Positions 1 through 64,000 of a DNA stretch of 64,000 nt are shown piece by piece. How positions within the stretch are numbered: position 1 is the stretch's first letter; the number at the start of each line of letters is the position of its first letter. The notes beneath the pieces are model-generated. The model was not told where the DNA came from and made no database searches. It was given only the letters and a program-made list of their open reading frames with translations. A program made the position numbers and the translations under genes. Origin of the DNA: Halomonas sp. ML-15 (GTDB lineage Bacteria > Pseudomonadota > Gammaproteobacteria > Pseudomonadales > Halomonadaceae); contig NZ_JACXZT010000001.1 of NCBI RefSeq assembly GCF_014779595.1, positions 248,001 to 312,000 on the forward strand, written 5' to 3'.

Positions 1-517
1 CGAACACCACCTTGAGTTGTGGAAAGCGGATCAACAGCGGCGCCATCACCCTTTCGATGAAGACCGCCTCACGATCGAAGATATCGATCTCGGGACTGGT
101 CACCTCACCGTGCACCAGCAGCGGCAACCCGACCCGCTCCATGGCCTCGATCGCCCGCGAGCAGTGGTCGATATCGGTCACCCCGGAGTCCGAGTTGGTG
201 GTCGCCCCAGCCGGATATAGCTTGACCGCATGCACGATGCCGCTGGCCTTGGCCCGCTCTATCTCGTCCGCTGGCGTATTGTCGGTGAGATACAGCGTCA
301 TCAGCGGCTCGAAGGTACTGCCCTCGGGGAGCGCCTCGAGGATGCGCTGGCGGTAGGCGACGGCCTGTTCGGTGGTGGTCACCGGCGGCGTCAGATTGGG
401 CATGATGATGGCACGGCCGAACTGGCGCGCGCTGTAGGCCAGCACCGCGGCCAGGGCGGCACCATCACGCAGGTGCAGGTGCCAGTCGTCGGGTTGGGTC
501 AAGGTAATCTGAGTCAC
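1..517 (-). CDS. pyrC: Dihydroorotase, N-terminal part (runs off left edge)
   Basis: Cytosolic zinc enzyme of pyrimidine synthesis that cyclises N-carbamoyl-aspartate to dihydroorotate. The minus-strand translation shows the metal-binding HLHLRDG motif at residues 13-19, the KLYPAGATT motif around residue 99 with the lysine that is carbamylated in this family, and a VHGE motif with a metal-ligand histidine near 136. These positions match class II PyrC of gammaproteobacteria (about 345 residues), so about half the protein is in the window. The start is GTG at 517: an in-frame TAA lies only four codons upstream and an AAGGG ribosome site precedes it, so no other start is possible. The remainder lies to the left of the window. 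Confidence 0.95.
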
Positions 518-672
518 GGGCGGCCCTTAGTTGAAAAATACGCTGTCGTTATACCATCGCATGGCGAAAATCCGGGCCATTATAGACGAACGCTGTCGCG
601 CTGTTTATCGTCGCGACATTTCTTCTTGCCGCCCTCCTGCCAAGCGCCGCGGCAAGGTGGTTGAATGAGGCC

Positions 673-777
673 ATGAACCCGCTGCAGTGGCTTGGCTGTG
701 CCCTGATCTTTACCGCATTGCTGATCAATCGCTGGCACTGGGTGCGCCGGCTATGGCATAAACGCTCCGCAACATAA
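673..777 (+). CDS. Possible 34-residue membrane peptide
   Basis: A short frame starting with ATG at 673 encodes one hydrophobic stretch (LGCALIFTALLI) followed by a basic tail rich in Trp, Arg and His, as expected for a single-pass membrane peptide with a cytoplasmic positive end. The same frame is open back to a stop at 583-585, and that upstream part would encode a second hydrophobic segment (FIVATFLLAALL), but it has no ATG or GTG, only CTG and TTG codons. The true start, and whether the gene is real, cannot be settled from sequence. The stop lies 38 bases before the next membrane-protein gene, so the two may be co-transcribed. Between 519 and 672 I see nothing else that I can support. Confidence 0.3.
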   Translation: MNPLQWLGCALIFTALLINRWHWVRRLWHKRSAT

Positions 778-815
778 GGTAGGCTGGTCGCGATAAGCAG
801 AGACAGGACACGATA

Positions 816-1226
816 ATGCTAGCGGTACGCACGTCGGGCGATTTCGTCGCCCTGTTAGAAGGTGGCCTCTGGCTGTTGCTGGCATGGTCGGTCAGTTATT
901 CAGCAGCGATTGGCGAGCCGCTGCCCAGCGTCGCCATGCTCAGCGTCACCGCCACGCTGGTATTCGTCTGCTGGGCGCATCGACCGTTTCGTCTCACCCT
1001 GCAGCGCTACCGCATCCGCCGTCGGCGCACCGAGATGCTGATGCACATCATTGCACTGCCGCTGCTGCTGGCCCTGTTCTTTGGTGCATTGATCGAGGGT
1101 CTGTTGACGCCGCTCAGTGGCCAGCAGAAAATGCTCATGTACAATGTCTTGGCCACGTCGGGGTGGCTGGTATTCGCCCTCACGCTACTGATCAAGTACC
1201 TGCTGTTCCGACTCTCGTCGCGCTAA
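816..1226 (+). CDS. Hypothetical inner-membrane protein, 136 aa
   Basis: I do not recognise the family. The protein has about four hydrophobic segments (near residues 12-32, 40-58, 76-95 and 112-132), broken by a strongly basic loop around residues 62-74 (RYRIRRRRTE), and ends in a short basic tail. This fits a small polytopic inner-membrane protein with a positively charged cytoplasmic loop. An AGGACA-type ribosome site lies just before the ATG. It stands alone between pyrC, which runs the other way, and a beta-barrel gene 95 bases downstream; neither neighbour suggests a role. Confidence 0.7.
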   Translation: MLAVRTSGDFVALLEGGLWLLLAWSVSYSAAIGEPLPSVAMLSVTATLVFVCWAHRPFRLTLQRYRIRRRRTEMLMHIIALPLLLALFFGALIEGLLTPLSGQQKMLMYNVLATSGWLVFALTLLIKYLLFRLSSR

Positions 1227-1320
1227 AGCAGCCGACTGATTGGAAGGTGGCCGCCAAACAGACTAAGGTAGTAGCACTGTGTCGCCATAACGTGACACGC
1301 AACGCATACCCGGGTAACCC

Positions 1321-1926
1321 ATGAATAGCTCGCTTCATCGTCTATCGCGCTACGCGCTGATACCGGCCATGGCACTTGCCATGGGGGCCGCCTTGGCCGA
1401 TGAAGACGCCATACCCCATCACGTCAACGGTGACTTTACCGAGCTGGCGATACTCGACAACGGCGTGGTGCTGGAAGGGGCTGAAATGGCCATGCCGGAC
1501 GGCGCCACTTCAGGTTTTCGTCTGCTGGCCGGCTACATGCTGCCCAAAATGCCCAACCTAGGCATCGGTGCCGAAATCACCTACCTGGTCACCGACGAGG
1601 CCCCTACCGCCATCGACAACCAGCCGGTGCTACTCAACACCACCAGCCTGCAGGGAGCCGTAACGGCCGGCTTGCACCTGGGCAGATTCAGTCTGTTCGC
1701 CAAATCCGGCCTGACCGACTGGAGCGGCGACCTGGAGACCACCCTGGCCGGCAGCGACTCCCAGGAAATGGATATGGCCATGGGCGGCACCGCTCAGGTC
1801 CACGGCTTCGGCGCACGCATGAACTTCACCCCCCGCACCGTGGCACACCTGCAGTATGAACGCATCGATGCACCGCGCCTCGAGCACCTCAATCTCACCA
1901 CGGCCATGATCGCTTACCACTTTTAG
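1321..1926 (+). CDS. Small outer-membrane beta-barrel protein
   Basis: The first 26 or so residues form a signal peptide (basic start, hydrophobic core, cleavage near ALA-DE). The mature part of about 175 residues alternates polar and hydrophobic residues in strands, for example GFRLLAGYML, GIGAEITYLV and SLQGAVTAGL, and ends in a C-terminal aromatic residue (IAYHF), the usual signal for insertion by the BAM machinery. Size and pattern suggest an eight-stranded barrel like the OmpA N-terminal or OmpW/porin-like families. There is no plug or peptidoglycan domain. Function is unknown. The family call is inference from pattern, not from a diagnostic motif. Confidence 0.7.
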   Translation: MNSSLHRLSRYALIPAMALAMGAALADEDAIPHHVNGDFTELAILDNGVVLEGAEMAMPDGATSGFRLLAGYMLPKMPNLGIGAEITYLVTDEAPTAIDNQPVLLNTTSLQGAVTAGLHLGRFSLFAKSGLTDWSGDLETTLAGSDSQEMDMAMGGTAQVHGFGARMNFTPRTVAHLQYERIDAPRLEHLNLTTAMIAYHF

Positions 1927-2135
1927 CCCTCCCCCTTCAGCGTCCCCTGATACGGGAAGCTACCGGCCAGAAGCATCTGCCAACCTGTCAATACATGCAT
2001 CTATGATCGAGCAGCGGCATCGCCTCGAAGAATAAGTCATAACAATGGCAGGTATTTCAGATGCTCATCAGGCAGCGGTGATCCGCATGCTACCATCGTT
2101 TGATTATTACAAATCACACCGCTGGGGACATCACA

Positions 2136-3026
2136 ATGCCACGTATCTCGAAAACATTACTGGTTTCCGCCATTGCCATGACGGCTTCTTTCGGTCACGC
2201 CAACGCCGATGAAATCGTCGTAGGCGGGTTAAATTATACCGAGCATTTACTGCTCACTTCGGCTACCGCCCAGTACCTCGAGCATCATGGCTATGAGGTC
2301 GATCAGCGCGAAGGCCTTGGCACCAGCGTGCTACGTCAGGCGCAAGAAAATGGTCAGGTCGACCTGTATTGGGAATACACCGGCAACTCGGTGATCCTGT
2401 TCAATGAACAACCCCAACCCGAGAACGCCGAAGAGACATATCGCATTGCCAAGGAATTGGATGCCGAAAAAGGGCTGGTATGGCTCGACCCTACCGATAC
2501 CAATAACACCTACGCCCTGGCCATGCGCGAGGACGACGCCGAGGCCCGTGGCATCGCTACCATGAGCGACCTGGCCGACGCACTGAACGCCGGTGAAGAA
2601 CTGGTACTCGCCTCGAATGCCGAGTTCTATGCCCGGGACGACGGCCTGCGTCCTCTCCAGGAGGCCTACGGTTTCGAGTTTCCCCGCGACCGTGTGACGA
2701 GAATGGACTCCGGCCTCACCTACAATGCCCTGCGCGACGAGAATGCCGATGTCGCGCTGGTATTCGCCACTGACGGCCGTAACGGCGCGTTCAACTTCCG
2801 TGTACTCGACGATGACCAGGAATTCTTTCCCGTTTATGCGTTGGCGCCGGTCGTGCGCGAAGAGACTCTCGCCGCACATCCCGAGCTAGAGGAGCTGCTC
2901 AACGCCATGGCCGCGACACTCAACGATGACCTGCTGATCGAGCTCAACAGTCGCGTCGATGTCGAAGGCGAAGAAATCGGCCGCGTGGCGGCCAGCTACC
3001 TGGCAGAGCACGGCCTGATCGATTGA
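2136..3026 (+). CDS. OpuAC/ProX-type osmolyte ABC substrate-binding protein
   Basis: Periplasmic binding protein of the quaternary-amine (glycine betaine, choline, proline betaine) ABC family. A signal peptide of about 23 residues ends at ANA-DE. The mature N-terminus (VGGLNYTEHLLL), the GLGTSVLRQA segment and the VDLYWEYTGN motif are typical of the OpuAC/OsmF fold. I place the start at ATG 2136 because GGGGA precedes it and the signal peptide begins there; an earlier in-frame ATG at 2100 would add 12 residues ahead of the signal. No ATPase or permease gene lies next to it, so it is an orphan in this window and must use a transporter encoded elsewhere. Ligand is inferred only from the family. 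Confidence 0.88.
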   Translation: MPRISKTLLVSAIAMTASFGHANADEIVVGGLNYTEHLLLTSATAQYLEHHGYEVDQREGLGTSVLRQAQENGQVDLYWEYTGNSVILFNEQPQPENAEETYRIAKELDAEKGLVWLDPTDTNNTYALAMREDDAEARGIATMSDLADALNAGEELVLASNAEFYARDDGLRPLQEAYGFEFPRDRVTRMDSGLTYNALRDENADVALVFATDGRNGAFNFRVLDDDQEFFPVYALAPVVREETLAAHPELEELLNAMAATLNDDLLIELNSRVDVEGEEIGRVAASYLAEHGLID

Positions 3027-3104
3027 TTGACATGCAATGCCCCAGGGGGCACCGCTTATCGCGCCGCTCCCTGGTCATACGTCCCGGCCAAGAGTCTTAT
3101 CCCT

Positions 3105-5141
3105 ATGTTCCCCAGCGGTGCTCAACCCGATAGCCGCGAAGTGCAGGCATTCCCCCTGCCGATTACCGAGACCCCCAACCTGTGGATTCCGCTACCCGAT
3201 GGCACGCGACTGGCGGCCCGGCTATGGCGGCCTGCGGAAGGCTCACCGGTACCGGCCATCATCGAATGCATCCCCTACCGCAAGCGCGACGCCACCAGTA
3301 TCGACGACGAGCGCACGCACCCCTACTTTGCCGGCCACGGCTATGCCGCGCTACGAATCGACCTGCGCGGCAGCGGCGAGTCCGATGGTGTACTCGAGGA
3401 CGAATACCTGCCCCAGGAGCAGGATGACATCATCGCGGCCATCGCCTGGATCGCCGAGCAGCCCTGGTGCAGCGGCGAGGTCGGCATGATGGGTATCTCC
3501 TGGGGCGGCTTCAATTCGCTGCAGGTCGCCTCGCGACAGCCGCCAGCACTCAAGGCCATCATTGCCGTCGGCGCCACCGTGGACCGCTACCACGATGACG
3601 TGCACTACAAAGGCGGCTGCGTGCTCAACGAGAATTTTGGCTGGGCCGCCACCTCGCTGTCATTCATGTCACGCCCTCCCGACCCAGCGCTACGAGACGA
3701 CTGGCGTGAGCAGTGGCGGCACCGGCTCGAACGCCAACCGTTCGTTGCCGAAAACTGGTTCGCACACCAGACCCGCGACGCCTACTGGCAGCATGGCTCT
3801 ATCTGTGAAGACTACCGCCGCCTGAAGACGCCGGTCCTGGCCGTGACCGGCTGGGCCGATGCCTACGTCAACTTCGTGGCCGAGCTGATGCAGCACGCCA
3901 CCTGCCCACGACTCGGCATCGTTGGCCCCTGGCCGCATGCCTACCCGCATGTTGCCATGCCGGGCCCCACCATCGGCTTCCTGCAAGAAGCCCTGCGCTG
4001 GTGGGACTACTGGCTGAAAGGCCGGAACACCGGCATCATGGATGAGCCGCTCTATCGCGTATATTGCCAGCAATTTTCCGGCGCAGACCCCGACAGCCTG
4101 CACACCCCGGGGCACTGGCTCGGCGAGCCGAGCTGGCCGACGCCCAAGGTGGCCGACACGACCTACCCGCTGGGCGACGGTACTCTGCACGCCACGCCTC
4201 CCGACGATACAACCTGTCCACCGCTTACGCTGCGTGCCCCGGCCGACAACGGCCGCCAGTGTGGGGAATACATTCCCCACTGCAGCGGACCAGAAATCGC
4301 CGGCGACCAGCGTCAGGACGATGCCCACTCCCTGGTCTTCGATAGCCAGCCGTTAAGCGACACCTTGACCCTGCTTGGCCGTCCACGACTCGCCATGCGC
4401 GTCAGCGTGGATCAGCCCCAGGCCAACCTCATCGTGCGGCTGTGCGACGTCTCGCCAACCGGTATTTCACAGCGCATCAGCTACGGCGTGCTGAATCTCT
4501 GCCATCGGAACAGTCACAGCGAGCCACAAGCGGTGCCCTGCGACACGCCCCTTGACGTCGAGGTCTCGCTCAACCAGGCCTGCCACCAGCTGGCTCCGGG
4601 CCACCGACTGCGCGTCTCCGTGACCACCGATTACTGGCCGCTGGTATGGCCCAGCCCCCGTCCGGTTACCCTGACGCTCTATCCCGACGCGTCGCAGCTT
4701 CATGTACCCGAACGCAGCTCGCCCGCGATAGAGATCCCCGTGCACTTTGCGCCAGCAGAACATGGCGGGCCACTACACAGCCGGCAAACGCGGCACGGCA
4801 GCCACCGCCGCGATGTCGTGCACGCCCTGGCAGATGGCCACACCCGACACGAAATCGTCGACGACTTTGGCGAGGTCACCTACGACCACGGCCTGGTCAA
4901 CACCGCCAGCGCCGATGAGCGTTACCTTATCGATCCACGCCACCCGGACAGCGCGCGGATGAGCAAGAGCTGGACCCAGCACTTCAGTCGCGGCGACTGG
5001 CAGGCCCACACCGAAACCTGGGCGGCACTACACTGCGACAGCGAGTGGTTCTATCTCGAGGCCCGGCTTCAGGCCTACGAGAACGGCGAACGCTTCATGG
5101 ACCGGCGCTGGAGCACCAGGCGCAAACGCCACCATGTCTAG
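3105..5141 (+). CDS. CocE/NonD family alpha/beta hydrolase
   Basis: A 678-residue acyl hydrolase of the X-Pro dipeptidyl-peptidase/cocaine-esterase family, acting on esters or amides. The serine nucleophile is Ser132 in GISWGG, the acid Asp252 in GWADAY and the base His278 in GPWPHAY. An alpha/beta-hydrolase core with cap is followed by the C-terminal jelly-roll domain (about residues 330-560) and a further C-terminal segment of about 110 residues. ATG 3105 is preferred because homology-like sequence (ETPNLWIPLPDGTRLAARLW) begins soon after; the frame is open back to a TTG at 3027. No signal peptide is seen, so it is probably cytosolic. The gene converges on the nitrilase gene with a gap of only four bases. 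Substrate unknown. Confidence 0.9.
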   Translation: MFPSGAQPDSREVQAFPLPITETPNLWIPLPDGTRLAARLWRPAEGSPVPAIIECIPYRKRDATSIDDERTHPYFAGHGYAALRIDLRGSGESDGVLEDEYLPQEQDDIIAAIAWIAEQPWCSGEVGMMGISWGGFNSLQVASRQPPALKAIIAVGATVDRYHDDVHYKGGCVLNENFGWAATSLSFMSRPPDPALRDDWREQWRHRLERQPFVAENWFAHQTRDAYWQHGSICEDYRRLKTPVLAVTGWADAYVNFVAELMQHATCPRLGIVGPWPHAYPHVAMPGPTIGFLQEALRWWDYWLKGRNTGIMDEPLYRVYCQQFSGADPDSLHTPGHWLGEPSWPTPKVADTTYPLGDGTLHATPPDDTTCPPLTLRAPADNGRQCGEYIPHCSGPEIAGDQRQDDAHSLVFDSQPLSDTLTLLGRPRLAMRVSVDQPQANLIVRLCDVSPTGISQRISYGVLNLCHRNSHSEPQAVPCDTPLDVEVSLNQACHQLAPGHRLRVSVTTDYWPLVWPSPRPVTLTLYPDASQLHVPERSSPAIEIPVHFAPAEHGGPLHSRQTRHGSHRRDVVHALADGHTRHEIVDDFGEVTYDHGLVNTASADERYLIDPRHPDSARMSKSWTQHFSRGDWQAHTETWAALHCDSEWFYLEARLQAYENGERFMDRRWSTRRKRHHV

Positions 5142-5145
5142 AGGG

Positions 5146-6006
5146 TCACTCTCCCCGTTCCACCCGCGCCCGACGTGCCATCAACGAGGCCACCAAGGGC
5201 GTATCGGCATCACGGTGGGTCGGCATGGCAAAACGCGCCGCCTCGATATCGGCCATGTCGAGGTCAGCCGACACCACCCCAACGCCGTCCTCGGCGCGGG
5301 CCAGCACCCGGCCGCCCGCATCGACGATACAGCTGCCGCCCCAGAACCAGGCATCACCCTCGGCGCCAGAGCGGTGCGCCATTACCAGCGGCGTGCCGTA
5401 CATCATGGCGTAGAAGCGCAGGCACATCTGCCAGTTGGCCTGATCATCGAAATCACCATCGACCATGCCAGTGGCCGAGTTGATCGAGGTCAGCAGCACA
5501 TCGGGCCGCTCGAGCATCGCCGCATGCACCAAGCCGGGATTCCACAGATCCGCACAGATCGTCACACCACAGGCCAGCCCCCGCGAGGTTACCTGCGTAA
5601 GGCGCTGCCCCTTGCTGAACACCTTGCCCTCTTCATGCGCCCCATAGGTGCAGAGATTGACCTTGCGATGCACCGCCAGCACCTCACCGTTCTGCACACA
5701 CGCCACGGCGTTGGCAAACTCACCGCGCCCGATACGTTCGACGAACCCGACTACCGCCAGCATCTCGCCCGCCTCTCGGGCCAGTCTCAGCAGGCGTGGA
5801 TCATCGGCTGCCATCGCCACCGCCGGTACCCGCGCACCGAGGCCGTAGCCCGTCAGCGACAGCTCGGGGAACACCAGCACATCGGCCCGTTGCGACCTGG
5901 CCTCGGCGATCAGTTCACGATGCACCGACATATTGGCCTCGAGGTGTCCCAGCTCGCAGTTCATCTGGGCAGCGGCGACACGGTAGCCTTCGGCGGAGTG
6001 GCTCAT
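5146..6006 (-). CDS. Nitrilase-superfamily amidohydrolase (carbon-nitrogen hydrolase)
   Basis: 286-residue cytosolic enzyme that hydrolyses a carbon-nitrogen bond, most likely an amide or N-carbamoyl compound. The catalytic Glu-Lys-Cys triad is visible: Glu48 in FPELSLTG, Lys115 in HRKVNL and Cys151 in ICADLW. The short length and the CADLW motif fit the amidase/carbamoylase branches rather than true nitrilases. The start lies about 100 bases from that of the divergent MmgE/PrpD gene, so the two may share a control region; PrpD-type enzymes and amidases are often met together in degradation operons. Exact substrate cannot be read from sequence. Confidence 0.9.
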   Translation of the reverse strand: MSHSAEGYRVAAAQMNCELGHLEANMSVHRELIAEARSQRADVLVFPELSLTGYGLGARVPAVAMAADDPRLLRLAREAGEMLAVVGFVERIGRGEFANAVACVQNGEVLAVHRKVNLCTYGAHEEGKVFSKGQRLTQVTSRGLACGVTICADLWNPGLVHAAMLERPDVLLTSINSATGMVDGDFDDQANWQMCLRFYAMMYGTPLVMAHRSGAEGDAWFWGGSCIVDAGGRVLARAEDGVGVVSADLDMADIEAARFAMPTHRDADTPLVASLMARRARVERGE

Positions 6007-6103
6007 GGCGGGGTTCCTTCACAAAGCAACTGGCGAATGGGCCCTCTACTTACCACGCCCAGCCATCAGTCGTCACTCACCGCTATCAGGGATGAAGCTC
6101 GCC

Positions 6104-7414
6104 ATGCACGTCAATGACATGAATTTCACAGCGATCGACTGGATCCTCAACGTCGACCTGGAGGCCTTGGGCGAAGAGCACCTGGCCCAGGCCAAGCGCG
6201 CACTCCTCGACACCCTCGGCGTTGCCGCTGGCGCAAGCCGCACCTCACTGGCAAAGCATGCCGAACGCTATGTGGTCAGCCAGCATGGGGGCAATCGACC
6301 GCTGCTGTTCTCCACCGCCACGGCGTCGGCATCCGGCGTTGCCCTCCACGGCGCCTGGATGATCGATGCGCTCGACGCACACGACGGCCAGGTCCTCACC
6401 AAGGGCCACTGTGGGGTTGCTCTGGTGCCGGGCATCATGGCACTGCCAGAGGCCGAAAAACTCTCCGGTCGCGAACTGCTGGGCCTGCTGGTGATGGGCT
6501 ATGAAGTCGCCACCCGCGCTGGCATCGCCCTGCATGCCAGCGCCTGCGATTACCACACCTCGGGCGCCTGGAACGCCATCGGCGTGGCTGCGGTTGCCGC
6601 GAGGCTGCTACGGCTCGACCGGCAGCGCCTTCACGAGGCCTTGGGCATTGCAGAGTTCTACGCTCCGCGCAGCCAGATGATGCGCTGCATCGATCACCCC
6701 ACTATGGTCAAGGACGGTTCAGGCTGGGGCGCGCAAGCAGGCATCGCCGCGGCGCTTCTCGCCCAGGATGGCTTTACTGGAGCCCCCGCTATCACCGTGG
6801 CGGGGAGCGATGTCGCACAACATTGGCAGGACCTTGGCAGTCGCTGGTACCTGCACGAGCAATACTTCAAGGCGTATCCGGTCTGCCGCTGGGCACAACC
6901 GGCCACCGAAGCCGTGCTCGAACTCGCTCACGACGGCCAGGATCTCGCCGACATCGAGCGCATCACCATCACCACCTTCCATGCAGCCAAGCGGCTCCAT
7001 GTCGTGCGTCCCACCACCACCGAACAAGCCCAATACAGCCTGCCCTGGTCGGTCGCCTGCGCGCTGGGCTTTGGCACCATCGACGTGCACGCCGTAACCG
7101 ACGCCCTCGACGATCCTGGCATCCAGGCACTGGCCGAGCGTGTCGAGATCATCGAGTCCGAGCGCTTCAATGCCCTCTTCCCCGCCGAGCGCTGGGCGCA
7201 AGTCACCCTCGAGATGCGCGATGGCAGCCGTCACAGCAGTCGCGAACACGAAGCCCGGGGCAATCCCCACAACCCCCTCAGCGATGACGAACTGACGCGA
7301 AAATTCCATGCCCTTGCGACACCGGCCATCGGCCGGACTCACGCCGAGGATCTCCACGGGCTGATCATGACGCTTGAGTCGCACTCGGCCAGGCAGCTGC
7401 TGGAACGGCTGTAA
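6104..7414 (+). CDS. MmgE/PrpD family protein
   Basis: Family of 2-methylcitrate dehydratase (PrpD), cis-aconitate decarboxylase and related dehydratases. About 436 residues, normal for the family. Features include DTLGVAAGA near the N-terminus, the HGAWMIDALDAHDG segment with the conserved Ala-Asp-rich active-site region, KGHCGVALVPGIMALPE, and MVKDGSGWGAQAGIAAALLA in the middle. Several ATGs are possible (6092, 6104, 6119); 6104 has a GGGATGAAG purine stretch upstream and fits the family's N-terminus. The frame stays open into the divergent nitrilase gene, which I take as chance. There are no prpBC neighbours, so a role outside the methylcitrate cycle is likely. Confidence 0.88.
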   Translation: MHVNDMNFTAIDWILNVDLEALGEEHLAQAKRALLDTLGVAAGASRTSLAKHAERYVVSQHGGNRPLLFSTATASASGVALHGAWMIDALDAHDGQVLTKGHCGVALVPGIMALPEAEKLSGRELLGLLVMGYEVATRAGIALHASACDYHTSGAWNAIGVAAVAARLLRLDRQRLHEALGIAEFYAPRSQMMRCIDHPTMVKDGSGWGAQAGIAAALLAQDGFTGAPAITVAGSDVAQHWQDLGSRWYLHEQYFKAYPVCRWAQPATEAVLELAHDGQDLADIERITITTFHAAKRLHVVRPTTTEQAQYSLPWSVACALGFGTIDVHAVTDALDDPGIQALAERVEIIESERFNALFPAERWAQVTLEMRDGSRHSSREHEARGNPHNPLSDDELTRKFHALATPAIGRTHAEDLHGLIMTLESHSARQLLERL

Positions 7415-7532
7415 GAGGAACCGCTAGTAAAAATGTCGCATGATCCTCGAACTCGCTAGCAGTGACCAAGCGTTGGTAACCACTTGAAAGAATTCGACTA
7501 GGCTAGGAGCTACCAGAGAATAATAATGGGGA

Positions 7533-9734
7533 ATGGACATGGGCGACGGCTGGCGCAAGAAAAGCGCCCAGGCTTTTATCACCTGGTGGTGTGCCGCTCT
7601 AATGGTGAGCCTAACGCTCCCGACCATGTCCGAAACGCTCCCCATCTCCCCCCTCTGGGTTGCCAATGCCCTGGCCTACGGTAGCGTCCTCGCCCATGGC
7701 ATCCGCCTGGTGCCTGCTTTCGCCCTCGCGGCGCTAGTCTGGAACATCGCTCGCGGAGACACTCCGCAGGATATTCTCGTCGGTACCGGGGCTTTCTTGA
7801 TTGTAATGCTCTTCGTGGCCGGCTTTTCAACATGGCTGGAGCAGCACATTGATCAGGATCGCGCCCGGCGACTATTACGGGTCCCGATCATTGCCCTGTT
7901 CAGCGCCTCGCTTTTCACACTGCTTGGCGTCTGGCAGTTCACAGAGGGTGCTCCCAGCATCGAGTTGATGACGGGGCTATGGCTGTCTGAGGTCACCTCG
8001 GTGCTGCTGTTCACGCCACTGGCACGCCAGTGGCATAGCCAGGGACGCAGCCTGTTAACCTTCCGCCCCAGCACGCATGTTGGCCAAATGGCGCTCGCCA
8101 CCTGGATCATTGGCGCGGTGCTGACCTTGATCATGCTGTGGCTTTTCAGCGCCAGCGAACAAATACCGCAGCGCTGGGTGCCCTATGCGGCACTCTGCGT
8201 CCCTATTCTGGCCGTCTATCTGTTGCCGACCGGCCTGTCACGCCTGCTTGTCCCCATTTTCATGCTGGCTTGGACCGGGGTTCATCTATACCTGTTCACC
8301 AATGTCCCCAGCGGGTTCGACGACCTCGCCATGCTCAACAGCCAAATGGTCATCTTCACGGCAGCGCTCATCGGCTTTATCGCCATCGAAGCGGTCCACT
8401 CCCATGAGATCACCAATCGCCAATTGAAGACCGCCCGTCTACACGATGGCTTGACGGGCCTGTATAACGACCTCGGGCTAACCGCACGAATCCGTCATCA
8501 TCCTGCCGCCGAGCAATGCGCGATGATCGGCATTCAGATCCCCGATGTCGACGACCTCGCCACCCTCACCGGGGTCGACGAAGTACATCAGCTAGAGCAG
8601 CGAATCGCAGACACCTTGCGTTACTGTATTCCGGCCAGCGAAGGCCTGGGAGCGCGGCTTCAGCCCGGGCTCTTTGCGGTGCTGATGATCAGCAAGCAGG
8701 GCCCCACTCCGCTGACGCTTACTCGACGTCTACAGCACGCCTTGCACCAGTCCCTACAGCTCTCGTCAGCACGACTGAACATGCGGATCGCCCTGATCGA
8801 TCATTTGACGCCTGACGACTTTCGCCACCTCACTTCACTGCTGTTGATCAGCTGTCAGCGCACCAGCCAACCTGATCACGCCGGTTTTTATCACCATCAA
8901 GCGCCAGCGTCTGAGCTGATCGACCAACACCGCGACACCTTGAATTGGGCGAGTCGCCTGCGTAACGCCCTGGCCGGAGATACCTGCGATGGCCAATTCA
9001 CCCTCTTCGTTCAGCCCATTCTCGAGTACAAGCATCCCGACAGGCACCGCGCCGAAATTCTGATTCGCTGGCAACGATCAGATGGCAGCCTCGACCAGGC
9101 CGACGCCTTCCTGGGTATTGCGGAGACCTTCGGCCTCATGCACCAGCTCGACGAGTGGGTGCTGAATCATGCCCTTGCCAAGCTCGCGAGCCATCCCGGC
9201 GGCCAGCAGGTGGCGATGATCGCCATCAACCTCTCGGGCCACTCCATGGCCAGCACCCACCTGCCCGATATCATCGCAACAATCCTGGCAAAGCATGCCT
9301 GGCCACCCCAGCAGCTCTGTCTGGAGATCACCGAAACCAGCAACATCGGCGACACCCAAGTCGCTCAGCGCAATATCGAGGCCCTCCAATCGCTGGGGGT
9401 CAGCCTCGCCATTGACGACTTCGGCACCGGGCTCGCCACTTTCGATTATCTGAAGCACTATGCCGTGGAAGAGATCAAGATAGACGGGAACTTCATCCGC
9501 GATATCGCCACTTCCGGCCTCGACCGGGAGATCGTGCGAAGCACCTGTGCACTGGCCAACTACCTCAACGTACGGGTCGTCGCCGAATTCGTCGAGACTC
9601 AGGCCCAGATAGAGATCCTCGTCGGGCTAGGCGTCGACTTCCTGCAAGGATTTGGCATTGCTCGCCCCATACCACTGGATGACTACCTGGATCGGCTTGT
9701 CGAGGGGGCTATGGTCACCTCGCCCCCGGAGTGA
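7533..9734 (+). CDS. MASE1-GGDEF(degenerate)-EAL cyclic-di-GMP phosphodiesterase
   Basis: Inner-membrane signalling protein. Residues 1-290 form about eight hydrophobic segments of MASE1 type (SPLWVANALAYGSVLAHG at the start). A GGDEF-like domain (about 305-430) lacks the signature: the GGDEF position reads QPGLF, so it should not make c-di-GMP and may at most bind GTP. The EAL domain (about 465-725) is intact: E508-I-L in place of EAL, INLSG, EITET, DDFGTG, IKIDG, VAEFVE and LQGFG all keep the catalytic and metal residues. Expected activity is hydrolysis of c-di-GMP to pGpG under control of an unknown signal. It converges on the GGT-like gene with a gap of five bases. Confidence 0.9.
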   Translation: MDMGDGWRKKSAQAFITWWCAALMVSLTLPTMSETLPISPLWVANALAYGSVLAHGIRLVPAFALAALVWNIARGDTPQDILVGTGAFLIVMLFVAGFSTWLEQHIDQDRARRLLRVPIIALFSASLFTLLGVWQFTEGAPSIELMTGLWLSEVTSVLLFTPLARQWHSQGRSLLTFRPSTHVGQMALATWIIGAVLTLIMLWLFSASEQIPQRWVPYAALCVPILAVYLLPTGLSRLLVPIFMLAWTGVHLYLFTNVPSGFDDLAMLNSQMVIFTAALIGFIAIEAVHSHEITNRQLKTARLHDGLTGLYNDLGLTARIRHHPAAEQCAMIGIQIPDVDDLATLTGVDEVHQLEQRIADTLRYCIPASEGLGARLQPGLFAVLMISKQGPTPLTLTRRLQHALHQSLQLSSARLNMRIALIDHLTPDDFRHLTSLLLISCQRTSQPDHAGFYHHQAPASELIDQHRDTLNWASRLRNALAGDTCDGQFTLFVQPILEYKHPDRHRAEILIRWQRSDGSLDQADAFLGIAETFGLMHQLDEWVLNHALAKLASHPGGQQVAMIAINLSGHSMASTHLPDIIATILAKHAWPPQQLCLEITETSNIGDTQVAQRNIEALQSLGVSLAIDDFGTGLATFDYLKHYAVEEIKIDGNFIRDIATSGLDREIVRSTCALANYLNVRVVAEFVETQAQIEILVGLGVDFLQGFGIARPIPLDDYLDRLVEGAMVTSPPE

Positions 9735-9739
9735 CCACC

Positions 9740-11530
9740 TCAACGCCCCACCGCATACCCCTGCATATGCCGTGCAGAGGCGCCAGCGTGGAGCATGCCG
9801 TCGCGGCGTGCCACAGCGCAGACGCGGCCCAGCGCCCACGCATCCTGGATTGCCAGGTCATGGCCTTTCGCGCGCAGGGCCGCCAGCGTCTGGGCCGAGA
9901 AACGGTTCTCGATCAGCACCCGACCCAGTACGCACTCACGCGGATGAAACGAGGCGGGGAAGTGGCGAATCTGGAACTGCGGCGCATCGATCGCCCGCTG
10001 CAGATCGTAGCCGTAGTGAACGATCCGCAAGAACGTCGTCAGGCTCCACTGATCCTGCTGATCGCCGCCCGGCGAGCCAAGTGCCATGACCGGCTTGTCA
10101 TCGCGGGTCACCAGGGTCGGCGTGAGCGTCGTTCGCGGGCGTACGCCAGGCCGCAGGGAGCTGGCCAGCCCCGGGGTCAGCCAGGTCATCTGCGCACGCG
10201 TGGAGATCGAAAATCCAAGCCCCGGTACGCTGGGTGAGCTTTGCAGCCATCCCCCGCTGGGGGTCGCCGACACCATGTTGCCGAAGCGGTCGACGATATC
10301 CAGATGCACCGTATCGCCCTCGACGCTTGGCAGCGGCGCAAACGTCGGTTCACCGCCCCCGGGCCCGATGGTCGGCTCGCTGCCGGCCAGCGCCATGATC
10401 GCCGCCATTCGCTCATCCCCTCCGGCAAGCCCCGGACGGAGCTCGAAGGAGGCCCGGTCGCCGATCAACTGACGACGGCCGGCGTTATACTCTGGACTTA
10501 GCAGTGTCTCGAGCGGCACGTCGGCCGCCGCCGGATCCCCGTACCACGCCTCGCGGTCGGCATACGCCAGCTTCGCCGACTCCGCGATCAGGTGGACGAA
10601 CTCGGTACTTTCCGGCCCGAAGGCCGAGAAATCCACCCCCTCGAGCAGCGCCAACTGCTGGAGAAAGACTGGCCCCTGGCTCCAGGGGCCAGCCTTATGG
10701 ACCCGATAGCCGGCATGTTCAGCGCTCACGGTGGCCTCATCGGTCGCCGACCAGCGCGCCATATCGTCGCCCGTCAACACGCCGGCATGACGCTCACCGG
10801 TACTATCCATCACCGGCTTACGGTAGAAGTCGTCGATCGCCTCGGCCACGAAACCTTGATAGAACGACGCCCGGGCTCGCTCGATCTGCGCCTCACGATC
10901 GGGGCCCGCGAGCGTCGCCTCGGCCAGAATGCGTCGATAGGTCAGCGCAATCCCCGGCGAGCGGAACAGCGCATCGGGGCGTGGCGCAGCGCCACCTACC
11001 AGCCACTGCTCGGCGGAACTCGGCCACTCCTGCTTGAAGAAGTCGATCACCGGCAGGATTGAGGACACCGCACGGCTCAGCAGCGGAAAGCCTTGCTCCG
11101 CATAGCCGATGGCAGGCTCGAGCACCGTCGCCAGCGGCAAGCTGCCGTAATCTCGCAGCAGTTGCATCCAGGCACCGAAGGCCCCTGGCACCACTGCCGG
11201 CAACAGCCCGGTGCCGGGCACCATCTTGAGCCCCAGCCCGGCAAAGTGTTCCGCGGTGGCCCCAGCAGGCGTCACCCCCTGGCCACAGATCACTCTCGGC
11301 GCCGTATCGTCATGACGCATGGCAATGATCGGCACCTCGCCTCCCGGGCCATTCAGATGAGGCTCGACGATCTGCAGCACGAATCCCGCCGCCACGGCCG
11401 CATCGAAAGCGTTCCCGCCTTTCTCCAGCATCGCCATTCCGACGCTGGAGGCAAGCCAGTGCGTGGTACTGACAGCACCGAAGGTGCCCTTGATCTCGGG
11501 ACGGGTGGTGAACGGCGGCAAGCTGGACAT
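9740..11530 (-). CDS. Gamma-glutamyltransferase family protein
   Basis: 596-residue N-terminal-nucleophile hydrolase that is made as a proenzyme and cuts itself. The new N-terminus should be Thr407 in GDTVHLDIVD, which would give a large subunit of about 406 and a small one of about 190 residues, as usual. SSVGMAMLEKGGNAFDAAVA and GPGGEVP near the N-terminus and ALGSPGGDQQ in the small subunit are family motifs. No clear signal peptide is present, so it may be cytosolic, unlike classic periplasmic GGT. TVH instead of TTH, and this length, are shared with the oxamate amidohydrolase (HpxW)-like branch, so substrates other than glutathione are possible. AAGGAA precedes the ATG. It is divergent from a HutC-type regulator. 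Confidence 0.87.
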   Translation of the reverse strand: MSSLPPFTTRPEIKGTFGAVSTTHWLASSVGMAMLEKGGNAFDAAVAAGFVLQIVEPHLNGPGGEVPIIAMRHDDTAPRVICGQGVTPAGATAEHFAGLGLKMVPGTGLLPAVVPGAFGAWMQLLRDYGSLPLATVLEPAIGYAEQGFPLLSRAVSSILPVIDFFKQEWPSSAEQWLVGGAAPRPDALFRSPGIALTYRRILAEATLAGPDREAQIERARASFYQGFVAEAIDDFYRKPVMDSTGERHAGVLTGDDMARWSATDEATVSAEHAGYRVHKAGPWSQGPVFLQQLALLEGVDFSAFGPESTEFVHLIAESAKLAYADREAWYGDPAAADVPLETLLSPEYNAGRRQLIGDRASFELRPGLAGGDERMAAIMALAGSEPTIGPGGGEPTFAPLPSVEGDTVHLDIVDRFGNMVSATPSGGWLQSSPSVPGLGFSISTRAQMTWLTPGLASSLRPGVRPRTTLTPTLVTRDDKPVMALGSPGGDQQDQWSLTTFLRIVHYGYDLQRAIDAPQFQIRHFPASFHPRECVLGRVLIENRFSAQTLAALRAKGHDLAIQDAWALGRVCAVARRDGMLHAGASARHMQGYAVGR

Positions 11531-11622
11531 GGTAGTGGGTTCCTTATTGTCAGGCGCGGCGTCGATATTGCGCGGCTCAGGTTGTGCTTGAACTTAGCAT
11601 GTTTTACAGTCGGTCTCATTAG

Positions 11623-11634
11623 AGCTATATAGCT
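11623..11634. promoter_or_regulatory. Perfect palindrome AGCTATATAGCT, possible HutC-type operator
   Basis: A 12-base perfect inverted repeat (AGCTATATAGCT), followed by a further TATATTTA run, sits in the AT-rich 146-base gap between the divergent GGT-like gene and the GntR/HutC-type regulator. HutC-family proteins bind short AT-rich palindromes in exactly this setting. The site is 43 bases before the regulator start and 93 before the GGT start, so it could control both. Confidence 0.45.
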
Positions 11635-11676
11635 ATATTTACTACAACAGCAACGACAACTGAATAGCACTCGCCC

Positions 11677-12456
11677 ATGACACTCGACAAGATCGTCAGC
11701 GCCTGCCTGCCACACTTCGAGAACGACCGCATCGGCGTACCGAAGTACGCGCGTTTCTATAACGCCATCAAGGAAGCCGTGCATGCCGGCCATCTGATGC
11801 CCGGTGACAAGCTGCCTTCTGAGCAGGAACTCTCGGCGCGGCTGCCGGCGAGCCTCGGCACCCTGCAGAAGGCGCTCAAGGCGCTATCCGACGACGGCAT
11901 CGTGGTACGCGAGCACGGCCGGGGTACTTTCATCCGCGATCAGGAGATCAAGTTCGAGGACATCCGCGTCTTCCGCTTTCTCGATAACGGCCGCCCCCTT
12001 CCGCTGACCCTGCAGGGCCTGGCCATTCAAGCCGTGACGCTCGATTCCGAATTGGCGGCATTCTTCGGTCGCCGCGAAGCCGCCGTCGTCAAGCGCCTGG
12101 TCCAGGTCGAAGGCGAACCCTGGACATTCAATGAGTTCTTTCTGCCGCTGGAGTACGCCCACGACCTGATGGACAAGCCCGCCAGCGACTTCGATGGCCT
12201 CTCGCTCCACGAGCACCTGTTCCAGACTCAGCGCATCCTCACCAGCTACTTCATGCATCGCCTCGGCGTCGCCCCCTTCTCGGCGGATGCTCGGCACTTT
12301 CTAGACCTGGCCGACGACGTCCGGCACGGCATGCAGTGGCGCGTGCACGGCTATGATCGGGATGGTCAACCCACCACCTTTCAGCGTTTTGAAGTACAAC
12401 CCGGCCATCGCGATATCGAACTCAGCACCCAAGCAGGTCAGGGACGCGGCACCTGA
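11677..12456 (+). CDS. GntR-family regulator, HutC subfamily
   Basis: 259-residue DNA-binding regulator. Residues about 18-90 form the winged helix-turn-helix, with MPGDKLPSEQELSARL and the wing VREHGRGTFIRD. The rest is a UTRA ligand-binding domain (VVKRLVQVEGEPWTFNEFFLP). HutC-type regulators usually repress a neighbouring catabolic operon until a small acid or amide binds. It lies 65 bases upstream of a TAXI-TRAP transporter in the same direction and is divergent from the GGT-like enzyme, so it probably controls both. No strong ribosome site precedes the ATG. Confidence 0.9.
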   Translation: MTLDKIVSACLPHFENDRIGVPKYARFYNAIKEAVHAGHLMPGDKLPSEQELSARLPASLGTLQKALKALSDDGIVVREHGRGTFIRDQEIKFEDIRVFRFLDNGRPLPLTLQGLAIQAVTLDSELAAFFGRREAAVVKRLVQVEGEPWTFNEFFLPLEYAHDLMDKPASDFDGLSLHEHLFQTQRILTSYFMHRLGVAPFSADARHFLDLADDVRHGMQWRVHGYDRDGQPTTFQRFEVQPGHRDIELSTQAGQGRGT

Positions 12457-12520
12457 TGCGATCTGCGTAACGCCGCCATCGGTATGACCCAACCGCTCCA
12501 CCAACAACAAAGGCAGCAAC

Positions 12521-13558
12521 ATGACCCAGAATATCAACCGCAATGCGACTACCCCTCTCGACGCCCGCCGTCGTCAACTGCTCAAGGCCGGTCTTGTCGG
12601 TGTCGGCGTCGCCATGTTCCCCGGCATCCTGGCCGCATCGACCACCCGCGAGATGCGCTGGGGCTCGGCGAGCCTGGGATCGACCGGCTATATCATCATC
12701 GAGGCACTCGCCCAGGCCGTGCAGCGTAACAGCGACATCCGCAGCACCACCCTGGCCACCTCCGGCGGCGCCGAGAACATGGTGATGGCCAGCCGCGAAG
12801 AGATCGAATTTGGCCAGACCACCTCCACCGACTGGCCGCCGGCCACGCAGGGCGAGCGCCCCTTCCCCGAGCCCATCGATGCGCGCCAGATGTTCGCCTA
12901 TACGGTGTGGAACATTCCGCTTATCGTGCGCGCCGATTCCGATATTCAATCCCTGTCGGACCTCGCCGGTAAGCGCGTGATGCCCTCCACGGCGGGTGGG
13001 GCCACCGCCATCATGCACCAGACGATTCTTCAAGCGGCCGGCGTAGCGGACGACGTCGACTGGACCTACGGCTCCTGGAACGACACCTTCAGCGCCTTCC
13101 AGTCGGGATCCGTCGATGCGATCCCCTCTACCTTGACCAACGGCCGCGCCTCACCGGCCCTGGCGGAGATCGACAGCAGCGTCGAATTCCGCGTACTGCC
13201 GATCGACCCCGAGGTACTGGAGCGTGCCCAGGAAATCAACTCAGGCCTGCTGGCAACCACGGTCAGTGAGGAGCAGTGGGACAAGGTCGACGGCGAGATG
13301 TTGATGCCCGCCATCTCGGGCATCCTGGCGGCTCGGCCCGGCGTCACCGATGACGAGGCCTACGCCGTCTGCAAGGCCATCTTCGATGACCCCGAGCAGG
13401 TCCGCCGCGTCGGCTCGCAGCTACAGGACATCGGCGTGGAGTTCGCGGTGGAGTACCTGCTGGCGGAGTACCCGGTCAATGCAGGTGCGGCGCGCTACTT
13501 CCAGGAGCGCGGCGTGTGGCGCGACGAGCTGATCATTGCCGACCCCGTTACTGCATAA
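12521..13558 (+). CDS. TAXI-family TRAP solute-binding protein
   Basis: Periplasmic receptor of a TRAP transporter of the TAXI type. The N-terminus has a twin-arginine-like signal (ARRRQLLKAG, then a hydrophobic stretch), suggesting folded export by Tat. The mature part starts MRWGSASLGSTGYIIIEALA, with the GSTG/GGxxxN-type motifs (ATSGGAENMVMA) of the family. LAGKRVMPSTAGGA resembles the conserved ligand-contact loop. Some TAXI receptors bind glutamate or other amino-dicarboxylates; ligand here is unknown. The AAAGG site is well spaced from the ATG. It is followed by a strong hairpin and then the permease gene. Confidence 0.92.
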   Translation: MTQNINRNATTPLDARRRQLLKAGLVGVGVAMFPGILAASTTREMRWGSASLGSTGYIIIEALAQAVQRNSDIRSTTLATSGGAENMVMASREEIEFGQTTSTDWPPATQGERPFPEPIDARQMFAYTVWNIPLIVRADSDIQSLSDLAGKRVMPSTAGGATAIMHQTILQAAGVADDVDWTYGSWNDTFSAFQSGSVDAIPSTLTNGRASPALAEIDSSVEFRVLPIDPEVLERAQEINSGLLATTVSEEQWDKVDGEMLMPAISGILAARPGVTDDEAYAVCKAIFDDPEQVRRVGSQLQDIGVEFAVEYLLAEYPVNAGAARYFQERGVWRDELIIADPVTA

Positions 13559-13567
13559 CCCTGCCCC

Positions 13568-13593
13568 CTGCCATGCACTGCGGTGCATGGCAG
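13568..13593 (+). promoter_or_regulatory. Strong hairpin between TAXI receptor and permease genes
   Basis: CTGCCATGCAC and GTGCATGGCAG form a perfect 11-base stem with a TGCG loop in the 63-base gap after the binding-protein stop. No run of T follows, so it is not a classic terminator. It probably protects the upstream receptor mRNA from 3' exonuclease or partly ends transcription, so that receptor is made in excess over permease. Confidence 0.7.
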
Positions 13594-13621
13594 CCGTTCA
13601 TCGACGAGGATGAAGGCCCCC

Positions 13622-15553
13622 ATGACAACCAAGCTGCTCAACGAGAAGCGTGGCTATCTCAATACCGCCAATTTGATACTGCTCCTGACACTGGTCATGG
13701 TCGCCACTCACCTGATGCAGGTATTCAACTACTACCTGCCGTCAGGCCAGTTCAAGACCCTTCACCTCGGCATGGCACTACTGATCATCTTCACCAGTGC
13801 CGCGGGGCATTCGCGCCACTGGCTCGCCCGGCTGGCCTACCTCGGCTGCTTCGGCGTCGCTGCGCTCGCCGCCGGCTACGTGTTCCTGGAGTACGAAGGA
13901 CTGATCACCGATCGCGTCTTCGGCCCCGAGCCGCTGGATGTGGTGATCGGCTGCCTGCTGATTGCGGTCTGCCTGGTTGCCGCCTGGCAGCAGTGGGGGC
14001 TGACCATTCCGCTGATCGGCGTCATCGGCCTGCTCTACGGCTACTTCGGCAATAGTCTGCCGACCCAGCTGCTCTATCACGGCGGGATGGGGCTGGAGCG
14101 GTTGGTCTCCTATGCCTCGATTCCCAACTTCCAGGGCGTACTGGGCTCCCTCACCGAGCTCTCTGCCGGCACTATCTTTATTTTCATGGTGTTCGCCGGG
14201 CTGCTCAAAGCCACGGGCGGCATCGACTTCATCATGGGGTTCGCCACCAAGCTGGCGGGCAATTCGCGCGGCGGACAGGCCAAGATCGCCGTACTGGCGA
14301 GTGCCTTCATGGGCATGATTTCCGGCAGCACCGTCGCCAACATCGCCAGCACCGGCACCATGACCATCCCCACCATGAAGCGCACCGGTTTCAAGGCGCC
14401 CTTCGCCGGTGCAGTGGAAGCCGTCGCCTCCACCGGCGGGCAGATGACACCCCCGGTGATGGGCCTTACCGCCTTCCTGATGGTTGGTGTCACCGGTCTG
14501 GCCTATGACCAGGTGATTCTCGCCGCAGCGATCCCGGCCGGTCTCTACTATTTCTATCTGATTCTGGCCGTGCATCTGCAGGCGGCTCGCGACGGCCTGG
14601 TACCCCACCGACAGGATGAGACGCCTACGCTGCCCGCCAGACAGCTGCTGGCCCGTTACGGCCACCTGCTGATTGCCATCGGCGTTCTCGTCTACCTGCT
14701 GGTCAGCCGCATGCCACCCTCCTATGCCGCGGCCTATGGGTGCCTTGCGATCATCGTGCTCGAACTCGCCAGCAGCCTGCTGCGCCAGTACCGCAATCCG
14801 TTCAAGGCTCTCGCTGACGCCTTCACCCGCCTGATAGATGGCCTACGCGAGGGCGGCTTCAGCGGCGCCACCATTGCCGTCATCGTTGCCGTGATCGGGA
14901 TCTTCGTAGAAGTGCTCACCGCTACCGGCTTCGCTCAAAAGCTCTCTTATTTGATGCTCGGCATTGCCGATGGCAGCCTCGGCGTGCTGCTGCTGATTGC
15001 CGCCGTCGCCTGCCTGATCTTCGGGCTGGGCCTGCCCACCTCGGCGGCCTACATCCTGGTCGCTCTGCTGACCGCCCCAGCGCTGATCGACATGGGCCTG
15101 AGCTTGATGGCAGCCCATATGTTCGTGCTCTACTTCGCGATCTTCTCGGCGCTCACCCCGCCGGTAGCGGTTGCCTCGCTGATCGCCGCCAGGATCGCGG
15201 AGGCTCCCTATTTCACCACTGCCATCCAGGCGGTAAAAATCGGCCTGCCGGGGTTCTTCCTGCCGTTCCTGTTCGTCGCCAGGCCCGAATTGCTGCTACT
15301 CGAAGGCTCGCCCCTGGATCAGCTCATGGTGGTGGCCATCAGCCTTGTGGCACTCGCCGCACTGAATGTCGCGATGGTAGGCCAAGGCTTTATTCGAACC
15401 ACCTGGCCGGTTCGACTGATACTGCTGGTCGCCGCTACGCTGACCCTGGTCCCCGGCCTGCTCGGCACCCTGGTCGGCTGCGCCGCCATTCTGGTGGTCT
15501 TCGGCTATCAGTTCACAGTGAAGGACAACCAGCCCGTCACCCGCGCCGCCTAG
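13622..15553 (+). CDS. TRAP transporter fused permease (small plus large subunit)
   Basis: 643-residue inner-membrane protein in which the four-helix DctQ-like small subunit (first 170 residues) is fused to the 12-helix DctM-like large subunit, the normal partner of TAXI receptors. Large-subunit motifs include GFATKLAGNSRGGQAKIAVL, SGSTVANIASTGTMTIP, EAVASTGGQMTPPVMG and GLGLPTSAAYIL. It should import the receptor's ligand with a sodium or proton gradient. ATG 13622 is chosen because AAGG lies six bases before it; 13583 and 13610 are alternatives. Its stop interlocks with that of the convergent GTPase gene (CTAG read as TAG on both strands). Confidence 0.92.
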   Translation: MTTKLLNEKRGYLNTANLILLLTLVMVATHLMQVFNYYLPSGQFKTLHLGMALLIIFTSAAGHSRHWLARLAYLGCFGVAALAAGYVFLEYEGLITDRVFGPEPLDVVIGCLLIAVCLVAAWQQWGLTIPLIGVIGLLYGYFGNSLPTQLLYHGGMGLERLVSYASIPNFQGVLGSLTELSAGTIFIFMVFAGLLKATGGIDFIMGFATKLAGNSRGGQAKIAVLASAFMGMISGSTVANIASTGTMTIPTMKRTGFKAPFAGAVEAVASTGGQMTPPVMGLTAFLMVGVTGLAYDQVILAAAIPAGLYYFYLILAVHLQAARDGLVPHRQDETPTLPARQLLARYGHLLIAIGVLVYLLVSRMPPSYAAAYGCLAIIVLELASSLLRQYRNPFKALADAFTRLIDGLREGGFSGATIAVIVAVIGIFVEVLTATGFAQKLSYLMLGIADGSLGVLLLIAAVACLIFGLGLPTSAAYILVALLTAPALIDMGLSLMAAHMFVLYFAIFSALTPPVAVASLIAARIAEAPYFTTAIQAVKIGLPGFFLPFLFVARPELLLLEGSPLDQLMVVAISLVALAALNVAMVGQGFIRTTWPVRLILLVAATLTLVPGLLGTLVGCAAILVVFGYQFTVKDNQPVTRAA

Positions 15554-16479
15554 CGAGATGGCGCTGATGCATATGTCAACAGCAGAGTGGCCAAGTACGC
15601 CAGGTTGTCACGCCCCTTGCCGATCAGTACCAAGGTTGGCGCCTGGCGACGGAACGTCTGGGTCACAATGGATCCACTAGGCGTCCACTGTATCAATAAG
15701 CAGCCATCCGGCGCCTCCTCGCTCAATATGAACCCCTTGGCGCGCAGAAGAATCTCACCAGCGGCATCGAGTAACTGCGCCAATCTGCGAGCGTCAATAG
15801 TGCCTGGAAGAGTAAGTGTGAATGTGGCTAAAACACCTGGCACCAGCTGACCTAGTTCCGGGAACACCGACTCGCCAAGGGACGCTTGACGGGGTGTCGG
15901 CATGCCAGACTCCCTCGAAGGAGACCAGGATAGCGTCACATCCGGATTCAAGGCCTCCAGCTGCTTTACGCTTGCGTCGCGCTCCCCCTCGTCCAACACG
16001 TCCCATCGATTGATAAGGATGACCGGCACCTCAGCGACCTGATAGCGCACCAGCTCTCCCACTGTCGAATCTTCCAATAAACGGCCGATAAGCGATAGAT
16101 CGACAAGCAGCTCAACCTGAGCCAGACAGTAGCCTGGCGCCGAATTGAATAGCTGCATCAGGGACCTCGGTTGAGCCACACCACTCGCCTCGACCACCAA
16201 CCGCCGCGGCGGATCAGGCCAGCGGCGTATTTGCGTCAGCTGTGATGAAAGGTTCCCGGACAGCCCACAGCAGACACAGCCGTTGGTCAGCCGTATGACG
16301 CCCCCCTCTCTCGAATCGATCAGATCGGCATCGATATTCATACTGCCGAAATCATTGATCAAGAAAAGCGCATCACTGATCTCGCCACTCGCAATCATGT
16401 CATTGATCAAGGTGGTTTTACCGCTGCCAAGAAAACCACACACAAGATGCACACCGATAGAGTGATCGCTATCACGCAT
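15550..16479 (-). CDS. COG0523 (CobW/G3E) GTPase, putative metallochaperone
   Basis: 309-residue cytosolic GTPase of the G3E class that inserts metal ions into client proteins. Walker A is GFLGSGKTT (residues 15-23), the CxCC metal-binding motif is CVCC at 68-71, and switch and base-recognition motifs are VEASGVAQP and INRWD. The C-terminal CobW domain (about 200-305) is present. The start is ATG 16479, with a GGGGGG site seven bases upstream, so the gene overlaps the amidohydrolase stop by eight bases: a translationally coupled pair. That makes the upstream amidohydrolase, or the other metallohydrolases of the operon, the likely clients. It is the last gene of the operon. Confidence 0.9.
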   Translation of the reverse strand: MRDSDHSIGVHLVCGFLGSGKTTLINDMIASGEISDALFLINDFGSMNIDADLIDSREGGVIRLTNGCVCCGLSGNLSSQLTQIRRWPDPPRRLVVEASGVAQPRSLMQLFNSAPGYCLAQVELLVDLSLIGRLLEDSTVGELVRYQVAEVPVILINRWDVLDEGERDASVKQLEALNPDVTLSWSPSRESGMPTPRQASLGESVFPELGQLVPGVLATFTLTLPGTIDARRLAQLLDAAGEILLRAKGFILSEEAPDGCLLIQWTPSGSIVTQTFRRQAPTLVLIGKGRDNLAYLATLLLTYASAPSR

Positions 16480-18091
16480 CCGTTGGTAGCCCCCCGAGCA
16501 GGGTGCCATGAACCCGAATATCTTTCAGGGCAATACGCTCATCCAATGGATCGTCATCGAGAATCGCTACGTCCGCCCACTTCCCCGGCTCAAGACTGCC
16601 AATACGCTTATCGAGTTGCAGGGTCCGCGCAGCACCCAATGTAATCGCTTCAAGCGCCACATGGCGGTCGATGGCCTCCGCCATACCCAAGACAGTACCG
16701 GATGCCGTTTGCCGACGGTGAGCACAGTGAGCCGTGAAGAGCGGCGAGAGCGGTGTGACAGGAGCATCACAATGAATGCCGAATGTGATCCCAAGGCGGC
16801 TGGCGCTGGCAGCAGGCTCCAGTCTCTGACAACGATCGAACCCCAGGGTGCGAGACAAGTGAATATCGCCCCAATAGTAGATATGGTTGGCGAAGATATT
16901 GAGACAGGCCTCCAGCATTTTTACCCTGTACAGTTGATCCTGACGAATCAGCTGTACGTGTTGCAGGGTATGCCGATGATTCGGACGAGGCCATAAACAG
17001 AGGGCTTCCTCTAACGCATCGAGCATCAGCTCAACGGCTTCATCCCCGTTGGTATGAATATGTAGTTGAAAGCCTGCTTGATGATAATGCAGCACCATGT
17101 CGTGGAACGTTTGTGGAGGTGCGTTCCACACACCATTGCCCTCAACGTCCAGGTAACCCGGCCACTGTAATCGCGCGGTATAGTTCTGGATCGCGCCATC
17201 GGTCACCAGCTTCACAATACCGAAGAACAGTTTATCGTGGCCCTGCGTCATCGCCTTGGCCAGCTGCTTGCTACCCTCCTCGGGCGCCCACCCCAGAGCA
17301 TTGAGCGCTGGCACCAGACGCACAGGGAAGCTAGGCTCCAAGGTCGTGCTGCGCATCGAATCGATAGCATCATCACTAAGTGGGTTAAGCAGGTCTGTGA
17401 TGGTCGTGATGCCTTCACGTCGGGCTGCTCGAGCATACTGACGCAGCGCCCCTGGTTGGCTCGCTTGCTCGAAAAAATCGATCCCATAGCGGTCGAAGAC
17501 CAGGTGCATGGCCGGCATTTCCTGCAGCTCGCCCACACACTCACCGCCAGCATTTCTTACGATACCGTCGATCTCTTTGCTGGCAATATCGGCCTGCTCG
17601 ATCACCGCCGAATTGATCGTCATGACATGAAGACTCGCATGCATGACGATAATCGGTACCTCATCACTGACCGCATCCAGCAACCGCTTGTCGAGGCGTG
17701 CGCCGCTGAAGTAGATGGGATCGAACCCCCAGGCGATCAACGGCGCCCCCGGCGCCAACCTTGCCAGACCTGCAGCCAATCGCTCCTGAATGGAGGCCAC
17801 ATCTCTCAGGCCCTGCCAGTGCTCCCCCTCCGGTGATTGTTTGTCAAACCAGCCCAGATAGACATAATCCCAGATTACGCCTTCCAGCGCGTGGCTGTGT
17901 CCCTCCACGAATCCTGGCATCAGCACCTTGTCGGCATAGCGATCATCTACCGATACGTCGCCAAAAGCACTTGCATGTTCCATGGAGCCCACACTCAGCA
18001 CCCGGCCGTCCTTGACCGCCAAACAGTCGCCTTCTGGCTGAGAGGGATTCATGGTGATAATACGTCGCGCCGGGTAGATCGTAATGGTCAT
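16472..18091 (-). CDS. YtcJ-like metal-dependent amidohydrolase
   Basis: 539-residue enzyme of the amidohydrolase superfamily (Amidohydro_3). The metal-binding HxH is in GFVEGHSHALEG (His65, His67); further ligands are in HIHTNGDEAVELML, LQHVQLIRQ and the Asp of HCDAPVTPL. The composite beta-sandwich at both ends is seen from MTITIYPARRIITMN and EPGKWADVAILDDDPL. YtcJ-type members hydrolyse N-acyl or N-formyl amides and cyclic amides; substrate unknown. It has no signal peptide. It follows an M20 peptidase by 27 bases and overlaps the metallochaperone GTPase gene by eight, so it is central to this operon. Confidence 0.9.
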   Translation of the reverse strand: MTITIYPARRIITMNPSQPEGDCLAVKDGRVLSVGSMEHASAFGDVSVDDRYADKVLMPGFVEGHSHALEGVIWDYVYLGWFDKQSPEGEHWQGLRDVASIQERLAAGLARLAPGAPLIAWGFDPIYFSGARLDKRLLDAVSDEVPIIVMHASLHVMTINSAVIEQADIASKEIDGIVRNAGGECVGELQEMPAMHLVFDRYGIDFFEQASQPGALRQYARAARREGITTITDLLNPLSDDAIDSMRSTTLEPSFPVRLVPALNALGWAPEEGSKQLAKAMTQGHDKLFFGIVKLVTDGAIQNYTARLQWPGYLDVEGNGVWNAPPQTFHDMVLHYHQAGFQLHIHTNGDEAVELMLDALEEALCLWPRPNHRHTLQHVQLIRQDQLYRVKMLEACLNIFANHIYYWGDIHLSRTLGFDRCQRLEPAASASRLGITFGIHCDAPVTPLSPLFTAHCAHRRQTASGTVLGMAEAIDRHVALEAITLGAARTLQLDKRIGSLEPGKWADVAILDDDPLDERIALKDIRVHGTLLGGLPTDA

Positions 18092-18118
18092 ATCAATCCC
18101 TTTGTGGAGTCAGTGCAA

Positions 18119-19279
18119 TCAACCGGCCAGTCGACGTTCGACCATGCGTGCCATGATGCTGGCCCCGACAGGCAGAATCCCGTCGTCTAGCACATAACCA
18201 GGATTGTGCAGCGGAATCGAGCCTGCATGACCCACCCAGCAGTAAGCCCCGGGAATCACCTGCAGCATATCGGCGAAGTCTTCACTGCCGGTTACCCGGC
18301 GATCCACCAGGCGCGCATTCTCTTTGCCAACGATATCCGCGGCCGCGTCGATATAGGCGCTGGCACACTCGGCGTCGTTGACCAGGACATTGAAGATATT
18401 GCGCAGGTCGATGTCGATACGCACATCATGGGACAGTTCCAGTCCCTTGCAGATACGACGCATGCGCTCATGAACCATCTCGCACAGCTCATCTTCAAAA
18501 TAGCGGACAGTGCCCGATATGGTGGCGCTATCGGGTATGACATTGTACGCAGACCCGGCATGGACCTGGGTGACAGAGAGCACCAGAGGACTGGTAGGTG
18601 GCGCATTACGACTCACCACCGCTTGCAGCTGCTGGACGAGCTCATTGGCAATGATGATAGGGTCGCGGGATTGATGCGGCATGGCGGCATGTGCGCCGTC
18701 ACCATGTACCGTAATATCGAAGAAGGTAGCCCCCGCCATGGCGGGACCCGGGGTAATCGTGACCTGTTCCGGCTCACTCGTCGGATCGTTGTGCAGGCCA
18801 TAGACCTCGTCACAGGGAAAGCGCTCGAAGAGACGGTCGGCAAGCATGCGGCGGGCACCCCCCAGCCCCTCCTCCGCAGGCTGGAAGATCAGTACCACCG
18901 TCCCCGAGAAGTTGCGGCTCTCCGCCAGGTACCGTGCTGCCCCAAGCAGGATCGTGGTATGGCCATCATGGCCACAGGCATGCATCTTGCCGGCATGTTG
19001 GGAAGCATAGGGGAGCCCGGTCACCTCATGGATCGGTAGCGCATCCATATCTGCCCGCAGCCCGATGCAAGCACCATCGCCACGCCCCTTGATGATTCCC
19101 ACCACACCGGTGCCGGCGATCTCAGTGTGTACCTCGTCAAGGCCCCACTCACGCAACTTCTCAGCGACCAGGGCCGATGTGCGGGACTCCTCGAAACCGA
19201 GCTCAGGATGCGCGTGAAGGTCATGACGTATCTCGACCAGTTCATCCTGGAATTCTTTAATACGACTGATAGTTGGCAT
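18119..19279 (-). CDS. M20 family amidohydrolase/carboxypeptidase (hippurate hydrolase-like)
   Basis: 386-residue cytosolic zinc or manganese peptidase of the M20D (aminoacylase, hippurate hydrolase, IAA-amino-acid hydrolase) branch. Motifs: HAHPELGFEE, LRADMDALPI, HACGHDGHTT with the metal ligands, FQPAEEGLGG with the catalytic glutamate, and the lid domain VHGDGAHAAMPHQSRDPI. It would release an amino acid from an N-acyl or dipeptide substrate. AAGGTGA lies just before the ATG. It sits between the ABC-transporter ATPase and the amidohydrolase, so it likely acts on the imported peptide. A second M20D enzyme is encoded at about 56 kb. Confidence 0.93.
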   Translation of the reverse strand: MPTISRIKEFQDELVEIRHDLHAHPELGFEESRTSALVAEKLREWGLDEVHTEIAGTGVVGIIKGRGDGACIGLRADMDALPIHEVTGLPYASQHAGKMHACGHDGHTTILLGAARYLAESRNFSGTVVLIFQPAEEGLGGARRMLADRLFERFPCDEVYGLHNDPTSEPEQVTITPGPAMAGATFFDITVHGDGAHAAMPHQSRDPIIIANELVQQLQAVVSRNAPPTSPLVLSVTQVHAGSAYNVIPDSATISGTVRYFEDELCEMVHERMRRICKGLELSHDVRIDIDLRNIFNVLVNDAECASAYIDAAADIVGKENARLVDRRVTGSEDFADMLQVIPGAYCWVGHAGSIPLHNPGYVLDDGILPVGASIMARMVERRLAG

Positions 19280-19333
19280 GATTCACCTTATTGGCTTGTG
19301 ATCGTTGTTATCGTCATGGGAGATACGTCGGGA

Positions 19334-21001
19334 TCATGCCGTAAGCAGCTCACAGCAATTGGCAAAATCCCATTCGCGGCCAGGCGCTGCGTCGATAAGC
19401 AACCGGGTATAGTCATGGCGTGGTCTCGACAGCACCTCTCTGGCACTGCCATATTCGACGATCGCCCCATGCTGCATGACGATGACCTCATCACAGATCT
19501 GGGCGGCGACCCGCAAATCGTGGGTGATGAAGAGAATCGCAATACCCAGTCGTTCCTGCACCTCATCGAGCAGGTCCAACACCTGCGCCTGGACCGACAC
19601 ATCCAGTGCCGACACCGCCTCATCGGCCACCAGCAAGTCCGGGCGCATCATCACAGCCCGAGCAATGGCGATCCGCTGGCGCTGACCACCAGAGAACTGG
19701 TGGGGATAGCGCTTTAGCGCATCAAGCGGCAAGTCCACGAGCTCCATCATCTCCAGCGCCCGCTCGTACGCTTCTTGATGAGGCGTGCCAAAGTTGACCG
19801 GCCCCTCGATCAGACTGCGACCAACCGTCCAGCGCGGGTTGAGGGAGCGAAAGGGATCCTGAAAGACCACCTGAAAGTGCTTGCGGTGTGGCCTTAGGGC
19901 ACGCCTAGACAGGGTGGCTATTTCTTTTCCGGCAACCCGGATAGTCCCCGATGTAGGATCGACCAACCGCATGATGCTGCGCGCGACGGTGGTCTTTCCC
20001 GACCCGCTTTCACCCACAATACCCAGCGTCTGGCCGCGTTTGACGGTAAAGCTGATATCCCGCGCGGCGTGCGTGCCGGGTTTTCGAAAGAACATGCCGC
20101 CCCCGCTGTACACCTTCTGCATATCGCTGACTTCCAATACCGGCTCCGTGCTCTCCTGTGAGCGCGCATCCCTGGGCACCAGACTCGGCACCGAACGCAG
20201 TAGCCGCTTGGTATACTCATCCGAAGGGTGGCGAAAGAGCGTTTCGACCGGCGCCTGCTCGACGATCTTGCCATGCTTCATGACATGCACCGCATGGGAG
20301 ACTTCCGCGACCACCCCCATATCATGGGTAATGAACAGTACCGCCGTGCCGTGCCGCTCCTGCAACTCGGCGATCAGCGACAGAATCTGTGCTTGGGTGG
20401 TGACATCCAGGGCAGTAGTTGGCTCATCGGCAATCAGCAACTTTGGCTCCAGCGCCAGCGCCATGGCGATCATGATGCGCTGACGCTGCCCGCCCGACAG
20501 CTGATGGGGGTAAGAGCCATAAATACGCGCCACATCAGGTAGATACACCTGCTGCATCACATCCAGCACTCTATCCCGGCAGTCTCGCCTCGATAGCTCG
20601 CGATGCGTTTGCAGTACTTCAGCAATCTGATCCCCGACGCGCATGACCGGGTTTAACGCCGTCATCGGCTCCTGGAAAATCATCGCCATGCGCTGCCCAC
20701 GCAGCCTGCGCATCTGCGACGGCGTCAGCGTGAGCAACGATTCACCGTCCATCTCGATCTCGCCGCCGGAGACCTCCAAGGCCCCCTTGGGCAGAAGCCC
20801 CATCACCGCCAGAGAGGTCACCGACTTGCCGGAGCCACTTTCCCCCACAAGGCTAACGGTTTCTCCTTCATGTACCTGCAGGCTGATGTCATCAAGCACC
20901 AGGCCATCCGGGCCCTCCTCACCGCTCAGCCGAACCGAAAGGTGGCGGACATCCAGTACCGCTTTAGCACTGCTCTTGTCGTTGTTCTTGAAACGCATCA
21001 T
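19334..21001 (-). CDS. Peptide ABC transporter, two fused ATP-binding domains
   Basis: 555-residue cytoplasmic ATPase that joins DppD-like and DppF-like halves, as in GsiA/YejF. Half one (about 15-270) has Walker A GESGSGKSVTSLA, signature LSGGQRQRIMIA and Walker B LLIADEPTTALD. Half two (about 290-540) has GESGSGKTTVARS, FSGGQRQRIAIARA and LLVADEAVSALD, in which the usual Glu-Pro after Asp is replaced by Glu-Ala. The start follows the permease stop in a TGATG overlap, with GAGG upstream. It drives uptake by the two permeases encoded just before it. Confidence 0.95.
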   Translation of the reverse strand: MMRFKNNDKSSAKAVLDVRHLSVRLSGEEGPDGLVLDDISLQVHEGETVSLVGESGSGKSVTSLAVMGLLPKGALEVSGGEIEMDGESLLTLTPSQMRRLRGQRMAMIFQEPMTALNPVMRVGDQIAEVLQTHRELSRRDCRDRVLDVMQQVYLPDVARIYGSYPHQLSGGQRQRIMIAMALALEPKLLIADEPTTALDVTTQAQILSLIAELQERHGTAVLFITHDMGVVAEVSHAVHVMKHGKIVEQAPVETLFRHPSDEYTKRLLRSVPSLVPRDARSQESTEPVLEVSDMQKVYSGGGMFFRKPGTHAARDISFTVKRGQTLGIVGESGSGKTTVARSIMRLVDPTSGTIRVAGKEIATLSRRALRPHRKHFQVVFQDPFRSLNPRWTVGRSLIEGPVNFGTPHQEAYERALEMMELVDLPLDALKRYPHQFSGGQRQRIAIARAVMMRPDLLVADEAVSALDVSVQAQVLDLLDEVQERLGIAILFITHDLRVAAQICDEVIVMQHGAIVEYGSAREVLSRPRHDYTRLLIDAAPGREWDFANCCELLTA

Positions 21002-21885
21002 CAAGCCTCCCGTTTCTTGAGCCGCGGATCCAGCATGTCTCGCGCAGTATCACCCAGCAGGTTGATCGACAGGATGCAAAGCGACAGGATGGCACCGGTC
21101 CAGAAGATCAGGCCGGGCTTGACCTGGAAGTAGGTACGACCCTCGGCCATGATATTGCCCCAGGTAGGAATATCGGTACTCACACCAGCCCCCAGGAACG
21201 ACAGTATCGCTTCGGTAAGAATGGCCGACGCGCATATATAGGTACCCTGGACGATCATCGCCGGCACGGTGTTGGGCATTAAGTGCTGCCAGAGGATCTT
21301 AGGCATAGAGCTGCCAAGCGCGATCGCCGCTTCCACATACGGCTCCTCACGCGCGCCAAGCACCACCGAACGTACCAGCCGGACCACCCTCGGCACCTCG
21401 GGAATGGTAATGGCAACGATCACCGACCAGACACTGGGTCCGCTCAAGGCAACCAGTGCAATGGCCAGCAGAATGGCGGGGATCGCCATCAGGCTGTCCA
21501 TAATGCGCATGATCACCGCGTCCGCGGTACGGAAGAAGCCAGACACCAGGCCGATGATCATGCCCACCACAACGCTGAACAGCGCGGCACCGACGCCTAT
21601 CATCAGCGACACTCGTCCGCCGGTCATGACGCGGCTGAACAGATCCCGGCCATACTGGTCGGTACCCAGTAGATGCTCTGCGCTGGCCGGCTGAAGCCGA
21701 TTGAGCGAGCCCATCTGCATCGGGTCGTAAGGCACATATAGCGGCGCCAGCAGCGCCGAAAGCACGATCAGGAACAACACCACAGCGGCAATCAGCGGCC
21801 CGGCACCGAGGCGCCATTGACGCGGCAGCGACAACATTCCCAGCACGCTCTGCATCGCGGCGGAGGGTTGAGTAGTATGAGCCAT
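21001..21885 (-). CDS. Peptide ABC transporter permease, DppC type
   Basis: 294-residue inner-membrane subunit with an N-terminal helix, the OppC-like N-terminal domain (LNRLQPASAEHLLGTDQYGRD) and five more membrane segments. The ATPase-coupling loop is EEPYVEAAIALGSSMPKILW. Start and stop are linked to both neighbours by one-base overlaps (TGATG), which shows tight operon coupling. It forms the membrane channel with the DppB-type protein. Confidence 0.94.
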   Translation of the reverse strand: MAHTTQPSAAMQSVLGMLSLPRQWRLGAGPLIAAVVLFLIVLSALLAPLYVPYDPMQMGSLNRLQPASAEHLLGTDQYGRDLFSRVMTGGRVSLMIGVGAALFSVVVGMIIGLVSGFFRTADAVIMRIMDSLMAIPAILLAIALVALSGPSVWSVIVAITIPEVPRVVRLVRSVVLGAREEPYVEAAIALGSSMPKILWQHLMPNTVPAMIVQGTYICASAILTEAILSFLGAGVSTDIPTWGNIMAEGRTYFQVKPGLIFWTGAILSLCILSINLLGDTARDMLDPRLKKREA

Positions 21886-22826
21886 CAGTAGCGAATCCTT
21901 GGATCGATGATCGTGTAGGAAATATCAATCAACAGATTAACCAGCACATACAGTCCGGCCGTCAGCAGAATCATCGCCTGTATCACTGGATAATCGCGCG
22001 CCAAGATCGCATCCACCGTCAAACGGCCCACGCCAGGTATATTGAAGACACTTTCGGTCACCACTACCCCAGCGATCAACAGCGCGAACCCGGTACCAAT
22101 AATGGTCATGATCGGCACCGCTGCATTGCGTAGCGCATGGCGGAACAAAATCGTACCTTCACGCAGCCCCTTGGCTCTGGCTGTGCGAACATAGTCCTCT
22201 CCCAGCACATCCAGCATGCTGGCGCGCGTCATCCTCGCAATCAGCGCCACATAAATAGTGGCTAGCGTAAAAGACGGCAATATTGCTCGCTGTAAAAAAC
22301 CTATAAAGTCCTGTGTGGGAGCCGTATAGCCCTGTACGGGCAGCCAGCGAAGTTCGATGGCAAAGATTTGAATAAAGATGTAGCCAATCACGAACACCGG
22401 CACCGAAAAGCCTAAAACGGAGAAACTCATTACCGCATAGTCGATCCAGCTGCGGTGGCGCCAAGCGGCAAGCACCCCCATTGGCACCGCTATCAAAATA
22501 GAAATCGTGATCGTCAGCATGGCAATATTGAGCGTTGGCCAGATGCGCTGTCCTATCATGGTACTGACGGAGGTATTGGAAATCAGGGAGACGCCTAGAT
22601 CCCCCTGAAGCATCATCTTTACCCACTGAATGAATTGCTCATAGATAGGCAGGTTAAGCCCCAAGCGATCACGTATTCTCTCTAGTTGAGCAGGTGTCGC
22701 TGAGTCACCGGCCAGGATGGCTGCAGGATCCCCCGGTGTGAGTCGTAGTATCAGAAACACAAAAAGGGCGACGATAACCATGACCGGAATGACAGCCAGT
22801 AATCGCCTGATGATATAGCCAAGCAT
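21885..22826 (-). CDS. Peptide ABC transporter permease, DppB type
   Basis: 313-residue inner-membrane protein with six membrane segments and the typical start MLGYIIRRLLAVIPV. FLILRLTPGDPAAILAG is the conserved N-terminal region, and LGEDYVRTARAKGLRE is the coupling (EAA) loop. The frame is open further upstream to GTG 22841, but AAGGAG lies seven bases before ATG 22826, which I therefore use. A very stable hairpin separates it from the binding-protein gene upstream. Confidence 0.94.
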   Translation of the reverse strand: MLGYIIRRLLAVIPVMVIVALFVFLILRLTPGDPAAILAGDSATPAQLERIRDRLGLNLPIYEQFIQWVKMMLQGDLGVSLISNTSVSTMIGQRIWPTLNIAMLTITISILIAVPMGVLAAWRHRSWIDYAVMSFSVLGFSVPVFVIGYIFIQIFAIELRWLPVQGYTAPTQDFIGFLQRAILPSFTLATIYVALIARMTRASMLDVLGEDYVRTARAKGLREGTILFRHALRNAAVPIMTIIGTGFALLIAGVVVTESVFNIPGVGRLTVDAILARDYPVIQAMILLTAGLYVLVNLLIDISYTIIDPRIRY

Positions 22827-22872
22827 CCGCGACTCCTTCACATGCAGATGTGATAATCGATCAAAGCATGAT

Positions 22873-22900
22873 AGGGCGGCGAGACGTATCTCGCCGCCCT
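22873..22900 (-). promoter_or_regulatory. Very strong hairpin between ABC binding-protein and permease genes
   Basis: AGGGCGGCGAGA and TCTCGCCGCCCT form a perfect 12-base, GC-rich stem closed by four bases, in the 83-base gap between the binding-protein stop and the permease start. There is no T run on either side, so it is more likely an mRNA stabiliser or attenuator than a full terminator. The position directly after the receptor gene matches the hairpins at 13568 and 63448. Confidence 0.75.
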
Positions 22901-22909
22901 ACTTGGCGA

Positions 22910-24517
22910 TTACTGCTTATCAATATTCCAGAAAACGGGCACCGGCGAAGGAATCATGTCAGTGATATTATCCCGGCGTGCTTGTGGCATGATGTACTGC
23001 CCCAGCGGGATATAAATCACCTCATCCAGCGTGTGCACCTGGAGCTTACGTGCGGCCTCCAGCTGCTCTTCATCTGACTCGGCAGCGATAAACTCGCGAC
23101 GCAGCGCCTCGAGCTCTTCATCTTCAGGCCATCCAAACCAGCCATCCTCACCACGCCCATTGAGCATGACGTTGATCAGCGGCGAGGTAATCTCCGGCAC
23201 CATCCAGTTGGTAAAGAAGATGTTCCAGCCGCCATCCTCCGGTGCTGCCATGCTTGCGCGGCGATTGACCAGGGTTTGCCAATCCATGGGCTGCATATCT
23301 ACTTCGAAACCCGCCTCACGCAGCGCCTGAGCGGCAACCACCGGCTGGGCGGAAAGGCTGGTGACATCGGTCGGCTGCATCAATACCACCGGGGTGCCGT
23401 CATAGCCGGCCTCCTCGAGCAACTGCTGTGCGGCTTGCGAATCGCCACCGCTGGTCAGCGACTCCGATCCACTCTCATCGGCCAAGGGGGTCCCACAGCC
23501 AAAGATGGCACCGCATATCTCGTAGTACTCCGGATCCCCCATCATGGTCGCCAGCACGTCCTCCTGGCTCAGCGCCATGAGTGCGGCTTGACGTATCTGC
23601 TTGTTATCAAAAGGCGGATGCTTGAAATTGAGCCGGCCCATGGTTTGATAGCCTAGCGGATCACGATTCTCCACCACCACATCCGGACTCGCTTCGAGAA
23701 TCGGCAGCAGATCGACCTGCACCTGCTCGATATAGTCGATCTCGCCGGCCATCAGCGCATTGATAGCAGTCTGGGAATCCGGCATGGTCGTCCACACGAC
23801 CCGGTCGACGTTGACCACCTTGCCGCCCGCCATCCAGCTAGGCGCTTCCTCCCGCGGCACATAGTCATCGAAACGCTCGTAGGTGACGCTCACCCCCGGC
23901 TCGTACTCGTCTTCCAGGAAGCGAAATGGCCCTGAGCCGATATGTTCGGAGATCGACGAATCGGCGGATGTCTCCGCAATACGCGCCGGCATGATAAACG
24001 CAGGCACCGCAGACTGCTTGGCCAACGTATCGATCAAGGGAGGATAGGGTTCGGAAAGCGTCCAGGTAATCGTCTGCTCGTCGCTAGCCTCTAAACTCTC
24101 GGTGACATCGAATATCAGTTGCCCCCCCGAGTCGCGCTCACCCCAGCGCTCAAGAGACGCCACGGCATCCTCCGCAGTAACGGGCTCGCCATCGTGGAAC
24201 GTCAAGCCGTCGCGCAGCGTCAGGGTATAGGTCAGCGAATCATCGGATATCTGCCAGTCCGCCATCTGCGGCTGAGGATTGAAGTCTTCATCCGATGCCA
24301 GCAGCACATCGTAAATCATATAGCCATGATTACGGGTGATATGCGCGGTAGTGATGATCGGGTCCAGCACGCGCAAGCTGGAGTGCATCACGGCGGTTAT
24401 GGTGGTGTCATCACTCTTGGCGGTCATCGGCAAGGCCAGTGCCACAGCGGTGACCGCTGCCACCGCTGCCGACATGGGCCTGAGGCGTAACGTATTGCGT
24501 AGATTGGGTATTGTCAT
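22910..24517 (-). CDS. Peptide/amide ABC transporter substrate-binding protein
   Basis: 535-residue periplasmic receptor of the SBP_bac_5 (DppA/OppA) family. A signal peptide of about 35 residues (hydrophobic AAVAAVTAVALALPMTAKS) precedes DDTTITAVMHSSLRVLDPI. LTYTLTLRDGLTFHDGEPVT is the family signature. The end reads WNIDKQ. ATG 24517 is chosen because GGGGGA lies seven bases before it; the longer frame to 24634 lacks a ribosome site and would bury the signal. The receptor decides which peptide or amide enters; the M81, M20 and amidohydrolase neighbours hint at a modified peptide or N-acyl amino acid. Confidence 0.94.
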   Translation of the reverse strand: MTIPNLRNTLRLRPMSAAVAAVTAVALALPMTAKSDDTTITAVMHSSLRVLDPIITTAHITRNHGYMIYDVLLASDEDFNPQPQMADWQISDDSLTYTLTLRDGLTFHDGEPVTAEDAVASLERWGERDSGGQLIFDVTESLEASDEQTITWTLSEPYPPLIDTLAKQSAVPAFIMPARIAETSADSSISEHIGSGPFRFLEDEYEPGVSVTYERFDDYVPREEAPSWMAGGKVVNVDRVVWTTMPDSQTAINALMAGEIDYIEQVQVDLLPILEASPDVVVENRDPLGYQTMGRLNFKHPPFDNKQIRQAALMALSQEDVLATMMGDPEYYEICGAIFGCGTPLADESGSESLTSGGDSQAAQQLLEEAGYDGTPVVLMQPTDVTSLSAQPVVAAQALREAGFEVDMQPMDWQTLVNRRASMAAPEDGGWNIFFTNWMVPEITSPLINVMLNGRGEDGWFGWPEDEELEALRREFIAAESDEEQLEAARKLQVHTLDEVIYIPLGQYIMPQARRDNITDMIPSPVPVFWNIDKQ

Positions 24518-24605
24518 TAGTAGTCCCCCTATGATTGCTTTCCCGTCGTTGGGAATGAAGCCATGTCCTCCATCGTCGGCATCATCAGAAATGCCGCGAC
24601 TGCAG

Positions 24606-26108
24606 TCAGTCGACTGGATGGAAGGCATCGCCAAGTGGGCCTAGACGCATGCCGGGCGTCAGATGCTTCCAGGGAAGATCGGAAGGACTGAACGCCATCG
24701 GGCCGGGCGCCAGGCAAATCAGGATATGCGCGGCAATGGAAGTGAAGTCGGCGCGAAAGTGCGTAGAGCTCTTGACCACTAAGATATCGGTCGTTTCTGG
24801 TTCGATACCCACGAAGCGAAACATCTCACGATCGGCTAGCTGCGCTTTATGGGTCGTCACCACGACTCTGACGCCACCAATCCGCAGGCAGGCAGAAGGG
24901 CCGAGATTAAGTGATGCACCGCCGTAGTAGGGGCCTTGTGCGACCAGGCGACCATCCGACAATGTCTCGACGGTTGCTGTCACGTGATAAGGACCATCCC
25001 CCACCACCCCAGAGTGACCTCCCAGGTCAAATGCCAAACTCGCTCCTGCGCCAGCCGCATGGGCGTTAAGCGCGGACTCGGGGTCCACCAGGAGGCCCAG
25101 CGCGGCATCCGGCGCGTCCGCCTCGATCAGCGCCCGCAGCATCCCGGTGGTATTGGAATCACCGCCAGCGCCCGGGTTGTCCTGAGTATCGGCAAGCACC
25201 ACCGGCCCCACTGCGCCAGCCTTGACGCGCTGCAAGGCCTCCGCCACCCCTTCTGATGCAGAAAATACCGGCCCCGCAAAGCGCGCTTCAGCCTCAGCAA
25301 ATTCAGTAGCGAGCTGCTCTAACGCGGCCTTGGCACCAGGACCATAGGCCACCAGACTCGGGCCACACTCGTTAAAATCGGCCGCCGGAAAGCCCATGAA
25401 TAGCGAAGCACTGATGACGGCCTCACCCTCCAGCTCAGCGAGCCGCGCATAGAGCGACGCGGCCGGCTCGAGATCGGTGGACTGCCAGGGAATGGGAATC
25501 AAGTAATCAAGGCGACGAAAGGCCTTGGCGGGCGGGGTACCCGACGTCATCAAATACTCCAGGCCCTCTGCGGCACGCCGGCCGGTTTCCGCCATATCCA
25601 CATGAGGATAGGTGCGAAATCCCACCAGCATGTCCGCCATCTCCACCATGCGGGCAGTGATATTGCCATGCAGATCAAGGCATGCCACCACCGGTACCGA
25701 AGGCCCTACGACCTCTCGTACACGGGCCAGCAACTCGCCCTCACCATCATCGAGGTGTTCACACACCATGGCACCGTGGAGGTCGAGAAACACGCCATCC
25801 AGTGGACCCGCAACCGACAAGCGGGTCACCAGTGCATCAGCGATATGCTCGAAAGCATCCTGGGTCACATGCGCTGAAGGAATAGCTCCCGCCCACAGCA
25901 GCGGCAACATCTGCCAATCACCCTCACGACCGCGCTCAACAGCGCCGGATATCCCCAGGTTTATCCCCCGGCACGCGCTGAACATGGCGTCGCCATGCAC
26001 CATTGGCATATAACCACCGCCCTGGACGAAATCAGCATAGGTCGCCCGGGTCGGTGCAAAGGTATTGGTCTCATGCAGGAAACCACCCATTGCTACGCGG
26101 TAAGTCAT
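24606..26108 (-). CDS. M81 family metallopeptidase (MlrC-like)
   Basis: 500-residue enzyme of the M81/microcystinase C family, which opens linearised peptides and related amides with zinc. The N-terminus MTYRVAMGGFLHETNTFAP is the family hallmark; VFLDLHGAMVCEHLDDGEGE, CLDLHGNIT and ADTQDNPGAGGDSNTTGML are conserved metal and substrate motifs. Length is normal. AAGGAAA precedes the ATG. It is the first gene of the eight-gene operon and is divergent from the IclR regulator. MlrC is known from microcystin breakdown, but most members are of unknown substrate, so that activity should not be assumed. Confidence 0.92.
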   Translation of the reverse strand: MTYRVAMGGFLHETNTFAPTRATYADFVQGGGYMPMVHGDAMFSACRGINLGISGAVERGREGDWQMLPLLWAGAIPSAHVTQDAFEHIADALVTRLSVAGPLDGVFLDLHGAMVCEHLDDGEGELLARVREVVGPSVPVVACLDLHGNITARMVEMADMLVGFRTYPHVDMAETGRRAAEGLEYLMTSGTPPAKAFRRLDYLIPIPWQSTDLEPAASLYARLAELEGEAVISASLFMGFPAADFNECGPSLVAYGPGAKAALEQLATEFAEAEARFAGPVFSASEGVAEALQRVKAGAVGPVVLADTQDNPGAGGDSNTTGMLRALIEADAPDAALGLLVDPESALNAHAAGAGASLAFDLGGHSGVVGDGPYHVTATVETLSDGRLVAQGPYYGGASLNLGPSACLRIGGVRVVVTTHKAQLADREMFRFVGIEPETTDILVVKSSTHFRADFTSIAAHILICLAPGPMAFSPSDLPWKHLTPGMRLGPLGDAFHPVD

Positions 26109-26286
26109 TGTTATTGTTTCCTTTACCTGAAACGAAGCAGCACCTTATCGAAACTGCCACAGCATCAAAGTGGTGATATCGGCAATGGACACACTGTATC
26201 TCTCAGCGATACACTCATATTGATTTATCGATCACCATCAACCTTAGTCGCAGCACCACGTTCGTGCAAACATAACGGTAGGAATT

Positions 26287-27096
26287 ATGAAGCGAACCAC
26301 AAGATCGCTTTTAAATCATAGAGTTATTACTGAAGATCAGAAAAAGGATCCGCTTTTTCTGCAGTCCGTTTCCAGAGCGATGCAGGTCCTCTCGGCGTTT
26401 CATTCGGCTGACGGCGCCATGAGTCTCTCGGAGATAGCCAAAGAGGCGGGTATCGACAGAAGCGCCGCACAGCGAATCGTTCACACCTTGCGCGAGCTGG
26501 GCTACCTCAGGCGTGATAATGAAGACAACGGCTTTCTTCCTGACATCAGGGTGCTCGACCACACCCTCGACTACTTGAGCCTCAATCCCGTCATACGCAA
26601 TGCCACCCCCGTACTGCTAGAACTCAGGCGTAATATTCGCGAGCGGGTCGACCTCAGCCTCTTCGATGACACCCGTGTGGTTTACGCTGCGCGCATGCAA
26701 AGCAAGCGGGAAACCTTTTATGCCACACTGGTCGGCCATAGCGTGCCCACCTTCTGCAGTTCGGGGGGGCGAGCCATACTCTCGCGCCTGGAGGATGACG
26801 AGGTGCGCGATGTCATTGCGCGGTCCCAATTGATGCCAGTCACGCCACGCACGATTACCGACCCCGTCGCCATTCTCGAGAAGGTTCAGGAGGCCCGAGA
26901 GCAGGGGTATGCATTGGCGAGAGAAGAAATTCTGATCGGCGAGATCGCACTGGGCGTCGCCATCACCGACAAGCATGACCGCCCGTGCGGCGCCATACAT
27001 GTGGCAGGCTCGCTCAGTGAATGGACGCCCGAAGCATTTCGAGAGCGCGTCTTCCCTCTTGCTTCGGAAGCCGCCAGGGCCATATCGCGCTTTTAG
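26287..27096 (+). CDS. IclR-family transcriptional regulator
   Basis: 269-residue regulator. The winged helix-turn-helix spans about residues 25-85 (SLSEIAKEAGIDRSAAQRIVHTL), followed by the IclR ligand-binding domain with VDLSLFDDTRVVYAARM, SSGGRAILSRL and AREEILIGEIALGVAI. TAGGA lies just upstream of the ATG. It is divergent from the M81-ABC operon with 178 bases between the two starts, so it is the probable regulator of that operon and of itself. Effector unknown. Confidence 0.92.
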   Translation: MKRTTRSLLNHRVITEDQKKDPLFLQSVSRAMQVLSAFHSADGAMSLSEIAKEAGIDRSAAQRIVHTLRELGYLRRDNEDNGFLPDIRVLDHTLDYLSLNPVIRNATPVLLELRRNIRERVDLSLFDDTRVVYAARMQSKRETFYATLVGHSVPTFCSSGGRAILSRLEDDEVRDVIARSQLMPVTPRTITDPVAILEKVQEAREQGYALAREEILIGEIALGVAITDKHDRPCGAIHVAGSLSEWTPEAFRERVFPLASEAARAISRF

Positions 27097-27124
27097 CCGA
27101 GCTACGTCTTCACGCCTTCCCCAG

Positions 27125-27150
27125 TGTAGGAGCAACTTCAATTGCGATGC
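27125..27150 (+). repeat. Solitary REP-like sequence
   Basis: This 26-base stretch matches 22 of 26 positions of the left half of the REP-like repeats at 60242-60267 and has their GTAGGAGC..TTCA..GCGAT layout, which resembles Pseudomonas REP sequences. It lies just after the IclR gene in a 267-base gap where I see nothing else apart from the ribosome site of the next gene. Confidence 0.5.
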
Positions 27151-27363
27151 CGCACTCAGCGATCTCTTGGCAGACTCACGGAAGACGACCTGCTGAAGCG
27201 CCCCAAGTACCGTATTCGCTGCACCGGAAACCCCTCGCAGCCGCTGAAACATTAGTCCGGTGTGAAACGTCATCGATCAGTCACAGCCCCCAGCTTGCCG
27301 CTTCGCCAATCCTATGCCAGGGTAAGTGTTGTCAAATAATCAACAAGACAAGGAGGTCCCACC

Positions 27364-28557
27364 ATGGGTACCACTTCATCCAGAGTAGCTATTGCCACAC
27401 TAATGGCGGCGGCACTGCCGGTCAGCGGCGCCGTTGCCAGCGACACATCCAGCGGCAGTGTACGCAACCTTTACGATGGCAGGCTGATGCCTGACGAACA
27501 GGTTAATGCCTACCGCAATATCGATGCTCTCTTCCCTACCAGAGTGGTGCCAGCATCATCCAGTCCGCATAAGTTTGGTGAGCGCAGCGTAACACTCGAC
27601 GATTTCACCTTTACCGATGATGACACCACCTACGACCTCTACGACTTCATGTCACTCAACCGCGTCAGCGGGCTGATCGTAGTGCACGATAACGACATCG
27701 TGCTTGAGCAGTACGCACTGGGTAACGATCGCGACACCCCCTGGATGTCGATGTCAGTGGTCAAGTCCATCGCCTCCACGCTGATTGGCGCCGCGATTCA
27801 GGATGGCCATATCGGGAGTCTCGACGACAACGTAGTCCAGTACGTCCCCGAACTGGAAGGCAGTGCCTACGACGGCGTCAGCGTTGAGCATATCCTGCTG
27901 ATGGCCTCAGGCGTTGCATGGGATGAGACGTACGACGACCCGGATTCCGACCGTCGCGAAATGCTGGAGCGTCAGATTAGCCAGGAGCAGGGATCAATCA
28001 TCGAGCAAATGGCCACTCTGGAGCGCGTGGGCGACCCCGGCGAAGTGTGGAACTACAGCACCGGCGAAACCCAGCTGCTAGCGGCAATTATCGAGGGAGC
28101 CGTGGGCACCAGCGTCTCTGACTATCTCTCCGAAACGCTCTGGGCAAGCTACGGCATGGAGCATGACGCCGAGTGGTGGCTAGACGCCGAAGATGGCCAG
28201 GAGATTGGCGGCAGCGGCCTGCTCGCCACCCTCAGAGATTACGCAAGATTCGGGCAATTTATCCTCGATGAGCGGCATAACGACAATGGCCAAGGCGTCC
28301 TGCCCGACGGCTGGGTAGACACCGCAGGCCGCACCCACGAGGTCGGCGGTGAGACCGTGCCCTACGGCTACTCCTGGTGGCCAGTCGGCGATGAAGGCGC
28401 GTTCGCCGCCGTCGGTATCTTCGGCCAGTGGGTGTTCGTCCACCCCGACAAGAACATGGTGATTGCCATGACCGGTGCACAACCCAAGTCACTCGGCTTC
28501 GAGATCGTACCGGTCAGCCGCTTCTTCCACGCGCTAACGGACGTCATTACCGAGTAA
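27364..28557 (+). CDS. Exported class C beta-lactamase-like serine hydrolase
   Basis: 397-residue enzyme of the beta-lactamase/PBP transpeptidase fold. A signal peptide ends near AVAS-DTSS. The SxxK nucleophile motif is Ser131-V-V-Lys134, the YxN position reads YST in VWNYSTGE, and a late HEVGGETV segment takes the place of the KTG motif. This pattern fits periplasmic esterases, D-aminopeptidases and 6-aminohexanoate-dimer hydrolase-like enzymes rather than drug resistance. A perfect AAGGAGG ribosome site precedes the ATG. It stands alone between the IclR regulator and a convergent lyase gene; it could hydrolyse amides for the nearby peptide operon, but that is inference. Confidence 0.88.
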   Translation: MGTTSSRVAIATLMAAALPVSGAVASDTSSGSVRNLYDGRLMPDEQVNAYRNIDALFPTRVVPASSSPHKFGERSVTLDDFTFTDDDTTYDLYDFMSLNRVSGLIVVHDNDIVLEQYALGNDRDTPWMSMSVVKSIASTLIGAAIQDGHIGSLDDNVVQYVPELEGSAYDGVSVEHILLMASGVAWDETYDDPDSDRREMLERQISQEQGSIIEQMATLERVGDPGEVWNYSTGETQLLAAIIEGAVGTSVSDYLSETLWASYGMEHDAEWWLDAEDGQEIGGSGLLATLRDYARFGQFILDERHNDNGQGVLPDGWVDTAGRTHEVGGETVPYGYSWWPVGDEGAFAAVGIFGQWVFVHPDKNMVIAMTGAQPKSLGFEIVPVSRFFHALTDVITE

Positions 28558-28587
28558 GCCTCAACATTATAACCACCCGGCAGCACC

Positions 28588-28636
28588 ATGCTGGCTACCG
28601 CTACTTGGCCGCGTAACGCTCGGCGGTAGCCAGCAT
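28588..28636. terminator. Inverted repeat between convergent genes, possible bidirectional terminator
   Basis: ATGCTGGCTACCGC (28588-28601) and GCGGTAGCCAGCAT (28623-28636) are perfect 14-base inverted copies with a 21-base loop. The right arm lies inside the last codons of the lyase gene and the loop holds its stop. The position between convergent genes suggests termination in both directions, but no T run follows. Confidence 0.5.
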
Positions 28637-29467
28637 TTCCGGCAGGCCGATACTCTCGTTGAGCTCGTCGAAGGCTGCCATGCGGTCGCGGAACGGTTCG
28701 GTGGTGCCGTGGCGCTTGAGGCTCTCGAAGTACGCCGAGGCCTGGCGAATCACCGCGCGGGCAAGCCCTCCTGGGAAGATCACCAGCTTGAAGCCAAGGT
28801 CGGCCAGTTCGTCGGCGCTGCCCGCCGGGGTGCGTCCGCCTTCGACCATATTGGCGAGCAGCGGGACACGCTGCTGGAAGCGCTCGGTGATCATCAGCTG
28901 CTGCTGGCGGCTCTGCGGCGCCTCGATGAACAGCACATCGGCGCCCGCGTCGAGATAGCGTTCGGCGCGCTCCATGGCCGCCTCGATCCCCTCTACGCCA
29001 ATCGCATCGGTACGCGCGATGATCCGTGTCGTGTCGCTGCGGCGTGCGTCACAGGCGGCCTGAATCTTGCCCACCATTTCATCGGCGGTAATCAGCGTCT
29101 TGCCACTCAGGTGGCCACAGCGCTTGGGGAAAGTCTGGTCCTCGAGCTGGATCGCCGAGGCCCCGCTACGCTCGAACACCCGCACCGTGCGCTGCACGTT
29201 GAGCGCATTACCGTAGCCGGTATCAGCGTCGACGATCAGGGCGATATCGACACGGTCTCGAATCGCCGCGATGCTATCGGCCACCTCGGTCATGGTCACC
29301 AGGCCCAGGTCAGGACGGCCCAATTGGGTGTAGGCCAGGCTGGCGCCGGACAGGTAGACACACTCGAAGCCGGCCTGCGCCGCCAGGTTGGCCGTGAACG
29401 GGTCGTAGACCCCCGGTGCGACCAGGGCACCCTGGGTTTGCTGGATCAAGTCGGCGAGCGGAGTCAT
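28601..29467 (-). CDS. Isocitrate lyase/PEP mutase family C-C lyase (2,3-dimethylmalate or methylisocitrate lyase-like)
   Basis: 288-residue TIM-barrel enzyme. Asp80 and Asp82 in DADTGYGN bind magnesium, and FPKRCGH carries Cys117, the general acid found in C-C lyases (methylisocitrate, oxaloacetate and dimethylmalate lyases) and replaced in phosphonomutases. IEAPQS and LANMVEGGRTP are further active-site loops. It should split a substituted malate into pyruvate or a like keto acid plus a carboxylic acid. GAGGAAA precedes the ATG. It lies 22 bases after the GntR gene in the same operon and shares its control region with the TTT-LeuCD operon, so dimethylmalate- or citramalate-type substrates are attractive. 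Confidence 0.88.
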   Translation of the reverse strand: MTPLADLIQQTQGALVAPGVYDPFTANLAAQAGFECVYLSGASLAYTQLGRPDLGLVTMTEVADSIAAIRDRVDIALIVDADTGYGNALNVQRTVRVFERSGASAIQLEDQTFPKRCGHLSGKTLITADEMVGKIQAACDARRSDTTRIIARTDAIGVEGIEAAMERAERYLDAGADVLFIEAPQSRQQQLMITERFQQRVPLLANMVEGGRTPAGSADELADLGFKLVIFPGGLARAVIRQASAYFESLKRHGTTEPFRDRMAAFDELNESIGLPEMLATAERYAAK

Positions 29468-29489
29468 GGCATTTCCTCAACGATGAAAA

Positions 29490-30275
29490 TCACGCGTCCC
29501 AGACGCGCTTGTTATTGTGGGTCTTGCGTCCCAACGACATCTGATGCTCGTAGGTGTCGGGGCAGTAGAACCCTTCGATGTACTCGACCGGGCGATCGTC
29601 CTCGTCGAACACGGTGCGGCGGATGCAAAGCAGTGCATCACCCGGCTCCATATCGAGGAGGCTGGCTTGACTGGGCGTGGCCAGCTTGGCGGTGATCGCC
29701 TGCTCGGCACGAGCCACCTTGGCACCGGCACGCTCCAGTAGCAGCAGCAGCGGCTGGGACGCCATGTCCTGCTCGCTGAAGGTGCGCCCTATCGCTTCCG
29801 GTACATAGGTGGTCAACAGCGAGAACGGCGCCCCGCGATGACTACGCACCCGGGTCGCCTTCTGGACGACACTCCCCGCGTCCACTGCGAGGGCTTGTGC
29901 CACTTCGGCAGAGGCTGCCACATAGCCAAAGTCGAGCACCTTGACCTCGGTCTTGAGGCCCATGGCGATCAGGTTTTCGATCACTCCAGAGATACTCGCC
30001 TGCACCGGCGACGACTCGTTGGACGCCACCGGGAAGGTGCCCTTGCCGCGGTAGCGGACGACCAGACCTTCGCGATCCAGACGCTCCATCGCCTTGCGAA
30101 TGGTGATCCGCGACACCTGAAACTGCTCGGTCAGCAGTATCTCGTTGGGCAGCGGCTGCTCGGGGGTATAGCGCCCCTCCAGAATCTCCTGGCGCAATAC
30201 GAGATAAACGCGATGGTGCTTCGGCCAGGGGTCACTGGCATCCCCACTGAGCTGGCGTTTCGAGAGGTCTGTCAC
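29490..30275 (-). CDS. GntR/HutC-family regulator of the TTT-LeuCD locus
   Basis: 261-residue repressor type. The winged helix-turn-helix (about residues 20-85) has PLPNEILLTEQFQVSRITI and the wing VVRYRGKGTFPV; the UTRA ligand domain follows (VVQKATRVRSHRGAPFSLLT). I use GTG 30275 as start because a perfect AGGAGG lies four bases before it; ATG 30332 would place the start inside the palindromic operator. The gene is divergent from the first TTT operon and is co-directional with the lyase. The operator ATGTC-N5-GACAT 56 bases upstream is its likely binding site and would give autoregulation. Confidence 0.9.
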   Translation of the reverse strand: MTDLSKRQLSGDASDPWPKHHRVYLVLRQEILEGRYTPEQPLPNEILLTEQFQVSRITIRKAMERLDREGLVVRYRGKGTFPVASNESSPVQASISGVIENLIAMGLKTEVKVLDFGYVAASAEVAQALAVDAGSVVQKATRVRSHRGAPFSLLTTYVPEAIGRTFSEQDMASQPLLLLLERAGAKVARAEQAITAKLATPSQASLLDMEPGDALLCIRRTVFDEDDRPVEYIEGFYCPDTYEHQMSLGRKTHNNKRVWDA

Positions 30276-30330
30276 TGCGCCTCCTGTAAACCTGAGTGTG
30301 CGAGCCACTGGCTCGCGTTTATCGGACTTC

Positions 30331-30345
30331 ATGTCCTATTGACAT
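30331..30345. promoter_or_regulatory. Operator 1 (ATGTCCTATTGACAT), overlapping a -35 box
   Basis: Inverted repeat ATGTC-N5-GACAT. The right arm contains TTGACA, a perfect sigma70 -35 hexamer for the plus-strand TTT operon; CATGAA 16 bases later may serve as -10. The identical 15 bases occur at 35666-35680 before the second TTT operon. Binding here would block the -35 box, so repression by the adjacent GntR protein is likely. Confidence 0.75.
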
Positions 30346-30512
30346 GACAAAATTACCATGCATGAATAACCCTTGCCAATGCATGATCCATCACAAAGGG
30401 CTCAGATACCCATAACGTATACCAAGGACCCTGCATTCGCAGGGCGCAGCGGCACCAGCGCCCACGCCACTGAGACCCTACGTCCAACAATAACGACTCC
30501 GGAGACGCCATC

Positions 30513-31532
30513 ATGAACCATCGACACACCCCCCTCACCGCCGCCGTCAAGCGCAGCCTGCCCACTCTCAGCGCCGGTATCTCTTGCCTGGTATTGAGCG
30601 TCGGCTTAGCCAGCGCCGCCCACGCCGACTGGCCGCAGGATCCCATCGAGATCGTGGTTCCCTTCGATGCCGGCGGCAGCGCGGACCGCATGGCCCGTGG
30701 CCTGGCCGAGCACATGTCACCACGCCTGGATGTACCGATCAGCATCGTCAACCGCCCCGGTGGTGCTGGCGCACTGGGTGCCACCTACTTTCAGCAGCAG
30801 GCCGCCGACGGCCAGACCCTGCTGGTGATGCAGGCCACCCCCTACCTCGCCAGCGCCATCGAAGTCGGCGGCGCACCGGTCGAGTGGGAGGACTTCCAAC
30901 TGCTCAGCGCCCAGTGGAACGACTACGGCATCGTTGCAGTACACAATGACAGCCCCTATCAGTCCCTCGAGGAGCTGATCGAGGCCATGCGCGAGGCCGG
31001 CCAAGTCAGCTCCGGGATCATCGTCGGCAACGGCGGTCACCTGCAGACCCTGGTGCTGATGGACGCGCTGGATATCGAGCATGACAACGTGCGCTTCGTC
31101 ACCTACAGCGGCGGCGCCCCGCTGCGCGCAGCACTGGCGGGCAACCAGGTCGACTTCGAGATCCTCGCCGCCGAAGCCGCGCTCTCGATCAGCGATGAAG
31201 TCCGCGCCCTGGCAGTGGTCAATGACGAGCCCAGCGACAACTGGGACGCGCCGCTGTTCAACGACGAAATGCAGAGCCTCGGCGTCGACCCGTTACCGCT
31301 GATAGGCGGCAATGTGACGGGCCTGATCGCCCACGCCTCGCTCCAGGAAGAGTATCCAGAGCGCTATGAGCGCCTGATCCAGGCCTACCAGGAAACCCTG
31401 GAGAGTGATGAATTCCAGGAGTGGGCAAGTGACGCAGGGATTGGCGCCGACTGGGTTTCGCCCGAGGAGAGCCAGGCGCTAGTGGATGAAGGCTATCGCG
31501 CCGTGCAGCAGTACGCCCCGCTACTCCAGTAA
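30513..31532 (+). CDS. TTT receptor (Bug/TctC family), system 1
   Basis: 339-residue periplasmic binding protein for a tripartite tricarboxylate transporter. A long signal peptide ends at AHA-DW. The family motif IVVPFDAGGSADRMARGLA and the RPGGAGALGATYF loop bind the carboxylate group of the ligand through water bridges. IIVGNGGHLQTLVLMDAL is the second ligand loop. GGAGA precedes the ATG. It is the first gene of the operon controlled by operator 1. Such receptors bind mono-, di- or tricarboxylates. Confidence 0.93.
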   Translation: MNHRHTPLTAAVKRSLPTLSAGISCLVLSVGLASAAHADWPQDPIEIVVPFDAGGSADRMARGLAEHMSPRLDVPISIVNRPGGAGALGATYFQQQAADGQTLLVMQATPYLASAIEVGGAPVEWEDFQLLSAQWNDYGIVAVHNDSPYQSLEELIEAMREAGQVSSGIIVGNGGHLQTLVLMDALDIEHDNVRFVTYSGGAPLRAALAGNQVDFEILAAEAALSISDEVRALAVVNDEPSDNWDAPLFNDEMQSLGVDPLPLIGGNVTGLIAHASLQEEYPERYERLIQAYQETLESDEFQEWASDAGIGADWVSPEESQALVDEGYRAVQQYAPLLQ

Positions 31533-31582
31533 ACGTGGCCCATCGTCCCAGTCACCTCGGATCGACAACGCGGGAGGCAAGC

Positions 31583-32053
31583 ATGACAACCTCGCCACGA
31601 CAGCACGGCTTTCCTGTCGGTAGCGTGCTGTTCTCACTGAGCCTCGCGGCCGTCTTCGGCTACTACGCCCACGGGGTCCATGCCGCCGCCCGCGGCGTCA
31701 CCGACTGGCTACTGATCGTGCCGGCCGCCGGTATCGGCATCACCGCGCTGCTGGTGATCGTCGGCACCAAGGTCATCGACTGGTACCGCCAGCGCCATGC
31801 CACCATCGCCGCCGAGGACGACCCCTCGGCGTTACCTGCGGTGCTGTTCATGGGCCTGCTGGCCATCTACGTGGCAGCGATACCGATCATCGGCTTCGAC
31901 CTCGGCAGCCTGCTGTTCCTGTGCCTGGCGCTTTACCTCCAGGGCGAGCGGCGCTGGTGGGTAATCGTCGGCTTCGGCGTGGTGGTCTCGGCCACCATCG
32001 TGCTGCTGTTCATCGAGCTGCTGGGCATTCGCCTGCCGACCCTGCTGCTGTGA
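31583..32053 (+). CDS. TTT small membrane subunit (TctB family), system 1
   Basis: 156-residue inner-membrane protein with four hydrophobic segments, the usual layout of TctB. I use ATG 31583 because GGGAGG lies six bases before it; the frame is open to 31535 without a ribosome site. It forms the permease with the TctA protein encoded 37 bases downstream. Confidence 0.88.
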   Translation: MTTSPRQHGFPVGSVLFSLSLAAVFGYYAHGVHAAARGVTDWLLIVPAAGIGITALLVIVGTKVIDWYRQRHATIAAEDDPSALPAVLFMGLLAIYVAAIPIIGFDLGSLLFLCLALYLQGERRWWVIVGFGVVVSATIVLLFIELLGIRLPTLLL

Positions 32054-32090
32054 GCGCCACTCTCCTAACCGACAAGAGGCATCCTGCGTC

Positions 32091-33617
32091 ATGATCAACG
32101 CCGAGGCCTTTCACGCCGCCCTCAGCCTGTTGGGTAACACCCCTGCGGCCTGGCTGGTGGTGCCGCCGGGGCTAATCATCGGCCTGTTCTTCGGCTCGAT
32201 CCCTGGCCTCTCGATCTCGATTGCCATGGCGGTGTTCCTGCCTGCCACGCTGTACATGGACTTCCTGCCGGCGATTCTGTTTCTCACCGCCATCTTTACC
32301 GGCGGCGGCTTCGGGGGCGCGATCCCCGCCATAATGCTCAACATTCCGGGCACCTCATCGTCGGTGGCCACCGCCTTCGACGGCTATCCCATGGCGCGCC
32401 GCGGCGAGCATGCCCAGGCGCTCGGCATCGGCCTGGTGGCCTCGGTACTCGGCACCCTGGTCGGCTATCTGCTGCTGCTGTTCACCGTGCAGTCGATCTC
32501 ACAGTGGGTACTGCGCCTGGGTCCCACCGAAATGCTGGTGGTGGCGATCTGGGGCGTCACCCTGATCGCCGTGCTCAACGATGCCAGCATCTCCAAGGGC
32601 ATCGCCGCCGGGATCCTGGGCATCCTGATCAGCACCATCGGCTACAGCGACGCCGGCCAGATGCGCGGCACCTTCGGCAGCATGTATCTGCTCGACGGCA
32701 TACCGGTGATTCCCGCGCTGATCGGGTTCTTCGCCGCCTCGGAGCTGTTCAACCTGGTCGGCAAGCGCTACATCGTCGATGACAGCGCCCTGCGGGTGGT
32801 GCGCTTTCGCCATATTCTCGACGGCATGGGCCAGGCCGCCAGCAAGCCGTTTCAGCTAATGCGTGGCGGCAGCATGGGCGCAGTGATCGGCGCCATTCCC
32901 GGGGTTGGCGCCAGTATCGCCAACCTCGCCGCCTACGCTACCGCCAAGCAACGCTCCAAGGACCCCGACTCGTTCGGCAAGGGCAACCCCTCGGGCCTGA
33001 TCGCCGCCGAGTCGGCCAACAGCAGCTCCGAAGGCGGGTCGATGATCACCCTTCTGGCCCTGGGATTACCTGGCGGTGCCGGCACCGCGGTGCTGCTCGG
33101 CGCCTTCGCCCTGCACAACGTCACCGGCGGGCCGCGCTTCATCCGCGAGAACACCGATATCGTCTATGCCCTGATCATCGGCAACATGGCCCAGGCAGTG
33201 CTGCTGCTGATAGTCGGGGTCGGGTTTATCTTCCTCGCCGGCTATATCGTCAAACTCTCGCTCAAGCTGATGATCCCCATCGTCATGGTGTTATCAGTGG
33301 TCGGCTCCTACGCCATCACCGGCAATATGGTCGGCCCCATCACCGTAGTGGCCACCGGCATCATCGGCTGGCTGATGCGTCGCTACGGCTTCCCCGTGGC
33401 CGCCACCGTGGTTGGCCTGCTGGTCGGCGGCATGGCCGAAGGCGAGCTGGTGCGCAGCATGCAGATCAGCGGCGGCAACCTAGGCTTCATCGCCGACCGG
33501 CCCATCACCCTTGCACTGCTGGCGTTGCTGCTGCTGTCGGTGCTGCCGCGGGTCATCGGCAGCATGCTCAAGCGTCGCCGCGCCACCCCTAGACACTCAC
33601 CGAGGACGCCGTCATGA
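32091..33617 (+). CDS. TTT large membrane subunit (TctA family), system 1
   Basis: 508-residue inner-membrane permease with about eleven or twelve hydrophobic segments. Typical TctA sequences are GLFFGSIPGLSISIAMAVFL near the start and IPGTSSSVATAFDGYPMARR, plus the second-half repeat AIPGVGASIANLAAYATAK and GLPGGAGTAVLLGA. It moves the carboxylate delivered by the receptor into the cell with an ion gradient. Its stop overlaps the start of the LeuC-like gene (ATGA), which ties transport to hydration of the substrate. Confidence 0.94.
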   Translation: MINAEAFHAALSLLGNTPAAWLVVPPGLIIGLFFGSIPGLSISIAMAVFLPATLYMDFLPAILFLTAIFTGGGFGGAIPAIMLNIPGTSSSVATAFDGYPMARRGEHAQALGIGLVASVLGTLVGYLLLLFTVQSISQWVLRLGPTEMLVVAIWGVTLIAVLNDASISKGIAAGILGILISTIGYSDAGQMRGTFGSMYLLDGIPVIPALIGFFAASELFNLVGKRYIVDDSALRVVRFRHILDGMGQAASKPFQLMRGGSMGAVIGAIPGVGASIANLAAYATAKQRSKDPDSFGKGNPSGLIAAESANSSSEGGSMITLLALGLPGGAGTAVLLGAFALHNVTGGPRFIRENTDIVYALIIGNMAQAVLLLIVGVGFIFLAGYIVKLSLKLMIPIVMVLSVVGSYAITGNMVGPITVVATGIIGWLMRRYGFPVAATVVGLLVGGMAEGELVRSMQISGGNLGFIADRPITLALLALLLLSVLPRVIGSMLKRRRATPRHSPRTPS

Positions 33618-35002
33618 CTCAGCCCTCCCTCACCCTGTTCGAGAAGATCTGGCAGCAGCACAGGATCGCCAGCGCAGGGGAGCTCGACCTGCTCTGGGTC
33701 GACCGCCACTTCGTCCACGAAGGCTCCTTCCACGCCTTCGACAAGCTCGACGGGAGCGGCCGACCGCTGGCCTATCCGGAGCTCACCTTCGGTATCGCCG
33801 ACCACTACGTGCCCTCCAATCTGGACCGCCTCGACGACGACCCCGAAGTGGCCGGGATGATTCGCCTCCTCGAAGACAACACCACCAAGCACCAGCTCAC
33901 CTATATGGGCCTCGGCCATGCCGATCGCGGCATCGTGCACGTTGCCGCCCCGGAGCTGGGCCTGACGCTACCCGGCTTGATCATCGTCTGCGGCGACTCG
34001 CATACCACCACCCACGGCGCCTTCGGCGCACTGGCCATGGGCATTGGGGCCACCGAAGTGGCCCATGTACTCGCCACCCAGACCCTGTGGCAGCGTCGCC
34101 CCAAGACCATGCGGATTCACATCGGCGGCCAGCTCGCCGACGGCGTCACCGCCAAGGACCTCGCCCTGCACATCATCCACCAGATCGGCACCGGCGGCGC
34201 TACCGGACATGCCGTGGAGTACACCGGCTCGGCGGTGGCTGCGCTGTCGATGGATGCCCGCATGACCCTGTGCAACATGACCATCGAGGCCGGTGCCCGG
34301 GTCGGCATGGTGGCACCGGACGAGACCACCCTCGCCTGGCTGCGTAATACACCCCAGGCGCCCAAGGGCGAGGCGCTCGAGCATGCCGAACGCCATTGGC
34401 TCAGTCTTTATAGCGACCCCGATGCCCACTACGACAAGTCGGTGACCATCGACGCCAACCAGGTCGCACCGCGCATCACCTGGGGCACCAGCCCCGAGCA
34501 GTCCGTGGCCGTCGATGAGCCCTTTGCCACCGTCGACAGCGAGGCCACCCGCAGTTCGCTGGAGTACATGGGCCTCAGCCCCGGCCGGCCCATTATCGGC
34601 CTGGAAGTCGACCAGGTGTTCATCGGCTCATGCACCAACTCACGGCTCAGTGACCTGCGCGATGCCGCCAGCGTTCTGGCCTCCGGCACGGTCAAGGTGC
34701 CAACGCTGATCGTCGCCGGCTCCAACCGTGTCAAGGCCCAGGCCGAAGACGAGGGTCTGGCGGATATCTTCCGTCAGGCCGGCGCCAGCTGGGGTGAAAG
34801 CGGCTGCTCGATGTGCGTGGCCATGAACGGCGACAGTGTCGCGCCGGGCCAGCGTTGCGCCTCCACCAGCAACCGCAACTTTCCAGGCCGCCAGGGCCCC
34901 GGTGCCCGGACACACCTGATGAGCCCGGCCATGGCCGCCGCCGCCGCGCTCAACGGCAAGATCGTCGACATCCGCCACCCTGATAAAGGAGCACCCGCAT
35001 GA
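33614..35002 (+). CDS. Aconitase-family hydratase/isomerase large subunit (LeuC-like)
   Basis: 462-residue iron-sulfur hydro-lyase subunit. The [4Fe-4S] cysteines are in GSCTNSRL and GCSMCVAM; VCGDSHTTTHGAFGALAMGI and RCASTSNRNFPGRQG are the family's signatures. It is close to LeuC in length and motifs, but leuA and leuB are absent and the gene overlaps the TctA gene by four bases, so a catabolic role is more likely than leucine synthesis. Relatives outside leucine synthesis include dimethylmaleate hydratase, maleate hydratase and citraconate/citramalate isomerase. It needs the small subunit encoded next, again with an ATGA overlap. Residues alone do not settle the substrate. Confidence 0.9.
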   Translation: MTQPSLTLFEKIWQQHRIASAGELDLLWVDRHFVHEGSFHAFDKLDGSGRPLAYPELTFGIADHYVPSNLDRLDDDPEVAGMIRLLEDNTTKHQLTYMGLGHADRGIVHVAAPELGLTLPGLIIVCGDSHTTTHGAFGALAMGIGATEVAHVLATQTLWQRRPKTMRIHIGGQLADGVTAKDLALHIIHQIGTGGATGHAVEYTGSAVAALSMDARMTLCNMTIEAGARVGMVAPDETTLAWLRNTPQAPKGEALEHAERHWLSLYSDPDAHYDKSVTIDANQVAPRITWGTSPEQSVAVDEPFATVDSEATRSSLEYMGLSPGRPIIGLEVDQVFIGSCTNSRLSDLRDAASVLASGTVKVPTLIVAGSNRVKAQAEDEGLADIFRQAGASWGESGCSMCVAMNGDSVAPGQRCASTSNRNFPGRQGPGARTHLMSPAMAAAAALNGKIVDIRHPDKGAPA

Positions 35003-35616
35003 CGCCCGTCACCCAGGTCGAAAGCCCCGCTCTGCTGCTGCTCGACGCCAATATCGACACCGATCAGATCATCCCTGCACGCTTTCTGCGCAAACCACGC
35101 AGCACTGGCTACCACCACTATCTGCTCTACGATGCCCGCTACGACATGCACGGCCAGCCGCGTAGCGACTCGCCGATTCCCGAGGCAGAGAGCGGCGCCA
35201 AGATCGTCCTCGCCGGCCACAACATCGGCTGCGGCTCTTCCCGGGAAGGCGCCGTCTACGCCTTCGTCGACTACGGCATCCAGGTCATCATCTCGACCAA
35301 GATCGCCGACATCTTTCGCAGCAACGCCATCCGCAACGGCCTGCTGCCGATCATGCTCGATCAGGCCCCCTTCGATGCGCTGGTCAGCCACTGCCGAGTC
35401 CAGCCGCAGGCGTCGCTGACCGTGGATCTCGTCGCCTGCGAGATACGCTGGGGAAATGACAACTGCCTGACCTTCGAGATCGACGACGGCAGCCGTGAGC
35501 GCCTGCTCAAAGGCATTGATGACATCCAGGCCACCCTGGCCTGGGAAACGCAGATCAACGCCTTCGCTGATAGTTACCTAAGCCAAAGACCGTGGGTGAT
35601 TCCCGCTCACAGATAG
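34999..35616 (+). CDS. Aconitase-family hydratase small subunit (LeuD-like)
   Basis: 205-residue swivel-domain partner of the LeuC-like protein. The conserved loop GHNIGCGSSREGAVYAFVDY holds the serine-arginine residues that hold the substrate's carboxylate. N-terminal LLLLDANIDTDQIIPARFL is a LeuD signature. In LeuD the loop that chooses the substrate's side chain lies in the first third; here it reads RFLRKPRSTGYHHYLLYDARYD, which may be compared with known dimethylmaleate or maleate hydratases. It is the last gene of the first TTT operon; operator 2 follows 49 bases later. Confidence 0.9.
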   Translation: MTPVTQVESPALLLLDANIDTDQIIPARFLRKPRSTGYHHYLLYDARYDMHGQPRSDSPIPEAESGAKIVLAGHNIGCGSSREGAVYAFVDYGIQVIISTKIADIFRSNAIRNGLLPIMLDQAPFDALVSHCRVQPQASLTVDLVACEIRWGNDNCLTFEIDDGSRERLLKGIDDIQATLAWETQINAFADSYLSQRPWVIPAHR

Positions 35617-35665
35617 CCACCGCAGCAGGGCCATCGAATGCGTCTGTCATACCTCTCGAAACGTC

Positions 35666-35680
35666 ATGTCCTATTGACAT
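35666..35680. promoter_or_regulatory. Operator 2, identical to operator 1
   Basis: The 15 bases ATGTCCTATTGACAT are repeated exactly, and similarity extends beyond (TC before; ACAA, AT, AC, AT, CAT and AA at matching positions after). TTGACA again lies in the right arm, and CATAAA follows 16 bases later as a possible -10. It lies 108 bases before the second TTT receptor gene. One regulator should therefore control both TTT operons. Confidence 0.75.
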
Positions 35681-35787
35681 TACAATATCACTATACATAA
35701 AGTGATATGAACCACGGCGACGGCTCATCCAATAACACTGCCTACATCCGCCAACGGCTTAACTACACCAATAAGATGGAGTCTCAC

Positions 35788-36771
35788 ATGCGCTTGACTA
35801 CCCCCCGCCCCCTGCTCGTGCTCGCCGCAGCTGCCCCCTTCGGCCTGCTACTTGGCGCCCAGGCAATTGCCGACGACTACCCCAGCGAACCGATCAATCT
35901 GATCGTTGGCGCTTCCGCCGGTGGCACCACCGATGCCTTGGCGCGTGAGGTCGCCGATGGCCTGGCACAGAAGTACGACGTACCCACAGTGGTCGACAAT
36001 CGCCCGGGGGCCGGTGCCAACATCGCCGCCGAGGCCGTCGCCAACAGCGACCCGGATGGCTACACCCTGCTGGTGGCCTATACCAGCCACACCCTCAATG
36101 AGTCGCTGTTTCACGAGCTGCCTTACGATCCGGTCGAGGATTTCTCGCCGATCTCACTGCTGGGCGAAGTCTCCAGCATTCTACTGTCGCGCCCCGACCT
36201 GGAGATCGACAGCCTGCAAGACCTGCTCGACTATGCCGCAGAGCAGCCCGACGGCATCACCTTCGGGGTCGGCGGCCTGGGCTCCTCGCTGCATATGGAG
36301 ACCCTCAAGTTCATGCAGGAATCCGAGATACTCGGCTACGAAATCCCCTACAACGGCACTGCCCCGGCCATCGCCGACCTGATCGGCAGCCACGTCGACG
36401 TGATGTTCGCGCCCTTCGCCGCCGCCATGCCGCTGGTCGAATCGGGTGACGCCAATGCCATTGCCGTCACCTCTCCGGAGCGCATGCCCAACCTCGACGA
36501 CATCCCCACCGTCAACGAGACCCTCGCCGACTACCCCACCACCTACGGCTGGTTCGGTCTGCTCGGCCCCGCCGGCATGGATCCGGGCATCGTCGAGCGG
36601 CTCAACGCCGACGTCACCGAGATCATGCAAGGCGAGTCCGGCGCCGACCTGCTCGAGCGCGAAGGTGCCGAACCTATCGACATCAGCCCCGAGGCGTTTG
36701 CCGACTTCATCGCACAAGACGTCGAGCGCTGGCAGGCCATCGCCGAAGCGGGCGGCATCGAGAAGCAGTAA
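35788..36771 (+). CDS. TTT receptor (Bug/TctC family), system 2
   Basis: 327-residue periplasmic binding protein with a signal peptide ending near AIA-DD. INLIVGASAGGTTDALAREVA and NRPGAGANIAAEAVANSDPDGYTLL are the usual ligand loops. ATG 35788 has GGAG six bases upstream; the longer frame from 35707 would hide the signal. Sequence is only loosely similar to the system 1 receptor, so the two systems probably take related but different acids. Controlled by operator 2. Confidence 0.93.
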   Translation: MRLTTPRPLLVLAAAAPFGLLLGAQAIADDYPSEPINLIVGASAGGTTDALAREVADGLAQKYDVPTVVDNRPGAGANIAAEAVANSDPDGYTLLVAYTSHTLNESLFHELPYDPVEDFSPISLLGEVSSILLSRPDLEIDSLQDLLDYAAEQPDGITFGVGGLGSSLHMETLKFMQESEILGYEIPYNGTAPAIADLIGSHVDVMFAPFAAAMPLVESGDANAIAVTSPERMPNLDDIPTVNETLADYPTTYGWFGLLGPAGMDPGIVERLNADVTEIMQGESGADLLEREGAEPIDISPEAFADFIAQDVERWQAIAEAGGIEKQ

Positions 36772-36789
36772 TCAGGGCATAACGTCATC

Positions 36790-37245
36790 ATGGCCACACG
36801 TAACCTGACACTGAAGGTCAATCACGAGCTGTTTGGCGGGCTGCTGCTCATTGGCATAGGCGCCTATGCCTATTACCACGGCCAGCAGTACGCCTTCGGC
36901 AGCCTGGCGAGAATGGGGCCGGGCTTCCTGCCCCAGGTACTGTCAATGGTGCTGTGTGGCATAGGCGGCCTGCTCGCCGTCACCTCCCAGCTGAAACCCA
37001 GCAGTACCGTCCAGTTGCAGTGGGGACAGCTGCTGATCGTGGCCGCCAGCATGGCGCTATTTGCGCTACTGCTGAGGCCCGCCGGCCTGTTCACGGCGGC
37101 CTTCGTGGGCGTGGTGATCTCCTCCTGGGCCGACCGCGAGATCACCTGGCCGGGGCGCATCGCACTGGCACTGGTGGTCGCCGCGCTCGCGTCACTGATC
37201 TTCATCGTCGGGCTCGGCATGAACATGCCGCTGTGGTGGGGCTAA
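36790..37245 (+). CDS. TTT small membrane subunit (TctB family), system 2
   Basis: 151-residue inner-membrane protein with four hydrophobic segments. GLLLIGIGAYAYYHGQQYAF at the start and FGSLARMGPGFLPQVLS are typical of the TctB family. It starts 18 bases after the receptor stop and ends 19 before the TctA start, so the three genes form one unit. Confidence 0.88.
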   Translation: MATRNLTLKVNHELFGGLLLIGIGAYAYYHGQQYAFGSLARMGPGFLPQVLSMVLCGIGGLLAVTSQLKPSSTVQLQWGQLLIVAASMALFALLLRPAGLFTAAFVGVVISSWADREITWPGRIALALVVAALASLIFIVGLGMNMPLWWG

Positions 37246-37264
37246 TCGCCTTGGAGACTTTCTG

Positions 37265-38782
37265 GTGGATGTAATCGCAAACCTGGGAATCGGCCTGCAA
37301 GCGGCACTGACCCCGACCATGCTGTGGTACTGCTTCGTCGGTGTGCTGCTAGGCACCTTCATCGGGGTACTGCCGGGGATTGGTCCCCTGGCGGCCATCT
37401 CGCTGCTGCTGCCGATTACCTACTACATCGGGCCCGACGTCGCCATCGTGATGCTCGCCGGCGTCTATTATGGCGCCCAGTATGGCGGCTCTACCGCCGC
37501 CATCCTGCTGCGCCTGCCAGGCACCGCCTCTTCCGCGGTGGCCTGCATCGACGGCAACCCGATGGCGCGTAATGGGCGAGCCGGGGTAGCGCTATTCATT
37601 ACCACCATCGCCTCGTTTGCCGGCGCCATCACCGGCCTTGTCATCCTGATCTTCTTCTCGCCCTATATCGCCAAGCTGGGGCTCAAGTTCGGCTCGGCGG
37701 AATATTTCGCGCTCATGCTGCTGGGGCTGGTAGCCGCCTGTACCTTCTCCGACTCACCGCTCAAGGGTGGCGCGATGGTGGTGCTGGGGCTGCTACTGAG
37801 CATGATCGGCACCGACGTCAACACCGGCGTGATCCGCTACACCTTCGGTTTCTCCGAACTGTCCAGCGGCCTGAGCCTGGTCGCCCTGGCAATGGGTATC
37901 TTCGGCGTCGCCGATATCATTCGTAATATCAATACCATCGACACCTCCGGGCTGAGTGAGCGGTTCACCATGCGCTCGATGCTGCCGAGCCGAGAGGACT
38001 GGCGGCTATCGCTGCCCTCCATGGCCCGCGGCTCGGCCATCGGCAGCTTCTTCGGCACCCTGCCCGGCACCGGCGCCTCTATCTCATCGTTCATGGCCTA
38101 CGCCACCGAGAAGAAGATCGCCAAGCAGCCTGAACGCTTCGGCAACGGCGCCATCGAAGGCGTCGCCGCTCCTGAAGCGGCCAACAACGCCTCGGCGCAA
38201 ACCGCCTTCGTGCCCACGCTGACCCTCGGCATTCCCGGGGACATCACCATGGCGCTGATCCTGGGCGCCCTGATCATCCACGGCATCACCCCCGGCCCGC
38301 AGCTGATCACCACGGAGCCGGAACTGTTCTGGGGGCTGATCATCAGCTTCATTATCGGCAATATCCTGCTGGTACTGTTCAACATTCCGATGATCGGCGT
38401 GTGGATCAGCCTGCTCAAGATCCCCTACCGACTGCTCTATCCCACCATCCTGATATTTATCAGCGTGGGGGTCTTCAGCGTCAGCAACAGCACCTTCGAC
38501 ATCTACACCGTGGTCGGCATCGGTGTGCTCGGCTACCTATTGACCATGCTGCGCTTCGACCCCGCGCCGCTGCTATTGGGCTTCATCCTCGGCCCGCTGA
38601 TGGAGGAGCACTTCCGGCGCGCCATGCTGCTATCGCGCGGCAACCTGGAAACCTTCATCGAGCGGCCGATCAGCCTCACCATTCTGATCATCACCGGATT
38701 GGCGGTGTGCTTCATCATCGCCAGCAGCGTGCGTCGTCGGCTGCAAGCCTACAAGACAGACAAGGAGTCCCATGTCACCTGA
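37265..38782 (+). CDS. TTT large membrane subunit (TctA family), system 2
   Basis: 505-residue inner-membrane permease with about twelve membrane segments. GTFIGVLPGIGPLAAISLLL, YGAQYGGSTAAILLRLPGTA and the mirrored TLPGTGASISSFMAYATEK are family signatures. The start is GTG 37265, with GGAG about nine bases upstream; no ATG fits as well. Its end overlaps the cysteine-hydrolase gene by eleven bases, so uptake and hydrolysis are translated together. Confidence 0.93.
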   Translation: MDVIANLGIGLQAALTPTMLWYCFVGVLLGTFIGVLPGIGPLAAISLLLPITYYIGPDVAIVMLAGVYYGAQYGGSTAAILLRLPGTASSAVACIDGNPMARNGRAGVALFITTIASFAGAITGLVILIFFSPYIAKLGLKFGSAEYFALMLLGLVAACTFSDSPLKGGAMVVLGLLLSMIGTDVNTGVIRYTFGFSELSSGLSLVALAMGIFGVADIIRNINTIDTSGLSERFTMRSMLPSREDWRLSLPSMARGSAIGSFFGTLPGTGASISSFMAYATEKKIAKQPERFGNGAIEGVAAPEAANNASAQTAFVPTLTLGIPGDITMALILGALIIHGITPGPQLITTEPELFWGLIISFIIGNILLVLFNIPMIGVWISLLKIPYRLLYPTILIFISVGVFSVSNSTFDIYTVVGIGVLGYLLTMLRFDPAPLLLGFILGPLMEEHFRRAMLLSRGNLETFIERPISLTILIITGLAVCFIIASSVRRRLQAYKTDKESHVT

Positions 38783-39383
38783 GTCACTCGATCCGCGCCA
38801 CACCGCCCTGATCATCGTCGACCTGCAGAATGACTTCCTGCATCCCGACGGGGCCTATGCCCGCGGCGGCGCCACCAATCCCGAGGCCGTTGCCCTGCCC
38901 GAGCGCATCGCGCCGCTGGCCAAGCGCCTCAAGCAGGCCGGCGGCCTGGTGGCCACCACCCGCTTCACGCTATGGCCGGATGCACAGGGCGAACCGATGA
39001 TCTCGCCACACCTGAAAGCGCTGCGGCCGTTTCTGTCCCGCGGCGACTTTGCCCCCGGCAGCCACGGTCAGGCCAACGTCGAGGCCATTGCCCCCCATGT
39101 CGATATCGCCGTCGACAAGGTCGCCTATTCCGGCTTCTTCAACACTCAGCTCGACTGGGCTCTCAGGAAGGCCGGCATCAGCAGCGTGATCGTTTGCGGC
39201 ATCGTCACCAATGGCGGTGTGGCCAGTACCGTGCGCGACGCCCATATGCGCGACTACCACATCCTGGTGCTGGATGACGGCTGCGCGGCGTTCAAACGCA
39301 GCACCCACGACACCGCCATCGCCGACATGGCCAGTATCGCCACCGTTACTGACTGCGCATCGGTTGTCGCGCAGATCGGGTGA
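38772..39383 (+). CDS. Isochorismatase-family cysteine hydrolase (maleamate amidohydrolase-like?)
   Basis: 203-residue cytosolic amidohydrolase. The catalytic triad is Asp17 in VDLQNDFLHP, Lys116 in VDKVAYSGF and Cys142 in CGIVTNGGV, so it is likely active. The family includes nicotinamidase, N-carbamoylsarcosine amidase, ureidoacrylate hydrolase and maleamate amidohydrolase (NicF). Beside two carboxylate transporters and a LeuCD-type hydratase, release of ammonia from a half-amide of a dicarboxylate, as NicF does, is an attractive role, but this is inference from context. It overlaps the TctA gene by eleven bases. Confidence 0.88.
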   Translation: MSPESLDPRHTALIIVDLQNDFLHPDGAYARGGATNPEAVALPERIAPLAKRLKQAGGLVATTRFTLWPDAQGEPMISPHLKALRPFLSRGDFAPGSHGQANVEAIAPHVDIAVDKVAYSGFFNTQLDWALRKAGISSVIVCGIVTNGGVASTVRDAHMRDYHILVLDDGCAAFKRSTHDTAIADMASIATVTDCASVVAQIG

Positions 39384-39392
39384 GAGGCAAAC

Positions 39393-40268
39393 ATGCGGCT
39401 CGAATTTCTGATCACCGTCATGACCATCGTCGACAAAGGCAGCTTTGCCGTTGCGGCCAAGGCAGTGAACATCACTCCCAGTGCGGTCAGTATGCAGGTC
39501 AAAGCGGTAGAGCAGTATTTCGAGAAGGCGCTGTTCAATCGCACTGGCCAGTCAGTGACGCCGACGCCGTTCGCCCATGACCTCTGTCAACGTGTCGGAC
39601 CGCTACTAGATGAACTCGAGCAGATGCGCAGTGGCCGTCAGGCCGCGGTGACAGGCAGACTCAAGCTGGGCGCTATCAGCATCATGCAGCCTGTCATCTT
39701 GCCCCCTCTGTTCAAACGTCTGAAGCAGGACGCTCCCAAGCTCGACATTAGTTGCGTGCCCGGTCGTTCACACGAACTGATTGAAGCGGTCAAGGTCGGC
39801 GACCTGGATGCCGCCATCGTTGCAGAACCTGCCACAGCCAGCCGTCGACAACTCGACTGGCAGTTACTGCAACAAGCTCCTTTTTGCGTGATCACACCTA
39901 ACGGCATAGCACCTGAAAGAAATAAGGATATGCTGACAGAACAACCTTGGATAGCTTACGACCGAACGACATCGCTCGGAAAGTTGTCGCGCCAACTCTC
40001 GATGTCGATCTTTGGAGGAAAACCGCCAGAACTTGAACTTCAGTCCCTCGAAGGTGTGATTTCCATGGTGTCATCTGGCTATGGATCTGCCGTTGTGATT
40101 CTCCCTGACCCGCGCCTAGCCAAGTATTACGAAATAGATACGCTGCCACTTGGCGATGATGCGCCTAGCCTACGTTTTTCACTTGTCAGCAGAAAAATAG
40201 AATGCCGAGACAAGCCACTGGTTATATTGAAGAACATAATAAATAACTGGAACACAGCGACCGACTAA
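39393..40268 (+). CDS. LysR-type transcriptional regulator
   Basis: 291-residue regulator with an N-terminal helix-turn-helix (GSFAVAAKAVNITPSAVSMQ, residues about 15-35) and a periplasmic-binding-like effector domain. It starts nine bases after the hydrolase, with GAGAGG before the ATG, so it is the last gene of the second TTT operon, which is unusual for a LysR gene (most are divergent from their target). It may activate this operon or the lyase-TRAP operon downstream. Codons 165-290 are more AT-rich than the surrounding genes, as is the gap that follows. Confidence 0.9.
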   Translation: MRLEFLITVMTIVDKGSFAVAAKAVNITPSAVSMQVKAVEQYFEKALFNRTGQSVTPTPFAHDLCQRVGPLLDELEQMRSGRQAAVTGRLKLGAISIMQPVILPPLFKRLKQDAPKLDISCVPGRSHELIEAVKVGDLDAAIVAEPATASRRQLDWQLLQQAPFCVITPNGIAPERNKDMLTEQPWIAYDRTTSLGKLSRQLSMSIFGGKPPELELQSLEGVISMVSSGYGSAVVILPDPRLAKYYEIDTLPLGDDAPSLRFSLVSRKIECRDKPLVILKNIINNWNTATD

Positions 40269-40314
40269 CGTCATTTCACATCAAAAATCTTCACTATCGA
40301 ATAAAGAAATATTC

Positions 40315-40342
40315 ACTAGCATAACGCCACCCGTTTGCTAGT
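40315..40342 (+). terminator. Hairpin after LysR gene, probable terminator
   Basis: ACTAGCATAACG and CGTTTGCTAGT pair over 11 bases with one bulged T and a five-base CCACC loop, followed by TTATAACAG. It ends the second TTT operon. The rest of the 264-base gap up to 40533 is AT-rich and presumably holds the promoter of the next operon, but I cannot point to clear -35 and -10 boxes. Confidence 0.55.
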
Positions 40343-40532
40343 TTATAACAGTAGATATAGACATTAAATCAACGACGCAAAGCCAAGTATAAAAAAGCAT
40401 ATAAATACAAATAGCCCTGAAAAAAGACGCCATGCAACCCACAGCATCACTCAAGCCGCTCATCGAGCGTCGCCTCATGTCGCCTCGCCAGTGGACCGAC
40501 AACTACTCAAGCAGCACTGCCAGGAGAAGCTC

Positions 40533-41447
40533 ATGAACACCACCGTTACACGTCGGCCAGGCTACCCATTGGGCCTTGCTCAAGCGCAAGGACGCAGCGC
40601 CAGGCTAAGAGAGTTGATCGACCGTGATGAAATAACCATGGCCCCTGGGTGCTTCGACTGCCTGACCGCACGGCTCGTCGCCGATGCCGGCTTTCCCGCT
40701 GCCTACATCACCGGCTCGGGGGTCTCGATGAGCGCTTTGGGCGCGCCCGATATCGGCGTGATCTCCTTTGCAGAAGTTGCCGAACGAGCGCGACGCATCG
40801 CCGACGTCGTCGACATCCCCATTATCTGCGATGTGGATACCGGTTATGGCGGCCCTCTCAATGTCGTTCGTACCGTTCGTGAACTCGAGCGTGCTGGCGT
40901 CAGCGCAATGCAGATAGAAGATCAGGCATGGCCCAAGAAGTGTGGGCACGAACTCGGACGCAAGCTGGTCGATATCACCGAAATGGAGGGCCGCATCAAG
41001 GCCGCGGTCGATGCTCGTGACGATGACGATGTCATGATCATCGCCAGAACCGATGCGCGCACCGGACACGGCCTCGCCGAAGCGCTTGATCGCGCCATGG
41101 CCTACCGCGAGGCCGGCGCCGACCTGATCTTCGTCGAGTCACCCGAAAGCCAAGAGGAGATGCAGAAGATCAACCAGCGTCTGTCATGTCCCACCCTCGC
41201 CAACATGGTGGAAGGCGGTCGCACGCCGTTTCTCGATGCCGAGACACTTGCCGCACTTGGATACCGTCTTGCTATCTATCCCAATTCGTTGACAAGGCTG
41301 TTCGGTTTCCAAGGCGCCAAGCTGCTTGAGAGTCTCGCCAAACATGGCAGCACCGAACCCTTGCGCGACCAGATGCTCGATCATCACGGGCTGTGGTCGC
41401 TGTTCGATTACCCCGAGTGGACGTCGCTGGAAGCTCGCTTCACCTAG
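40533..41447 (+). CDS. Isocitrate lyase/PEP mutase family C-C lyase, second copy
   Basis: 304-residue TIM-barrel lyase related to the one at 28.6 kb. The DVDTGYGGPL magnesium site, WPKKCGHELG with the catalytic cysteine, IARTDARTG and LANMVEGGRTP are all present, so C-C lyase activity is expected. KKCGH is the form seen in methylisocitrate lyase. ATG 40533 has AGGAG about seven bases upstream and is preferred to 40491. It heads an operon with a TAXI-TRAP transporter and a cysteine hydrolase. It differs clearly from the first copy in its C-terminal region, so a different substrate is likely. Confidence 0.88.
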   Translation: MNTTVTRRPGYPLGLAQAQGRSARLRELIDRDEITMAPGCFDCLTARLVADAGFPAAYITGSGVSMSALGAPDIGVISFAEVAERARRIADVVDIPIICDVDTGYGGPLNVVRTVRELERAGVSAMQIEDQAWPKKCGHELGRKLVDITEMEGRIKAAVDARDDDDVMIIARTDARTGHGLAEALDRAMAYREAGADLIFVESPESQEEMQKINQRLSCPTLANMVEGGRTPFLDAETLAALGYRLAIYPNSLTRLFGFQGAKLLESLAKHGSTEPLRDQMLDHHGLWSLFDYPEWTSLEARFT

Positions 41448-41524
41448 CCAAGCCATCGGGACTTACACAATAACAAAACCATTTCCCCATCGCGTCATTG
41501 CGATAACAACAAGAGGTAAATCAT

Positions 41525-42532
41525 ATGCGACACTCAAAAACCAATGTACTGCACCACACTCCCCTCGCCGCTGGAATTGGCGCGGCGCTAATGCTCTCCT
41601 TGCCGTTTAACGCCCAGGCGCAGTCACAACTCTCGGTGGGCACCACCAGCCAGGCATCATCGCTATATGCCTACTTCGTTGCCGTGTCCCAGTTGCTCAA
41701 TTCTGAACTCGACGACATTAATCACTCAGTGCTTGAAACCGGCGGCGGCCTCGACAACTCAAGGCGACTAAGTGAAGGACAGGTCGACTGGGCGATGATG
41801 GCAGAACCAGACCTGTTCGAATATTACAAGGGCCTAGGTCCCTTCGAAGGTGATCCCAACCCCAACTTCCGGACATTCTGGGTCACCACACCGTTAGCCT
41901 ATCTGACCGTGGTCGATGCTGACTCGGATGTGACGTCCTACTCGGACCTTGACGGCGAACAGTTCAACGGCGGCGGACGCGGCTCTGGCACCGAACGCGC
42001 TACCTTCGAGGCTATGGAGGCCCTCGGCGTCGAACCCGACTGGTTCCGCACGGGCATGAGCGACGCCGTGACCGCCTTTCAGGATCGCCGCATCGTTGGC
42101 TTTACCAAGGCAGGGCCGCCCAACTCGCCCGACAGTGCCATCATGGATGCCGAGACCACCCGAGATATTCGAGTCCTGAGCTGGACGGATGATGAGATTG
42201 AACAGGTTCAGGCGGAATACCCGCACTTCGATTTCATGGCCGTTGACGATACCCCCTACGACACCGGCCCGATGAACCTGCGAGTGGTTTTCATCACCAT
42301 CGGTACCACCACGGATCTGCCCGAGGATACCGCCTACGACATCTTCAAGACCGTGGTGGAAAACGTCGACACGGTCGCCGAATCCTACTCGGCCATCGAA
42401 GGGATGGACATCATCGAGCAGACCTTGGAACGGGGCCAGACACCGCTCCATGCCGGCGTAGCGCGTTACATCCTGGAGCAAGGTTACGACATTCCTGATC
42501 ACCTGATGCCAGACGAGCTTGAGGAGGGTTGA
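41525..42532 (+). CDS. TAXI-family TRAP solute-binding protein, second system
   Basis: 335-residue periplasmic receptor. The signal peptide ends near AQA-QS, and the mature start QLSVGTTSQASSLYAYFVAV fits TAXI receptors. LETGGGLDNSRRLSEGQVDW is the conserved ligand region. Unlike the TAXI receptor at 12.5 kb it has a Sec-type and not a twin-arginine signal. The stop is followed at once by the permease gene, without the hairpin seen in the other TRAP systems. Confidence 0.9.
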   Translation: MRHSKTNVLHHTPLAAGIGAALMLSLPFNAQAQSQLSVGTTSQASSLYAYFVAVSQLLNSELDDINHSVLETGGGLDNSRRLSEGQVDWAMMAEPDLFEYYKGLGPFEGDPNPNFRTFWVTTPLAYLTVVDADSDVTSYSDLDGEQFNGGGRGSGTERATFEAMEALGVEPDWFRTGMSDAVTAFQDRRIVGFTKAGPPNSPDSAIMDAETTRDIRVLSWTDDEIEQVQAEYPHFDFMAVDDTPYDTGPMNLRVVFITIGTTTDLPEDTAYDIFKTVVENVDTVAESYSAIEGMDIIEQTLERGQTPLHAGVARYILEQGYDIPDHLMPDELEEG

Positions 42533-42534
42533 CC

Positions 42535-44475
42535 GTGACCGCACAGTCCCCCTATTCGGCGCCCCCAGGGGGCGCCTTTCGCTCACCTATGGTGCGTTTT
42601 CGCGGTCACTTGATTGCACTGCTCAGTACCACCATGGTGATGTTTCACCTCTATACCGGGGCATTCGGCTCCTTTCCCGACCTCATTCAGCGTTCGCTAC
42701 ACGTCGGCGGCACCCTGATCCTGGCGTTTTGCCTGTACGACATGCGCCGCGGCAGTGCTCGTGACACTCCACTAGGCCTTCTCGACGCCATTTTCATCCT
42801 GAGTACCGTGGTAGTAATCGGGCACCTGATCCTTAGCTACGATCGCATCATGGGCTTCACCTTCAGAATGACTCAGCTCGATTTTGCCTTCGCGATCATT
42901 GCCACGCTGCTTGTGCTCGAAGGTTGCCGCAGGGTGATCGGCTGGACTATCCCAGCGCTCGGTATCGCCGGACTCACCTACGCCCTGGCAGGACCCAATC
43001 TACCAGGCCCATTGGCACACGGCGGCCTCGATCCTCGCTTTGCTGCCGAAGTTCTGTATATCTCTACCCGCGGCCTGTTCGGCATGGTGACCGGTATTTC
43101 AGCGACCGTCATCGCGATGTTCGTCATCTTTGGTGCTGTACTGCTGCGCACAGGCGGCGGTCAAACCTTTATGGACCTGGCCATGGTAATTGGTGGCAGA
43201 ACCACCGGCGGCGGAGCCAAGGTCGCAACCATCTCCAGCGCCATGTTCGGTAGCGTATCAGGCTCTGCCGCAGCCAACGTGGCCACTACCGGTGCCTTTA
43301 CCATTCCGCTGATGAAGAAACTGGGCTATCGCCCTACCTTCGCCGGAGCGGTCGAGTCCGTGGCATCTACAGGCGGGCAGATCATGCCCCCCATCATGGG
43401 TGCCGGAGCCTTCATCATGGCCGAGCTGATCGGCATCTCATACCTCACCATTATGGTCGCTGCCATCATCCCCGCGGTGCTCTACTTCGCCGGCTGCCTG
43501 GCCGGGATTCACTTTGAATCCAAACGGCTCGGCTATAAACCGATGACCAGTGACGAGCTACCTCGCGCCAAGGACGTCCTGACCCTTCGCCGCGCCGGGC
43601 CTGTATTTCTCTCACTAGGTACTCTTATTACCTTGCTTGTGCGCGGATTTTCGCCAGCCATGGCCGCCTTCACCGCCACGGCGATTCTAGTAGTACTGTT
43701 TCTGCTCGGCACGCGGAGCTGGTCCGACCTCAAGAGGAGACTCAACAACCTCCGCGAAGGCTGCATCGATGCCGGGATCGGATTAGTTGCCATTGCAGTG
43801 CTTATCGCTGGCGCCCAGATCCTACTCGCCATGATCTCGACCACCGGCATGGGGGTCACCTTCACCTCAGCCATCATAGGGCTAGGTGAGAATCACCTGT
43901 TTATCTCTCTGCTGCTGGCCATGATCGTCGCCATGCTGCTAGGTACCGGGCTACCCACTGCTGCCGCCTACATGCTGGCAGCTGCTGTCGTCGCCCCGGC
44001 GCTGGTGCGGCTGGGTGTCGAGCCGATAGCTGCGCACATGTTCATCTTCTATTTCAGCATCATTTCTGGCCTGACGCCGCCGCTATGCGCCACGGTATTC
44101 ATCAGTGCAAGCATGGCCAAGGCCAACTGGCTACCCACCAGTATTACCGCCATCCGGCTGTCCCTGGTGGCCTTTATTATCCCCTTCGTCTTCGTCTTCC
44201 ACCCAGAAATCTTAATGATCGGTGACGGACTGACCATCGCTGCCTACGCCATCACGGGGTTGATCGGGGTGACACTCATCGGTGCGGCAATGTCGGGCTT
44301 TTTGCTCTACCCGCTGGTCCACTGGGAGCGTCTGATGTTCTCACTGGCCGCATTCGGCTTAATCGCTCCAGGCTTGCTACTGCCAGTCACCGGCGGAACG
44401 TTACTGCTATTGATGCTAGCCATCCACATAATGCGCGGCAAAGCCTCATATCAAATGACCAAGGAGACGACATGA
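42535..44475 (+). CDS. TRAP transporter fused permease, second system
   Basis: 646-residue inner-membrane protein, a fusion of DctQ-like (about residues 25-170) and DctM-like parts. MVIGGRTTGGGAKVATISSA, SGSAAANVATTGAFTIPLMK, ESVASTGGQIMPPIMG and LLGTGLPTAAAYMLA are large-subunit signatures. The start is GTG 42535 (GAGGAGGG seven bases before it). It partners the receptor upstream and overlaps the hydrolase gene by ATGA. Only about a third of the residues appear to match the 13.6 kb permease, so the two are separate systems and not a recent duplication. Confidence 0.92.
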   Translation: MTAQSPYSAPPGGAFRSPMVRFRGHLIALLSTTMVMFHLYTGAFGSFPDLIQRSLHVGGTLILAFCLYDMRRGSARDTPLGLLDAIFILSTVVVIGHLILSYDRIMGFTFRMTQLDFAFAIIATLLVLEGCRRVIGWTIPALGIAGLTYALAGPNLPGPLAHGGLDPRFAAEVLYISTRGLFGMVTGISATVIAMFVIFGAVLLRTGGGQTFMDLAMVIGGRTTGGGAKVATISSAMFGSVSGSAAANVATTGAFTIPLMKKLGYRPTFAGAVESVASTGGQIMPPIMGAGAFIMAELIGISYLTIMVAAIIPAVLYFAGCLAGIHFESKRLGYKPMTSDELPRAKDVLTLRRAGPVFLSLGTLITLLVRGFSPAMAAFTATAILVVLFLLGTRSWSDLKRRLNNLREGCIDAGIGLVAIAVLIAGAQILLAMISTTGMGVTFTSAIIGLGENHLFISLLLAMIVAMLLGTGLPTAAAYMLAAAVVAPALVRLGVEPIAAHMFIFYFSIISGLTPPLCATVFISASMAKANWLPTSITAIRLSLVAFIIPFVFVFHPEILMIGDGLTIAAYAITGLIGVTLIGAAMSGFLLYPLVHWERLMFSLAAFGLIAPGLLLPVTGGTLLLLMLAIHIMRGKASYQMTKETT

Positions 44476-45128
44476 TCACTCTATATGGAAAGACCGTCAG
44501 GCAAACACTGGAAGAGATTCTGGTTCCCGAATCGACAGCACTTGTCGTCATCGACATACAGAACGACTTTTTCGACGACGATGGCGTGTTCGCTCAAGCC
44601 GGCAGAGATATGAGTCTCGCTCAGAAACACTTGCCCAACATGCGAAGTCTCATCGCCGAGTGGCAAGCAATGGATCTATTCACGATCTTCGTGCGCCAAG
44701 TCACACTTCCCGATGGTCGCGGTGATAGCCCAGCATGGCTGCGACTCAAGGTCCGTGATGGCAAGAGTCCCAACTACACCCTGAAGGGTTCCTGGGGAGC
44801 CCAGTTCTGTGCTGGCATCGAACCTAGAGCACAGGATCCGGTCATTGAAAAACTGCGGCCGGATGCCTTTCTTGGCACAAGCCTCGACATGATGTTAAAG
44901 GCCAACGGCATCGATACGACGGTACTGATTGGCGCCAACACCGAAGGCTGTGTCGAGTCCACCGTACGCAGCAGTGCCCATCACGACTTCTATACCATAA
45001 TCGCCGAAGACGCCGTGGCCAGCAGCAATGCACAGTTCCACGACGCCTCTCTTGCCTTAATGAAAAACCGCTTCTTGGTGGAACCTTCGTCGCGCATTAT
45101 CGACACCCTGGTTACCAACCAAAGGTAA
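44472..45128 (+). CDS. Isochorismatase-family cysteine hydrolase, second copy
   Basis: 218-residue amidohydrolase with triad Asp28 (VIDIQNDFF), Lys127 (IEKLRPDAFLGT) and Cys160 (NTEGCVESTV). The longer N-terminal arm and the TEGCVEST motif place it in the biuret/ureidoacrylate/carbamoyl-amidase part of the family rather than with nicotinamidase. It is coupled by ATGA overlap to the TRAP permease, so it probably works on the imported compound. A terminator-like hairpin follows. Confidence 0.88.
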   Translation: MITLYGKTVRQTLEEILVPESTALVVIDIQNDFFDDDGVFAQAGRDMSLAQKHLPNMRSLIAEWQAMDLFTIFVRQVTLPDGRGDSPAWLRLKVRDGKSPNYTLKGSWGAQFCAGIEPRAQDPVIEKLRPDAFLGTSLDMMLKANGIDTTVLIGANTEGCVESTVRSSAHHDFYTIIAEDAVASSNAQFHDASLALMKNRFLVEPSSRIIDTLVTNQR

Positions 45129-45147
45129 TATTGAGCTTTCACTGTAT

Positions 45148-45168
45148 GCCAGTGGAACCACCACTGGC
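45148..45168 (+). terminator. Rho-independent-like terminator of the lyase-TRAP operon
   Basis: GCCAGTGG and CCACTGGC form a perfect eight-base stem with an AACCA loop, 19 bases after the hydrolase stop; TTTTT follows 11 bases after the stem. The dioxygenase downstream therefore probably has its own promoter in the remaining AT-rich 100 bases. Confidence 0.6.
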
Positions 45169-45278
45169 GTAATCACCAATTTTTGTTGAGTCAGCCTTTC
45201 ACTAATATCGTTTTTATCAAGAAACTGACATTGCTAGCCTACCTATTACACACATAACGACATCTTGAGGTGAATTTT

Positions 45279-46373
45279 ATGAGCACTCTAGCAAAGTGCC
45301 GCCCATGGCTTAGTGCTGATGTGGAAAACAACCACAGCTGGATACATTATATTTCTGATAATGCTATCGATGACATTGACCGCGCACTACAAAAAGCCAA
45401 GTCGACGTCCAAACCTCTGCTAGAATTGACACCAGATGACTTCCCGCTCAGCGGCGCTGGCCTGGAGGAGATACAAGCCGCCTACGCAAGTACTCAGCAC
45501 GGCTGGGGATTCTGTCTGCTCAAAGGGTTTCCCGTCGAGCGTTACAGTGTCGAGGATATCAAGACACTCTACTGGGGCCTCGGACTGCATGCCGGCGTTG
45601 CCCGCACGCAAAATAAAACCAGCGACATCATGACGTCCGTAAAAGATACTGGCGGCCAATACAAGGTCAAAGGCGGTCGCGGCTACAACACCAATGCCGG
45701 CCTCGATTTCCACGTCGATTTCTGCGACGTCGTCTCGCTGTTGTGTATTCATCCAGCCAAAGCCGGCGGCACCAGCCTTATTACCAGTTCGCTGGCAATT
45801 CACGATGAACTCAAGCGTACCCGCCCTGATCTAGAAGCTGCGCTACACAAACCCTTCTTCTTCAGTTTGCAGGGCGCAGGCGCCGATGACGAGCCGAATA
45901 TCTACCCCTGCCCACTCTACGGCGAAGCCCAGGGTTATCCAGCATTTCGAACCAACCGCAAGAACATTGCCGCGGCCCAAGAGTACTTCGAGGAGGTCCC
46001 CCGTCTAGCAGCGGACCAGGTTGAGGTCCTTGACTGGCTCGATGAAGCACTTAGGGACCCCAAGTTCTGCTTTTCGATGAATATCGAGAAAGGCGACATG
46101 CAGCTGCTCAACAATTACACCGTCGTTCACTCACGCACTGACTTCGAAGATTATGAAGACGATGCACGTAAGCGCCACCTGTTGCGCCTGTGGATGACCA
46201 TTCCTGGATCTCAACCACTGCCCGACAGCTGGCGTGACGCCTTCAAGGATACCCGCGCTGGCGCCGTACGCGGCGGTAATCGCGGAAAGTGCATCGAAAG
46301 TGACTTTCTCGACTACGAACGCCGCCAGGCGCACTATCACGGCATGCACAACATCTTCAGCGACTACAGATGA
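45279..46373 (+). CDS. TauD/TfdA-like Fe(II)/2-oxoglutarate dioxygenase
   Basis: 364-residue oxygenase of the TauD/CAS-like fold. The iron ligands are His145 and Asp147 (FHVDF) and His284 (VVHSRTDF); Arg303 in LLRLWM would bind 2-oxoglutarate. It should hydroxylate or desaturate a small substrate, using oxygen and giving succinate and carbon dioxide. ATG 45279 has GAGG eight bases upstream. It follows the lyase-TRAP-hydrolase operon but behind a terminator-like hairpin. Its last ten coding bases overlap the end of the convergent motB-like gene. Confidence 0.88.
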   Translation: MSTLAKCRPWLSADVENNHSWIHYISDNAIDDIDRALQKAKSTSKPLLELTPDDFPLSGAGLEEIQAAYASTQHGWGFCLLKGFPVERYSVEDIKTLYWGLGLHAGVARTQNKTSDIMTSVKDTGGQYKVKGGRGYNTNAGLDFHVDFCDVVSLLCIHPAKAGGTSLITSSLAIHDELKRTRPDLEAALHKPFFFSLQGAGADDEPNIYPCPLYGEAQGYPAFRTNRKNIAAAQEYFEEVPRLAADQVEVLDWLDEALRDPKFCFSMNIEKGDMQLLNNYTVVHSRTDFEDYEDDARKRHLLRLWMTIPGSQPLPDSWRDAFKDTRAGAVRGGNRGKCIESDFLDYERRQAHYHGMHNIFSDYR

Positions 46374-47359
46374 ATGATGACCTCGACCCGGCGATTCTTG
46401 GCGCGACCTTCGCTGGAGTCGTTGCTGGCCAGGGGGCGGGTATCGCCGAAGCCCACCGCACGCAACCGCGACGGCGACACGCCCTCATCGGCGAGATAGC
46501 GCAGGATCGCGGTGGCCCGGGCGCTGGAGAGCTCCCAGTTGGAAGGATATTCAGGTGTGTTGATCGGGCGGCTGTCGGTGTGCCCCTCGACCGAGACCTC
46601 ACCGTCGTGGCGCTGGATCAGCGCCACCAGACTTTCGATGACCTCGCGGCCGCCACCGGACAGCTCCGCCTCGGCAGTGGTGAACAGCAGATTGTCCTCG
46701 ACCCGCAGGCTGATGCCTTCTGCCACACGCGACACCGCAACACCTTCGAGATCCGGCAGATGCGGCGCCTCGGCCAAGCGCTGCTCGAGCGTCTCGGTCA
46801 AGCTGGTTGCCACATCGATCGCTTCGGGGTCGATCTCCCGCGAGCGCTCGGGCGCAGTGTCGGTCACCACGATCACCATCTCTTCCAAGGGTACGTCGAG
46901 ATTGGCCCCATTGGCGGCAACCACCGGCAACGCAGAAGGCGGCGCGGGCTCCCAGTCCGCCATCATCGGCTCGGCGGGGAAAGGCCGGGGCGGTGCCGGT
47001 GCAGGCGTCGCCGGCTGACGCTGGCGCGCCACGCCCAGCGCCACTACCACAGCGGCCGGATCGACACCGGCCCCAGGCGTGGCGCCATTTTGATAAGCGG
47101 CCGGCGCAGCAGGCATCGCTGCCAGCATCTGCTCCGGCAGCGGCACGCCCAAAGCCTGCGTGGGCTCCGCATCCAGCTCAGCGTAGAGCGTCACCGGCTC
47201 TGGCTCGCTACCACCAACACGAAATGACAGCGCAAACAGCAGCACGAACAGCGCCACCAGCAGGGTCATCACATCGATATAGCTGACCATCCAGCCGCTG
47301 CTCGACTCGGTGTCGGTGACATCATCGAACAGCGCATCGTAACGCGAGGCCTTAGGCAT
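46364..47359 (-). CDS. MotB-like flagellar stator protein with OmpA domain
   Basis: 331-residue protein anchored in the inner membrane. A single helix (residues about 25-45) has the ion-conducting Asp29 in SYIDVMTLL. A long Pro/Ala-rich periplasmic linker follows, and the OmpA-like peptidoglycan-binding domain (about 215-330) has EGHTDSRPI, NWELSSARATAILRYL and NRRVEVII. Together with the MotA-like protein it forms a torque-generating stator. It overlaps the motA-like gene by eight bases. No other flagellar genes are in the window. Confidence 0.9.
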   Translation of the reverse strand: MPKASRYDALFDDVTDTESSSGWMVSYIDVMTLLVALFVLLFALSFRVGGSEPEPVTLYAELDAEPTQALGVPLPEQMLAAMPAAPAAYQNGATPGAGVDPAAVVVALGVARQRQPATPAPAPPRPFPAEPMMADWEPAPPSALPVVAANGANLDVPLEEMVIVVTDTAPERSREIDPEAIDVATSLTETLEQRLAEAPHLPDLEGVAVSRVAEGISLRVEDNLLFTTAEAELSGGGREVIESLVALIQRHDGEVSVEGHTDSRPINTPEYPSNWELSSARATAILRYLADEGVSPSRLRAVGFGDTRPLASNDSSEGRAKNRRVEVIIHL

Positions 47360-48230
47360 TACCGGCTCCCGCGCCCCCTGGCAGCAACCGCCTTCTCAGT
47401 CCCTTGACCCCTGGCAGCCGACGCCCGGTCTTCTCGATCGGCGCCTCCAGTTCCACCTCGTCGCGTAGCTCGTCGTGGTGGTTGGCCATGAACGACTTCA
47501 GGGTCTCCTCGATAAAGGATGGTAGCCGGCGCCGCGACATCAACGACACCCCCTCGAGCACCATGTTCATGGCGATCAAGCGCTCCTCGGTGCGCCGCTC
47601 GAGCTTTACCGCAATCGGCTTGAACACCAGGTTGGCCAGCACGATGCCGTAGAAGGTGGTCAGCAGTGCCACCGCCATCTTCTCGCCAATCACGCCAATC
47701 TGATTGGTATCCATGACCTCCAGCATGTTCACCAGCCCCACCAGGGTGCCGATCATGCCGAAGGCCGGCGCATAAAGCGCCATGGTGCGAAAGATCTGCG
47801 ACTCGGCGCGCTCCCGCGCCTTCATGCGCGCCACCCGCCAGCGCAGCAGGTCGAGGATCTCCTCCTCGCGGGTATTATCAATCACCAGCTGCACGCCGGT
47901 GCGCAGAAACGGATTGCGCACCTCCTGCTCCAGCGCCCGCTCCACGGCCTGGATATCGCCCTTGAACCACAGCCGTGAGAGTCGCACCAGCTCCTGGATA
48001 TCCTCCTGCACGCGGCTGTTCTCGCGACGGAACACCAGCGCCACCAGCCGCACCACCCGTACGACCTCCTTGAGCGGATAGCTGATAAAGGTCGCCGCCA
48101 GCGTACCGGTCAGCACGATGGCCAAGCCCGGCAGGTTGATGAAGCTAGCCGCCGACTCGGCGCTCAATAATAAAACGCTGGCCAACATCAAGATGCTGGC
48201 GGCGATGCCGATAAGCGTAGAAGGATTCAT
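47352..48230 (-). CDS. MotA-like flagellar stator protein
   Basis: 292-residue inner-membrane protein with four membrane helices, two near the N-terminus (residues 5-50) and two at about 145-215 around YAPAFGMIGTLVGLVNMLE and VALLTTFYGIVLANLVFKP. The cytoplasmic loop with many charged residues contacts the rotor in MotA proteins. The conserved GMIGTLVGL is typical of MotA/PomA. The charged C-terminal tail is about 35 residues longer than in PomA. Whether it uses protons or sodium cannot be told from these residues by eye; a halophile could use either. It lies next to cyclic-di-GMP genes, which often act on the motor. Confidence 0.9.
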   Translation of the reverse strand: MNPSTLIGIAASILMLASVLLLSAESAASFINLPGLAIVLTGTLAATFISYPLKEVVRVVRLVALVFRRENSRVQEDIQELVRLSRLWFKGDIQAVERALEQEVRNPFLRTGVQLVIDNTREEEILDLLRWRVARMKARERAESQIFRTMALYAPAFGMIGTLVGLVNMLEVMDTNQIGVIGEKMAVALLTTFYGIVLANLVFKPIAVKLERRTEERLIAMNMVLEGVSLMSRRRLPSFIEETLKSFMANHHDELRDEVELEAPIEKTGRRLPGVKGLRRRLLPGGAGAGNA

Positions 48231-48398
48231 GCGCTCGCCCGTGGTGAAAGTGGACCAAGAGGGAAGTTGTCGAGGCTGCCATGATAGCGCCAGCAGAACA
48301 TGTCAAAACGCCGAAAAGCCGCCATTCGCGGAGCTACTCCTGCAGACCCGCCCACACCACAGCGCCACTGAGCACGCCTCTAGGAGAACGAAGACGAT

Positions 48399-49403
48399 AT
48401 GCCAAGCCAACAGGAACAGGCCCTGCTGGATGCCAGCGAGCACTACTTCGAGGTTTTCTTCGTCCAGCGCGATGCCACCGGCGCCGCCGCGCTGGCCACC
48501 GATGCCATCACCGGCTTCGGTACCGGTGTCGACGAGAGTGTCTACGACATCGACTACGCCCTGTACCTCTATCAGCGTGATATCGAGGCCATGCCGTCAC
48601 CCGTTCACTACACCCTCAAGCAGCGCAAGGCCATCCCGCTCAGCGACAGCCTCGGGCTGGTGATGGGCGAATGCGACTGGCACCTGACCATTCACCAGCA
48701 GTCGGTGACCATGCGCCAGGTCCGCTTCACCCTGCTGATGCGCTGGCTCGACGGCGGCTGGAAGGTCGAGCACAAGCACCTCTCACAGCCCTCCCCGGCC
48801 CACGGCGACGACGAGCCCTACCCTCTCAAGCAGCTCGAGGAGCGCGCCGTGGTGCTTGAGCGGCTGGTCAAGCAGCGCACCCAGGAGCTGGAGAGCGCCC
48901 ATCGCCAGCTGCATCAAATGGCCATCACCGACCCGCTCACCGGGCTGTTCAACCGCATCAAGACCGATGAAGTGCTCGAAGAAGAGCTGGTCCGGCAAAC
49001 GCGCACGCCGCTCCCTCTCTCGCTGATCCTGATCGATATCGACCACTTCAAACCGATCAACGATGACTATGGGCATCACAAGGGCGACGAGGTGTTGATC
49101 GATGTCGCGCAACTGCTGCAGCAGCGTAAACGCATCACCGACTGCCTGAGCCGCTGGGGTGGCGAAGAGTTTCTGTTCATTTGCCCCAACACCACGCATC
49201 AAGACGCTTACGTGCTGGCCGATAGCGTACGCGAGGCAATCGCAGCCCACACCTTCAGCATCGAGCGCAGGGTAACCTTCAGCGCTGGGGTGGCCAGCTA
49301 TCGCCCCGGCGACGACCGCAACGCCCTGATGGAACGCGCCGACCGCGCCATGTACGCCGCCAAGCAGGCCGGCCGCAACCGGGTGATCAGCGAAAACGTC
49401 TGA
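48399..49403 (+). CDS. NTF2-like domain plus GGDEF diguanylate cyclase
   Basis: 334-residue soluble protein. Residues about 1-130 look like an NTF2/SnoaL-type pocket (ALLDASEHYFEVFFVQRD, then strands such as VRFTLLMRWLDGGWKVEHKH). A short coiled coil (about 145-170) leads into a GGDEF domain with RWGGEEF (254-258) and an RxxD inhibition site at 245-248, nine residues before. It should make c-di-GMP and be limited by its product. No membrane segment is present, so a cytosolic small molecule bound by the first domain may be the signal. It is divergent from the MotAB genes, with 168 bases between starts. Confidence 0.9.
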   Translation: MPSQQEQALLDASEHYFEVFFVQRDATGAAALATDAITGFGTGVDESVYDIDYALYLYQRDIEAMPSPVHYTLKQRKAIPLSDSLGLVMGECDWHLTIHQQSVTMRQVRFTLLMRWLDGGWKVEHKHLSQPSPAHGDDEPYPLKQLEERAVVLERLVKQRTQELESAHRQLHQMAITDPLTGLFNRIKTDEVLEEELVRQTRTPLPLSLILIDIDHFKPINDDYGHHKGDEVLIDVAQLLQQRKRITDCLSRWGGEEFLFICPNTTHQDAYVLADSVREAIAAHTFSIERRVTFSAGVASYRPGDDRNALMERADRAMYAAKQAGRNRVISENV

Positions 49404-49507
49404 CGACGTCAGCCACTTGCCTGACGTGATCTCCTCCTTCAGACTTCTCTGATAACCGCTCAGACCTCTGTCTACTTCGGGGGGAAGTGCCGATTGGAGG
49501 CTAACGC

Positions 49508-52081
49508 GTGACTGACGAGCTCACCCTGCTGGATGCCCAGCAGGATATCCATGAACTGATCGCTCAACAGGCGCCGTTGAAGAAAACTCAGGATGCGATT
49601 GCCCACTGGCTTGGTCTCCAGCTTCCCGGTGCAGTGGTGGCCTTCATGCGTTTCGACCCGGCGCAGCGCACGCTCAGCCTTTTCCCCACTCAACGCTTCT
49701 CACAGCGCTACGTCGAGCGACTCCAGGATGTCCCCATCGGCCCCGAGACAACCTCCTTCGGGGCCGCTGCTTATCTGCGCCGACAGATCGTCACCGAGGA
49801 CATTCAGACAGATCCACGTTGGGAAGCCTACCGTGATGTCGCCCTTGCCGAAGGCCTCCGTGCCTGCTGGTCGAGCCCGGTGATCACCTCGCAGGGCGAG
49901 TTACTGGGAACGTTCGGTACCTATTATCGCGAACCCACCGCTCCCAGTGATGTAAGCCTGCGACAGCTCCGCCAGGCCGCCGCCCTGATCGCGCTGATGC
50001 TTATCAGGGACCGTGACAGCCGCCATCACCGCACATTGGCGGAGTGGCACCGCTCGCTATTCATCAACCACCCTCACGGAGTCTACGAATTCGACCTGGA
50101 AGGCAGGTTCCAGCGCGGCAATGCCGCCCTTGAACGGATCACCGGCTACCCGGAACAGGAGCTTGTCGGTCGCCACTTCAACGAATTCATCGCGCCCGAC
50201 CATCGCGAGCTGACCCAGGCGGCCTTCGATGACGCCAGAGCCGGGGCTTCACGCCAGTACGAGACATTAGGTACGCATGCCGAGGGATATGACTACTATC
50301 TAGAAGTCACCAATTTCCCGGTGACCATCGATGGAGAGATCGTCGGCGTCTACGGCATCTGCCACGACATCGCCGAGCGCAAACGTCAGGAAACCGAACT
50401 ACGCCTGTTGCAGCGCGGCATCGAGGCGAGCCCTAATGGCATCCTGATGGCCGATGCCACCCAGCACGACATGCCGCTGGTCTATGCCAACGAAGCCTTT
50501 TGCCGTCTGACCGGATATGCCCTGGACGAAGTGCTCGGCAAAAACTGCCGCTTCTTGCAAGGCCCAGAGACTGACCCCGCAGCCGTCGAGATTATCCGTC
50601 ACGCCCTTGAGGCGCGTAGCGAGGTGCAAGTCACGCTGCTGAATTACTGCAAGGACGACACGACCTTCTGGAATCGATTGGTGATTAGCCCGGTTATCGA
50701 TGAAGCCGGTCGCTGTAGCCACTTCATAGGTATTCAGGAGGACATCACTCGATACCGCAGCCAGGAAGCCCAAATTGCCCACCAGGCGACCCATGACCCG
50801 CTCACTGACCTGCCCAATCGGCACGCTTTGGAGAACCACCTCGAACATCTTTTTCGGTTGAGCCAGCAGAACCAGGCTCTGCTTGCGGTGTTGTACCTCA
50901 ACCTGGATGGATTCAAGTCGATCAATGATGGCTTGGGGCACCGCGTCGGCAACCAGTTGCTGGTGGCGATTGCCGACCGTCTGCGTCAGCTGCTCACCCC
51001 TGGCGTTACCTTGGCCCGCCTCACCGGCGACGAGTTCGTCTTCCTGTTACCTGACATCGCGGCTCGTGAAGAGGTGGCCATCGTGGCAGAGCGTATTCTC
51101 GCCACCTTCGAAAGATCCTTCGATATCTATGGATTGTCGCTGCATATCAGCACCAGTATCGGCGCCGCCTGCAGTGATGAGGTCCAGCAGGCCCACGAAT
51201 TGATACAGCATGCCGACCTGGCCCTGGAAGTGGCCAAACAGCAGGGCCGCAATACTTGGCAGTGGTACCAGGAGGACGGCAAGCGGCATACCAGCGAGCA
51301 CGTATTGCTGCGTCATGACCTTCACGCCGCGCTGCGCGACGACGAGTTCGAACTCTATTACCAACCGGTGGTTGATGCCGTCAGCGGCCAGGTTCGCAGC
51401 GTTGAGGCCCTGGTCCGCTGGCACCATCCAACCCACGGCATGGTGTCCCCCGGGATCTTCATTCCCATCGCCGAGCAAACCGGCCAGATCATTGACCTGG
51501 GCCGCTGGGTGCTGAAAAAGGCCTGCCAGAGCCTGGCCGACCTCCACGCAACAGGCGAGCGAGTATTCCCGGTGGCCGTCAATATCTCGTCGCTCCAGTT
51601 TCGCCGAGACGGTTTTCTCGATGAACTGCAAGGCATCCTCGATGAGACAGGCTTACCCCCCGAGCTTCTCGAGCTGGAGATGACCGAGAGCATCCTGCTG
51701 GGAGGCGCGGAACAGGCTATCGAGATGATCGGCAAACTGCGCGGGATGAGCATCACTATCGCCATCGACGATTTTGGTACAGGCTTCTCCAGCTTGAGCT
51801 ACCTGCGCGACCTGCCTATCCACAAGATCAAGCTGGACCGCGCCTTCATCCAGAATATTCTCACCAGCCGCAGCAATGCCGCCATCGTCCAGGGCATCAT
51901 CACCATGGCCCATCACATGGATCTGGTAGTGGTCGCCGAAGGCGTCGAGGAGCTCGAGCAGCAGCAGGACCTGATTGGTCGCGACTGTGACTTGCTCCAG
52001 GGCTTCCTGTTCGCCAGACCAATGCCGCTGAAAGACCTCCTGGCACTGCCCAACCGCCTGCCGGTAGTGACCGCCCTTTAG
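49508..52081 (+). CDS. GAF-PAS-LOV-GGDEF-EAL sensor, c-di-GMP turnover
   Basis: 857-residue soluble sensor. Order of domains: GAF (about 15-165), PAS (180-295), a LOV-type PAS (300-415) with the flavin-binding motif GKNCRFLQG whose Cys347 forms the light-driven adduct, GGDEF (425-590) and EAL (600-850). The GGDEF signature reads TGDEF (506-510) and lacks an RxxD site, so cyclase activity is doubtful. The EAL half is intact (E633-A-L, DDFGTG, VVAEGVE), so blue-light-controlled phosphodiesterase activity is likely. The start is GTG 49508, with GGAGG seven bases before it. Confidence 0.9.
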   Translation: MTDELTLLDAQQDIHELIAQQAPLKKTQDAIAHWLGLQLPGAVVAFMRFDPAQRTLSLFPTQRFSQRYVERLQDVPIGPETTSFGAAAYLRRQIVTEDIQTDPRWEAYRDVALAEGLRACWSSPVITSQGELLGTFGTYYREPTAPSDVSLRQLRQAAALIALMLIRDRDSRHHRTLAEWHRSLFINHPHGVYEFDLEGRFQRGNAALERITGYPEQELVGRHFNEFIAPDHRELTQAAFDDARAGASRQYETLGTHAEGYDYYLEVTNFPVTIDGEIVGVYGICHDIAERKRQETELRLLQRGIEASPNGILMADATQHDMPLVYANEAFCRLTGYALDEVLGKNCRFLQGPETDPAAVEIIRHALEARSEVQVTLLNYCKDDTTFWNRLVISPVIDEAGRCSHFIGIQEDITRYRSQEAQIAHQATHDPLTDLPNRHALENHLEHLFRLSQQNQALLAVLYLNLDGFKSINDGLGHRVGNQLLVAIADRLRQLLTPGVTLARLTGDEFVFLLPDIAAREEVAIVAERILATFERSFDIYGLSLHISTSIGAACSDEVQQAHELIQHADLALEVAKQQGRNTWQWYQEDGKRHTSEHVLLRHDLHAALRDDEFELYYQPVVDAVSGQVRSVEALVRWHHPTHGMVSPGIFIPIAEQTGQIIDLGRWVLKKACQSLADLHATGERVFPVAVNISSLQFRRDGFLDELQGILDETGLPPELLELEMTESILLGGAEQAIEMIGKLRGMSITIAIDDFGTGFSSLSYLRDLPIHKIKLDRAFIQNILTSRSNAAIVQGIITMAHHMDLVVVAEGVEELEQQQDLIGRDCDLLQGFLFARPMPLKDLLALPNRLPVVTAL

Positions 52082-52384
52082 CCATTCGACCGCCAGACCC
52101 AGCTCAGGGTTATCCATCGCCTTGGGCGTGTTGTGGGCTCCAAGGCACAGGCAATGCAGGTGGTCGACCGGTTGTGCGAGGCATTGGCAGCTTCACCGCT
52201 GGACGTCGGACACGACGTCACCGAAGGTGGTAGGTTACCCTGTACCGCCTCTTTGGGTGTGGCGCTGATCCGTCACCGAAACCTGCCATCGAGCGCAGAC
52301 CGCGAGCTCTACGCAATCAAGTGCGCTGGCAGGCCTAATATGCTAAGTATAATTGTTGAAGCAGTTTCATTAATTAATAAATAA
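52082..52384 (+). pseudogene. Remnant of a GGDEF domain
   Basis: Directly after the stop of the LOV protein and in the same reading frame, translation gives QVVDRLCEALAASPLDVGHDV, TASLGVALIR and ADRELYAIKCAGR, which is the last third of a GGDEF domain. The signature part and everything upstream are missing, and a small deletion has removed part of the helix before ADRELY. An open frame from GTG 52133 gives 83 residues but no full domain, so it is best read as debris of a lost cyclase gene. The 30 bases after it are AT-rich. Confidence 0.65.
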
Positions 52385-52414
52385 CACAATACACCGCACG
52401 CGCAGGTATCACCC

Positions 52415-54148
52415 ATGGCCGTTCCCGTTCGACATGACAACCCCTCGGCTACCGTGATTCATTCGCTATTGCTGCAGAATCACGAGCTGACACTGTACGC
52501 CAAGGACATGGCTTACTCCCTGAAAGCCGACGTGCTAGAGCTGGACATGGACACTGGCCGCCTGGTGCTGGAGGTGGAATATGCCGGCCAGGATATCGAG
52601 CGCTACCTGGCCAGGGGGGCATTAAGCTTCGATCTCGAGGTGCTGAAGGGGCCCCAGGCCCTCGAGCGTGAGACTTACAGTCTCAGCAATGTGGTTGCCA
52701 AGCTGACCAAGACCGATAGCACACTGTATCGCCTGGAGTGCCAGCTCCCCGAGTCTGTCTTCGTCGCCGAAAACCGAGGGGCTATCCGGATTCCCTTCAT
52801 TCTCGGCATGCAGGCCCGCGTCAGCATCGAGGTCTACCTGCATGAGCTCAACGTCCCCGGGCGGCTGCGTAACCTGTCGGTGGGTGGCTGCATGGTCGAC
52901 ATAGATCTTGCCGAAAGCATCGCGATCAACGTGGAGCAGCGAGTTCCGGGTGTCACGATCGAATTTCCCAACGGTGAAAGTTTCTTCGCCGCCGGCAAGG
53001 TCCGGCATATCCGCCCCTTCGGCAATCATGGCTACGCCGCGGTCGGCATCGAGTTCACTGATCTGACGTCGCTTCAAACGGAGGCCTTGTTCCGATACGT
53101 CGGCGAGTCTGAGCGCGAAGCGGCTTACCGCACCGGGGCCAACGATAAAATGACGCACCACTCCCCTCTCTTCATTCCCGGTGCCAAGGAGAAGAAGATT
53201 CTGCAGCGTGAAAGCAAAGAGCGCGAGGTGGACTCGCGCCAGTCGCCCATGGAGCGCGGTGTGGTCAATATTGCTCACCAGCTTCAGGTGGGTTTGATGT
53301 ACATGAAGACCCGCGACTTGTTCCCCGAAGAACTCTTCTATGACTGCGTCGACACCCTGCGCTACCTGGTGGAGCAGGACCGAAAAACCTTGCTGCATGC
53401 CTTGGCGTACCTTCGCGAAGAGCCGGACTGGGTCCGCCATGCCGTGCAGGTAGCAGGTCAGCTGGCTGACATGTTGACCATACGCGACCCGCATGACCCC
53501 AGGGTGCGGGAAGCCGTGCTCGGCGCCCTGCTGCACACCATGGGTAAACCGCTGTTGATCGGACCACAGCTGCCGTCGCTCAAGGTCAACATGAACCCTG
53601 CGCAGAAGGCGATTCTGCAAGGGCACGTGACTGTTCTGCGCGACAAGCTGCGTGAGCTGAACTGGACGCCGAGCCCCATTTGCCGGGAAGTGCTCGAGAA
53701 TGCCAACGAGCGTCTGGATGGTAGCGGGTACCCGGCCGGGAAGCGCGCCGAGTCGCTGTCAGAGCTGGTTCGGCTGGTATCGGTGATCAAGGCGGTCAAC
53801 AAGCAGCGCTATGCGCATAATGGCATTCCCCCCCGCCCCCCGCTCGATGCCTACCGCAGGATTCATGAGGCAAACGCCGCCTACGACAAGACCGTGCTGG
53901 TGGAGTATATCCAAGTCTATGGACTCTACCCGATCGGCAGCCTGGCCAAGTTCTCCGGCGGCTTCCTCGCCTGGGTCATGGACATCGACGGGAAGGGCAT
54001 GCCGATCCGGGTCCATATCGTCAAGAACCTGCGTTTTCCCGATACCAACATCGACAATGTGGTTGGCAGTGGCGATTTTGCCCAGATTGGCAAGCTGGAG
54101 GATATCGTCAATCCAGTGGACTACGGGGTGAAGGTCATGAAGGTATGA
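52415..54148 (+). CDS. YcgR-like PilZ protein fused to a degenerate HD-GYP domain
   Basis: 577-residue soluble protein. Residues 1-115 resemble the YcgR flagellar-brake N-domain. A PilZ domain (about 118-235) keeps the c-di-GMP-binding residues, R121xxxR125 and N153LSVGG158. The C-terminal half (about 285-575) has the layout of an HD-GYP phosphodiesterase, with NERLDGSGYP (431-440), but HD is replaced by His374-Thr375 and the ligand histidine before NER is missing, so metal binding and catalysis should be lost. It probably reads c-di-GMP and acts through protein contact, perhaps on the motor encoded nearby. The ribosome site is weak. Confidence 0.85.
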   Translation: MAVPVRHDNPSATVIHSLLLQNHELTLYAKDMAYSLKADVLELDMDTGRLVLEVEYAGQDIERYLARGALSFDLEVLKGPQALERETYSLSNVVAKLTKTDSTLYRLECQLPESVFVAENRGAIRIPFILGMQARVSIEVYLHELNVPGRLRNLSVGGCMVDIDLAESIAINVEQRVPGVTIEFPNGESFFAAGKVRHIRPFGNHGYAAVGIEFTDLTSLQTEALFRYVGESEREAAYRTGANDKMTHHSPLFIPGAKEKKILQRESKEREVDSRQSPMERGVVNIAHQLQVGLMYMKTRDLFPEELFYDCVDTLRYLVEQDRKTLLHALAYLREEPDWVRHAVQVAGQLADMLTIRDPHDPRVREAVLGALLHTMGKPLLIGPQLPSLKVNMNPAQKAILQGHVTVLRDKLRELNWTPSPICREVLENANERLDGSGYPAGKRAESLSELVRLVSVIKAVNKQRYAHNGIPPRPPLDAYRRIHEANAAYDKTVLVEYIQVYGLYPIGSLAKFSGGFLAWVMDIDGKGMPIRVHIVKNLRFPDTNIDNVVGSGDFAQIGKLEDIVNPVDYGVKVMKV

Positions 54149-54272
54149 TCGCGTTTGCGCTCTAAAAAAAAGAACACACTTCAGCTTTCATTAGTGCAGG
54201 GGGCTTCACAATACTCAGGGACGTACACCACAGGCATAGCAACAATCACAACCCGACCAGGAAGGACGTCCC

Positions 54273-55565
54273 ATGCCTCTCTCGACGCTACTCGACTGGC
54301 GCTTGCATGCGCTGGTCATACTCGTTTCGCTACTCTCCGAATTCATCGGCATTCAGCAGATCCCCATGGGGCCCGGCTCCCTGCTGCTGCTGCCGCTGTT
54401 CTACGCCTTCATTCTCGGGGTACTGCTCAACCCCAACGTCACACGCACCGCGGCCAAGGTCTTTCCTCAGCGGATCAGCGAGGCCGCCGGCCCGCTGATC
54501 CTGCTCTCGATCATGCCGTTCATCGCCCGCTTCGGCACCACCATCGGTCCCGCCATCGAGGACCTCGTCGATGCCGGTCCGGCGCTGATTCTCCAGGAAC
54601 TGGGTAATCTCGGCACCATGCTGATCGCCCTGCCGGTGGCGGTACTGGTATTCAAGATGGGCCGCGAGTCGATCGGCGCCACCTACTCCATCGCCCGCGA
54701 GCCCAACATCGCGGTGATCTCCGACAAGTACGGCCTCAAGGGGCCGGAAGGCATCGGCGTGATGGGCACCTATGTCGTCGGCACCATGTTCGGCACCCTG
54801 TGGTTCGCCCTGATGGCAGGCTACCTGACCTCGCTGGACATTCTCGATCCGCGCGCACTTGCCATGGCCTGCGGCGTCGGCAGCGGCAGCATGGTCGCCG
54901 CCTGCTCCGCGGCCATCGCCGGCACGCTGCCCGAGATGCGCGATGAACTGCTCGCCTTCTCCGGCGCCAGCAACCTGATGACCTACGCCACCGGGCTCTA
55001 CTTGACGCTGTTCGTGGCTCTGCCCATCGCCGAAAAGCTCTACACCCTGCTCAGCGGCAAGCGCAAGGCCAAGCCGGTTGGCGCCCAGGTCACCGCCACT
55101 GACGACAGCGACATCCCCGCCGAGCCGCGCCCCGAGCAGAACCTCGGCAAGACCGCCATCGTCATGGCCGCCGCCTGCGGCGTTGCCTGGGTCGCCAACA
55201 CCATCAACGGTGCCGGCCTGATCGAGGCCCTGCCAGGCATGCTGATCCTCTACGTCATGACCATGATCGGTCTCACCGTCACCCGTTTCGCGCCCTTCTA
55301 TCTGCCCGGCGTGGCCTGGGTCTCGCTGGTCAGCATTCTGTTCACCCTGCCCTGGGCACCCGGCAATGCCTGGCTGGTCGAACAGCTCAGTGCGGTGAAC
55401 TTCCTCGCCATCGTCACCCCGGTCTTGGCCTACGCCGGCCTGGCGCTGACCACCCGCGAGCTGAAGATGTTCCGCCAGGCCGGCTGGAAGCTGGTGATCC
55501 TGGCGCTGCTGGTCTTTACCGGCACCTTCGTCTCGTCCGCTCTGATCGCCAACCTGCTGCTGTGA
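54273..55565 (+). CDS. DUF3100 family multi-pass membrane protein
   Basis: 430-residue inner-membrane protein with about ten or eleven hydrophobic segments. GVLLNPNVTRTAAKVFP, SREPN-like REPNIAVISDKYGLKGPEGIG and GVGSGSMVAACSAAIAGTLP are the conserved parts that I associate with DUF3100. The two halves resemble each other loosely, as in secondary transporters. AGGAAGGA precedes the ATG. It is followed by an M20 aminoacylase gene after 11 bases, so it may import an N-acyl amino acid for that enzyme. Function is not established. Confidence 0.82.
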   Translation: MPLSTLLDWRLHALVILVSLLSEFIGIQQIPMGPGSLLLLPLFYAFILGVLLNPNVTRTAAKVFPQRISEAAGPLILLSIMPFIARFGTTIGPAIEDLVDAGPALILQELGNLGTMLIALPVAVLVFKMGRESIGATYSIAREPNIAVISDKYGLKGPEGIGVMGTYVVGTMFGTLWFALMAGYLTSLDILDPRALAMACGVGSGSMVAACSAAIAGTLPEMRDELLAFSGASNLMTYATGLYLTLFVALPIAEKLYTLLSGKRKAKPVGAQVTATDDSDIPAEPRPEQNLGKTAIVMAAACGVAWVANTINGAGLIEALPGMLILYVMTMIGLTVTRFAPFYLPGVAWVSLVSILFTLPWAPGNAWLVEQLSAVNFLAIVTPVLAYAGLALTTRELKMFRQAGWKLVILALLVFTGTFVSSALIANLLL

Positions 55566-55576
55566 AGGGGTGAATC

Positions 55577-56764
55577 ATGAACATAAGCGCCAACGCGATC
55601 CCCAGGATCGATGACGAGACGCTGCGCGAGTGGCGTCATGACTTCCACCAGCACCCGGAGACCGCCTTCGAGGAGCATCGCACCAGCCGCAGGATCGCCG
55701 AAATCCTGCGCGGGGCCGGGCTCGACATCGTCACCGGCCTCGGCGGCGGCACCGGCATCGTTGCCAGCCTCGATGGCCGCCTCGGCGAAGGCCCCAGCAT
55801 CGGCCTGCGCGCCGATATCGACGCCCTGGATGTGCCCGAGGCCACCGGCCTCGCCTACGCCTCCCAGACTCCCGGTAAAATGCATGCGTGTGGCCATGAC
55901 GGCCACACCACCATGCTGCTGGGCGCCGCCTGCCAGCTGGCTCGCGCGCCGGAGTTCGCTGGTCGGGTGCACTTCATCTTCCAGCCCGCCGAGGAGAGCG
56001 AAGGCGGTGGCCGCGTGATGGTCGAGGAAGGGCTCTTCGAACGCTTTCCCATGCAGGCCGTCTACGGCGTCCACAACTGGCCCGGGCTCCCCGTCGGCGA
56101 GGCCGCGGTACACGACAGGGCGGTGATGGCCGCCTTCGACGTCTTCACGCTGACGTTAACAGGCGATGGCTGCCACGCCGCCATGCCGCATCTGGGCAGC
56201 GACGTGATCCTCGCCGCCTCGCAGCTGGTCACCCAGCTGCAGGGCCTGATCAGCCGCGAAACCCCGGCGCATCAGACGGCGGTGCTCAGCGTTACCCAGA
56301 TCCACGCTGGCGACGCCTTCAACGTCATCCCCGAGACGCTTGAACTGCGCGGCACCCTGCGCTGCTTCGACGAGCCGCTGCGCGAGCATCTCGCGCAGCG
56401 TTTCCAGCACGCCGTGGATGCTCTGGCCCAGTTCCATGGATTGACGGCGCACCTCGACTACCAGCCGCGCTACCCGGCGACCTTCAACACCCCGGAGCAC
56501 GCCCAGCGCTGCGCCGAGGTGCTCGAGGCCATGCCGCAGGTTGCCCGCGTCCACCGCGACCTGCCCCCTAGCATGGCCTCGGAGGACTTCGCCTTTATGC
56601 TCCAGGAGCGCCCCGGGGCCTATATCTGGCTCGGCAACGGCGAACACAGCGCCGCCCTGCACAACCCCCACTACGACTTCAACGACGCCCTGGCGCCCAT
56701 CGGCGTGGCGTACTGGACCCAGCTCGTTCAGACGCTGCTATCCCGCCAATCCGACGCTCGTTGA
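55577..56764 (+). CDS. M20 family aminoacylase/amidohydrolase
   Basis: 395-residue cytosolic metal peptidase of the M20D branch. Motifs: HQHPETAFEEHRTS, LRADIDALDVPEATG, HACGHDGHTTMLLG, FQPAEESEGGGRVM and the lid region GDGCHAAMPHLGSDV. It removes an acyl group from an N-acyl amino acid or related amide. AAGGGG precedes the ATG. It is the second gene of the DUF3100 operon, followed after 13 bases by a beta-hydroxyacid dehydrogenase, so the acyl or amino product is probably oxidised further. Confidence 0.92.
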   Translation: MNISANAIPRIDDETLREWRHDFHQHPETAFEEHRTSRRIAEILRGAGLDIVTGLGGGTGIVASLDGRLGEGPSIGLRADIDALDVPEATGLAYASQTPGKMHACGHDGHTTMLLGAACQLARAPEFAGRVHFIFQPAEESEGGGRVMVEEGLFERFPMQAVYGVHNWPGLPVGEAAVHDRAVMAAFDVFTLTLTGDGCHAAMPHLGSDVILAASQLVTQLQGLISRETPAHQTAVLSVTQIHAGDAFNVIPETLELRGTLRCFDEPLREHLAQRFQHAVDALAQFHGLTAHLDYQPRYPATFNTPEHAQRCAEVLEAMPQVARVHRDLPPSMASEDFAFMLQERPGAYIWLGNGEHSAALHNPHYDFNDALAPIGVAYWTQLVQTLLSRQSDAR

Positions 56765-56777
56765 TCTGGAGGTCACC

Positions 56778-57686
56778 TTGATCACCACCGTTACCGTTAT
56801 TGGCCTCGGCAATATGGGCCGCGGCATGGCCCTGACCCTGCACAAGGCCGGCTTCCGGGTCCAGGGCAGCGATATCGACCCCCAGGCGCGCGCCCGCCTC
56901 GCCGCCGACGGCATCGACACCGCCGCCCCGGACGCCCTCGCGCCGAGCGACGCCTACCTGCTGTCGCTGCCCACCTCACAGCACGTCGGCGACGTCCTCG
57001 AACGCTCCCCCGGCCTGGTGCAACAGGCCACCCGGGGCAGCCTGATCATCGACACCTCCACCAGCGATCCGGTGGAGTCCCGCCAGCTCGCCGTCAAGGT
57101 GATCGCCGCCGGCCTGGCGTGGCTCGACGCCCCGGTCAGCGGCGGCCCCGGAGGCGCCCACAGCGGGCAGCTCGGCATGCTGGTGGGCGGTGAACCCGCC
57201 ACGCTGGAGCGCGCCAGGCCGCTCCTCGAGGCAATGACCAAGAGCATCACCCACGTCGGCGAGGCCGGCAGCGGCCACGTGGTCAAGCTCGCCAACAACT
57301 ACCTGTGCGCCGCCCACCTGCTGACCACCGCCGAAGCCGTGGCCATGGCGCAGCGTGCCGGGGTCGACCCCGCCGCCTGTCTCCAGGGCCTCAACAGCGG
57401 CTCGGGTCGCAGCGCCGTCAGCGAGGTCAATTTCCCGCGCTGGATTCTCGACGCGAGTTTCGACTCCGGCTTCAGCATGGGCCTGATGCGCAAGGACCTG
57501 CGCCTTGCCCACCAGACCGCCCAGCGGCTAGGCCTCGATGACGGGCTGCTCGAACGGGTTCGCGACGCCTGGCACGACGAAGCGCTATCGCTGGACGATG
57601 GCGACGACTTCAATCGCATCACCCTGCATCTGCTGGAAGCGGCCAAGCAGTATGTTGCCGACCGGCACAAGGAGGACCGCGCATGA
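56778..57686 (+). CDS. Beta-hydroxyacid dehydrogenase (3-hydroxyisobutyrate dehydrogenase family)
   Basis: 302-residue NAD(P)-dependent enzyme. The Rossmann motif GLGNMGRGMA lies at the N-terminus, followed by the substrate loop DAPVSGGPGGAHSGQLGMLV and the catalytic lysine in GHVVKLANNYL. Family members oxidise 3-hydroxyisobutyrate, tartronate semialdehyde or 2-hydroxy-3-oxo acids. I use TTG 56778 as start because GGAGG lies seven bases upstream and the Rossmann fold starts there; the much longer frame from 56541 runs through the M20 gene in another phase. It overlaps the aldehyde dehydrogenase by four bases. Confidence 0.9.
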   Translation: MITTVTVIGLGNMGRGMALTLHKAGFRVQGSDIDPQARARLAADGIDTAAPDALAPSDAYLLSLPTSQHVGDVLERSPGLVQQATRGSLIIDTSTSDPVESRQLAVKVIAAGLAWLDAPVSGGPGGAHSGQLGMLVGGEPATLERARPLLEAMTKSITHVGEAGSGHVVKLANNYLCAAHLLTTAEAVAMAQRAGVDPAACLQGLNSGSGRSAVSEVNFPRWILDASFDSGFSMGLMRKDLRLAHQTAQRLGLDDGLLERVRDAWHDEALSLDDGDDFNRITLHLLEAAKQYVADRHKEDRA

Positions 57687-59233
57687 ATACCCTGACACAA
57701 CAGGCATGCGACCGCCTGCGCCTGCTGCTCGACGCCTACGGGCTCGACCCTCAGCAGCCCAGTGCCAACTGGGTGCAAGGCCGGTTCGTCGCCGGCAGCG
57801 GCGAGACCATCACCCTGCAGGACCCGGTCACCAACCTGCCGCTGCTGCACTACCAGGACGCTGGCGAGGCCCTCGTCGAGCAGGCCATCGAGGCCGCCCA
57901 CAGCGCTCAGCAGGAGTGGATGGCGCTCAGCGCCAGCGAACGCGGCCGGCGCATGCAGGCCGCCTCCCGCGGCCTTGAGGGCCACGAAGAGCCATTGGCC
58001 AGGCTCGAGAGCCTGATCGCCGGCAAACCGATTCGCGACTGCCGCGGCGAAGTCGACAAGGTTCGCGAGATGTTCGAGTACTACGCCGGCTGGTGCGACA
58101 AGCAGCACGGCGAGGTGATCGACGTGCCCAGCACTCACCTCAACTACGTGCAGCGCGTGCCCTATGGCGTGGTTGGCCAGATCACGCCCTGGAACGCCCC
58201 CCTGTTCACCTGCGGCTGGCAGCTCGCCCCGGCGCTGGCCGCCGGCAATGCTGCGGTGCTCAAGCCGTCGGAGCTGACCCCGCTGACGTCCGCCGTGCTG
58301 GCCATGCTGCTGGAACACAGCGGTCGACTGCCACCGGGGTTGATCAACATCGTCAACGGCCTCGGCCATACCACCGGCAGCGCCCTCACCACCCATCCCC
58401 AGGTCGCCAAGCTGGTCTTCGTCGGCTCCCCCGAGACCGGCCGCCTGATTGCCGAAGCGGGCGCCCGGCGGCTGGTACCCAGCGTGCTGGAGCTGGGCGG
58501 CAAGTCGGCCAATATCGTGTTTGCCGATGCCCCGCTGGACGATGCGGTGGCCGGCGCCCAGGCGGCAATTTTCGCCGCTGCCGGCCAGAGCTGCGTGGCC
58601 GGCTCGCGGCTGCTACTGCAGCAAGATATCGCGGAGACCTTCTGCCAGCGCCTGGCCGCTGCTGCGGCCACCATCGAGGTCGGCCTGCCGGGTGAAGAGG
58701 CCACCCGCATGGGCCCGCTGCAGAACGCCGCCCAGTATCAGCGCGTGCGCCAGCTTATCGACGCCGCCGTGACCGAAGGCGCCGAACTGCTGACCGGCGG
58801 CACACGCCCGGCGGGCCTGCCGGACGACGCCGCCCAGGGCAACTTCCTCGCCCCCACCATCCTCACCAAGGTGCGCCCCGACATGGCCATCGCCAGCGAG
58901 GAAGTGTTCGGCCCGGTGCTGGTGGTGATGACCTTCGAGGACGAGGCCGACGCCATCGAGCTGGCCAACGGCACTGCGTTCGGCCTCGCCGGCGCGGTGT
59001 GGAGCCAGGACACCGGCAAGGCGCTACGCGTCGCCCACCAGCTGCGTGCCGGCACGGTGTGGGTCAACGGCTACAAGAGCATCAACGTGATGTCGCCCTT
59101 CGGCGGTTTCGGCGACAGCGGCTACGGCCGCTCCAGCGGCCTCGACGGCCTGCGCGAATACACCACCACCCGCAGCGTCTGGGTGGAAACCGCGCCGAAA
59201 GCTAGTGCCGCCATGGGCTACGGCAGCCGCTAG
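57683..59233 (+). CDS. NAD(P)-dependent aldehyde dehydrogenase
   Basis: 516-residue cytosolic dehydrogenase. The catalytic residues are Cys304 in AGQSCVAGSR and Glu270 in ELGGKSANIVF; ITPWNAPLFTCGWQLAPALA and EEVFGPVLVVM are further family motifs. It has no CoA-binding signature that I can see, so oxidation to the free acid is expected. A perfect AAGGAGG site precedes the ATG. With the beta-hydroxyacid dehydrogenase just upstream it could turn a hydroxyacid into its semialdehyde and then the dicarboxylic acid. Confidence 0.94.
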   Translation: MNTLTQQACDRLRLLLDAYGLDPQQPSANWVQGRFVAGSGETITLQDPVTNLPLLHYQDAGEALVEQAIEAAHSAQQEWMALSASERGRRMQAASRGLEGHEEPLARLESLIAGKPIRDCRGEVDKVREMFEYYAGWCDKQHGEVIDVPSTHLNYVQRVPYGVVGQITPWNAPLFTCGWQLAPALAAGNAAVLKPSELTPLTSAVLAMLLEHSGRLPPGLINIVNGLGHTTGSALTTHPQVAKLVFVGSPETGRLIAEAGARRLVPSVLELGGKSANIVFADAPLDDAVAGAQAAIFAAAGQSCVAGSRLLLQQDIAETFCQRLAAAAATIEVGLPGEEATRMGPLQNAAQYQRVRQLIDAAVTEGAELLTGGTRPAGLPDDAAQGNFLAPTILTKVRPDMAIASEEVFGPVLVVMTFEDEADAIELANGTAFGLAGAVWSQDTGKALRVAHQLRAGTVWVNGYKSINVMSPFGGFGDSGYGRSSGLDGLREYTTTRSVWVETAPKASAAMGYGSR

Positions 59234-59242
59234 CGCGGCAGA

Positions 59243-60175
59243 CTAGCGCTTGTTGGTGGGCGGGACATCGCAGCGAAAGGCACTCATCCAGTGCTGCAGA
59301 TGGCGCAGCAGCTGCAGCCCCGCCCGCGGCATGCGCCGGCCGATACGGGTCACCATATGGGCGTTGGCTTCACTGAAGCGGCGCCCCACCACATCCCGCG
59401 CCACCAGGGTGCCCTCTTCCAGCTCCCTGGCCGCGGCAAAGCGCGGCAACAGCGTCACGCTCAGCGATGCCCGCGCCGAGTGCTTGAGTACCTCCAGCGA
59501 GCCGGTCTGGATCCCCACCACCGGGCGGTGGCCCGCCTCACGAAACGCCGCATCGACCAGCGCCCGAACGCCGTGCCCAGGATGCCACAGCGCCATGGGA
59601 TAGGCCGCCAGCTGCTCGATGGTGAGCGGCGCCCTATCGCTTGCCAGCGCATGGCAGGGCGACATCAGCAGCACCAGCGGCTGGCGCGTGGAGCACCAGA
59701 AGCGCAGATGCGGATGCACCTGCTCGTGGTACATCAAGCCGATATGCGCCTCATCGTTGACCACCGACTCGATGATCTCCTTGGTGCTGCCGGTGTCCAC
59801 CTCCAGACGCACGCCGCGGTGCGCCTCGGTGAACTCGCGCAGCGGATGGTCGATCACATCGCCCACGAAACCCTCGCCGATGCACAGGGTGATCTGTCCG
59901 GTCTCCAGCCGCTGATAGGCATCCAGCGCATCGCTGAACTCGCGGTCGAGCAGAGTGCGCCGCTGGCAGTAGTCGAGCAGCATCTCCCCCACCGGCGTGG
60001 CCCGCACGCCGTCACGACGCCGTTCCAGCAAGGTGGCATCCAGCGCCGTCTCCAGCAGGCCGATCTGCCGACTTACCGCCGACGCGGCGATATCCAGCCG
60101 CGACGCCGCGGCACGAATCGACCCGGTCTCCACCGTCAACTGGAAGTAGATCAAGCGCTGGTGAGGAATTTCCAT
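59243..60175 (-). CDS. LysR-type transcriptional regulator
   Basis: 310-residue regulator with an N-terminal helix-turn-helix (GSIRAAASRLDIAASAVSRQ) and effector domain. The N-terminal MEIPHQRLIYFQLTVETGS is typical. It converges on the aldehyde dehydrogenase gene with a nine-base gap, so it is not divergent from the DUF3100 operon; whether it controls that operon is open. Between its start and the next gene lie the REP-like repeats. Confidence 0.92.
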   Translation of the reverse strand: MEIPHQRLIYFQLTVETGSIRAAASRLDIAASAVSRQIGLLETALDATLLERRRDGVRATPVGEMLLDYCQRRTLLDREFSDALDAYQRLETGQITLCIGEGFVGDVIDHPLREFTEAHRGVRLEVDTGSTKEIIESVVNDEAHIGLMYHEQVHPHLRFWCSTRQPLVLLMSPCHALASDRAPLTIEQLAAYPMALWHPGHGVRALVDAAFREAGHRPVVGIQTGSLEVLKHSARASLSVTLLPRFAAARELEEGTLVARDVVGRRFSEANAHMVTRIGRRMPRAGLQLLRHLQHWMSAFRCDVPPTNKR

Positions 60176-60216
60176 AAATAGCTCAATTGAAAAGTCGTAG
60201 CGACGTCATTCGCGAT

Positions 60217-60438
60217 TTGTGGGGCGGTTTCAACCGCGATCTGTGGGAGCGACTTCAGTCGCGATGCAGCGCGCAGCGCTGCCAGGCTAGCCACCCCCAG
60301 CGCGAATAAATTCGCTCCTACGTTTGCCAAGGGCACCACGCCCATTGTGGGAGCGGTTTCAACCGCGATTGCAGCGCGCAGCGCTGCCCGGAAATCCCAT
60401 CGCGAATAAATTCGCTCCTACGTTTGCCAGGGGCGCCA
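60217..60438. repeat. Two tandem REP-like elements plus a half copy
   Basis: Two copies of about 92-96 bases, 60243-60338 and 60347-60438, share GTGGGAGCG..TTCA..CGCGAT, GCAGCGCGCAGCGCTGCC and CGCGAATAAATTCGCTCCTA in the same order. Each copy can fold: GGAGCG at one end pairs with CGCTCC at the other, and GCAGCGC with GCGCTGC inside. A lone left half lies at 60217-60240. Sequence and structure are like the repetitive extragenic palindromes of Pseudomonas and Halomonas, which a REP-associated transposase spreads. They fill the gap between two minus-strand regulator genes. Confidence 0.85.
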
Positions 60439-60458
60439 TTCGCGATGCCACTTACCCA

Positions 60459-61190
60459 CTAATCCACATAGGTGAGATTGGTTTCCCAGCTCTCGCTGCT
60501 GACCTGAATGGCCGCCTGCACGCCCGCGGCATCGCCCGCCTCAAAGGCCGCATAGATCGCCTTGTGATCCTTCAACGCCACCTCGGGCAGGGTCTGCATC
60601 GAGGTCTCGAGGGCGGCCTCGATCAGCTGGATCAGCGTCTCCCCCACCCGAATGGTCATGGGGTTGTGGGTCGCGTTCAGGATCGCCCGATGGAAGGCCC
60701 CATCGTGGTGGGCGGTCTGCTCCCCATTGTTGATGGCGGCCTCCATATCCTTGATCGCCTGGCGGATACGCGCGTGATCCTCCGGCGTCGCGTTGTGCAT
60801 GGCCTGGAGGGTATAGGCCGGCTCGAACATCAGGCGAAACTCCATCACGTCGCGGGTCATTCCCCTGGCGAGAATCATCCCGAAGGCCATCGGGTCGACG
60901 ATCGGGTCACCCGGCTCGCGACGAATCATGGTGCCCTGCCCGCGGCGCACCTCCACCACCCCGATCGCCTGCAGCATCTTGATCGCCTCGCGCACGCTCG
61001 ACTTGCCGATGCCCAGGCTGTGCGTGAGCTCGCTCTCCGACGGGAGGTAGTCACCTGGCTTGAGTTCCCCACGAATCAAGGCCGTCTTGATCCGCTCAAG
61101 AATCTGCATGGCGACGGAACTGCGCTCGATGGATCCGCCAAAGGAGTCACTCGAGAGGGGCCGCGTCGCGAGCCGGGGGGTCAGACTCAT
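60459..61190 (-). CDS. GntR-family regulator, FadR/FCD subfamily
   Basis: 243-residue regulator. The winged helix (about residues 25-95) has LPSESELTHSLGIGKSSVRE and VVEVRRGQGTMI, followed by the all-helical FCD domain, in which metal-binding histidines are usual (HHDGAFHRAI, HNPM). FCD regulators respond to small organic acids. It is divergent from the asparaginase-TRAP genes, with 176 bases between starts and a perfect palindrome in between, so it is the probable regulator of that operon. Confidence 0.93.
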   Translation of the reverse strand: MSLTPRLATRPLSSDSFGGSIERSSVAMQILERIKTALIRGELKPGDYLPSESELTHSLGIGKSSVREAIKMLQAIGVVEVRRGQGTMIRREPGDPIVDPMAFGMILARGMTRDVMEFRLMFEPAYTLQAMHNATPEDHARIRQAIKDMEAAINNGEQTAHHDGAFHRAILNATHNPMTIRVGETLIQLIEAALETSMQTLPEVALKDHKAIYAAFEAGDAAGVQAAIQVSSESWETNLTYVD

Positions 61191-61324
61191 GTGTTTTCTC
61201 GCTGTTGTCAGTCGTACCGCATTTTATCAAACAAAACAGGTGGCTGGAGCCACAAAGAATAAGCTAATGCCAACACTACCTTGCAAGAGCGCCAGTTCGA
61301 TGACTAGTATAGACCACATGACAT

Positions 61325-61341
61325 CAGACATCAGATGTCTG
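61325..61341. promoter_or_regulatory. Perfect palindrome CAGACATC-A-GATGTCTG, probable FCD-regulator operator
   Basis: Seventeen bases form a perfect inverted repeat around one central A, 26 bases before the asparaginase ATG and 134 before the divergent regulator start. Flanking ACAT and ATGT extend it imperfectly. Its place close to the asparaginase start suits repression of that operon by the FCD regulator. Confidence 0.65.
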
Positions 61342-61366
61342 CCATGTAAAGATATTGGGTATCATA

Positions 61367-62374
61367 ATGACAACATCCAAGCTCGTGGTATTGACCACCG
61401 GCGGCACCATTGCCAGTGGACAGACTGACTCAGGGCGTCACCGCTCCGGGGCACTCGCGGGTGAGTCGCTCTTGTCTCAGGTCGCACTGCCGGAGGGGCT
61501 GACGGCGCAGATCGACGTACGCTCTGTTCTGCAAAAGCCCAGCAATGCCATTACGCTCGATGACTTGCTGCTGCTGCGAAAACAGTGCCTGGCGCTCGCC
61601 GAGTCGCCGGAGGTGGTGGGGATCGTCATTACCCACGGTACCGATACCCTCGAAGAAACCGCCTACTTCCTCGACATCACCCTACCCGGCCAGACCCCGG
61701 TGGTGATCACCGGGTCGCAGCGCGCCCCCCACGAGCCGGGCACCGATGCCTTTCGCAATATCGCCGATGCCATCCGGTTGGCGGCCTCGCCAGAGGCGCG
61801 GGGGCTAGGCACCCTGGTGCTGTTCAATCAGTCGCTGTTTGCTGCGCGCCAGGTGCGCAAGGTCAGCACTTTCCAACTGGAGGGTTTTGCCGCCCCGGAA
61901 ACCGGGCCGCTCGGCTATATCGACGGTGCTCGCGTCCACCTGGCCGCCAGGCCGGTGCGGCCGCGTCCCACCAGCGCCCCCCTCACCGAGACACTGCCCC
62001 GCGTCGATATCCTCCCGGCATATCTCGGCGCCCCTCCCGACATGATCCAAGCGGCCATCGCCAACGGCAGCCGGGGCCTGGTCATCGACGCCCTGGGCCG
62101 CGGCCATGTGCCGCCGACCTGGCCCTCCCATATCGCCGCGGCCGTCGCCAACGGCACGCCGGTGGTGATTGTCAGCAACTGCCACAGGGGGCCGGTCGAA
62201 AGCGTCTATGAGTTTGCCGGCAGCCTCTGCGACCTGGAGAACGCAGGCGCCATCTCGCTGCAGGATCTCAGTGCTCGCAAGGCTCGCCTGGCACTCTCCG
62301 TCTTGCTCGCCTCATCTACACCGGGGCCCCTCGAGGCGAGCTTGAAAACCCTGACGTCCGCCAGCGCCGCGTGA
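61367..62374 (+). CDS. L-asparaginase-type amidohydrolase, no signal peptide
   Basis: 335-residue enzyme of the asparaginase/glutaminase family. Both catalytic threonines are seen: Thr14 in TTGGTIASG and Thr92-Asp93 in THGTDTLEET. A conserved lysine follows in the FNQSLFAARQVRK region. The usual SADGPxN loop is replaced by GTDAFRNI. Size and motifs fit the type II enzymes, yet the N-terminus MTTSKLVVLTTGG has no signal, so it should work in the cytosol. ATG 61367 is the first ATG; the frame is open to TTG 61355. It is followed by TRAP genes, so it may hydrolyse an imported amide. Confidence 0.9.
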   Translation: MTTSKLVVLTTGGTIASGQTDSGRHRSGALAGESLLSQVALPEGLTAQIDVRSVLQKPSNAITLDDLLLLRKQCLALAESPEVVGIVITHGTDTLEETAYFLDITLPGQTPVVITGSQRAPHEPGTDAFRNIADAIRLAASPEARGLGTLVLFNQSLFAARQVRKVSTFQLEGFAAPETGPLGYIDGARVHLAARPVRPRPTSAPLTETLPRVDILPAYLGAPPDMIQAAIANGSRGLVIDALGRGHVPPTWPSHIAAAVANGTPVVIVSNCHRGPVESVYEFAGSLCDLENAGAISLQDLSARKARLALSVLLASSTPGPLEASLKTLTSASAA

Positions 62375-62437
62375 CGACTCCTCAGGGCCATCAGCCCCGT
62401 AGCAACGAACAAACCCAACGACCCGCAGAGGTACAAC

Positions 62438-63439
62438 ATGAATAACAAGCTTATCAAGACGTCCTTGGTTGCCGCCGTAGCAGCCGCCACCTTCGGCATC
62501 AGCCAGGCCAACGCCGCCGATTACACCTTTACCTTCGCCCACGTGCTGATCGAAGACACCCCCAATGGCCAGGCCGCGCTGCGCTTCAAGGAAGAGGTGG
62601 AAGAGAACTCCGACGGCCGCATCCAGATCGACGTACTGCCGGCGGCCCAGGTGGGTGGCGACGTCGAGATCATCGAGCAGATCCAGATGGGTCTGGTGGA
62701 TATCGGGATCCCGCCGTCTGCCACGCTCGGCAACTTTGAAGAGCGTCTGCAGATTCTCGACCTGCCGTTCCTGATTCCCGACTACGACACCATGGTCGAG
62801 CTGCTGGACGGCGACGTAGGCCGCGAGATTCTCGATACCCTGAGTGATCACAACATGTACGGCGTGAACTTCTGGGGCGCCGGTTTCCGCCACATGACCA
62901 ACAACGACCGCCCCATCGAGAGCCCGGAAGATCTCGAGGCCATCCGCATGCGTACCATGCAGGCCCCGATCATCATCTCCACCTACGAAAACTTCGATGC
63001 CAACGCCACCGCCATGGCCTTTACCGAGGTCTACAACGGCCTGCAGCAAGGCGTCGTGTCCGGTCAGGAAAACCCGCTGGCCAACATCTACACCATGCGC
63101 TTCCATGAGGTGCAGGACTACCTGTCGCTGACCAATCACGCTTACCACGCCTATGCCGCGGTAATGAACACCGATTCGTGGAACTCGCTGCCCGACGACC
63201 TCCAGGACGTCATGCGCGAGGCCTTCGACAACGGTCGCACCGCGTCTCGCCAACTGACCCTCGAGGATGAAGAGAACATCATGGCCTCGCTGGAGGGCGA
63301 GATCGAGATCAACGAGATCACCGCAGAGGCCCGCGAAGCCTTCGTCGCGGCCAGCCTGCCGGTGCATGAGGAGTATGAAGACGTCGTGACCACCGACCTG
63401 CTCCACAAGGTCTATGACGTGGTCGGCATCGAGTACTGA
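62438..63439 (+). CDS. TRAP transporter solute-binding protein (DctP family)
   Basis: 333-residue periplasmic receptor with a signal peptide ending at ANA-AD. The mature start YTFTFAHVLIEDTPNGQAAL, the conserved arginine in AIRMRTMQAP, which grips a carboxylate in this family, and the GQENPLANIY loop are typical of DctP. AGAGGT precedes the ATG. The ligand is probably an organic or amino acid; with asparaginase just upstream an acidic amide is possible. A hairpin follows the stop. Confidence 0.94.
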   Translation: MNNKLIKTSLVAAVAAATFGISQANAADYTFTFAHVLIEDTPNGQAALRFKEEVEENSDGRIQIDVLPAAQVGGDVEIIEQIQMGLVDIGIPPSATLGNFEERLQILDLPFLIPDYDTMVELLDGDVGREILDTLSDHNMYGVNFWGAGFRHMTNNDRPIESPEDLEAIRMRTMQAPIIISTYENFDANATAMAFTEVYNGLQQGVVSGQENPLANIYTMRFHEVQDYLSLTNHAYHAYAAVMNTDSWNSLPDDLQDVMREAFDNGRTASRQLTLEDEENIMASLEGEIEINEITAEAREAFVAASLPVHEEYEDVVTTDLLHKVYDVVGIEY

Positions 63440-63447
63440 GACAACCC

Positions 63448-63466
63448 GGGCGCCCTCGCGGCGCCC
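63448..63466 (+). promoter_or_regulatory. GC-rich hairpin between TRAP receptor and small permease genes
   Basis: GGGCGCC and GGCGCCC form a perfect seven-base stem with a CTCGC loop, nine bases after the receptor stop. No T run follows. It has the same place in the operon as the hairpins at 13568 and 22873 and may favour receptor over permease expression. Confidence 0.65.
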
Positions 63467-63504
63467 GCCCTCAATCACGCGTTTCTCTACGAAATGGCCT
63501 AACC

Positions 63505-64000
63505 ATGTTCGCAACGCTCAACAAGATTCTCGATCACGTGGAAGGCGTGGCGATGGTGGTGTTCATGTCGATTGCCACCGTGCTTACCTCCCTCCAGGTG
63601 ATCTATCGCTACGGCTTCAACAGCTCGCTGTTCTGGGTGGAAGAAGTCGTCATCTACTCCATCATCTGCATGAGTTTCGTCGGTGCCAGCATGGGTGTGC
63701 GTCATGGCGTGCACATCTCGGTCGACGTGCTCAATGCCTTCGTGTCCCCGGCCGTCAACCGCTGGCTGCATATCACCGCCGCGGTGTTGGGCATCATCTT
63801 TGCCGGCTTCATGGTCTATTACGGATTTCAGCTCTTCTTCAACACCTTGGGAAGAGGCCAGAGAACGGCCGCGCTGCGTCTGCCCATGGCCTGGTTCTAC
63901 CTGCCGATTGCCATCTCCGGATTGCTGCTGGTAGTCCGCTACCTATGGCTCATCCATGAAGCCTGGACCAAACCCCCGGTCAGCCTCGCTGAAGAGCTTG
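63505..64000 (+). CDS. TRAP transporter small permease (DctQ family), truncated by window end
   Basis: Inner-membrane subunit with four helices: VAMVVFMSIATVLTSLQVIY, IYSIICMSFVGASMGV, ITAAVLGIIFAGFMVYYGF and LPIAISGLLLVVRYL. YRYGFNSSLFWVEEV and RHGVHISVDVL are DctQ signatures. 165 codons are in the window, so only the short C-terminal tail is missing. The large DctM subunit should follow to the right. The ribosome site before ATG 63505 is weak. Confidence 0.92.
   Translation, partial: MFATLNKILDHVEGVAMVVFMSIATVLTSLQVIYRYGFNSSLFWVEEVVIYSIICMSFVGASMGVRHGVHISVDVLNAFVSPAVNRWLHITAAVLGIIFAGFMVYYGFQLFFNTLGRGQRTAALRLPMAWFYLPIAISGLLLVVRYLWLIHEAWTKPPVSLAEEL

Follow-up and report, generated by a model that had tools for sequence, protein, structure and literature searches.

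Tripartite transporters (TTT) are encoded twice within a short distance in a stretch of 64,000 nucleotides from Halomonas sp. ML-15 (the window). The question raised by this locus is why one and the same 15-bp element, ATGTCCTATTGACAT, stands ahead of both transporter gene sets. The most convincing answer, which we hold with good though not full confidence, is that the element belongs to a predicted operator at which the neighbouring GntR regulator, of HutC/UTRA type, would bind, with one copy per transporter operon. The first-pass annotation had proposed that a divergent GntR shares one operator for both TTT operons; conservation and co-occurrence strongly support this, while the form of the operator had to be revised. 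The features are as follows.

28601 to 29467, minus strand: lyase in the PEP mutase/isocitrate lyase family, resembling methylisocitrate lyase (profile matches; below the prpB cut-off)
29490 to 30275, minus strand: gntR, regulator of HutC/UTRA type; the GTG at 30275 is the likely start (the open reading frame list gives 29490-30332)
30331 to 30345, plus strand: copy 1 of the 15-mer ATGTCCTATTGACAT, in the gap that separates gntR from the divergent tctC1
30332 to 30357, plus strand: proposed full operator 1, 26 bp with two half-sites in inverted orientation (conserved columns, symmetry axis)
30339 to 30344, plus strand: TTGACA, possible -35 of the tctC1 promoter (sequence; sigma-70 scan negative)
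30513 to 33617, plus strand: TTT-1, with tctC1 30513-31532, tctB1 31535-32053 and tctA1 32091-33617
33614 to 35616, plus strand: LeuC-like 33614-35002 and LeuD-like 34999-35616 (TIGR00170 and TIGR00171 above cut-off)
35666 to 35680, plus strand: copy 2 of the 15-mer ATGTCCTATTGACAT, upstream of tctC2
35667 to 35692, plus strand: proposed full operator 2 (conserved columns, symmetry axis, copy-to-copy agreement)
35674 to 35703, plus strand: sigma-70-like promoter TTGACA-18-TAAAGT overlapping operator 2 (simple sigma-70 scan)
35788 to 38782, plus strand: TTT-2, with tctC2 (start taken as 35788), tctB2 36790-37245 and tctA2 37265-38782
38772 to 39383, plus strand: isochorismatase-like cysteine hydrolase (PF00857), overlapping tctA2
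39393 to 40268, plus strand: LysR-family gene, after a 10-bp gap to the preceding gene

The two copies are exactly identical, as had been claimed, and the first indeed lies between the divergent gntR and tctC1. The partial match announced to their right is also real, with 15 of 22 bases agreeing, and beyond it the flanks agree at 18 of 60 bases on the left and 15 of 58 further right, against 15 of 15 in the motif itself. In the listed frame, gntR starts at an ATG at 30332, inside the motif. The GTG at 30275 is preceded by AGGAGG, and it is the likely start because the ortholog in genome G001 shows a stop in its N-terminal stretch with the longer query, which is gone with the shorter one. Judged by shuffling of the window alone, the repeat is weak evidence: with three mismatches allowed, 19 of 100 shuffles give at least two matches, and the window holds no match at up to three mismatches besides the two copies. 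Across the 4.80-Mb genome, the 15-mer occurs twice without mismatch, nowhere with one, once with two and at 16 places with three. The reversed control gives 15 places in total against these 19, which leaves only the exact pair as distinctive. The looser pattern ATGTC-N5-GACAT occurs at four places (control, none). A motif common across the genome away from promoters would have spoken against a local operator, as the first-pass annotation had pointed out; the 15-mer is found nowhere else in the genome with up to one mismatch, and no site of a wider regulon was seen at this threshold. At the 18 other places (two from the ATGTC-N5-GACAT search and the sixteen with three mismatches), the longest frame without a stop that covers the site spans 69-705 aa, and these frames, which are less than an annotation, give no sign of more promoters.

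The evidence that carries the argument is conservation. Among 275 genomes of the Halomonadaceae, all 13 exact copies of the 15-mer (in 9 genomes) adjoin this gntR or the second tctC. A GntR ortholog of at least 68% identity is encoded in 12 genomes, and in every one of them the site precedes gntR, with 0-2 mismatches; it also precedes tctC2 in all five genomes having both GntR and TTT-2 (TctC2). Within the 250 bp upstream of gntR, the motif is present at up to two mismatches in all 11 other genomes with the ortholog, and this exceeds chance: 500 shuffled motifs searched in the same regions were found on average at 0.006 of the 11 loci, and at three at most. TTT-1 is absent from G050, where gntR directly faces tctC2 and each of the two genes has its own copy of the site. 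G004 has TctC1, but neither GntR nor the site. A search across the order matched 7 of 293 genomes: that of the window and six more at 38-41%.

Related sites are found outside the gammaproteobacteria. At alphaproteobacterial loci with a GntR of at least 49% identity (49-66%), a related site precedes gntR in six of seven, and likewise in six of seven gntR-lyase faces tctC1 with the site in between; L170 carries a broken gntR of 49% and lacks the site. Betaproteobacterial loci (GntR 42-45%) show TTGTTC[CT]ATTGAC shortly upstream of gntR in 32 of 32, a pattern composed after some of these closely related loci had been viewed, and there the site faces gntR itself. At 26 scanned loci of lower identity, no match with fewer than two mismatches was found.

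These sites bear on the shape of the operator. The first-pass annotation described a palindrome, ATGTC-N5-GACAT, and this symmetry is present in gamma- and alphaproteobacteria and lost in betaproteobacteria. In the aligned columns, the symmetry that is conserved probably spans 26 bp, as a dyad built from two half-sites in inverted order, TGTYNTATTGAC-N2-NACAWTANNACN, and is not a 15-bp palindrome. Over 26 sites, the 13-pair dyad with its axis at 14.5 (6.5 bp right of the short axis) is reached by only 2 of 1000 column shuffles, each scored at the best of all axes, whereas at their best axis 259 of 1000 equal the short 7-pair palindrome. It is unlikely, in our judgement, that a single GntR dimer binds just the short palindrome as the whole operator, with the conserved bases to the right being no more than promoter. 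Per pair, the short palindrome is as symmetrical as the 13-pair dyad in gamma and alpha sites (0.67 and 0.69 over 7 pairs), but the value falls to 0.32 in beta sites. In addition, all 26 sites share not only T2 G3 T4 but also A17 C18 A19, which lie outside the 15-mer. The 15-mer is best described, from these alignments, as the apparent left half-site plus the centre of a longer dyad.

The right arm was also said to hold a perfect -35 box. TTGACA is present in both copies, but a simple sigma-70 scan detects a complete promoter at copy 2 only and none at copy 1. One may then ask whether the element is simply a conserved strong promoter (the -35 plus an extended region) with no regulator site, given its TTGACA and the sigma-70-like match at copy 2. 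This is very unlikely: TGTY, the left half (positions 2-5) with its invariant T2 G3 T4, is situated upstream of the -35, exact copies are confined to this locus among the 275 genomes, and the scan fails at copy 1. Returning to the GntR operator, one copy would serve the divergent gntR-lyase and tctC1B1A1-leuCD units between which it lies, and the other would serve tctC2B2A2. Both would overlap a TTGACA that would act as the -35 for transcription towards the transporter genes, and RNA polymerase would thus be kept out while GntR is bound. We infer that GntR binds and represses here, and that it would let go of the DNA once its UTRA domain takes up an effector, opening both promoters together in a joint induction. 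Copy 1 would also let GntR autoregulate gntR-lyase. The effector is probably a hydroxy-dicarboxylic acid imported by the transporters. Such a shared switch for two uptake gene sets is neat but ordinary gene control.

Regulon membership, as first proposed, is supported for gntR, the lyase, TTT-1, LeuCD and TTT-2. The lyase matches carboxyvinyl-carboxyphosphonate phosphorylmutase and methylisocitrate lyases, more weakly 2,3-dimethylmalate lyase, and scores below the methylisocitrate lyase prpB cut-off TIGR02317 (295.6 vs 354.4). Both TctC proteins match TTT-binding proteins. LeuC and LeuD score above the isopropylmalate dehydratase cut-offs (TIGR00170, 565.1 vs 560.25; TIGR00171, 149.4 vs 116.25), LeuC matches homoaconitase and isopropylmalate/citramalate isomerase, and a second LeuC homolog (51%) lies elsewhere in the genome; gene context suggests that the LeuCD-like enzyme acts on a substrate other than that of isopropylmalate dehydratase. 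The cysteine hydrolase and LysR genes would join the regulon by tight gene spacing only: the former is probably cotranscribed with TTT-2, and the latter is possibly the end of that operon and not a conserved partner of the site. Sites of LysR-type regulators have a T-N11-A spacing, which TGTC-N5-GACA formally has, and the LysR protein of 39393-40268 is encoded at the possible end of the TTT-2 operon. That the site belongs to this protein is highly improbable, however: of the 12 genomes that carry both the site and GntR, its ortholog (E <= 1e-60) is present in only 4 and absent from eight, G089 among them being only 85% complete, while the site adjoins gntR in all 12. The IclR gene (26287-27096) was discarded as a source of the regulator, its ortholog (E <= 1e-60) being confined, among 14 genomes, to that of the window and absent from 11 of the 12 with GntR. 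Finally, a recent local duplication that copied the stretch by chance, leaving identity without function, would account for exact identity inside one genome but is barely credible, since G001, G031 and G089 also carry both copies with the motif at 15 of 15 and flanks agreeing at chance level; an old duplication followed by selection is possible.

The protein itself carries PF00392 (6.7e-19) and PF07702 UTRA (4.2e-34), the wHTH and C-terminal UTRA of the HutC subfamily, and YvoA/NagR and DasR are among its best solved-structure matches. It falls below all curated NCBIfam cut-offs of named HutC members (HutC, PhnF, TreR, LSA1692 type), the best score being 118.1 vs a cut-off of 275 (LSA1692), and HutC 113.5 vs 220. 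The element is thus very probably the operator of an uncharacterised GntR repressor of HutC/UTRA type, whose catabolic regulon (lyase, TTT, LeuCD-like) would be controlled at two promoters. Divergent regulators with an operator between the two genes, as here between gntR and tctC1, are surveyed in PMC4494728, in the part available. The same part gives GT-N4-AC as the usual HutC-subfamily operator, typical with known exceptions; the site here is unlike it, with GT and AC 7 apart in the 15-mer and 20 apart in the proposed dyad. Exceptions named there are FarR (direct repeats TGTATTAWTT), NagQ (direct repeats TGGTATT) and SdhR (TCTTATGTCTTATATAAGACATAAGA). The half-site TGTYNTATTG resembles the FarR repeat by appearance, and both depart from GT-N4-AC; the repeats of FarR and NagQ are direct, whereas the half-sites TGTYNTATTGAC here are inverted and two bases apart. 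The SdhR palindrome is not the same as the site here.

No description of this operator was found in searches of the open-licence literature, and the exact motif strings, in either sense, occur there only in papers titled on cattle, juniper and human limbal cells. The available part of PMC13390454 reports an alginate locus of Vibrio sp. C42 with a TTT transporter and GntR-family genes, for which gntR knockouts were made; it resembles the present locus in its TTT and GntR genes, but concerns alginate oligosaccharides and alginate lyases, and that part describes no operator. A broader proposal, which we place a little short of an even chance, concerns a clade of HutC-type repressors found in gamma-, alpha- and betaproteobacteria: its members would bind paired 12-bp half-sites, inverted and separated by two bases (GT-N20-AC), that overlie the -35 region, and would govern LeuCD-like catabolism together with uptake systems that can replace one another (TTT with a lyase, or a Liv-type ABC transporter). 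The parts of the literature covered do not describe this architecture for the HutC subfamily. The present site assigns a probable operator, and with it a probable regulon, to an uncharacterised repressor clade. It also places the two TTT transporters, the LeuCD-like hydratase and the lyase in one probable pathway, which narrows the substrate search, and offers a clean test case for how UTRA-type GntR proteins read operators departing from GT-N4-AC.

A separate observation concerns G246, where the TTT-2 cassette is present together with a site that differs from the 15-mer at three positions, yet fits the wider consensus (ATGTTTTATTGACAA). The GntR search there (E <= 1e-40) returned a sole match, about 40% identical and of paralog type, so this genome has no GntR ortholog. 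A fair site without the ortholog counts against the GntR-operator reading. Decay of the site after loss of GntR was dropped, as the site still matches the wider consensus TGTYNTATTGAC. Control by the 40% paralog is not favoured, as four paralog loci show a different motif. These Halomonadaceae paralogs of about 40% identity (L107-L110) also lie next to LeuCD-like and lyase genes, in 18-kb loci that gave no match to TTT, and carry instead, by eye, TGTATTA/TAATACA-type repeats upstream of gntR and leuC.

The first-pass annotation had placed one 15-bp motif before each of two tripartite tricarboxylate transporter (TTT) operons, and both exact copies are borne out, at 30331-30345 (the gap between gntR and tctC1) and 35666-35680 (before tctC2). 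Beyond these two copies, the 4.80-Mb genome holds no place within one mismatch. The proposed partial match to the right is present as well: the copies agree at 15/15 positions in the motif and 15/22 to its right, and at 18/60 to the left and 15/58 farther right. The copy pairs of three other Halomonadaceae genomes (G001, G031, G089) repeat this pattern, and that of G050 is weaker (12/15 and 7/22, in the motif and to its right). An island of about 37 bp is conserved in both copies, in surroundings that are apparently unrelated. Shuffling of the window alone makes the 15-mer unremarkable, and the case therefore depends on comparison. The repeated site is real, and a local GntR regulon, an ordinary kind of control but a new case of it, is a well-supported reading.

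A scan of 275 family genomes at up to one mismatch returned 27 places in 22 genomes, with a reversed-motif control of 8. All 13 exact copies (9 genomes) adjoin gntR or tctC2; only one of the 14 one-mismatch places lies at the locus (G050), and none of the 18 window proteins compared has a match within 1.5 kb of the other 13. The GntR protein finds matches in 50 of the 275 genomes (E <= 1e-40), 12 of which, the window's included, carry an ortholog at 68-100% identity, the next identity down being 42%. The site adjoins gntR in all 12, exactly in nine and with two mismatches in the gntR-proximal copy of G050, G202 and G215. TctC1 occurs in 12 genomes, 11 with GntR and site and one (G004) with neither; TctC2 occurs in six, five with both. 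G050 is without TTT-1, its tctC2 is faced by gntR, and a site copy lies near each gene. The proposal that GntR is the regulator of the site is thus very likely right, judging from this conservation.

The sixth TctC2 genome, G246, is the one case left unexplained by that assignment: its single GntR match has about 40% identity, and the site before TTT-2 (about position 9981 of locus L222) has three mismatches to the 15-mer and still fits the wider consensus. As to other candidate regulators, the 12 genomes having site and GntR ortholog (among them G089, 85% complete) include four with a LysR ortholog and one with an IclR ortholog; the IclR-family gene at 26287-27096 has an ortholog at E <= 1e-60 in none of 13 other genomes checked.

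A GntR-protein scan of GTDB genomes recovered 76 loci, eight in Halomonadaceae, seven alphaproteobacterial, 32 betaproteobacterial and 29 others.

Loci recovered besides those of Halomonadaceae
L135-L140, L170: alphaproteobacterial loci, 49-66% identity
L141-L169, L188, L193, L199: betaproteobacterial loci, 42-45% identity
29 other loci, 20 alphaproteobacterial: lower identity or a short match

The gntR-tctC1 gap holds the site in six of the seven alphaproteobacterial loci, five of which show tctCBA with leuCD, the sixth being truncated by a contig end; L170, where gntR is broken, is without the site. The pattern TTGTTC[CT]ATTGAC stands a short way upstream of gntR in 32/32 betaproteobacterial loci, which carry less weight because it was defined after some of them had been seen and because they are closely related. 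The only one of them inspected closely, L150, has a Liv-type ABC transporter and an aconitase-family protein after gntR; the rest, except L159 and L160, have a similarly distant LeuC match (34-38%). Among the 29 others, the best motif match in 26 scanned loci was never below two mismatches, and the 15-mer was not found within two mismatches in the other three. In a midpoint-rooted tree of 63 GntR proteins, drawn without support values, site-bearing alpha- and gammaproteobacterial proteins group together, betaproteobacterial ones fall with the paralogs of Halomonas, and those Rhizobium/Paracoccus proteins that show no recognised site lie outside.

Forty sites (17 gamma, 6 alpha, and 17 beta, the last taken from 14 of 32 loci) were aligned and collapsed at 85% identity to 26 (13, 5 and 8). 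All 26 share T2 G3 T4, T9 T10 G11 A12 C13 and A17 C18 A19, and T7 (24), A8 (25), A22 (23), A25 (23) and C26 (22) are nearly invariant. When 13 pairs are counted, axis 14.5 scores highest (0.58 of pairs), a value reached by 2 of 1000 column shuffles, each scored at its own best axis (26, 9 and 12 per 1000 for gamma, alpha and beta separately); these figures, like those for seven pairs below, are rough because the sequences are related. We take the operator to consist of two inverted half-sites around a 2-bp centre.

Proposed operators in the window
30332-30357: two inverted half-sites
35667-35692: two inverted half-sites

The palindrome first suggested, ATGTC-N5-GACAT with axis 8.0, scores 0.67 in gamma, 0.69 in alpha and 0.32 in beta over seven pairs; overall it scores 0.57, equalled or bettered by 259 of 1000 shuffles, against 0.63 and 61 of 1000 for axis 14.5. 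The excerpted text of a GntR motif survey (PMC4494728) gives GT-N4-AC as the operator of most HutC-type proteins, from which usual form the present operator departs, and names FarR, NagQ and SdhR as exceptions. Additional boxes lying 7-12 nt from the centre of a palindrome are described there too; the ACA at 17-19 is compatible with that description, and the shorter palindrome could therefore be kept. The operator probably departs from that palindrome.

Extra inverted half-site-like copies, reading ATGTCCTATTGSC or TTGTTCTATCGG, lie about 10-25 bp off, just upstream of the gntR-divergent site in L146 and L148 and upstream of the gntR-proximal site in L150 and L162, which suggests clustered half-sites in Burkholderiales.

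The -35 box claimed for the motif is there, TTGACA occupying positions 9-14 within the operator, so that a repressor bound there would block it; a sigma-70-like promoter was found by scan at copy 2, but copy 1 did not pass. The regulator combines a GntR domain with a UTRA domain and is similar to YvoA and DasR, after whose family it may repress by covering the -35 and be released by an effector. The genes predicted to be regulated are a PEP-mutase/methylisocitrate-lyase-like enzyme, two TTT systems and a LeuCD-like pair that scores above LeuCD cut-offs, a further LeuC homolog (51%) being present in the genome. Such a set could serve to take up a hydroxy-dicarboxylic acid, hydrate or isomerise it, and then cleave it.

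Beyond TTT-2, the window holds a block of LysR, second lyase, TRAP-like transporter and second cysteine hydrolase (39393-45128), which accompanies TTT-2 in G031, G050 and G246 (loci compared: L098, L100, L101, L222) and directly follows TTT-1 in G077. An extra lyase gene stands behind LysR in G031, G077 and G246, and is absent from the window and G050. In L037 (G003) and L132 (Halomonas socia CKY01) the site is intact and the gntR frame is broken in the assembly, by lesion or sequencing error. In four loci (L107-L110) a GntR paralog of about 40% identity stands beside LeuCD-like and lyase genes, and TGTATTA/TAATACA-type repeats occur upstream of both gntR and leuC, a predicted second regulon.
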